Part shown: piece after piece, positions 1 to 23,425 of the stretch
Layout of the letters: each line of letters starts with the position of its first letter
Numbering within the stretch: position 1 is the first letter of the stretch
Source: a virus
DNA: 23,425 bases
Reading direction: 5' to 3' (one strand)
IMG/VR virus record: IMGVR_UViG_3300021963_004309
Coordinates: 1 to 23,425 of that record
Program-made: the position numbers and the translations under genes
The notes under the pieces: model-generated
What the model was told of the DNA's origin: nothing
The model's database searches: none
What the model saw: the letters and a program-made list of their open reading frames with translations, nothing else

Positions 1-28
1 ATTAGAACCAATCTACACCACTACTACT

Positions 29-241
29 ATGAAATACCGAGTCCTGACTGAAATCCTTGAGAATGGCAATCGCCACTACATCCAAGACATTGAGGATAAT
101 TCCATCCTCTACGAAACCGCCACGGATTGGCAAGCCCATCAAATCTGCAAGGAGTGGAATACCAACGCCATTGCCGTCCGCAAGGATGGAACCCTCAACC
201 TTGACTTTCTTGACACCCCCTCCTCCCCTTCCGTAGAGTGA
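29..241 (+). CDS. Small hypothetical protein, paralogue of the next gene
   Basis: This encodes 70 residues of unknown function. It begins MKYRVLTEI and shares a pattern with the 50-residue protein just downstream: MKY-x-V at the start, then ILY, a W about six residues later, an amphipathic helix with Ala, and a weak beta-like end. The two are probably tandem duplicates, this one carrying about 14 extra residues after the first strand. The C-terminus (DTPSSPSVE) is low in complexity and is encoded by a C-rich stretch that is part of a repeated, hairpin-forming element. No Shine-Dalgarno sequence precedes the ATG; the leader is CTAC-rich and ends TACTACTATG, the same ten bases found at the capsid gene start. 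It probably belongs to the transcription unit that ends at the terminator near 500. Confidence 0.65.
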   Translation: MKYRVLTEILENGNRHYIQDIEDNSILYETATDWQAHQICKEWNTNAIAVRKDGTLNLDFLDTPSSPSVE

Positions 242-246
242 AGGGG
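225..246 (+). other. Short GC-rich hairpin over the stop codon of the first gene
   Basis: CCCCTTC (225-231) pairs perfectly with GAAGGGG (240-246) around an 8-base loop. The TGA stop of the upstream gene (239-241) lies at the loop/stem boundary. There is no T-run after it, so it is not a canonical terminator. It could attenuate transcription, protect the 3' end, or be a degenerate copy of the stronger terminator after the second gene, since both are preceded by the same 12 bases (CTTGACACCCCC at 209-220 and 439-450). Confidence 0.45.
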
Positions 247-268
247 TAATACCAACCACTACACCACA

Positions 269-421
269 ATGAAATACCAAGTCACCAACCTCGAAACCGA
301 CCGCATCCTCTACACCTGCTCCTCGTGGGATGAAGCCTTCCACTTCGCCAAGCGAGTCGCTCAAATGAATGCCTTCACTGTCGGCATCGTGATGGGAAGC
401 GGGTTGAAGGTCGTAGCCTAA
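269..421 (+). CDS. Small hypothetical protein, paralogue of the preceding gene
   Basis: This encodes 50 residues, from MKYQVTNLE to the TAA at 419-421, and its function is unknown. The layout matches the gene before it: MKYxV, then RILY, a Trp a few residues later, an Ala/Phe-rich helix and a short hydrophobic end (TVGIVMGSGLKVVA). The codon choice is C-ending and strongly non-random like that of its neighbour, and both genes are in the same reading frame, which argues that it is real despite its size. The leader (ACCACTACACCACA before the ATG) resembles that of the first gene and has no Shine-Dalgarno sequence. It is followed 11 bases later by a strong terminator, so it is probably the last gene of its transcript. 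Confidence 0.6.
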   Translation: MKYQVTNLETDRILYTCSSWDEAFHFAKRVAQMNAFTVGIVMGSGLKVVA

Positions 422-432
422 CCCTCCCGATT

Positions 433-503
433 GAACCCCTTGACACCCCCCCTGCACTCCCTGTAAAAAGGGGGAGGGGGGGGGCCTCAAGGGTTCTCTT
501 TTT
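433..503 (+). terminator. Strong intrinsic terminator closing the upstream transcription unit
   Basis: A long stepped hairpin is followed by a T-rich tail. The outer stem pairs GAACCCCTTGA (433-443) with TCAAGGGTTC (487-496), with one bulged C. The middle stem pairs the C-run at 446-452 with the G-run at 477-483. The inner stem pairs CTCCC (457-461) with GGGAG (472-476) around a loop rich in A. TCTCTTTTT follows at 495-503. The order hairpin then T-tract reads on the + strand, so it terminates rightward transcription and separates the small genes at the left from the structural operon. Confidence 0.75.
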
Positions 504-522
504 CCCCATTAGGAGTTGGGTC

Positions 523-687
523 ATGAGGGAGACACTTTTTAATCTAAAAGCCTATAGACCTTTAAGATTCATAGGGGCTCTTAATACGAGGGGGTTATTA
601 GGGGGATTGTCAGGGGATGACACAAGCCAAATCTTTGTATGTGGTAATGCTATTAGGAAAACTGATATGTCAATGTATGGTTTCTAA
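523..687 (+). CDS. Possible small ORF in the operon leader
   Basis: This is an open frame of 54 residues (MRETLFNLKAYRPL... to a TAA at 685-687). It is preceded by AGGAG at 511-515 with a 7-base spacer, the only well-placed Shine-Dalgarno-like sequence in the window. That could support it, but because almost no other gene here uses one it could equally be chance. The protein has no recognisable motif, and the same stretch contains G-runs and a promoter-like sequence, so it may simply be untranslated leader. Confidence 0.28.
   Translation: MRETLFNLKAYRPLRFIGALNTRGLLGGLSGDDTSQIFVCGNAIRKTDMSMYGF
574..616 (+). other. Four G-tracts, possible G-quadruplex in the leader
   Basis: G-runs of 4, 5, 5 and 4 bases lie at 574-577, 590-594, 601-605 and 613-616, separated by 12, 6 and 7 bases. 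Such spacing is compatible with an intramolecular G-quadruplex on the + strand or in its transcript, although the first loop is long. It sits between the terminator at 433-503 and the first gene of the structural operon. Confidence 0.35.
582..606 (+). promoter_or_regulatory. Candidate phage-type promoter resembling the T7 consensus
   Basis: TAATACGA (582-589) is identical to the upstream half of the T7 class III promoter. After five bases it continues TTATTAGGGGGA, where T7 has TATAGGGAGA, so the A/T stretch is two bases longer. The site lies downstream of a terminator and upstream of the structural operon, as a promoter should. Against it: no single-subunit RNA polymerase gene is in the window, the core is not exact, and an 8-base match by chance in 23 kb on two strands is not unlikely. 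Confidence 0.22.
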
Positions 688-722
688 TGGATGCAGATTG
701 TTGTTGAAATCCCGATTGGAGT

Positions 723-1172
723 ATGAATGATATATGGTCTATGAAGAAGGAATCGCTTTTGCGGGACGAATGGAGTCTTAGCAAGGATGAATTAGCAAAG
801 CACAGAAAAGAGGCTCCTGAAGGATATGTTGTCAAGGAGCCGTCTGCTAGACCTGAGCGTTTGTGGGGTTATGCATGGACTGATGAGGGCTGTGCTTGGC
901 TGGCTGACAGGCTTAAGGTTAAGACAGTCTCTGCTGTCAATGTTGAGAAACCTGAATCGACTGATGGTGTTTTTGAATGCAAAGTGCTTCGGAGTGGGTT
1001 TACCAATATCCGTGTAATTGAGGTTGAGCATAATGGTAAGCCATTGAGAGTCTCCTGTAGAACCAATGTCAACATTAAGCCTAGGGCTATTGTCAAGGTG
1101 CGTATAGTTGGCAATTCTGCTTGCGTTACCGAGATTACCAAGAAACATTTGATTAATAACTACAATGGGTAA
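723..1172 (+). CDS. Hypothetical protein, possible small terminase candidate
   Basis: This encodes 149 residues not assigned to a family. The N-terminal third is charged and helical (KDELAKHRKEAPEGY), followed by a segment with two Trp residues (RLWGYAWTDEGCAWLADRL, about residues 46-64) that looks like a helical DNA-binding or winged element. The C-terminal half (about 82-138) alternates hydrophobic and polar residues in short strands and reads like a small beta-barrel. It is the first substantial gene of the operon and lies two genes before the large terminase, a position where phages often keep the small terminase, but nothing in the sequence proves that role. The ATG at 723 is the first in frame; GGAG lies only one base upstream, too close to act as a ribosome-binding site. 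It overlaps the next gene by 8 bases. Confidence 0.8.
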   Translation: MNDIWSMKKESLLRDEWSLSKDELAKHRKEAPEGYVVKEPSARPERLWGYAWTDEGCAWLADRLKVKTVSAVNVEKPESTDGVFECKVLRSGFTNIRVIEVEHNGKPLRVSCRTNVNIKPRAIVKVRIVGNSACVTEITKKHLINNYNG

Positions 1173-1311
1173 GACATATAAAGAAAACGGAAAGCATGAG
1201 CGTTCCGAAAGCAAATCTTATGAACGCAGGGAAAAGGCCATGGGGACAGAGACTGAGTATAAGAAGAGCGGGGCAAAGAAGGCCAACAAAAACTACAAAG
1301 GTAAGTACTAA
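1165..1311 (+). CDS. Small, highly basic hypothetical protein
   Basis: This encodes 48 residues (MGKTYKENGKHERSES... to a TAA at 1309-1311), very rich in Lys, Arg, Glu, Ser and Tyr and with almost no hydrophobic core, so it is probably disordered or nucleic-acid binding. It fills the gap between its neighbours exactly: it overlaps the end of the preceding gene by 8 bases and its stop shares one base with the next start (TAATG). This packing is the main reason to believe it. Its function is unknown; candidates are a packaging accessory or a DNA-condensing peptide. Confidence 0.6.
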   Translation: MGKTYKENGKHERSESKSYERREKAMGTETEYKKSGAKKANKNYKGKY

Positions 1312-2177
1312 TGGCTCAGCCTAAGCCACTTCCTGCTATATTGACTGACCCGCTTTGGCTAACAGGCGGGATTAATGGTGCGTCTAAACTTCCGTACATG
1401 ACCAAAACGATTGGTCCTGTGTCAAGCGTTAGTTTGCCATCGAATTCTGTTCAGACATTTAGCAAGGTAGAGACTACGGACCAGAAAAGAAACAAGGATT
1501 ACCATGTTGGAGTTGGCAATCCGTATTTCATTGATTTTGCCAATATTGCGACTCCAGAAAGAACTGCTCGTCTTGGCAGAAAGATGTTGGATTTCGCTGA
1601 ATATAAGGCCAGAGACTGGATGGATAACATTCCAACAAACCTTGTATCTAACGCAGTAAAGGGAGAGATTAATCCGTTTAACGCTACAAGTTTTTTTGCA
1701 CTTGGTTCCGAAGCAGTAAAAGCAGCAGTTGGTGGTAGAATGACAGGTAATCTTGCCGCAGGACTTGCTGGAAAAGCAGGTGGTTCAATAATTGCAGGTA
1801 CTGCTGTCGGTGCTATAATAAACCCAACTACGCTTAAAGGTTCTACTGTTGACGAGAATCAATGGAGATTGGACTTGTACGCTGAACAACAGCGTGAACA
1901 TATGGCTAGAGTCAAAATGATTGACGAAGAATATGGCAAGAAGATGAAGGGTAAGTATGCTGGAATCGAGATGTTGATGGAAACACCGATATGGAAGCGT
2001 GATACATCCCCTCAGTTGACACCAGAAGAACGAAAGATGCAGAACTACGAAGAGATAATTGCCTCAAGATACAGAAAACTTGAAACCGCTTCTAGGGAGC
2101 GAGCAAAATTGGAAAACGGATTTTACAACGACAAGGGCGAGTTCATGTCGGCACATTTCATACGAAACTCTCAGTGA
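1311..2177 (+). CDS. Hypothetical protein with glycine-rich hydrophobic segment
   Basis: This encodes 288 residues with no family recognised. Residues about 133-170 form a Gly/Ala-rich hydrophobic stretch with GxxxG-type spacing (AGLAGKAGGSIIAGTAVGAI), like a glycine zipper or transmembrane hairpin. Residues about 185-268 are charged and helical, probably coiled-coil. The N-terminus is Pro/Ser-rich without a signal peptide. A similar Gly-rich stretch recurs in the 371-residue and giant proteins at the other end of the operon, so this may be a virion component that touches membranes, although it sits immediately before the large terminase. The start is TAATG-coupled to the basic peptide; the stop overlaps the terminase GTG start by 4 bases (GTGA). 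Confidence 0.85.
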   Translation: MAQPKPLPAILTDPLWLTGGINGASKLPYMTKTIGPVSSVSLPSNSVQTFSKVETTDQKRNKDYHVGVGNPYFIDFANIATPERTARLGRKMLDFAEYKARDWMDNIPTNLVSNAVKGEINPFNATSFFALGSEAVKAAVGGRMTGNLAAGLAGKAGGSIIAGTAVGAIINPTTLKGSTVDENQWRLDLYAEQQREHMARVKMIDEEYGKKMKGKYAGIEMLMETPIWKRDTSPQLTPEERKMQNYEEIIASRYRKLETASRERAKLENGFYNDKGEFMSAHFIRNSQ

Positions 2178-3793
2178 GCGTAGATATCAAGAACCTAACA
2201 CCGCATCCAGTACTTGTCGCTCCGACACTGGATGAAATCCGCATTCTCGCTGAGAAGAACGGAGCCGATGTCGTTGCCGAACTGCTTCAACTGCGTGAAG
2301 ATAAGATACTCGCAGAAAAAATGGACCCATATCGTCACGGATATGAGCCTCAACATTGGAAAGATGTCGATTCCATCCTAAAAACGAAGAACGAAGTTCT
2401 TGTGCTTGGTGGAAATCGTGCTGGAAAGACGGAATGGGCCGCAAAGCGTGTAATCCAAACTCTGGTCAACAAGCCAGACGCAAGAGTCTGGTGTCTTCAC
2501 ACGACAAACTCGTCTTCCATCCAGATGCAACAAAATGTGCTTTGGAAGTACATGCCGCCAGAACTGAAGAATGCTCGGAAGACCAAGGTTACAAATATCT
2601 CTTATTCGCAGAAGAACGGCTTTTCGGATAATACTTTCATTCTCCCGAATCGCTCGCAGTGCTTCTTCATGAACTACGCACAGGACAAGAAGGTCATCGA
2701 AGGTGGCGAAGTTGACCTTATCTGGTGCGATGAACTCGTTCCACTCGATTGGATTGAAACTCTCCGCTATCGTGCCATCACCAGACGAGGCAAACTCATT
2801 ACGACATTCACTCCAGTCCTCGGATACTCGCAGGTCGTTAAGGATTATGTCGCTGGATGCCGATTCAAAAAGACTCTCCCCGCAGTCCTGCTCGACAAGG
2901 ACAAGATTCATGTCGGTGGATGCCCCAAAGGGCATATGCCGTACATGGCTGATTCAATGAATTCCAACTGCGGGGTTGTATGGTTTCACTCGCAACTGAA
3001 TCCATACAATCCATTTGACCAACTTGCGGCTACTTTGGAGGGAAAGACCAGCAACGAAATAAAAATTCGAGCCTACGGCTGGGCTGAAAACACGGCTGGC
3101 TCGCAATTTCCGTCTTTCACTGACCAAAACATACTTTCTGAAGACAAAATCCCTAAAGATGGCACAAATTTCATGGTTGTAGACCCTGCTGGGGCCAGAA
3201 ATTGGTTCATGTTGTGGGTTCGGGCGGCTAGGGATGGCAATTTGTATGTTTATCGTGAATGGCCTGACATTTCAAATGGCGAATGGGCCTTGCCAAGTGA
3301 AAAAGCAGATGGGAAAATGGGTTCTGGTCAGAAAAATGGTGCTGGTCGAGGTTTGGATGACTATAAAGACCTGATTCTTGAGTTGGAAGCGGGGGAAGTG
3401 ATAGCGGAACGCTATATTGACCCTAGGGCTGGCGGGACTCAGGCTGTTTCAGCCGAAGGAGGCACTAGTTTGATTGAACTTCTTGACGATGGTGTCAAAC
3501 CCATGTATTTCCAGCCAGCCGCAGGTGTTCATATCGAGCAAGGTGTTGCAATTATAAACGACCTGTTGTTTTATAACGCCAATGAACCGCTAAGCACAAT
3601 TAACCAGCCGAGACTTTATGTTTCTGAGGAATGCAGGAATTTGATATTCTCCATGCGTGAATGGACGAACCAAGATGGAGACAAAGGTGCTTGCAAAGAC
3701 CCTGTTGACTGCCTTCGATATCTTGTCGTGATGGAACCATCCTTTGAGGGAGACAATGTGTTTAAATCAAGAGGGGAAACGCATTCTTATTGA
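2174..3793 (+). CDS. terL: Terminase large subunit
   Basis: This is the motor ATPase and headful/site nuclease that drives DNA into the prohead. It has 539 residues, a normal length. The ATPase domain shows Walker A GGNRAGKT at residues 79-86, Walker B with catalytic acidic residues in DLIWCDE (181-187), and the coupling motif TTFTP (210-214). The C-terminal RNase H-like nuclease shows its acidic set: D337 in VVDPAG, D416 in YIDPRAGG and D509/D512 in KDPVDCLRY. All motifs are intact. The start is a GTG inside GTGA, overlapping the previous gene's stop; no in-frame ATG lies closer to the N-terminus of the domain until M50, which would remove the usual upstream helix, so GTG is preferred. It works with the portal encoded next. 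Confidence 0.97.
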   Translation: MSVDIKNLTPHPVLVAPTLDEIRILAEKNGADVVAELLQLREDKILAEKMDPYRHGYEPQHWKDVDSILKTKNEVLVLGGNRAGKTEWAAKRVIQTLVNKPDARVWCLHTTNSSSIQMQQNVLWKYMPPELKNARKTKVTNISYSQKNGFSDNTFILPNRSQCFFMNYAQDKKVIEGGEVDLIWCDELVPLDWIETLRYRAITRRGKLITTFTPVLGYSQVVKDYVAGCRFKKTLPAVLLDKDKIHVGGCPKGHMPYMADSMNSNCGVVWFHSQLNPYNPFDQLAATLEGKTSNEIKIRAYGWAENTAGSQFPSFTDQNILSEDKIPKDGTNFMVVDPAGARNWFMLWVRAARDGNLYVYREWPDISNGEWALPSEKADGKMGSGQKNGAGRGLDDYKDLILELEAGEVIAERYIDPRAGGTQAVSAEGGTSLIELLDDGVKPMYFQPAAGVHIEQGVAIINDLLFYNANEPLSTINQPRLYVSEECRNLIFSMREWTNQDGDKGACKDPVDCLRYLVVMEPSFEGDNVFKSRGETHSY

Positions 3794-3812
3794 CTTTTGG
3801 AAATCTTATAAT
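3790..3812 (+). promoter_or_regulatory. TTGACTTT/TATAAT pair before the portal gene
   Basis: TTGACT (3790-3795) overlaps the terminase stop and is followed after 11 bases by TATAAT (3807-3812), then an A-rich leader into the portal start. The hexamers match the sigma-70 consensus closely but the spacer is far below the usual 16-18 bases. A similar pair follows the stop of the gene downstream of the portal (6217-6241, spacer 13). It may be an unusual internal promoter or a coincidence in A/T-rich gaps. Confidence 0.2.
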
Positions 3813-3823
3813 AAAAAACAAAA

Positions 3824-5971
3824 ATGGACAAGCAATCTTACAATACTAAGCGTGATAAACTGGCTATGGCTAGTGACGCTCCTGATATTCAGGAATTGAT
3901 AAGCGAACTAAGACGCTCTCTTTACAATGGTGGCAACACTGTTGAACTTACGGACAGTGACGACCTTCGTTACTGCAAGTGGGCTGGGCAGACCAATGAT
4001 GGCAAGAAGCATTCCGAACACAGACGAGAAGGCGATGTCGCTTTGCCGTTTGAAGGTGCTTCAGATGTCCGCATCAGGCTCATTGATAGGGTTATCAACG
4101 AGCAGGTCGCCTTGTGGGTCAATTCTTGGAAGAACTCCAAGTTGAGAGTGTCTGGATTGACTGTTGACGATGGTGCTAACGCTGAGGCGATGACGACATT
4201 GCTTACGCACATCATCTCCTGCCGTCTGCGGATGGAAGCAAGACGAGAAGGTGAACTTTGGGCTCAGTATGCCCAGCAGTATGGATGGTCTGCCATGCAT
4301 ATCACATGGGAACAGCAGATTGGCCTTCAGCCCCAAAAGGTGACGCTTGCGGAGATTGACGAGATGGCAATGATGCTTATGCAGGAAGAGCCTGACAATC
4401 CTGCCACAAGAATTCCTGAGGCTATCCGTAGCGGAGAGGACGACCAGATGGTCGTGTCCATGTTCCAGTCGGTAATGCCGAATGTCCCTGAAGAACAGGT
4501 TGCCAAGTTGATTAAGGACTTGCGTGAAACTGGCGAGGCTACTATTTTCGTTGAATCCATCATCAAGAATCTTCCCCGCCTTACGGCTTTGAAGCCTTAT
4601 GATGAAATCTGTTTCCCGCCTGAGACCATTGAACTCCAGAAAGCCAGAGCAGTGTTCAGGCGTGTGTACATGACCGAGGTGGAACTACGCTCCTTTGTCA
4701 AATCCGAGAACTGGAACCAAGACGCTCTTGAGGAGGCCATTAACACCTCTGGGAACATCAGTTGGTATACTGACCCCAACATCATCCCTGTAGCGACTCT
4801 GATGGGCAACCAGCAGTACAGAAACCGCAATCTCATTGAAGTCATCTACGCCTACACCCGCCAGATAGACGAGTCTGGAAATCTTTGCATGTATTATACA
4901 GTATTTTGCCCGAATGCCAAGGGCGACCTGTATCTCAAACACGACAAACTTGCTTATGCCCACAATAAGTATCCATTCGTGGAACTGAGACGAGAGCATA
5001 TTAGAAAGTCAATAATGGAATCCAGAGGCGTTCCTGAACTGCTTGTTACCGAGCAAGCGGAACTGAAGGCTCAGCATGATGCTGTCAGAGACAGAACCGC
5101 CATTGAAACGATGCCTCCAATCCTGATTAAGAAGAGAATTCAGGGCATAAACAGAATTGGACCTGCATTGCAGTTACCTGTTACGAGTCCAGATGACTAT
5201 AGATTCATGGACCCGCCCAGAGGCTCTCCTAACCTTGCGGAACTGATTATCGCACAGGTTGAGAAGAATGTTGCCAATTACTTTGGCCTTACGCATGAAA
5301 TGGTTCCTCCGCAGAAGACCCAGATGCTTCAGCAGATGTCCGTTGACGGATGGCTCAACAGTTGGGCAGAGGTTTATACGCAACTCTTGCAATTGTCCCT
5401 CCAATACATGCCAGCCGAGGAAATCCAGAGAATCACAGGCGTTGCGGTCAACCTTGGGATTACCGATATCTCCAGTCAGTTTGACTTTGAGGTCAAGTTT
5501 GATGTTCGTGACTTGGACAATGAATATGTCATGAAGAAGTTGCAGTCCATCAGCCAATTCGTGCTTCCGCTCGATGTTGGTGGTGTTGTTGACAGAAACA
5601 AGTTGGTTGCCAAGTTGGTGGAAGCCATTTCGCCTGATGTTGCAAAGGAAATCATCCTAGACCAGCAGAGTGCCTCCCAGAAGATGTACAACGATGTCCA
5701 GAACGATATTGTCAAAATGCTTATGGGCATTGAGCCTCAGTATGTCGAAAACGACCCTGCGGCTGGAACAAAGATGCAATACTTGCAGGATATCGCTGGA
5801 AAGTCCCCGAAGGTTCAGCAAATGGCTCAAGGAGACCAAATGACAGCCGCCCTGATGCAGAATTACCAAAAGAACCTCCAGATGTCAATTATGCAACAGC
5901 AGAACAAGCAAATTGGACGAACAGGTGTTACTCCTGTGTCTGATGAAATGCAACAGGAGGCCCAGCAGTAA
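3824..5971 (+). CDS. Portal protein, P22-like
   Basis: This forms the dodecameric ring at one vertex of the head, through which DNA enters and leaves and to which terminase and tail adaptor dock. The 715 residues match the size of the P22-type portal (about 725) and exceed most siphovirus portals. Family-like features are the N-terminal segment with GEGDVALPFEG-like context (here REGDVALPFEGASDVRIRLID, about residues 68-88), the wing region with long acidic helices, and the stem/clip region around PPRGSPNLAELI and FGLTHEMVPPQKTQM (about 463-505). The last 60 residues are Gln/Met-rich and helical, as in the P22 barrel. The start lies 30 bases after terL in an A-rich leader without a Shine-Dalgarno sequence. 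The family call is from pattern recognition of the sequence, not a search. Confidence 0.93.
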   Translation: MDKQSYNTKRDKLAMASDAPDIQELISELRRSLYNGGNTVELTDSDDLRYCKWAGQTNDGKKHSEHRREGDVALPFEGASDVRIRLIDRVINEQVALWVNSWKNSKLRVSGLTVDDGANAEAMTTLLTHIISCRLRMEARREGELWAQYAQQYGWSAMHITWEQQIGLQPQKVTLAEIDEMAMMLMQEEPDNPATRIPEAIRSGEDDQMVVSMFQSVMPNVPEEQVAKLIKDLRETGEATIFVESIIKNLPRLTALKPYDEICFPPETIELQKARAVFRRVYMTEVELRSFVKSENWNQDALEEAINTSGNISWYTDPNIIPVATLMGNQQYRNRNLIEVIYAYTRQIDESGNLCMYYTVFCPNAKGDLYLKHDKLAYAHNKYPFVELRREHIRKSIMESRGVPELLVTEQAELKAQHDAVRDRTAIETMPPILIKKRIQGINRIGPALQLPVTSPDDYRFMDPPRGSPNLAELIIAQVEKNVANYFGLTHEMVPPQKTQMLQQMSVDGWLNSWAEVYTQLLQLSLQYMPAEEIQRITGVAVNLGITDISSQFDFEVKFDVRDLDNEYVMKKLQSISQFVLPLDVGGVVDRNKLVAKLVEAISPDVAKEIILDQQSASQKMYNDVQNDIVKMLMGIEPQYVENDPAAGTKMQYLQDIAGKSPKVQQMAQGDQMTAALMQNYQKNLQMSIMQQQNKQIGRTGVTPVSDEMQQEAQQ

Positions 5972-5973
5972 TT

Positions 5974-6216
5974 ATGTCTGAATTCAAATACGACCAAGCA
6001 AATCTAGGCTTTGACAAGAGCGAAGTCTGGGATACCATCATTTTTATCCTGAAACAGAACATTGACACTGAAACGGCAGATGCTTTACATGTCAATACTG
6101 TCGGAGAGGCCAGAATTCACGCTTGTGGAAGGGCTAGTGCCTTAACCGATGTTCTTAATGTTTTGGTGGCTGAGCGACAAGAAGCACTAAGAAAGCGTGA
6201 AAGACAAATTATTTAG
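5974..6216 (+). CDS. Small conserved phage protein downstream of the portal
   Basis: This encodes 80 residues with unknown function. It is helical, with a distinctive middle (GEARIHACGRASALTDVLNVLV, about residues 45-66) and a very basic C-terminus (RQEALRKRERQII). Genes of this size and look are commonly found just after portals in podoviruses, so a minor head or packaging accessory is plausible. It starts two bases after the portal stop. An AGGAGG lies 13 bases upstream inside the portal's Gln-rich tail, too distant to be convincing. Confidence 0.82.
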   Translation: MSEFKYDQANLGFDKSEVWDTIIFILKQNIDTETADALHVNTVGEARIHACGRASALTDVLNVLVAERQEALRKRERQII

Positions 6217-6304
6217 TTGACTTTCTGAACCGCATTATAAAACTCGACCACAAGTTTCTGCAAACTCTAAATGCTGTAAAAAACAAAGCCTTGCTCTTAC
6301 TAGC
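6217..6304 (+). promoter_or_regulatory. Longest gap in the structural operon, with promoter-like pair
   Basis: These 88 bases are the longest non-coding interval after 723. They open with TTGACT (6217-6222) directly after the stop, and TATAAA follows at 6236-6241 after 13 bases, echoing the pair before the portal. Further on there is a weak AAACT/AGTTT stem around 6239-6257 and an A-rich stretch (GTAAAAAACAAA). It may supply extra transcription of the scaffold and capsid genes. No small gene is convincing here. Confidence 0.25.
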
Positions 6305-7312
6305 ATGAATACAAATCAAAACGGAGAAAACAGCACCTCCCAGCCTAATAGCGAAAGTGTTGTAGATAGAACTGGGTCTAGCCAGTTTAATGAACAAGAC
6401 CTTGCGAGTATCCTACGCAGGGACTTCGGAAACCTAGATGATTCCGAAGCAGTGGCTGAACCTGCTGATAATAATGGCTCAGAAGACCAGTTTGAGGATA
6501 CGAGTGTTAGTGAGGATTACTCGGACTCTTCGGATGAAGGCAAAGAAGTTCATTCACAGGAAGAAGAGGCTACTGATAGTGAAAATAGCGAGTTCCAGAC
6601 CAAGGGAGTACAGAAGCGTATTGACAAGTTGACCGCACTGCGAAAGCAAGCGGAAGAACAGGCAGAGAAACTTCAGAAAGAGGTGGATAACCTCAAAACC
6701 AAGGTTGAGTCGTCTAAGTCCACGGAAATTGTCGTCAAAGCCGATGAGGAAATTCCCTACGCAAATCTCAATTCGATAGCAGAAATCGAGCAAGAAATCG
6801 CTCAGGCTAGGTCGGTTAGAAGATGGTGTGAGGAAAACTCTAACGGAGTTGTCGTGCAAAATGCCGATGGAACTGAAACGGAATACTCTTACGAAGATGT
6901 AAAGCGTATTAAACTTAATGCTATGGACGCTATGGAAGAACACCTGCCGAAGAGACTGAATTATATTCAGACCAAGGCCAAGGTTGATGCCGTTGCATAC
7001 AAGGAGTATCCGTGGTTAAAGGATAAATCGTCTAAGGAACGACAAATTGCAGAATCGTTCATCAAGGCTTTCCCCCAAATCACTCGTTTCCCTGACTATA
7101 ATGTAGTCATCGGAGACTATATCCGTGGCATGCAAGCCAGAGAGAATGCTAACAAGGGCAGAAATGTCCAGAGAGCCCCTCACCAGCCCACATCTAATTA
7201 CGCTTCGCCCAGTCGGTACAAAGACAGTGCTGACCCCGATGCGACCAAGAGATATGTTAAATCTAATTCCCACACTGACCTTGCGGCAATCATAAAGTCT
7301 AAGTTCATATAA
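6305..7312 (+). CDS. Scaffolding-like head assembly protein
   Basis: This encodes 335 residues lying directly before the capsid gene, the usual place for a scaffold. The N-terminal 95 residues are disordered and strongly acidic (many D, E and S, about 40-98). A coiled-coil with regular heptads follows (VQKRIDKLTALRKQAEEQAEKLQKEVDN, about 102-130). A mixed helical region (150-285) contains PYANLNSIAEIEQEIAQAR and a YPWLKD segment, and the C-terminal 50 residues are basic (isoelectric contrast with the N-terminus), as expected for a tail that binds capsid subunits. Scaffold proteins diverge quickly, so the call relies on position, charge layout and coiled-coil. No protease motif is visible. Confidence 0.78.
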   Translation: MNTNQNGENSTSQPNSESVVDRTGSSQFNEQDLASILRRDFGNLDDSEAVAEPADNNGSEDQFEDTSVSEDYSDSSDEGKEVHSQEEEATDSENSEFQTKGVQKRIDKLTALRKQAEEQAEKLQKEVDNLKTKVESSKSTEIVVKADEEIPYANLNSIAEIEQEIAQARSVRRWCEENSNGVVVQNADGTETEYSYEDVKRIKLNAMDAMEEHLPKRLNYIQTKAKVDAVAYKEYPWLKDKSSKERQIAESFIKAFPQITRFPDYNVVIGDYIRGMQARENANKGRNVQRAPHQPTSNYASPSRYKDSADPDATKRYVKSNSHTDLAAIIKSKFI

Positions 7313-7333
7313 CACTAAACTACATATACTACT

Positions 7334-8419
7334 ATGGCAAAACTCACAGAAAGAGATTTTAACTCCGCTCCCTACATGGGTAAGCGTGAAGACCTCGCAG
7401 ACCTTATCGCCCTCGTTGACGCTAAGGATACTCCGTTCACATCTATGGCCCCGAAGGGCTCCAAGCCTGGAAATACAGTGTTCCGCTGGCAGGTTGACTC
7501 CCTTCCCGCCGCCGCCGCTTCGCAGACTGGCGTTGTCGATGGTACGGATGTTGACCCGAATGGTGCTACCATTCAGAACTTCGTTAAGGATGGTGCTACA
7601 CAGTACCGCTACGAATTGTCGAACCACATTCAGGAATTCAGAAAGTCTGTCCGTGTGTCCCCGCTTACGCTTGACATCGCTGTCATCGCTGGCGTGAAGG
7701 ACGAACTGGCTAACAATGTCGCTAAGGGCATCACGATGCTTAAGCGTGACATGGAAAAGACATTCTGCTCCAACAATCTTCCGAAGGCTGACGATGGCTC
7801 CACGCAGGGCTACGCTACCAGAGGTCTCGATTCTTGGACTCGCCCTGTCCTTCCGACTGGTGGTGTCTTCGCTAACGACAACTATCTGGCTGTCCCTACT
7901 GCTTTCCGCACAAAGGCCGCTTCGGTTGCTGGTAACGCTACAGCCATTGCGGAATCTACGACTGCTTCCTCGACCCTCACTGAAATCGTTGTTCAGGACA
8001 TCCTGACCTCCATCTACAGTGAAACTGGTCAGTTCCGCTCCTACGATGGTCTCGTTGGTCCGAACCTCAAGAGAGCCTTCACTAACCTCGTCTACACGAA
8101 TCGTACTGACACCTCGGCTTCTCAGGCCGCTATCAGAACCTTCAACAGAGACGCTTCGGCTTCCTCCTATATCTCCTCGATTGATGTCTTTGAAGGCGAT
8201 TTCGGTCAGATTCGTCTGCACCCCTCGCTCTTCCTGAAGAACAACTTCTGCGGTTATGTCCTCCCGATGGAGCATGTCGAAATCCGCTATGGCGGCTCGG
8301 TTGCTGGCGTGAAGGAACTGACTGACAATGGTGGTGGTCCTGCCCGCATGATTAACGCTATTGCGTCCGTCTGCGTGAAGAATCCGCTGGCCTTCGGTAA
8401 GTTCGACTATGTTTCGTAA
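7334..8419 (+). CDS. Major capsid protein (SU10/DUF5309-like, HK97 fold)
   Basis: This is the main shell subunit. The 361 residues carry the N-terminal pattern typical of the DUF5309/SU10 capsid group: DLADLIALVDAKDTPFTSM (about 20-38), then KGSKPGNTVFRWQVDSL. The spine-helix region (DIAVIAGVKDELANNVAKGITMLKRDMEKTF, about 113-143) and a late segment (GDFGQIRLHPSLFL) fit the HK97 fold. Codon use is the most biased in the window, favouring C- and G-ending codons and avoiding TTA, CTA and TCA, as expected for the most highly translated gene. The start is preceded by TACTACTATG without a Shine-Dalgarno sequence; the same ten bases mark the first gene of the window. Confidence 0.95.
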   Translation: MAKLTERDFNSAPYMGKREDLADLIALVDAKDTPFTSMAPKGSKPGNTVFRWQVDSLPAAAASQTGVVDGTDVDPNGATIQNFVKDGATQYRYELSNHIQEFRKSVRVSPLTLDIAVIAGVKDELANNVAKGITMLKRDMEKTFCSNNLPKADDGSTQGYATRGLDSWTRPVLPTGGVFANDNYLAVPTAFRTKAASVAGNATAIAESTTASSTLTEIVVQDILTSIYSETGQFRSYDGLVGPNLKRAFTNLVYTNRTDTSASQAAIRTFNRDASASSYISSIDVFEGDFGQIRLHPSLFLKNNFCGYVLPMEHVEIRYGGSVAGVKELTDNGGGPARMINAIASVCVKNPLAFGKFDYVS

Positions 8420-8424
8420 CTGAT

Positions 8425-8793
8425 ATGTCTGACCCTATCATAGCATCTCTCCAAGAAGCCTTCCCTGAACATCTGTTAGAGGAAGTTAAGAAGGAATTCC
8501 TTCATGGGTTTGCTATGAATAGGGTGCGGGCAGAAACAGAAGCGAAGCAGATTGCCCAGTTCGGGCATTCCAACGAAGCGAAAGATATTGACGGAGTTGG
8601 GAGGCTGGTTGCGAAAATCCCTCCCGACTCTTTTTATTACTGGTCGCATGTCCTCGGCCCTCAGTGCTGGGAAGACAAGCAGTTTCTCCGTGAGTTTATG
8701 CGGGACAATCCCGAAGTAGCGGTTAGAAACTATGCCAAGAAAACCATTGTTAATGGTACAATTTTTGATAGTAGCGGTTATATAGCAAAATGA
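8425..8793 (+). CDS. Small neck-region hypothetical protein
   Basis: This encodes 122 residues between capsid and adaptor genes. It is helical and soluble, with a conserved-looking core (IPPDSFYYWSHVLGPQCWEDKQFLREFM, about residues 67-94) rich in aromatic residues. The function is unknown; by position it may be a head-completion, decoration or capsid-to-neck protein. It starts six bases after the capsid stop and its TGA overlaps the adaptor start by 4 bases (ATGA), indicating translational coupling. Confidence 0.85.
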   Translation: MSDPIIASLQEAFPEHLLEEVKKEFLHGFAMNRVRAETEAKQIAQFGHSNEAKDIDGVGRLVAKIPPDSFYYWSHVLGPQCWEDKQFLREFMRDNPEVAVRNYAKKTIVNGTIFDSSGYIAK

Positions 8794-9557
8794 GAACAGT
8801 AGATTTTAGCAGAATCCTTATTGATGCAATCCAACTATGCGGTTTGGACAGGGATTCCATTTCCTATGCTACATTTACACAACTAAGGGACTTTGCTTCC
8901 AATAGGCTGAAGATGGCTTGGGAGCATGATAAGTTTCCAGACTTGATGCGTCTACAGGAAGTAACTGTGACGCACGATGAGGTCAATAGTATATATTACT
9001 TCGTGAAGCCGACACACTTCGGTGAGATTTTCAACATCTGGTATCAGAACCCTAATGCCACAAGCAGGGCTAAGTCTGTGGCGTATCGGATTACATCTAC
9101 GGATACTGATGAGCGTATCATACTTGGAGAGTTGTATGGTGGTTCTGTTTTTGTTGAATACAGAATAATCCCTCCTGAACTCAATGGTTCGCTGTGGGAC
9201 AACACTACTACATACTATGCTGGCTCTCAGGTTTATTGCGATAGTGGTTCAAATAGCGGTACTCTTACTCCTGTGGTTGGTAAGCCATATACCGCCAATT
9301 TTTATACTTGTCTGTTGCTGAACAACAACACGATACCAGAACAGAATCCTACTGCGTGGTCTAAGGTCAAGATTCCATATGTATTTGGGCAATACCTGCC
9401 TAGGGCCATCTTTGCTGATTACCTGAGGTCTGAGGGTCAATTTGATTCCGCTCAGGTTGCTGAAGCAGAGGCTATGCACTTCCTTGACCTTGAAGTGGAC
9501 AAGGTGGTCAGACAACAGGGTCAAATTCAAACATACAACTTTATCAGAACATACTAA
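8790..9557 (+). CDS. Tail adaptor protein with inserted carbohydrate-binding-like module
   Basis: This is the probable head-tail adaptor (the role of P22 gp4 or T7 gp11) that joins the portal ring to the nozzle. The 255 residues split into three parts. Residues 1-130 are a helical core followed by strands (QLCGLDRDSISYATFTQLRDFASNRLKMAWE). Residues about 132-192 form a module with W136, TTYYAGSQVY, Y167-x-FYTC, P183 and W190, which matches the chitin-binding CBM5/12 layout (W, YxxGxxVY, YxC, NPxxW). Residues 193-255 are a return to helical adaptor sequence (YLPRAIFADYLRSEGQFDSAQVAEAEAMHFLDLEVDKVVRQ). Length is a little above typical because of the insert. The module would be displayed around the neck and could bind polysaccharide on the host or its surroundings. 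Confidence 0.8.
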   Translation: MRTVDFSRILIDAIQLCGLDRDSISYATFTQLRDFASNRLKMAWEHDKFPDLMRLQEVTVTHDEVNSIYYFVKPTHFGEIFNIWYQNPNATSRAKSVAYRITSTDTDERIILGELYGGSVFVEYRIIPPELNGSLWDNTTTYYAGSQVYCDSGSNSGTLTPVVGKPYTANFYTCLLLNNNTIPEQNPTAWSKVKIPYVFGQYLPRAIFADYLRSEGQFDSAQVAEAEAMHFLDLEVDKVVRQQGQIQTYNFIRTY

Positions 9558-9558
9558 C

Positions 9559-9861
9559 ATGGGTGCTATCTCTATCTCTACTCCTATCCTTAAGTCGTTT
9601 ACGCATGCTACAACGACTGTGGGTACAACTGCCGTTAAAATAATCAATGCCGCTGATTCGTCCACAAGACGCATTTCCGTTGTTATCCAAAATCAGTCGG
9701 CAACTGCTACTGTTAAATTGATTTTCAATGACACTGCTGGAACTGAAGGCATAATCATTCAGCCAGCGACAATTTACGCTATCGACAATTATAATGGAAA
9801 TGTGTGGGCTATTGCGTCTGCGGCCTCCACGCCTGTCCATACAGCGTTGTCGATAATCTAA
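9559..9861 (+). CDS. Small virion-associated beta-sandwich protein
   Basis: This encodes 100 residues beginning MGAISISTPILKSF. Nearly the whole protein is beta-rich: RRISVVIQNQSATATVKLIF, then GIIIQPATIYAIDNYNGNVWAIAS. This pattern, an exposed strand followed by a GI-I-P loop and a N-G-x-(V/I)-(W/Y)-A-I-A strand, is familiar in small phage decoration, neck or fibre-base proteins. The open frame extends upstream to 9442 inside the adaptor gene, but the ATG at 9559, two bases after that gene's stop, is the sensible start. Its exact place in the particle cannot be told from sequence. Confidence 0.78.
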   Translation: MGAISISTPILKSFTHATTTVGTTAVKIINAADSSTRRISVVIQNQSATATVKLIFNDTAGTEGIIIQPATIYAIDNYNGNVWAIASAASTPVHTALSII

Positions 9862-9901
9862 TGAAAACAATTAAAATACACCTTAACACAATAAGAGCAA
9901 T

Positions 9902-10390
9902 ATGTCTGTCAAAGTCAGTCCGAATCTTCCAGCAAATGTAGTTGAGATTGGTAACGAGATTACTCAGTCGAAAATTAACGAGATAAACAGCGGGACTTTG
10001 GCTACACAAGCCTTTGTTGCAACTAACTATGCAACGAAGGCTAATCCTACATTTACAGGAACAGTAACGATTCCTGCTGGTGCTAATATTTCAGGATATC
10101 TGCAATTAAGTGGTGGCACAATGACTGGAAATCTTACTCTTACTCAAATTTTAGGAACCAACAATACCGATTTCGTCATCAATGCAAATAACGACGGATT
10201 CGGTGGAACAGCCGTTCAATACCTTCATACATTTACAAACACCGATGGAAGGTTCCTACTAGCCACTAATGGTGGTGGTTTGACCTTTCCAGACGGCACG
10301 ACACAGACTACTTCCGCAGTTTCCTTTCCAGACGCACCTTCTGATGGAAACATCTATGGAAGACAAAATGGTGCATGGGTAATCATCTAA
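9902..10390 (+). CDS. Short tail fibre protein
   Basis: This encodes 162 residues with tail-fibre features throughout: YATKANPTFTGTVTIPAG (about 43-60), SGGTMTGNLTL (70-80), LTFPDGTTQTTSAV (127-140) and a C-terminus of DAPSDGNIYGRQNGAWVII. The last two motifs are characteristic of trimeric fibre tips and attachment sites for chaperone or receptor-binding domains. The N-terminal 40 residues are helical and likely anchor it to the tail. A 40-base A-rich gap precedes it. It probably takes part in host recognition, perhaps together with the 337-residue fibre encoded further down. Confidence 0.85.
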   Translation: MSVKVSPNLPANVVEIGNEITQSKINEINSGTLATQAFVATNYATKANPTFTGTVTIPAGANISGYLQLSGGTMTGNLTLTQILGTNNTDFVINANNDGFGGTAVQYLHTFTNTDGRFLLATNGGGLTFPDGTTQTTSAVSFPDAPSDGNIYGRQNGAWVII

Positions 10391-10397
10391 CAAATTT

Positions 10398-10529
10398 ATG
10401 TTCGCATTTATTCTATCTCTAACTGTTATTGCACTTGCTTTTGCTGGTGGATTTTACGCTGGCGTAAAGAACGCCAAGTCCTCCAAGGTCGAAAAGGCCG
10501 TTGAAGCATTTAAAACACTCAAAGATTAA
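10398..10529 (+). CDS. 43-residue single-pass membrane protein
   Basis: This encodes MFAFILSLTVIALAFAGGFYAG followed by a charged helix (KNAKSSKVEKAVEAFKTLKD). Residues 2-21 are one hydrophobic segment with a Gly-Gly break, and no signal cleavage site is obvious. Its stop shares a base with the next start (TAATG), which supports it as a real gene despite its size. Small one-pass proteins in late operons can be holins, pinholins or spanin-like parts, but no lysin gene is in the window, so lysis is only one possibility; a minor virion membrane peptide is another. Confidence 0.7.
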   Translation: MFAFILSLTVIALAFAGGFYAGVKNAKSSKVEKAVEAFKTLKD

Positions 10530-12475
10530 TGGCTAACCTTCAGCGTCAATACGATGGTGATGCTGGATTCATAGGCATAGATACTAGAGGAAACCCAGCA
10601 ACACTTAAACAAGGAGTCCTTCAGGATGGTAACAACATTCGGCTGGACCTCCAATCGTTGCAGGTAAGAAAGGGTCTACAAAGAACCCTAGATGACGGCT
10701 ATGTAAGTACTGTAGGTACAGTTGTTGGTAGCGGTATTTATGTAGATAGTGTTTCTGGCAAGCAATATGTTGCACTCGTTGGATACAATTCTGGTGCTAA
10801 TAGGTTTTACTTATTTGACATTATCACTGGAAGTTTTTTCCTGAACATAGCAATGCCAACCAATAGGCCAATTGCTACTGGTCCTGTTCAACTGCTACAG
10901 TCTGTTAATAAAATGTACATCCTCAGAGGTGAGGCTACTAGGTACATAACTGGCAATGGCTCTACAGGACAACAGGCAACAGTTGGTGGGGCTCCTCATA
11001 CAGTAATAACTGTAACAACAAGCACTCCTCATGGGCTTAATGTTGGTGATGAGTTTATTATTGAAACAGTACACGCCCAATGGAATGGACCTACTAGTGA
11101 AAACAACTTTGTCGTAGGAAGCGTACCATCATCTACATCGTTTACTTATACACTAACGGCAGGTCACAGTGGTGCGGCAAGTGCTTATGTAATACAGGTA
11201 GCAAAGCCTGTTCTTGTGTTTAATGGAACAACAGTTTCCGTTGTAAGACAGGGTATTATTGACGGAACTGTGTTTGGTGGTACATCTCCTACAGCATGCG
11301 ACTTCCCGCCAACATCTACGGCAGTATACCACAAGAATAGAATTTACTGCAAGTACAGTAAGGACGAAATAGCCGTATCTGACTACCTGACTGATGTAAC
11401 TGGCAACTGGCAGTTTGACCTTACAATTCAGGCTTTAACCATAAATCTAGGAGACGAGCAGGAAATCACAGGGTTCCACCCATGGACTAGGGATACGATG
11501 CTTGTTTTTAAGACTAACAGCATTTATGAGGCTAAATTTGCAGACAACACATCCACGCCAGACATAGTTCTTGCTGAGTCTTTTGTTCGTGCATTGACAT
11601 ATGACATTGGGTGTGTTGCTAAGAATAGCATAGCAAATGTGTCTGGCGTTGTGTTCTTCATGTCACAGCGTGGTATCTACAAGTTAGAGCCTCAATTGGA
11701 TGTGGCACTGCTTGCCAACACTGCCCCAATGTCCCTTCCCATTCAGAAGTACATTGAAAGGCTGAACTACGACTATGTTAAGAACAGTGCTGGAATCGTG
11801 TGGAATGGCAGATACTACCTTGCCGTACCTTCGGAAGATAGCACCTTTAATAACAATGTCTTGGTGTATAACTTAACAAACCAGATGTGGGAGTCGGTAG
11901 ACACATTCCCAGCGTCAATCAGAATTGACAATATAATCGTAGCAAAGACGGACATTAGTAATGTCAACAATAACATGCTTTACTGCTCGTCTGTTAACGG
12001 CATATATATTGCAGAACAGGCAGAGGTAGATGAATTCGGCTCCTTGTCTACATCTCCAACTTTTGAGAATTTTCCTTATATTGCTGGACCACCTGAAATC
12101 CCAGAAGGTATCCCTCTGGAGTTTTCTCTTGAAACAGCAGTATACAACTCGTCCATAATTAGAGGGTACGCAAAGACAAGAAGATATATATTCAACTCAT
12201 TGCAGGATAAGCGTTTCGTCTCGGTTAATACAGATATTAAGTTTGATGACATTGGTGCTATCAAAACTGACATTGTGACTTACAACCCAGATACAAGATT
12301 AACTCTTGACACTGTGTCGTCCCAGTCCGTTGGAGACAACACACGAAGATTTCCAATAAGAAAGATTGCAGTTGGCTGTGAATTAGATTTTGCTTCCCTT
12401 AGCGGTAGGCCAATCATCAGAAGCGTATCAATAGAAGCCCAAGCAATCGGTAGAAATATTATAAATAAGCAATAA
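10529..12475 (+). CDS. Tail nozzle / stabilisation protein with inserted beta-domain
   Basis: This is the probable tail nozzle (the role of P22 gp10 or T7 gp12), which closes the DNA channel below the adaptor. The 648 residues are beta-rich with propeller-like repeats: GNNIRLDLQSLQVRKG (about 34-49), YHKNRIYCKYSKDEIAVSDYLTD, FHPWTRDTMLVFKTNSIYEA, GVVFFMSQRGIYKLE, and GRYYLAVPSEDSTFNNNVLVYNLTNQMWES. These NGRYYLAxP...NNxxLVYN...W patterns are typical of phage stabilisation or nozzle proteins. Residues about 157-222 (TVITVTTSTPHGLNVGDEFII to TSFTYTLTAGHSG) form a separate small beta-domain, like the FCCH-type inserts seen in many phage tail proteins. The start is TAATG-coupled to the membrane peptide. 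Confidence 0.87.
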   Translation: MANLQRQYDGDAGFIGIDTRGNPATLKQGVLQDGNNIRLDLQSLQVRKGLQRTLDDGYVSTVGTVVGSGIYVDSVSGKQYVALVGYNSGANRFYLFDIITGSFFLNIAMPTNRPIATGPVQLLQSVNKMYILRGEATRYITGNGSTGQQATVGGAPHTVITVTTSTPHGLNVGDEFIIETVHAQWNGPTSENNFVVGSVPSSTSFTYTLTAGHSGAASAYVIQVAKPVLVFNGTTVSVVRQGIIDGTVFGGTSPTACDFPPTSTAVYHKNRIYCKYSKDEIAVSDYLTDVTGNWQFDLTIQALTINLGDEQEITGFHPWTRDTMLVFKTNSIYEAKFADNTSTPDIVLAESFVRALTYDIGCVAKNSIANVSGVVFFMSQRGIYKLEPQLDVALLANTAPMSLPIQKYIERLNYDYVKNSAGIVWNGRYYLAVPSEDSTFNNNVLVYNLTNQMWESVDTFPASIRIDNIIVAKTDISNVNNNMLYCSSVNGIYIAEQAEVDEFGSLSTSPTFENFPYIAGPPEIPEGIPLEFSLETAVYNSSIIRGYAKTRRYIFNSLQDKRFVSVNTDIKFDDIGAIKTDIVTYNPDTRLTLDTVSSQSVGDNTRRFPIRKIAVGCELDFASLSGRPIIRSVSIEAQAIGRNIINKQ

Positions 12476-12476
12476 A

Positions 12477-13490
12477 ATGGCACAAATCAACAAAGGCTAT
12501 AACTACACAACAAGCGGGGCTAACTCTTATGTTACCGCTGGCAACCTAAATCAGCATGTGGCATTGGCTACGCTTGCTGGTGGTGCTATATCCGAACAAA
12601 CCGCTAATTCAGCGTCTAATGATACTGATGTAATCCTTATTGGCACTGGGACTGGATTGTCTACTGCCATATGGAAACAGACAAAGGCTCAGTTTACTAA
12701 CACAATAAACTCTGCAAGCATAAGCGTCAATGCACTGTCTGTACAGGACGCAGAACTTGACAGCATTACTATAAACGGCTCTTACGATGAAGATGTTTAT
12801 TTCAATGTAGGAAATGCGGCTATATACAACTCAAGCACGACCAGTCCTTATGTGATGTTTGGCTATGACAACATTACTCATGCACTTCCTGTTGGTCATA
12901 CTGGCAATGTGTTTAGGCATCACGGCATTTCGACATTGTTCACAGACCCTTATAATCCTGTTGACCTGAATGTTGCTGGCACAGGTCATACTGTGACTAT
13001 TCAAGGTGATTTAAATGTTACAAAGGATTTAAATGTCACACGAAATGTAAGTCAAGGCGGGGTTGTTTTGGATTTGTTTAAGCGTTATGGTGCTAAGAAT
13101 GGAGTTCTGTTTGCTGGTGGAATTACCGAACTTTACAAAACGCAAGACCTTGACATCCCTGCTGATGAAACTTGGGTGTTTTCTTTTGATTTTAAGTTTA
13201 AATCCAACCAACTAGGTACTGCAACAATAACTGCATATCTTGAAAAGGCTACATATTCAGATGTAAGTGTAGCAACTTGGGATGTTATTATATACGGACT
13301 ACAGCATCCATATGTGTATCTTACATCTAACCTTGCTCTTACAAGAACAAGCCTTGCTTCTCTTTCAAAAAAGTTAAAGTTCGTGGTATCTGGACTTTCC
13401 ACATACAATACTGCTACTGAACATATGTACTCTATTTCTTATGTCCGCATTAAAACGGCACAACTAACAACTGATAATTCTATACTCTAA
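12477..13490 (+). CDS. Tail fibre / receptor-binding protein
   Basis: This encodes 337 residues. The N-terminal 100 residues contain helical and strand patches with Ala/Thr/Ser-rich sequence and an ALSVQDAELDSITINGS segment. The middle (about 120-195) is beta-structured and ends in tandem short repeats (GDLNVTKDLNVTRNV) like the triple-beta-helix shafts of fibres. The last 100 residues (WVFSFDFKFKSN through YSISYVRIKT) look like a compact beta-sandwich tip. It resembles a receptor-binding protein more than an enzyme; no catalytic motif is visible. It begins one base after the nozzle stop, and its own stop overlaps the next start (TAATG). Confidence 0.8.
   Translation: MAQINKGYNYTTSGANSYVTAGNLNQHVALATLAGGAISEQTANSASNDTDVILIGTGTGLSTAIWKQTKAQFTNTINSASISVNALSVQDAELDSITINGSYDEDVYFNVGNAAIYNSSTTSPYVMFGYDNITHALPVGHTGNVFRHHGISTLFTDPYNPVDLNVAGTGHTVTIQGDLNVTKDLNVTRNVSQGGVVLDLFKRYGAKNGVLFAGGITELYKTQDLDIPADETWVFSFDFKFKSNQLGTATITAYLEKATYSDVSVATWDVIIYGLQHPYVYLTSNLALTRTSLASLSKKLKFVVSGLSTYNTATEHMYSISYVRIKTAQLTTDNSIL
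13008..13040 (+). repeat. Tandem 15-base repeat in the fibre shaft
   Basis: GATTTAAATGTTACA (13008-13022) recurs as GATTTAAATGTCACA (13026-13040), one base different and 18 bases apart, so the reading frame is kept. It encodes DLNVT twice (DLNVTKDLNVT) and continues with a weaker third turn (RNVSQ). It fits a repeating strand in a trimeric fibre shaft. Confidence 0.7.
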
Positions 13491-14605
13491 TGGCTGAATA
13501 TGATTCTGTAGGTGGTGGTGCTTCTGGTGGAGCAACTGGGGCAATGGCTGGTGCTGTCGGCGGTTACGCTGTAGGTGCTAAAATAGGTGCTGTTGGTGGA
13601 CCTGTTGGCATGGCTATTGGAGCAGTTCTTGGTGGTCTTTTTGGCTCCAAGAAAACCAAGGTTCCTAGACCTCCTACCTATGGTCAGTTGATGAATAGAA
13701 ACCTTGACGCACAAGAGAGCATTCAGGATAGATTGCTTACCCTTGAAGGAAAGTATAGAGGACAATACCAAGGGTTGCAGGAGCGTACATTGCAGTCCCA
13801 ACTCTATGGTGGCAATGGCAACCAAGGATACATCAACATGCTCAATGAGTCCAATGAAGCCCTACAAGGCGTTCAGGCTAGGGCTGGGGCTGGTTACATG
13901 AATACGCTTGGCGGGCTTGCTGGACAGGCCAGAAACATGCTCCAAAGCGACCAAGCAAGAGCAATGCAACAGTCCTTGATGTATCAGGCTCAAAATGACT
14001 TGGCAATGGGTTCTTCGCTTAATGCCGACGAACAGCGTCAGGCTTTCCAAAGTGCCAATGCTGGCATGGCAATGCGAGGTCTTGGAGGTAGACAGGGTGT
14101 AGCCGCAGGTGTCCTATCCAACTACGGAATGGGGCAAAATAGGCTCAACCAGCGTAGGCAGTTTGCTGGCGGTATTCTCAGTCAGGATTCTGCTCTTCAG
14201 TCTGCGGCTCTTCAGATGGGTGCTGGTGCTATGAATATGTATAATGCTGGTGGCACATTCATGGGTCAGGCTAACGCCATGCTTGGACAGTATCAGCCTC
14301 AAATCTTCCAGCCTGAATCCCAGATGGGGGCTCAAGCACAAGGAATGAAGTACCAGCATGAAATGGGCGTTGCCAGAAGCAGTATGCAACAGCAACAACA
14401 GTTGCTTAGTAGCATGGGCCAGTTCGGTTCATTCATGATTCAAAACCCTAATCTGTGGCAAACACCTCCCATTGTTGCTAATACCAATCAATACGCTAAT
14501 CCTATTGGCCCGACAATGAGTGGAGGGTTTGATGCTGGAGGTCAAGGCCCAGCATTTAGCAGTCCATATTTTGGTGGTGGCACTGCATACGGAAATTTTA
14601 GATAA
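13490..14605 (+). CDS. Glycine-rich internal virion (ejection) protein
   Basis: This encodes 371 residues and is likely a pore- or channel-forming protein stored in the head and ejected with DNA, comparable in role to T7 gp14 or P22 gp7/gp20. The N-terminus (residues 8-52) is almost pure Gly/Ala with hydrophobic residues and GxxxG spacing, ending at a basic patch (FGSKKTKVPRPP, 51-62): a glycine-zipper membrane hairpin. The remainder is Gln/Met/Asn/Gly-rich and helical (QAESIQDRLLTLEGKY-like heptads, then many AQARNMLQSDQARAMQQ-type segments). There is no signal peptide. It stands next to two further probable internal proteins, an arrangement typical of ejection-protein triplets. The ATG is coupled to the preceding stop (TAATG). 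Confidence 0.8.
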   Translation: MAEYDSVGGGASGGATGAMAGAVGGYAVGAKIGAVGGPVGMAIGAVLGGLFGSKKTKVPRPPTYGQLMNRNLDAQESIQDRLLTLEGKYRGQYQGLQERTLQSQLYGGNGNQGYINMLNESNEALQGVQARAGAGYMNTLGGLAGQARNMLQSDQARAMQQSLMYQAQNDLAMGSSLNADEQRQAFQSANAGMAMRGLGGRQGVAAGVLSNYGMGQNRLNQRRQFAGGILSQDSALQSAALQMGAGAMNMYNAGGTFMGQANAMLGQYQPQIFQPESQMGAQAQGMKYQHEMGVARSSMQQQQQLLSSMGQFGSFMIQNPNLWQTPPIVANTNQYANPIGPTMSGGFDAGGQGPAFSSPYFGGGTAYGNFR

Positions 14606-14611
14606 TAATTT

Positions 14612-16894
14612 ATGGCAATATTTGGACAATATCAAGGCGGTGATGCCTTCAATGTGGCTGGCAATATGGACGCTGTGCTTAAACAGCAAGCGGCTACTAA
14701 CCAGTCTATGTTGGATGCTGTATCCAAGTTCAATCAAGCGAGAGAGGAGATGACCACACTGCAACAGCAGACTGGGGCTATCATGTCTCAGTATGGTGTT
14801 GACGAGAAAGGGAAGCCCGATGATACGGCTCCTAAGTATGTTCACGACCTGTTCAAGAATGTTAACAAGGAAGGTGGCATTGCCAATCTTTCCAGAACCC
14901 AGTTGGTTGCTGGACTTAAGGCTTACGAAACAGGAACTCAGGTTGACGCTCAAAGGCAGAACCAAGCGTTTAATGCGGAGAAACTCAGACAGGCTAGACT
15001 TACAAATGACATCACGGAGATGCAAATGCAAGCCGCTCTTAAGGCTGAAAAGGAAGCACAGAGAATAAGAGAGGCATATAATGACCCTGAACTGAAGAAA
15101 GAAATTGAAGCCATTGCAAAGGAAAAGTTAGAAAATGTAAAAGAAGTAACAAAGGAAATAAAAGTAAAAGGTGAAAAGATTAAGTTTACGGCAGAAGAGA
15201 TTTCTCCGTACCTAGATAGGCTGAACAAAGCAAAAGCAGAAGGCGACAAGAATGCAGAAGCCGAAGCATATGATGAAATCGGAAAACTGCTTCATGGCAA
15301 AACAAGCAAAGGCCGTGAAACAAACATAAACATATTAGACCAACTTGATGAAAATGGGATGTTGATTACCGAAGAGGTTAAAAACCCAGATTATATCCCA
15401 TATCGTTCCGTAAGAGATGCGGCTAAACTTACTGAGCGTAAGGTTGGTCAAAACATAAATCCAACAATACCTGAAGCACTGCTTAGAGGCATCGCTGATG
15501 AGCAACTTAAAAAGTACAATCTTGCAACCGCTGGAAGAGAAGAAAACGAACAGGCAAGGCTTGCTCTTGAGATTCAACAAAACTCTTTGGTTACTGGTGG
15601 CAGACCTGTTGATAATACAAGGGTTGGAGATGTCTTAGGTTTACTTCCAAAGTCTAATGCACCCAAGAAAACATTCGTCTGGAACAATCCAGAAGCACAA
15701 GCATATCAAGTAAAGATTGACAACATTGACGAACAGATTGCCAATCTCAAGGATTCTATAGCGGTAAACAAGGGAGGTAATACTCAGCAATTTTATGCTG
15801 GTCTTGGAGGAATGTCTATACCAAGAGGAGATGAAAGAGCCAACACAAAGGCTGTTCTTTCCGCAACTCTTCAAATAAAGCAACTTGAGCAACAGAAGAA
15901 AGCACTTGACAGCAAACTTCAGTCTGTTGAAGATAAGACAAGAATTACATCTGTAAAAGCCGCTCAATCGGTTGCTTCTTATTCTGGCGGGGAAGTCCAA
16001 GCGTCTGAAGACACTTGGAAGCCTGTAATTGAAACTGTTCAAAAGAAATATCAGCGTACTCTTGACGAGCAAACAAACGATGAGTACTTGATAATGAAGA
16101 ACTACTTTGAGAAAACTGGTGGAGTCCCTCCTACATTTACAAAAGAAGCGTTTTACGCATCCAAGGGCATCCAGCGTCCTATGGTAGTTCAGGCTGGTGG
16201 TGGATATCTATACGCACAAGGCCCAGACGGAAAGGGCCACTTCCTTAAGGATGAGTCTGCTCAATCTAGCCAAATGAGCATTACCGACCAAGAGAAGATG
16301 TGGAAGGCTGGTGAATTCTCCAAGGCCAGAAACCTCAACGGCCTTACTGTCAATGGTTATACATTCAGAGGTGAGGTTCGTGTTGGGGATATTGACCAAG
16401 CAAATAAGGTTAAGGATGGCGTTTTCAAGACAACAAGAGCCTTGAGTGCCTTGGACTCGCTTATTGACATCGCAGACAACAAGGGATTGTTTGAAAAACT
16501 GTTGCCTACAGAAGTTTCTGGTATTGCTCAGGCTTTGGCTAATACAGTCCAAGCGGCTAATAGAACAGAAGTTGGTGGTTCTGGTGCATGGTCTAATCAG
16601 GACCAAGCAAACATTGACAAGATTATTAGAGACCCTTCCAAGGGGCATAACGCTATCTTTACTTCTCAGACTGTAGCCTCTCTCAAGGCTTATAGAGCCA
16701 GACTTGAACAATCTATGGTTGACAGCGGGAGCATTTATGGTTTTGCTTTTGAAAGAAATGGGGGTCAGGGAAGCATGTCTTCCCAAGTGGGTCAGTTCCG
16801 AATTCAGTATGCCACTGGCATGGCTAAGTTTGGAGACCACGCCCAAGCCCTTGAATACGCAAAACAATCCCTGAACTTTGATGCCAACGAATAA
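14612..16894 (+). CDS. Internal virion protein, long coiled-coil
   Basis: This encodes 760 residues. The function is inferred from position, and no enzyme motif is seen. It is helical overall: residues 108-185 form a long charged coiled-coil (AEKLRQARLTNDITEMQMQA and following heptads), residues about 362-450 contain a second one (IKQLEQQKKALDSKLQSVED), and the C-terminal 170 residues (ALSALDSLIDIADNKGLFEKLL, then GAWSNQDQANIDKIIRDPSKG) look globular. Such proteins assemble around the portal inside the head and help build the trans-envelope channel. From about residue 160 to 500 codons shift to A-ending (AAA, GTA, ATA, GCA), unlike both ends, suggesting a replaced or recently acquired middle. 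Its last 14 bases overlap the next gene's start. Confidence 0.8.
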   Translation: MAIFGQYQGGDAFNVAGNMDAVLKQQAATNQSMLDAVSKFNQAREEMTTLQQQTGAIMSQYGVDEKGKPDDTAPKYVHDLFKNVNKEGGIANLSRTQLVAGLKAYETGTQVDAQRQNQAFNAEKLRQARLTNDITEMQMQAALKAEKEAQRIREAYNDPELKKEIEAIAKEKLENVKEVTKEIKVKGEKIKFTAEEISPYLDRLNKAKAEGDKNAEAEAYDEIGKLLHGKTSKGRETNINILDQLDENGMLITEEVKNPDYIPYRSVRDAAKLTERKVGQNINPTIPEALLRGIADEQLKKYNLATAGREENEQARLALEIQQNSLVTGGRPVDNTRVGDVLGLLPKSNAPKKTFVWNNPEAQAYQVKIDNIDEQIANLKDSIAVNKGGNTQQFYAGLGGMSIPRGDERANTKAVLSATLQIKQLEQQKKALDSKLQSVEDKTRITSVKAAQSVASYSGGEVQASEDTWKPVIETVQKKYQRTLDEQTNDEYLIMKNYFEKTGGVPPTFTKEAFYASKGIQRPMVVQAGGGYLYAQGPDGKGHFLKDESAQSSQMSITDQEKMWKAGEFSKARNLNGLTVNGYTFRGEVRVGDIDQANKVKDGVFKTTRALSALDSLIDIADNKGLFEKLLPTEVSGIAQALANTVQAANRTEVGGSGAWSNQDQANIDKIIRDPSKGHNAIFTSQTVASLKAYRARLEQSMVDSGSIYGFAFERNGGQGSMSSQVGQFRIQYATGMAKFGDHAQALEYAKQSLNFDANE

Positions 16895-19800
16895 CGACCC
16901 GCTTTTCCAGACAGGTAAGCAATTTCTAAAGACACAAGCAAGCCAAGCAACACCTGCTGGCATGCCTATCGGAGAAGCCCCTGTTCAACAGGAAGGCGGT
17001 TCTAGTTATGCTGATATGGCTAACGGACAAGGCAATCACGCTTGGTCTCAATACGCAAATGTCGCTGATGTTAAGGGGCCGTCTTCGCTCAAGGCTCAGC
17101 AGATAACAAGCCTCAGCGATGAGCAGTTGATGGAGGCAATCAAGGCTCCGCTTAGCGGAGAAGAGGTTGCCATGAAGATGAGTGCCATCCAAGAGTATGG
17201 AGGCGAGATTGATGCGTCTACCATCTCCAAGGAGGAGTTTATCGCATATGATGCATGGCGTGAAAAACAGAACTTCAACTTCATGGGTGCTGTCGCTGAA
17301 GGTGCATTGATGGCTGTTAAAGATATCGGCAAGGGTGTTTATTCTGCTGGTACTGACTGGAAGAAACTTGGCTTGGCTGTTGGACTTTCCGCTGTGTCTA
17401 CTCCTGTAGTTGGGTTTGGCGTTGCGTATGGCTCTTCCATACTTGAAGGTGCGGCTAGAGGAACAAGAGATTTGGGAGGTCTTGCTGTTATGGCGGCTAA
17501 CCATCCTGGGTCTCCTCTTTATAGAATGTTCGTTAATCCCACGAATGACATGGACAAGAAGTATGAAGACTTCTTGGACCTTGCTCGTTGGAATTCTCAG
17601 TCGGAAAAGATTCTTGCTGGCAAGAGCAATGCCTTGATGCCAGATAAGGAAGTGTACGAGAAACTTTTCGGCAAGGCGTTTGGAAATCAAGTGGATGAAT
17701 TCATTGGCGTGAACAAGGAGTTGGCTACAGCCGCTTCCTACTTCCTAGACCCAACGACGCTGTTGATGTTTGCTCCTGCTGGTCTTGGAGAAAAGATATT
17801 CGGCAAAGCCGCCGCCGCCGCCATCAAGTCTGGAGAGGCTGGAAATACACTTGGACATGCGATGTCCGCTAAGTCCGCAAGAAATGCATTCAAGGCAAGT
17901 TGGCTCAACTCGCTTGGTGAAAACCTCAGAAAGTTCTCCGATGTAACGACACAGCCTATTGATGCTATGTTCGATAACATAACAAGAAATGCTGAGGCAG
18001 TTACTGGTGCTAAGACATCTATTTCCCATGGAGGAACTGTTCGTGTAACAAGAACTGCGGCTGGTCATGGAGGCACTAGAGGTCCGACTTCTGTTGTGCA
18101 TGCTGGTATGGGTGCGTTGGGTATGTATTCGCTGTTCCACATTCCCTATGCATTGCCGATTACATCCGTGTATGCTGGACTAAAGGGCGTTGGCCTCATT
18201 GGTGATACCATACTTGATATAGGCAGAAGGGGCGTTCAGAACAGTTCCACAGTCATGGGTAAGGCTATAAAGGCATCGCTTCCGATTACGATGTACATGC
18301 AAGACCTAGCAACCACCACAATCCATGGTGGCGTTTATGGTGGCGTTATCGGATATGCCGCAAGCGGTCAAGAAGGTGCGGCTGGGGGTATTGGAACAGG
18401 TGCGGCTCTTGGTGCTGTAGGTCACAATGTCGGTTATGCTTATGGCACATTCAGCGGTCAGTTTGCAAGAGAGGCTTTGTATAAGGAATTTGACACACAC
18501 TTTAACACACTTAAGGAAAAGGGTCATATCCTCAAACACGACAGGGTTCGTGAGTTTGTTGAAAGAATTCGTTCAGACCATGGAGACGAAGAGGCAATTC
18601 GTGCTATCTCGCATGTGATGGCTCTTGAGAAGAGCAAGAATACCGCTGTGGCTTACATGGGTTACAGCGACTTCCTTGGTGCTTTGGCTAATGACCCCAA
18701 GATGTGGGAATCTGTCATTGGAGAGAACGGACCTGAAAGAAGACTTTCTCCTACTGGAGAGATGTTGCACAGAGCCATGAAGGGTGTTGTTGAAATGGAT
18801 GAGGGAGGAAACATCGTTAGAGATGAAAACGGAGACCCCATTCTGCTAGGAAGGCGTGAGCGTGTTGAGTCGCTTAGAGTTACAAAAGAAGACAAGGCAC
18901 TTATTGGACCGATGCCTGAACAAGAGGGAGGCATAGTTAATCCCAATCAAGCGGCTTGGAATGGGCTGTTCCTTGACGGACGAGGAAATAGTAGCCCTAT
19001 TAAAATTTTTACAGACGGAGAAACAGGAAAGAATCACATCATAATCAACACAGACATGTTGGTTACTCAGCGTGATAAGTACGGCAATCCAATCTACGAT
19101 ACAGCGTTCCGTGAAGGCAGAAGAGCCAACATGGACAAATCTCAAGACATCAGGGTTTCAGAGACAGTGGAAGGCCCAAGAGTCAGAAGACAGGTGCTAG
19201 CAGAAGGAGTTGATGAATACGGAATACCTCTCAAGTCCAAGAAGGAGCGTACAGTTGCAGTGCCTGACGAAAACCTGATTGGTCCTATGCCCGCTGAAAC
19301 AAGGATTGTCACTAGAAAGACCTCTGGAGATATCGGTCCTGTTGCTCCTGTTGAGGTGATTACTGGCAGAAGAATGGTTCAGGCCAAGACCGCTCCGATT
19401 GGAGAGTTGTGGCATGCAATGAATAGTGCCTACAGAAAGATTAACCATGGGCAGGACATTACGAATGCAGTCCGTGATTGGCTGATTGGTTCTGGAGGAA
19501 AGGCTGGAAGAGCGTTCTCCGACAGAAAGCAGACTGTCAAGTTCATGCATGAAGTCTACAGAGCCATTGGCGGTGACAATCGTGACACAGGGTACAATGG
19601 TGCTTGGATGAAGGCCATCAACGAGTTTGAACAGACTGGCGAAATCAAGTCCCCAGAAGTTCAGAGAGCGTTCAGGGATTTCATTGAGGAACTTGGCGAA
19701 GCCATGTTTATCGGATGGGAAAGTGGAAAGCCGTTTGACTACATCTACAAGGGCGGTGACTTGGGCTTTGCCAGAAACCTTGTCGAAAGCGTCAAGGATA

Positions 19801-22800
19801 CATTCTTCAACCGCTCGCTTCGTGAGGCTACCAACCTTGGTGCTGACATCAGAAGCAAGGACTTCTTTATCAATTGGTTCAAGGAAGCAAAGGACGGACG
19901 CAAGTTCAGATTCGACCCTATCCTTGAAAGCACATTCAATGACCTTATCCGTTGCTACAGGGATAATGAGATGAAGGATGCTGGTCGTAAGAGGATTGAC
20001 CTCACGACTCTCAACTCCGCTCAACTCAAGAGACAAGCAGAAATATATGGATTTGAAGACAGGATTGAAATGGATGCCAATGGCGAATGGAGAGTAAAGT
20101 CCGACGAAAAGTACCATGCTGAACAGTTTGTCAAGGCTCAGGCGATGGGAATGGAGATGGCTCATGCATTCCAGACCAATCCTGACCTCTTCAATGGAGT
20201 CGATGTTCAGATTGTCACCAATGGTGATGCTAGACTTGGCACTGTAGAGGCTAACTTTGCGGCACTGGACGCTTCCAGCCGTGACCCTAACTCTTCCACA
20301 GCCGACACGCTATCTCAGCGTAGAGGGGCTTTCCTGTTCCAGAACGCAGACTTTGCAGATGTCGGCATAGGTATTGACGAAATGCTGTCGGCACAGGCTG
20401 AGCAGGTTTACACCAGTGGGGTTTATGCACCACGCACAAAGGGTAGTTTTGGTGCTAGAGGTAGACCCAGAACTACGCCTACTGGCAAACTTCAGGCTGA
20501 CTTGCTTGAAGCGATGAAGACAGGCAAGAAGTTGATTATCAGAGGCGTTCCTAATGAGAAGTTGTTTGCCATCATCCAGAAGTATGTTCCAAAGAGCGTA
20601 TCCGATAACATCAGAACACTTGCTCCTCTTATCGTTGATGGTGGCATTTCCGCTGATAATGTGCTTAGGGGCCAGTATCATGGCTTTACTCAAGTCGATA
20701 AGGATGGCGTAAAGCGTAGCAGAAAGACTGGAGATGCGTTCAACGCAAGAGAAGTGACATTCGTTCCTTATGACTTGGAACTAAGTTGGACGCTTGACAA
20801 CATCAAGAACCCTCAAGTCAACTACGAGCGGGCTCACTTGGCTTACAATGTTAAGTCCATGGATGTCGATGCGTTCAATAGACGAATTCATATCCTTTGG
20901 AACCAGAGCCCAGAACTACAAGGTCTCTATGGAGATGTCCAACAGTTCATAGACCACGCCTACAGAACAATTGACGAGTACAGCGGTAGCAAGGAAATCC
21001 CTGCCGTGGAGTTCTTTGGTGAAGGTGAGACCGCAAGACAAAGGCGTAAGTATGTCGTTGCGGCTATCGGTGCTTCCCCAAACATTGCACACAAGTTTGC
21101 GTACAGCCTTGCTGAAGCAGAATGGCATTCCTATCAGCATCACGACAGGACTGCCGAGCAAAACCACCCTTGGCACAGACTGAGACTTGACGGACTTACT
21201 GGCCTCCAATCTATTGATGGTGAAAGAACGAGAATGCGTGTCAACGAAACGCAATACTATAGAGCAATGGTTCCTACTCCTACAACGGAAACTGGAGCAA
21301 TGTGGGTAGATAGTTCTGGAAATCCTGCAAAATATCAACCTTCCGATGCACTTAGACCTAGCAAAATGTATAATACAATTGGAGAGGAAGTAACTTCTCT
21401 TCAGCAAAACATTGAAAGACTTGATAGGGAAATCGCTATAAAAGACAAGTTTGGAAGGCGTGGAGGCAATCCTTCTTACAGTTGGTATAAGGAGCAGAAA
21501 AGGAATGCACAAAACAGACTTGATGAAATAAATAATGCTAGGTCGTCTGGCGAAGGAAACAATCAGGCCATTTTAACTCAACCTTCAGATTCTACTGGAG
21601 AGTCCAATATGACTCCTGATTTGAGTAAGATTCCAAATATGAGTCCTCAGAAACTTGGTCGTAGATACGACATGAACTCTGAGAAGTGGAACTCTGGATT
21701 TATCGGTAGAGCCGCAGAAGAGAATCCGACTTGGGTTGATAGAGGAACTCCTGTTGGAAAGATTGAAACCCTTAAGGATAAAATGGTTGAGTTCAAGATA
21801 GGCGGTCACAAGTCCAATGTAATAACACTTGAGATATTGACAAAGAAGGGTGACATGGTTTCTTTTGTTTACGCAGAACAATCTAAGGATGGCAAGAGAT
21901 TGACGCATGTTGCAGTGCATACTGCTCCTCACTGGAGACAAAGAGGATATGGAGACATTGCTTACTCTGAGTTAATTGAAAGAGCCAGAGCCTTGGACTT
22001 TAAGGCTTTTGATGGAGAGATTATCAATTCTAAGGCACTTCCCATGCGTATGCGTGATAAGCGTTTTGGAGTTGGAGGTTCCTTTATTGTTGGACCAGAC
22101 TGGGAAACTATAGTCGATGTGGCTACACAGGCTGAAGTTGTCAGAAGACTTGACAACTCCATTGACCTTGGAGCGGAACACGAAGGAGTTCGTGTCAGTT
22201 CGCCTATTATTCCTTCTGCATTCTACCAGACAGCCGAGATTGGCGATGGCCCTATTCCTATCAATGTGGAGACGATGAAGGACTTTAACATGTCTACTTC
22301 GGACAAGCCTTATAATGCCGATGCGGTTTCTAAGCGTTTGAACGACCCGCTCTCCCTTGTCAAGTCTCTTAACAAAGAAAGAGCATTTAAGCCGTCTAAG
22401 TTCAAGGCATTGTTCCAGCCCGCTGATACATTTGGGGCTAAGTCTGAAGCCGAGGCCCAGTTCCTTAGAAGTAACTACAAGTGGGCAAACGAAGAAGCAA
22501 AAGACATATTTGAGTCTGAAGCCTTAAAGCGTTTTGTAAATCAGTTCCGTGTTGGACAGGAACCTGTCACTGTAGTCAAGTGGGCGTTGGAGGAATGGAA
22601 GCGTGTGCATGGAGATGTTGATGCGTATAACGCTCAGTTTGTTACTGGAAGACCTGTTGTTGTTATTGGTACACATGGCACTCCTAGTGCAGAATTGGTA
22701 AAGGTAATGAAGTTTGATTCTGATAAATTGGGTTCCAATACTACCGCTCAGACAGCAAAACGAGGCACATTCCACGCAGGTACACAAGAAACATCGTCAA

Positions 22801-23425
22801 GATATGGAGTGATGCATTCTGAAATAACCGACAAGAGAGCGAAACTTTCAGAAGCAAGAAAGTTGCTTGAGGACAATTCCATTTCCTCTTCAGAATTAAT
22901 ACAAAGGGTGTCAGATGTCAGCGACTTCTTGGACTCAAACGGATGGAGCGATGAAAATGAAAAAAGAAGCAGAAGTTACTCAAAGTCAGTTTTTCAAAAA
23001 AATGTTGAATACTTGATTGATGGCAAATGGGCTCAGGCAAATATGCCAGATGTAGACAAAAGTTACACTCCGCAAAAAGAGCGTCAAGCAAGAACTCAGC
23101 AATTCTTGGATTATACTAATGGATTGCTATATGATGCACTTAAGTTTGAAGAGGCGTTTGAGGAAAACAACAGACAACAAGTAAGGTCTGTTATTGGTTT
23201 CCAAAATCCGCTTGTTGTTGACCTTAAAGATACCGCTTGGCAAGCAACCAGCAGAGCAGAGTTGATGGATTCTGCCAAGGAAAAAGGACATGACGGATTG
23301 ATAGTCCTTAACACATATGATGGATTGTTTTTTGGTATGATGCCTCATGCTGACAATCTTTATGTTGTCCTTAAGGGTGGAGAAAACAGAAACATTGCCA
23401 CAATTGACTCTTCCCTTACAGGCAA
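16881..23425 (+). CDS. Giant polyvalent-type protein with GNAT-like and ADP-ribosyltransferase-like domains (partial, 3' end beyond window)
   Basis: This is an uninterrupted frame of at least 2181 residues starting MPTNNDPLFQTG, overlapping the previous gene by 14 bases and still open at the window edge. Hydrophobic or Gly-rich segments lie at residues 164-190, 411-445 and 483-522, suggesting membrane contact. Residues 530-1600 are mostly helical with charged linkers and contain an imperfect repeat ending LIGPMP (674-679 and 799-804). Residues about 1635-1746 look like a GNAT acetyltransferase: HVAVHTAPHWRQRGYGDIAY carries the R/QxxGxG acetyl-CoA motif (1686-1691). From about 1925 the sequence follows the ADP-ribosyltransferase pattern of polyvalent proteins: GTHGTP (H1932), KFDSDKLGSNT, RGTFHAGTQETSSRYG (Y1975), QNPLVVD (2109) and GHDGLIVLN (2136). 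It is probably packaged and injected with the DNA; the enzyme activities are inferred from motifs only. Confidence 0.9.
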   Translation, partial: MPTNNDPLFQTGKQFLKTQASQATPAGMPIGEAPVQQEGGSSYADMANGQGNHAWSQYANVADVKGPSSLKAQQITSLSDEQLMEAIKAPLSGEEVAMKMSAIQEYGGEIDASTISKEEFIAYDAWREKQNFNFMGAVAEGALMAVKDIGKGVYSAGTDWKKLGLAVGLSAVSTPVVGFGVAYGSSILEGAARGTRDLGGLAVMAANHPGSPLYRMFVNPTNDMDKKYEDFLDLARWNSQSEKILAGKSNALMPDKEVYEKLFGKAFGNQVDEFIGVNKELATAASYFLDPTTLLMFAPAGLGEKIFGKAAAAAIKSGEAGNTLGHAMSAKSARNAFKASWLNSLGENLRKFSDVTTQPIDAMFDNITRNAEAVTGAKTSISHGGTVRVTRTAAGHGGTRGPTSVVHAGMGALGMYSLFHIPYALPITSVYAGLKGVGLIGDTILDIGRRGVQNSSTVMGKAIKASLPITMYMQDLATTTIHGGVYGGVIGYAASGQEGAAGGIGTGAALGAVGHNVGYAYGTFSGQFAREALYKEFDTHFNTLKEKGHILKHDRVREFVERIRSDHGDEEAIRAISHVMALEKSKNTAVAYMGYSDFLGALANDPKMWESVIGENGPERRLSPTGEMLHRAMKGVVEMDEGGNIVRDENGDPILLGRRERVESLRVTKEDKALIGPMPEQEGGIVNPNQAAWNGLFLDGRGNSSPIKIFTDGETGKNHIIINTDMLVTQRDKYGNPIYDTAFREGRRANMDKSQDIRVSETVEGPRVRRQVLAEGVDEYGIPLKSKKERTVAVPDENLIGPMPAETRIVTRKTSGDIGPVAPVEVITGRRMVQAKTAPIGELWHAMNSAYRKINHGQDITNAVRDWLIGSGGKAGRAFSDRKQTVKFMHEVYRAIGGDNRDTGYNGAWMKAINEFEQTGEIKSPEVQRAFRDFIEELGEAMFIGWESGKPFDYIYKGGDLGFARNLVESVKDTFFNRSLREATNLGADIRSKDFFINWFKEAKDGRKFRFDPILESTFNDLIRCYRDNEMKDAGRKRIDLTTLNSAQLKRQAEIYGFEDRIEMDANGEWRVKSDEKYHAEQFVKAQAMGMEMAHAFQTNPDLFNGVDVQIVTNGDARLGTVEANFAALDASSRDPNSSTADTLSQRRGAFLFQNADFADVGIGIDEMLSAQAEQVYTSGVYAPRTKGSFGARGRPRTTPTGKLQADLLEAMKTGKKLIIRGVPNEKLFAIIQKYVPKSVSDNIRTLAPLIVDGGISADNVLRGQYHGFTQVDKDGVKRSRKTGDAFNAREVTFVPYDLELSWTLDNIKNPQVNYERAHLAYNVKSMDVDAFNRRIHILWNQSPELQGLYGDVQQFIDHAYRTIDEYSGSKEIPAVEFFGEGETARQRRKYVVAAIGASPNIAHKFAYSLAEAEWHSYQHHDRTAEQNHPWHRLRLDGLTGLQSIDGERTRMRVNETQYYRAMVPTPTTETGAMWVDSSGNPAKYQPSDALRPSKMYNTIGEEVTSLQQNIERLDREIAIKDKFGRRGGNPSYSWYKEQKRNAQNRLDEINNARSSGEGNNQAILTQPSDSTGESNMTPDLSKIPNMSPQKLGRRYDMNSEKWNSGFIGRAAEENPTWVDRGTPVGKIETLKDKMVEFKIGGHKSNVITLEILTKKGDMVSFVYAEQSKDGKRLTHVAVHTAPHWRQRGYGDIAYSELIERARALDFKAFDGEIINSKALPMRMRDKRFGVGGSFIVGPDWETIVDVATQAEVVRRLDNSIDLGAEHEGVRVSSPIIPSAFYQTAEIGDGPIPINVETMKDFNMSTSDKPYNADAVSKRLNDPLSLVKSLNKERAFKPSKFKALFQPADTFGAKSEAEAQFLRSNYKWANEEAKDIFESEALKRFVNQFRVGQEPVTVVKWALEEWKRVHGDVDAYNAQFVTGRPVVVIGTHGTPSAELVKVMKFDSDKLGSNTTAQTAKRGTFHAGTQETSSRYGVMHSEITDKRAKLSEARKLLEDNSISSSELIQRVSDVSDFLDSNGWSDENEKRSRSYSKSVFQKNVEYLIDGKWAQANMPDVDKSYTPQKERQARTQQFLDYTNGLLYDALKFEEAFEENNRQQVRSVIGFQNPLVVDLKDTAWQATSRAELMDSAKEKGHDGLIVLNTYDGLFFGMMPHADNLYVVLKGGENRNIATIDSSLTG
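18822..19292 (+). repeat. Imperfect internal repeat in the giant protein
   Basis: A block reading DENGDPILLGRRER then LIGPMP (codons 18822-18917) is echoed by DEYGIPLKSKKER then LIGPMP (19212-19292). A third DKYGNPIYD lies between them. Similar GEMLHRAM and GELWHAMN segments flank the blocks. The repeat is visible at protein level only and may reflect an old duplication of a linker or small domain. Confidence 0.5.

Follow-up and report, generated by a model that had tools for sequence, protein, structure and literature searches.

Known phage proteins that act in or on the host include N4 vRNAP, which is packaged unprocessed (PMC12633501, PMC5512222) and ejected, and T4 Alt, which acts on the host early (PMC12633501, PMC5512222, PMC9503650). 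Polyvalent proteins, as described by Iyer et al. 2017 (PMC5512222), unite many unrelated enzyme domains in a single polypeptide. Their listed components include zincin peptidase, ART and GNAT domains, and their zincins combine an HEXXH motif with a glutamate from the next helix (PMC5512222). T7 gp16-like proteins comprise about 600-1,340 aa (PMC8954989), and the MuF polymorphic toxins of temperate phages join a constant head-associated part to a variable effector part (PMC12226406).

Here we analyse a viral contig record in its entirety (23,425 bases), termed the window, and outline how its last and longest frame compares with these systems. This frame probably represents the N-terminal half of a giant polyvalent-type protein of the ejection cluster of a podovirus-like phage, in which a constant core is combined with swappable enzymes.

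The frame (16881..23423; plus strand, as are the run of virion genes and the parts of the giant given below) encodes the first 2,181 residues of the protein, begins with an ATG at 16881 and runs stop-free through 2,181 codons to position 23423, 2 nt short of the contig end, where it is still open. The original prediction, a frame of at least 2181 codons, is borne out by the one close relative that a scan of viral contigs retrieved, L002 in G001 (38.8 kb contig; 84% identical). Its gene is complete; the product, P0002, comprises 4,316 aa without internal stops (L002:10001-22951) and takes up 33% of the contig. The end of the gene, which had been expected beyond position 23425, is thus located in this relative, and approximately 2,135 residues are absent from the window. 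Further family contigs, gathered by scans with the capsid, the portal and parts of the giant, yielded two more complete homologues (4,357 and 4,391 aa) and open homologues of about 1.5-4.4 kaa in over 40 other contigs; every close relative is a contig from a metagenome, and kinship among them makes these counts non-independent. The open frames of the family span 793 to 4,391 aa, and internal stops are absent. A tblastn search of 50,697 phage records with the window giant gave no match, nor were relatives found in the contigs of 84,980 bacterial and archaeal genomes. The dN/dS ratio is approximately 0.10 between the window and G001 giants and 0.09-0.18 in each block of about 250 codons of the 4,357/4,391-aa pair; it reaches 0.56 in the last 190 residues of the window frame compared with G001, where a variable insert of the ART is located and gaps are frequent. 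The giant gene is under purifying selection throughout, and the open homologues and the low dN/dS rule out chance as well as a read-through artefact as the source of the frame. A separate case is the 88,287-base contig G036 (matches at 10437 and 55893), which contains two different giants with frames of 3,513 and 2,590 codons, 45 kb apart, and perhaps represents two phage genomes joined in assembly.

The giant closes a run of virion genes in the order terminase, portal, scaffold-position gene, capsid, adaptor-position genes, several structural genes, gp14-position gene, gp15-position gene and giant. This run includes the terminase large subunit (2174..3793; PF03237), the portal protein (3824..5971; assigned from its place in the gene order and from homologous annotated portals), the major capsid protein (7334..8419; phrog_1328, E 1.7e-40), a virion structural protein of 648 aa (10529..12475; phrog_3287, E 1.8e-15), an ejection-cluster gene of 371 aa at the T7 gp14 position (13490..14605; homologue in 24 of 25 contigs) and, directly before the giant, an ejection-cluster gene of 760 aa assigned by position to T7 gp15 (14612..16894), for which no family match was found. 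Accordingly, the two preceding products can be regarded as internal virion-like proteins by position, as previously proposed, and not by family match. The original prediction also put the giant last in the ejection cluster. This placement, at which T7 has gene 16, is conserved across the contigs mapped. The claimed translational overlap is likewise upheld: the giant starts 14 nt inside the preceding ORF (14612-16894), an overlap kept in G001 and G029 (17 nt if counted from an in-frame TTG), and the two genes overlap by 1 nt in G014, G015, G016 and G028. In G001 the giant is directly followed by a holin-like gene, the match of which lies below the Pfam cut-off. Elsewhere in the window, a 162-aa ORF (9902-10390) with the fibre-like motif FPDGTTQTT and no Pfam match is perhaps a tail fibre piece. 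In the complete genome of phage C75C1 (L006, OQ984151.1), portal (27% identity) and capsid are related to those of the family, and the late cluster includes proteins of 2,769 aa and 1,343 aa, which are at most candidate homologues of the giants.

Residues 1-1475 of the giant form a conserved block, termed the core. Its N-terminal part (residues 1-660; 16881..18860), defined by an alignment of 14 homologues and marked by an E-G-x-x-x-G-T motif, is present in 72 viral contigs. The "N-terminal membrane-like segments" noted earlier are reduced to one clear hydrophobic stretch (residues 163-183; 17367..17429; Kyte-Doolittle maximum 1.75), accompanied by a glycine-rich region conserved in homologues (residues 405-540; 18093..18500; GGxxGGxxGxxxxGxEGxxxGxGxG). 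The first 680 residues, which include this stretch, are followed by an I-N-x-D motif, an insert in the window clade and a helix carrying the sequence GELWH. This helix belongs to a zincin-like region (residues 690-1064; 18948..20072), which aligns to the HELFH/HEMLH motifs of G004, G002 and G003; GELWH (residues 841-845; 19401-19415) represents a degenerate active-site motif. The remaining core (residues 1065-1475; 20073..21305) contains no known domain and gave no PDB or Foldseek match. The middle of the protein (residues 530-1600), previously thought to hold further domains, thus proves to be mostly conserved core with a zincin-like region and no stack of enzymes.

Among the aligned sequences that cover the zincin motif (G014/L230 is unaligned across it), the catalytic glutamate is invariant and the second histidine nearly so. 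In the window clade and in aligned members of at least 3.5 kaa, E, G, S or A stands in place of the first histidine, and HELFH is intact in 20 of 20 further smaller relatives. A conserved pair of glutamates approximately 95 residues past the motif (residues 936-937; 19686-19691) may supply the third zinc ligand. The EExxH form also occurs in G010 (EEVTH) and G018 (EEIAH), and since these belong to a different branch of the portal tree, either the histidine was lost repeatedly, or the EExxH form is itself functional. Because the presumed protease of the window clade is devoid of the first zinc ligand, release of its cargo by self-cleavage appears doubtful.

Downstream of the core, the window encodes a GNAT acetyltransferase domain (residues 1621-1740; 21741..22100). 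While profile searches gave no direct family match for the window giant itself, hhalign relates this segment with 99.3% probability to the GNAT domains of G004, G002 and G022, of which those of G004 (43.5 bits) and G022 (27.4 bits) pass the PF00583 cut-off of 20.7. In a fold comparison, the GNAT segment of a structure model that is poor overall gave a best VIA-align Z of 7.7 (77 aligned at an rmsd of 2.2), and GNATs made up almost all of the top rows. Structure prediction, as suggested earlier, was informative for this fold, and the models were too poor to help beyond it: the AlphaFold model of residues 556-1485 has a mean pLDDT of 52 and gave nothing usable with Foldseek, that of P0002 1481-2610 has a mean pLDDT of 41, and PDB profile searches with the core, the cargo and the C-terminal half returned coincidental matches only. 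G004 (L218) harbours three tandem GNAT domains at residues 1958-2412, and G002 and G003 harbour two.

The GNAT is followed by a probable ADP-ribosyltransferase (ART) of the polyvalent type (residues 1895-2181). Its N-terminal half (residues 1895-1977; 22563..22811) is homologous to G004 1354-1416 (iE 5e-27), which lies inside a stretch (G004 1354-1506) that resembles PF18760 (19.1 bits over positions 10-114 of 140; cut-off 31.2); PF18760 has no hit in the window's own ART segment, and the assignment is based on this transitive homology via a below-cut-off match. The C-terminal half (residues 2093-2181; 23157..23423) lies past a fast-changing insert (residues 1978-2092; 22812-23156), the length and sequence of which vary widely among relatives. 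The distant short relative G022 shows the same order, a GNAT and then an ART-like stretch. The "enzyme-like C-terminus" of the original prediction therefore stands as regards the enzymes, with the GNAT backed by profile and fold and the ART by transitive homology; the end of the window is not the C-terminus of the protein.

Past the window, the G001 giant continues with a phrog_3170 domain, a phrog_2563-matching region and a long unmatched part; altogether, about 1,700 residues in its C-terminal half are without match. The highly conserved phrog_3170 domain (P0002 ~2111-2390; L002:16331-17170) looks like an enzyme. Similar domains are common to the giants of Mel-JY33, ctQRb9 and Pag-Yong1 and to gp205 of Rhodococcus phage E3, which is annotated as a "structural protein"; one of the giants of other phages that share this domain is annotated as a "large polyvalent protein". 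The motif VHDxFGH...GEENAWxxH...TRGQNSWxN is found in L008, L009, L010 and L011 as well, and the domain, for which there is no Pfam match, also occurs in a large number of mycobacteriophages (for instance, 107 in Ava3). Two public giants, XAI96407.1 of Mel-JY33 (L009) and UOF81042.1 of ctQRb9 (L010), are annotated as "lysin" or "crystallin beta/gamma motif" protein, labels that are probably misleading for polyvalent-type proteins.

The last 62 residues of the G001 giant constitute an end domain, which has a basic end and the pattern G-Y-x-I ... K-F-R-V-Y ... G-V ... A. When every ORF of 150 aa or more in 25 contigs was searched, its profile matched giants only. In nearly every giant with a complete 3' end, the end domain sits at the C-terminus or close to it, and it is absent from the truncated window frame; none was detected in G005, G012 or G024, the copy of G018 is weak, and G010 has an inner copy only. 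Smaller relatives (1.4-3.3 kaa) possess two copies bracketing the cargo, together with an intact protease motif (HELFH). Of 20 giants that had played no part in profile building, 19 carried precisely two copies, located at the core end and at the C-terminus, and the exception, G059, probably runs off its contig. The window clade and other members of at least 3.5 kaa have a single terminal copy and no HExxH at the zincin site. This pattern, two copies with HExxH (23 complete proteins) versus one copy without (about 29), stems from few lineages and includes near-duplicates, so that a Fisher value calculated for it does not represent a fair probability, and G010 (inner copy only) and G018 (weak terminal copy), with their EExxH motifs, fit it poorly. 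In the window clade, an unfiltered HMM search past residue 1475 found no remnant of an inner copy. In end-domain proteins, GNAT, ART, phrog_3170-like, LPD37 and DUF7178 domains are located between the core and the terminal copy, and minimal family members consist of core and end domain without cargo. Since the end domain is kept in these minimal members, it would more likely serve packaging or docking. A candidate cleavage signal, "FQPAD", which recurs at domain borders of G001, was rejected, as the pattern had been picked post hoc and looser versions were only about 2-3-fold enriched.

Comparison of 15 giants with two copies revealed that the core aligns fully at a median identity of 80%, whereas the median aligned share of the cargo is 17%. 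In smaller relatives, cores can be 93-98% identical while the cargos differ; the cores of G046 and G054 are 98% identical, and their cargo is mostly unrelated. Between G046 and G042, DNA coverage amounts to 97% in the upstream genes, 99% in the core and 100% downstream, but to 7% in the cargo. Conversely, G054 and G037 have cargo in common (77% covered at 94% identity), while the cores are only 76% identical. These mismatches between core and cargo identity indicate that transfer of cargo from one lineage to another is not tied to the core.

Taken together, we propose that the core (about 1,000-1,475 residues), at the position of T7 gp16, would be packaged and delivered with the DNA, and that the giant, as third ejection protein, would exit via the portal alongside the DNA. 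The glycine-rich and probably membrane-active core would engage the inner membrane, and the cargo might then enter the cytoplasm and modify host targets early in infection, comparable to N4 vRNAP and T4 Alt. The exchangeable cargo zone comprises the GNAT, the probable ART, the conserved phrog_3170 domain, the region of phrog_2563 type and the long unmatched part, and is closed by the 62-residue end domain, which would have a packaging or docking role. A more speculative scheme, which we put forward tentatively and do not favour, has the end domain marking the cargo borders for the zincin: a cut at the inner copy would free the cargo after delivery in two-copy relatives with HExxH, the window clade would have lost protease site and inner copy together and keep its cargo tethered, and cassettes would recombine in core and end domain, a counterpart of polymorphic toxins.

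Other accounts of the giant have to be weighed against packaging and delivery of a swappable cargo. With the holin-like gene directly downstream in G001, the giant lies where virion genes give way to lysis genes, as might be expected of a late, unpackaged protein of the infected cell, i.e., a multi-enzyme cytoplasmic protein or an effector acting at lysis. Such a protein is unlikely, however, since the start overlap or 1-nt coupling with the preceding gene and a family-wide core with a glycine-rich, membrane-type region fit an ejection protein, packaging is predicted for polyvalent proteins encoded in virion operons (PMC5512222), and E3 gp205, which has one cargo domain in common with the giants, is annotated as structural. 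If the giant were mainly structural, a tunnel or inner-membrane hub like T7 gp16 with downstream domains serving as degenerate mass or scaffold, the degenerate zincin motif of the window clade, the lost histidine of the ART-like THGT motif in G028 and the minimal members made of core and end domain would find an explanation. Yet a dN/dS of about 0.1 across the cargo and the swapping of cargo as a unit (GNAT, DUF7178, LPD-type modules) are not predicted for filler, and render this account quite improbable.

The size class (3.5 kaa), the third-ejection-protein position and the membrane-type N-terminal part (PMC12633501), as well as the approximately 1,700 residues without match in the C-terminal half of G001, would also suit a virion enzyme like N4 vRNAP, with an RNA polymerase or another nucleic-acid enzyme in the unmatched parts; as no polymerase family or PDB sequence match emerged for P0002 or the alignments, we consider this very improbable. 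Least credible is an origin of the differing cargos, and partly of the length of the window gene, from assembly chimeras. The family is known from metagenome contigs alone, and conserved cores are places where assemblers can misjoin; against this stand flanks that are homologous on both sides (G046/G042: 97% covered upstream, 100% downstream), frames that remain open, a common end domain terminating every two-copy protein and the recurrence of the same cargo in different samples (G054, G037, G060).

A constant launcher with a swappable load, if true, would provide a small phage with a way to equip the infected host cell with interchangeable enzymes. As up to a third of a genome of only about 36-46 kb is spent on one protein, the cargo must pay. 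The arrangement also yields a rule for finding injected phage enzymes, namely to look between the core end and the terminal domain, and near-identical cores with differing cargos constitute a natural experiment on cargo function. Moreover, the split between HExxH and EExxH/GExxH renders the proposed self-processing of polyvalent proteins testable.

Among the known systems, T7 gp16 resembles the giant in its position after the gp14- and gp15-position genes, a likeness of position only, and its C-terminal basic residues are important (PMC8954989); the ends of the giants are basic, too. The giants are larger than gp16-like proteins; Pfam and PDB searches at the sequence level gave no match to T7 gp16, N4 vRNAP or a transglycosylase domain. 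N4 vRNAP gp50, a putative functional analogue, is likewise a third ejection protein of about 3,500 aa with a membrane-type N-terminal and a large C-terminal part (PMC12633501, PMC5512222). The giant differs in bearing a GNAT and a probable ART, in cargo that is exchanged among relatives and in the lack of a detectable RNA polymerase domain in sequence searches of Pfam, PHROGs, NCBIfam and PDB. With MuF toxins the giants share the division into constant and variable parts. In contrast to these toxins, they carry several enzymes at once and a conserved domain after the cargo, and profile searches found no MuF domain in the window giant or P0002. The giants of Mel-JY33 (XAI96407.1), ctQRb9 (UOF81042.1) and Pag-Yong1 (UMO75972.1) are of similar size (2.8-4.0 kaa) and contain the phrog_3170-like domain, and in the late clusters of Mel-JY33 and ctQRb9 a "lysozyme" gene precedes the giant; yet they belong to other phage lineages and show no detectable homology to core or end domain. 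No description of the arrangement of constant core, exchangeable cargo and end domain was found in the open-licence papers searched.

The closest likeness is to polyvalent proteins (PMC5512222), which also combine unrelated enzyme domains in one chain encoded among virion genes. At least two unrelated enzymatic domains are predicted in the giant, the GNAT and the probable ART, with a further conserved domain in G001, and synteny places the gene among virion genes in the mapped contigs. The commonest, non-obligatory polyvalent domain, the HEXXH zincin, reads GELWH in the window, where the region is homologous to that left intact in smaller relatives. LPD37, LPD38 and DUF7178 exceed Pfam cut-offs in relatives, LPD37 and LPD38 being named for polyvalent proteins; polyvalent-specific profiles reach the cut-off in distant relatives only (LPD37/LPD38) and not in the window giant or P0002, a matter of profile coverage rather than of a strict class definition. 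What sets the giants apart is an ejection-type core, a defined cargo zone bracketed or closed by a small domain, and a size of up to 4,391 aa. The giant is predicted to work like a polyvalent protein, and it displays the main testable features of that class.

What the first reader, a model, noticed from the sequence alone, without database searches (positions are those of the whole stretch)
22650..23425. ADP-ribosyltransferase-like domain at the C-terminus of a giant probable virion protein
The motifs run in the order expected for ADP-ribosyltransferases of phage polyvalent proteins: a His in GTHGTP, FDSDKLGSNT, an F-H-A...SSRY segment, NPLVVD, and a G-H/Y-D-G-hydrophobic-hydrophobic-x-N ending. 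About 130 residues of charged sequence separate the second and third motifs, more than usual. If packaged, this enzyme would enter the cell with the DNA and could modify host polymerase, translation or defence proteins before any phage gene is expressed. The domain is cut by the window edge, so the final strands cannot be judged.
Basis: partly seen in the sequence, partly recalled or inferred. Interest (0 to 1): 0.8.

Follow-up and report, generated by a model that had tools for sequence, protein, structure and literature searches.

The report
Divergent ADP-ribosyltransferase in giant phage protein
A bacterial virus with a short-tail-type gene order carries, in the middle of a roughly 4,400-residue protein that is probably packed in its particle, a divergent enzyme domain of the kind that attaches ADP-ribose to host molecules; such enzymes are known from other phages, but the standard Pfam model misses this branch.

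Summary
The motifs are real, and they form an ADP-ribosyltransferase (ART) domain. A profile built only from other phages' ARTs finds the window protein at E = 3.5e-20 over residues 1922-2168, with nothing in shuffled or reversed controls. AlphaFold2 gives the expected strand order. A naturally short-loop relative matches PARP1/PARP2, NatT and diphtheria-toxin ART folds. The predicted H-Y-D active site (H1932, Y1975, D2138) is conserved and the core is under strong purifying selection.

Two details of the finding are wrong. The domain is not C-terminal: a second contig overlaps the window end by exactly 127 identical bases, a typical assembly-graph overlap, and extends the protein to about 4,417 residues; relatives show both halves in one open frame. 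Also, the final strands lie inside the window. The long insert is helical, variable, and present in other phage ARTs too.

This is a divergent relative of the ART-PolyVal family (PF18760). Pfam's own model does not score it, so I call it a new variant of a known kind. The gene closes the late structural block; in the relative phiM5 that slot encodes particle-detected internal virion proteins. Packaging and ejection are likely but unproven. The target is unknown.

The parts
16881..23425 (+). Part inside the window of the giant gene (ATG at 16881; the frame also has a TTG at 16878). The frame runs off the window and continues in L003 to a stop at L003:6834-6836; about 4,417 aa in total.
   Evidence: ORF list; exact 127-base overlap of the window end with L002/L003, frame continues; full-length counterparts in single contigs L007, L008, L009, L011
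22653..23423 (+). ADP-ribosyltransferase-like domain (residues 1925-2181, ATG numbering)
   Evidence: ART profile without window-family members, E 3.5e-20; fold models and structure searches
22656..22685 (+). Strand 1 with GTHGT; candidate catalytic H1932 at 22674-22676
   Evidence: His invariant in 16 of 16 aligned ARTs; modelled strand 28-35; aligned with the HGT of the cholix ART domain
22764..22808 (+). Strand 2 and following helix, GTFHAGTQETSSRYG; candidate catalytic Y1975 at 22803-22805, F1964 at 22770-22772
   Evidence: Tyr in 15 of 16 sequences; F to Y spacing of 11 matches the two-Tyr spacing of the cholix alignment
22821..23168 (+). Variable helical insert between strand 2 and strand 3 (domain residues 83-198)
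   Evidence: Helices in the model, low pLDDT; 16-26 identical residues in the 100-residue block; dN/dS about 0.2 against 0.05-0.07 in the core for the closer pairs
23178..23240 (+). Strands 3 and 4 with the invariant NPLVvDlK segment
   Evidence: Invariant columns; modelled strands 202-209 and 212-222
23286..23321 (+). Strand 5, GHDGLIVLNTYD; candidate catalytic D2138 at 23292-23294
   Evidence: Asp invariant in 16 of 16; the GYDG Asp of the Roseovarius podovirus prototype ART sits at the equivalent place; modelled strand 241-249
23352..23408 (+). Strands 6 and 7, DNLYVVLKGGENRNIATID; the QIKS/QIRS ending of typical relatives is replaced by NIA, HIA or HLA
   Evidence: Alignments; modelled strands 260-266 and 274-278
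21846..22004 (+). Weak GNAT acetyltransferase-like block (residues 1657-1709 in TTG numbering), upstream of the ART
   Evidence: Pfam PF00583, E 0.11, below cut-off; conserved in L007-L009, not alignable in L011
7334..8419 (+). Context: SU10-type major capsid protein
   Evidence: PF17236, E 2.4e-41; phrog_1328
2174..3793 (+). Context: terminase large subunit
   Evidence: PF03237; phrog_2
12477..16894 (+). Context: three genes directly before the giant gene; by gene order they match the internal-virion-protein block of LUZ24-like podoviruses
   Evidence: Gene order compared with phiM5 and KIT05; no detectable sequence match between the proteins

Best explanation
The region is a divergent H-Y-D-type ADP-ribosyltransferase domain, a sister branch of the ART-PolyVal family. 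It sits in the middle of an about 4,417-residue polyvalent-type protein of a LUZ24/SU10-like podovirus. Most likely the protein is made late, packed in the head as an internal (ejection) protein, and enters the host with or ahead of the DNA. The ART domain would then bind NAD+ and move ADP-ribose onto a host macromolecule before phage genes are expressed. H1932 and Y1975 would hold the NAD, and D2138 would act as the acidic residue. The variable helical insert between strands 2 and 3 is the natural candidate for target selection. Shown here by computation: frame continuity, homology, predicted fold, residue conservation, purifying selection, gene position. Inferred: catalysis, packaging, ejection, timing, role of the insert. 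Unknown: the target.
For: Profile of other phages' ARTs finds the window protein at E 3.5e-20, residues 1922-2168, none in controls. Window-family profile against the PF18760-like set: hhalign probability 99.8, E 1.9e-27 over strands 3 to 5. Mixed profile against PDB sequences: cholix ART domain E 0.0013, PARP12 E 0.28, over the H-to-Y half. It also finds the prototype polyvalent ART of Roseovarius podovirus 1 at E 0.0048. PF18760 itself scores the Helicobacter prophage relative at E 2.2e-24, and that relative was found with the window segment by plain tblastn, E 3e-4. Models: window, pLDDT 75, pTM 0.66; L136, pLDDT 80, pTM 0.79. Structure matches: a protein named PolyVal ADP-ribosyltransferase, probability 1.00; PARP1/2, probability up to 0.98, NatT 0.77, diphtheria toxin 0.51. 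H, D and NPLV invariant in 16 of 16, Y in 15 of 16. Core dN/dS 0.05-0.07 in close pairs. Late-gene position, followed by a holin-like gene; phiM5 proteins in that slot were detected in particles.
Against: Pfam PF18760 gives no hit to the window or its closest relatives. The window model has no significant PDB match, probably because of the low-confidence helical insert; the short-loop model's best PDB E-value is only 0.011. The QIKS/QIRS ending of typical members is missing. L136 has Phe where Tyr is expected, with Tyr one residue earlier. No enzyme or particle data exist. No sequence match was found between the giant and the phiM5 or KIT05 virion proteins. Some members of the A3 profile were collected with patterns from the window family, so one search is not fully independent.
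Confidence: 0.72

Rival explanations
1. The domain keeps the ART fold but has lost transferase activity and now only binds NAD or ADP-ribose, or serves as a structural spacer in the giant protein.
For: The QIKS ending is lost and the end of the last strands varies. ARTs with lost activity are known in the superfamily (general knowledge). The window-L007 core is less constrained (dN/dS about 0.28; near-saturated estimate).
Against: All three residues of the H-Y-D triad stated for this family are kept in the window and its four closest aligned relatives, and the core is under strong constraint in close pairs.
Confidence: 0.2
2. The giant protein is not packaged. It is made in the infected cell and the ART acts late, for example on host defence or in competition with other phages.
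For: No proteome data for this virus. Some phage ARTs act after infection (T4 ModA and ModB, as described in PMC9503650).
Against: The gene is the last of the structural block and directly precedes a holin-like gene. The same slot encodes particle-detected internal virion proteins in phiM5. Polyvalent phage proteins are typically encoded with virion genes (PMC5512222).
Confidence: 0.15
3. The domain is another small alpha/beta effector fold found in polyvalent proteins, such as the PBECR/MuF-C nuclease type, and only looks like an ART.
For: PF18760 misses it, and polyvalent proteins carry several such folds (PMC5512222).
Against: The best PDB hits of the short-loop model are ART-superfamily structures, and none of those listed is a BECR nuclease. 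Significant profile hits are to ARTs.
Confidence: 0.04
4. The join of the two contigs is chimeric, and the domain really is near the C-terminus in this virus.
For: The overlap is only 127 bases, the k-mer length of a common assembler setting.
Against: The overlap is exact and in frame. L007, L008, L009 and L011 each hold the same order ART - phrog_3170 domain - C-terminal part in one contig, aligned along the whole length.
Confidence: 0.02

Closest known systems
ART-PolyVal family (Pfam PF18760; Tox-ART-HYD2 clade of Iyer et al. 2017, PMC5512222), prototype Roseovarius Plymouth podovirus 1 vRNAP CBX87992.1
   Same: Strand order, H in strand 1, Y after strand 2, D in strand 5, NPLV-type segment in many members, location in a giant late-gene-encoded phage protein
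   Different: Below detection by the Pfam model; THGT instead of YHGT; FHxGxQxTSxxYG around the Tyr; no QIKS ending; no vRNAP domain detected in the giant protein
Giant protein of the Helicobacter prophage BK070148 (about 3,735 aa)
   Same: ART internal to a giant phage protein; NPLV, DGVI and the following N..D shared; found directly by tblastn
   Different: Canonical YHGS, short loop, QIKA ending, scores PF18760 at 2.2e-24
T4 Alt (head-packaged, injected ART)
   Same: Proposed logic: virion-borne ART acting on the host at once
   Different: Alt has an R-S-E active site and belongs to another clade (PMC5512222); this one is H-Y-D
PARP and diphtheria-toxin-like ARTs
   Same: Fold by structure search; HGT and downstream Tyr
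   Different: H-Y-E active site there (general knowledge); invariant Asp in strand 5 here
Internal virion proteins of LUZ24-like podoviruses (phiM5 gp28-31, KIT05 gp19-21)
   Same: Position at the end of the structural gene block
   Different: Far shorter; no detectable sequence similarity; no ART annotated

Membership tests
ADP-ribosyltransferase superfamily | Split beta-sheet ART fold | tested here: met
   Predicted only; best PDB probability 0.98 but E-values 0.011-0.012
ADP-ribosyltransferase superfamily | NAD-dependent transferase or NADase activity | not testable with these tools
   Needs purified protein
ART-PolyVal / Tox-ART-HYD2 | Active site H (strand 1), Y (strand 2), D (strand 5) | tested here: met
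   H34, Y77, D240 of A1 invariant in the close family; 16/16, 15/16, 16/16 in the wider set; definition from PMC5512222
ART-PolyVal / Tox-ART-HYD2 | Score above the Pfam PF18760 gathering cut-off | tested here: not met
   No match in the window, L003, L007, L008, L009, L011 or L130 at E up to 10. It is therefore filed as a divergent relative, not as a PF18760 member
ART-PolyVal / Tox-ART-HYD2 | Profile-level homology to accepted members | tested here: met
ART-PolyVal / Tox-ART-HYD2 | QIKS/QIRS-type ending on the last strand (typical of the members seen here) | tested here: not met
   Window family has NIA, HIA or HLA at that place
Polyvalent proteins (Iyer et al. 2017) | Several unrelated enzymatic domains in one polypeptide | tested here: inconclusive
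   ART clear; GNAT-like block weak (E 0.11); two conserved domains of unknown function, phrog_3170 and phrog_2563
Polyvalent proteins (Iyer et al. 2017) | Encoded among virion genes | tested here: met
   Terminase, capsid and other virion genes upstream, holin-like gene downstream
Polyvalent proteins (Iyer et al. 2017) | Present in virions and delivered to the host | not testable with these tools
   Only synteny with particle-detected proteins of phiM5
T4 Alt/VIP2 clade | R-S-E active site | tested here: not met
   H and D at the strand 1 and strand 5 positions
PARP / diphtheria toxin (H-Y-E) | Catalytic Glu in the fifth strand | tested here: not met
   No conserved Glu; Asp invariant

The most novel reading that the evidence does not exclude
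A separate subfamily of head-packaged H-Y-D ARTs, specific to a lineage of environmental LUZ24/SU10-like podoviruses, in which the fast-changing helical insert between strands 2 and 3 acts as an exchangeable target-recognition module, so that each phage lineage ADP-ribosylates a different host factor at the moment of ejection.
Probability: 0.2. Interest if true: 0.6.

Novelty: new variant of a known kind. Interest (0 to 1): 0.4.

Why it matters
Virion-borne ARTs are thought to be a common first move of phages against their hosts, but the standard model misses this branch, so they are probably undercounted in environmental podoviruses. The family offers a conserved catalytic core with a strongly variable insert, which makes the question of how phage ARTs choose targets testable.

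Tried and rejected
Pfam scans of the domain and of the whole giant protein gave no ART hit, and PHROGs gave no ART-named hit. tblastn of the window part of the giant against 50,697 phage records found nothing at 1e-5. The window model against PDB gave no significant match, so a natural relative with a short loop (L136) was modelled instead. phiM5 and KIT05 virion proteins were compared with the giant and its upstream genes: no match. The giant proteins that share only the phrog_3170 domain (L013-L045) were checked with two ART profiles and show none; they serve as a specificity control and suggest that the ART is an optional module. The phrog_3170 region has no match in PDB sequences. D2158 (strand 6) was considered as the third catalytic residue; D2138 is preferred because the prototype ART has GYDG in strand 5 and no clear equivalent of D2158.

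Full report
Where the domain sits. The window is a whole IMG/VR record of 23,425 bases. Its last frame, from ATG 16881, runs off the end. A scan with the domain found one contig, IMGVR_UViG_3300021962_000750, whose first 127 bases are identical to the last 127 of the window. An exact 127-base end overlap is what neighbouring edges of a k = 127 assembly graph give (general knowledge). The frame continues without a stop for 2,236 more residues and ends at L003:6834-6836, so the protein has about 4,417 residues. Four other virus contigs (L007, L008, L009, L011) hold the whole protein in one frame, aligned from end to end, which supports the join. The finding's 'C-terminus' is therefore the middle of the protein; the most conserved region follows it, a domain with HDFFGH...GEENAW...TRGQNSW that matches phrog_3170. 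Residue numbers here use ATG 16881 as residue 1 unless stated (one less than TTG numbering).

The motifs are real. The motifs are in frame at the stated place. The region is conserved at 48% identity in L007 and 34-36% in L008, L009 and L011, with further members L012, L130 and L136. Conservation is in two blocks, strand 1 to the Tyr, and NPLV to the last strand. The stretch between them is the least conserved (16-26 identical residues in the 100-residue block) and varies in length from a few residues (L012, L136) to about 245 (L011). In close pairs the core has dN/dS 0.05-0.07 and the insert about 0.2; for the window-L007 pair synonymous sites are near saturation and the values (0.28 and 0.85) are rough.

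It is an ART. Pfam's ART-PolyVal model (PF18760) does not score the window or its closest relatives. However, plain tblastn of the window segment against phage records found one protein, of a Helicobacter prophage (E 3e-4), and that one scores PF18760 at 2.2e-24. A pattern scan with the family alignment brought in further relatives, several of which reach the PF18760 cut-off (L131, L134, L137, L142). The window-family profile against this set gives hhalign probability 99.8, E 1.9e-27 over strands 3 to 5. A profile of this set alone, without any window-family sequence, finds the window protein at residues 1922-2168 with E 3.5e-20; none of 100 shuffled or 5 reversed giant proteins scores. A caveat is that part of the set was collected with short patterns taken from the window family. 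The combined profile also reaches solved ART sequences (cholix ART domain E 0.0013, PARP12 0.28, aligned through HGT and the Tyr) and the prototype polyvalent ART of Roseovarius Plymouth podovirus 1 (E 0.0048).

Predicted fold. AlphaFold2 with 15 aligned sequences gives mean pLDDT 75 and pTM 0.66: strands 28-35, 64-68, 202-209, 212-222, 241-249, 260-266 and 274-278, with a poorly determined helical insert at 83-198. Against predicted viral structures it matches a protein named PolyVal ADP-ribosyltransferase (probability 1.00, E 1.5e-3) and ART-PolyVal-like proteins. Against PDB it has no significant match. The relative L136, which naturally lacks the insert, was modelled next (pLDDT 80, pTM 0.79). 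Its best PDB matches are PARP1 and PARP2 catalytic domains (probability up to 0.98, E 0.011), followed by the NatT toxin, PARP14, diphtheria toxin, Tpt1 and tankyrases, nearly all members of the ART superfamily. The E-values are moderate, but the hit list is consistent.

Active site. Iyer et al. 2017 (PMC5512222) describe polyvalent ARTs as having H in strand 1, Y in strand 2 and D in strand 5. Here these are H1932 (GTHGT), Y1975 (SSRYG) and D2138 (GHDG). H and D are invariant in 16 aligned sequences and Y in 15. The prototype has YHGT, DYA and GYDG at these places. The family differs from typical members by THGT for YHGT, by FHxGxQxTSxxYG, and by losing the QIKS/QIRS ending. I therefore place it as a divergent relative of PF18760, not as a member by Pfam's criterion.

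Virion context. The window has a terminase, an SU10-type capsid protein and further late genes; the giant gene is the last of this run and is followed by a holin-like gene. The capsid protein is related to those of phiM5 and Vibrio KIT05. In phiM5 the genes at the end of the structural block are annotated as internal virion proteins detected in the particle proteome, and KIT05 has a similar layout. There is no sequence match between these proteins and the giant, so this is an argument from position only. Internal virion genes in this lineage are described as divergent and mosaic (PMC10386132).

Mechanism and rivals. The best reading is a head-packaged, ejected ART acting on a host target early in infection, as proposed for polyvalent ARTs in general. 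What is shown is homology, fold prediction and conservation; catalysis, packaging, ejection and target are inferred or unknown. The main rivals are an inactive NAD-binding remnant (0.2) and a non-packaged protein (0.15); another fold (0.04) and a wrong contig join (0.02) are unlikely.

Novelty. ARTs in giant phage proteins are known (PMC5512222, PMC9503650). New here are a subfamily missed by the Pfam model and its variable insert. The ART seems to be an optional module: giant proteins that share only the phrog_3170 domain (L013-L045) show no ART by these profiles. Interest is moderate.

Noticed in passing
window 23299-23425 and L003:1-127: Exact 127-base overlap with IMGVR_UViG_3300021962_000750; the two IMG/VR records are almost certainly adjacent pieces of one phage.
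   Followed up: yes
L003:300-900 (giant residues about 2240-2440): Highly conserved domain HDFFGH...GEENAW...TRGQNSW (phrog_3170, unknown function, no Pfam or PDB match), with tblastn matches in some 200 phage records, mostly Mycobacterium phages, and in many environmental giant proteins.
   Followed up: partly
L003:1190-1440: Second conserved block, phrog_2563 (WLNAFDTVLPSMYDKFGFEAVARL); by eye it resembles the end of a GNAT-like domain. Unknown function.
   Followed up: no
window about 18900-19350 and L003 about 5525-5605: Short repeated motif IGPx(x)P in the giant protein: 5 copies against 0.06 expected in shuffles, 3-5 copies in each of four relatives, mostly in one N-terminal and one C-terminal low-conservation region; none in the other late proteins tested. 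Could be a processing or docking site.
   Followed up: partly
window 21645-22052 and L011:5952-6389: The GNAT-like block upstream of the ART is conserved in L007-L009 but not alignable in L011, suggesting module exchange.
   Followed up: partly
L145 (IMGVR_UViG_3300044614_001486): A contig with two adjacent giant frames holding the phrog_3170 domain and several canonical YHGT/YHGS ART-like segments.
   Followed up: no
window 7016-8275 (-): A 419-aa open frame antisense to the capsid gene; probably a by-product of codon usage.
   Followed up: no
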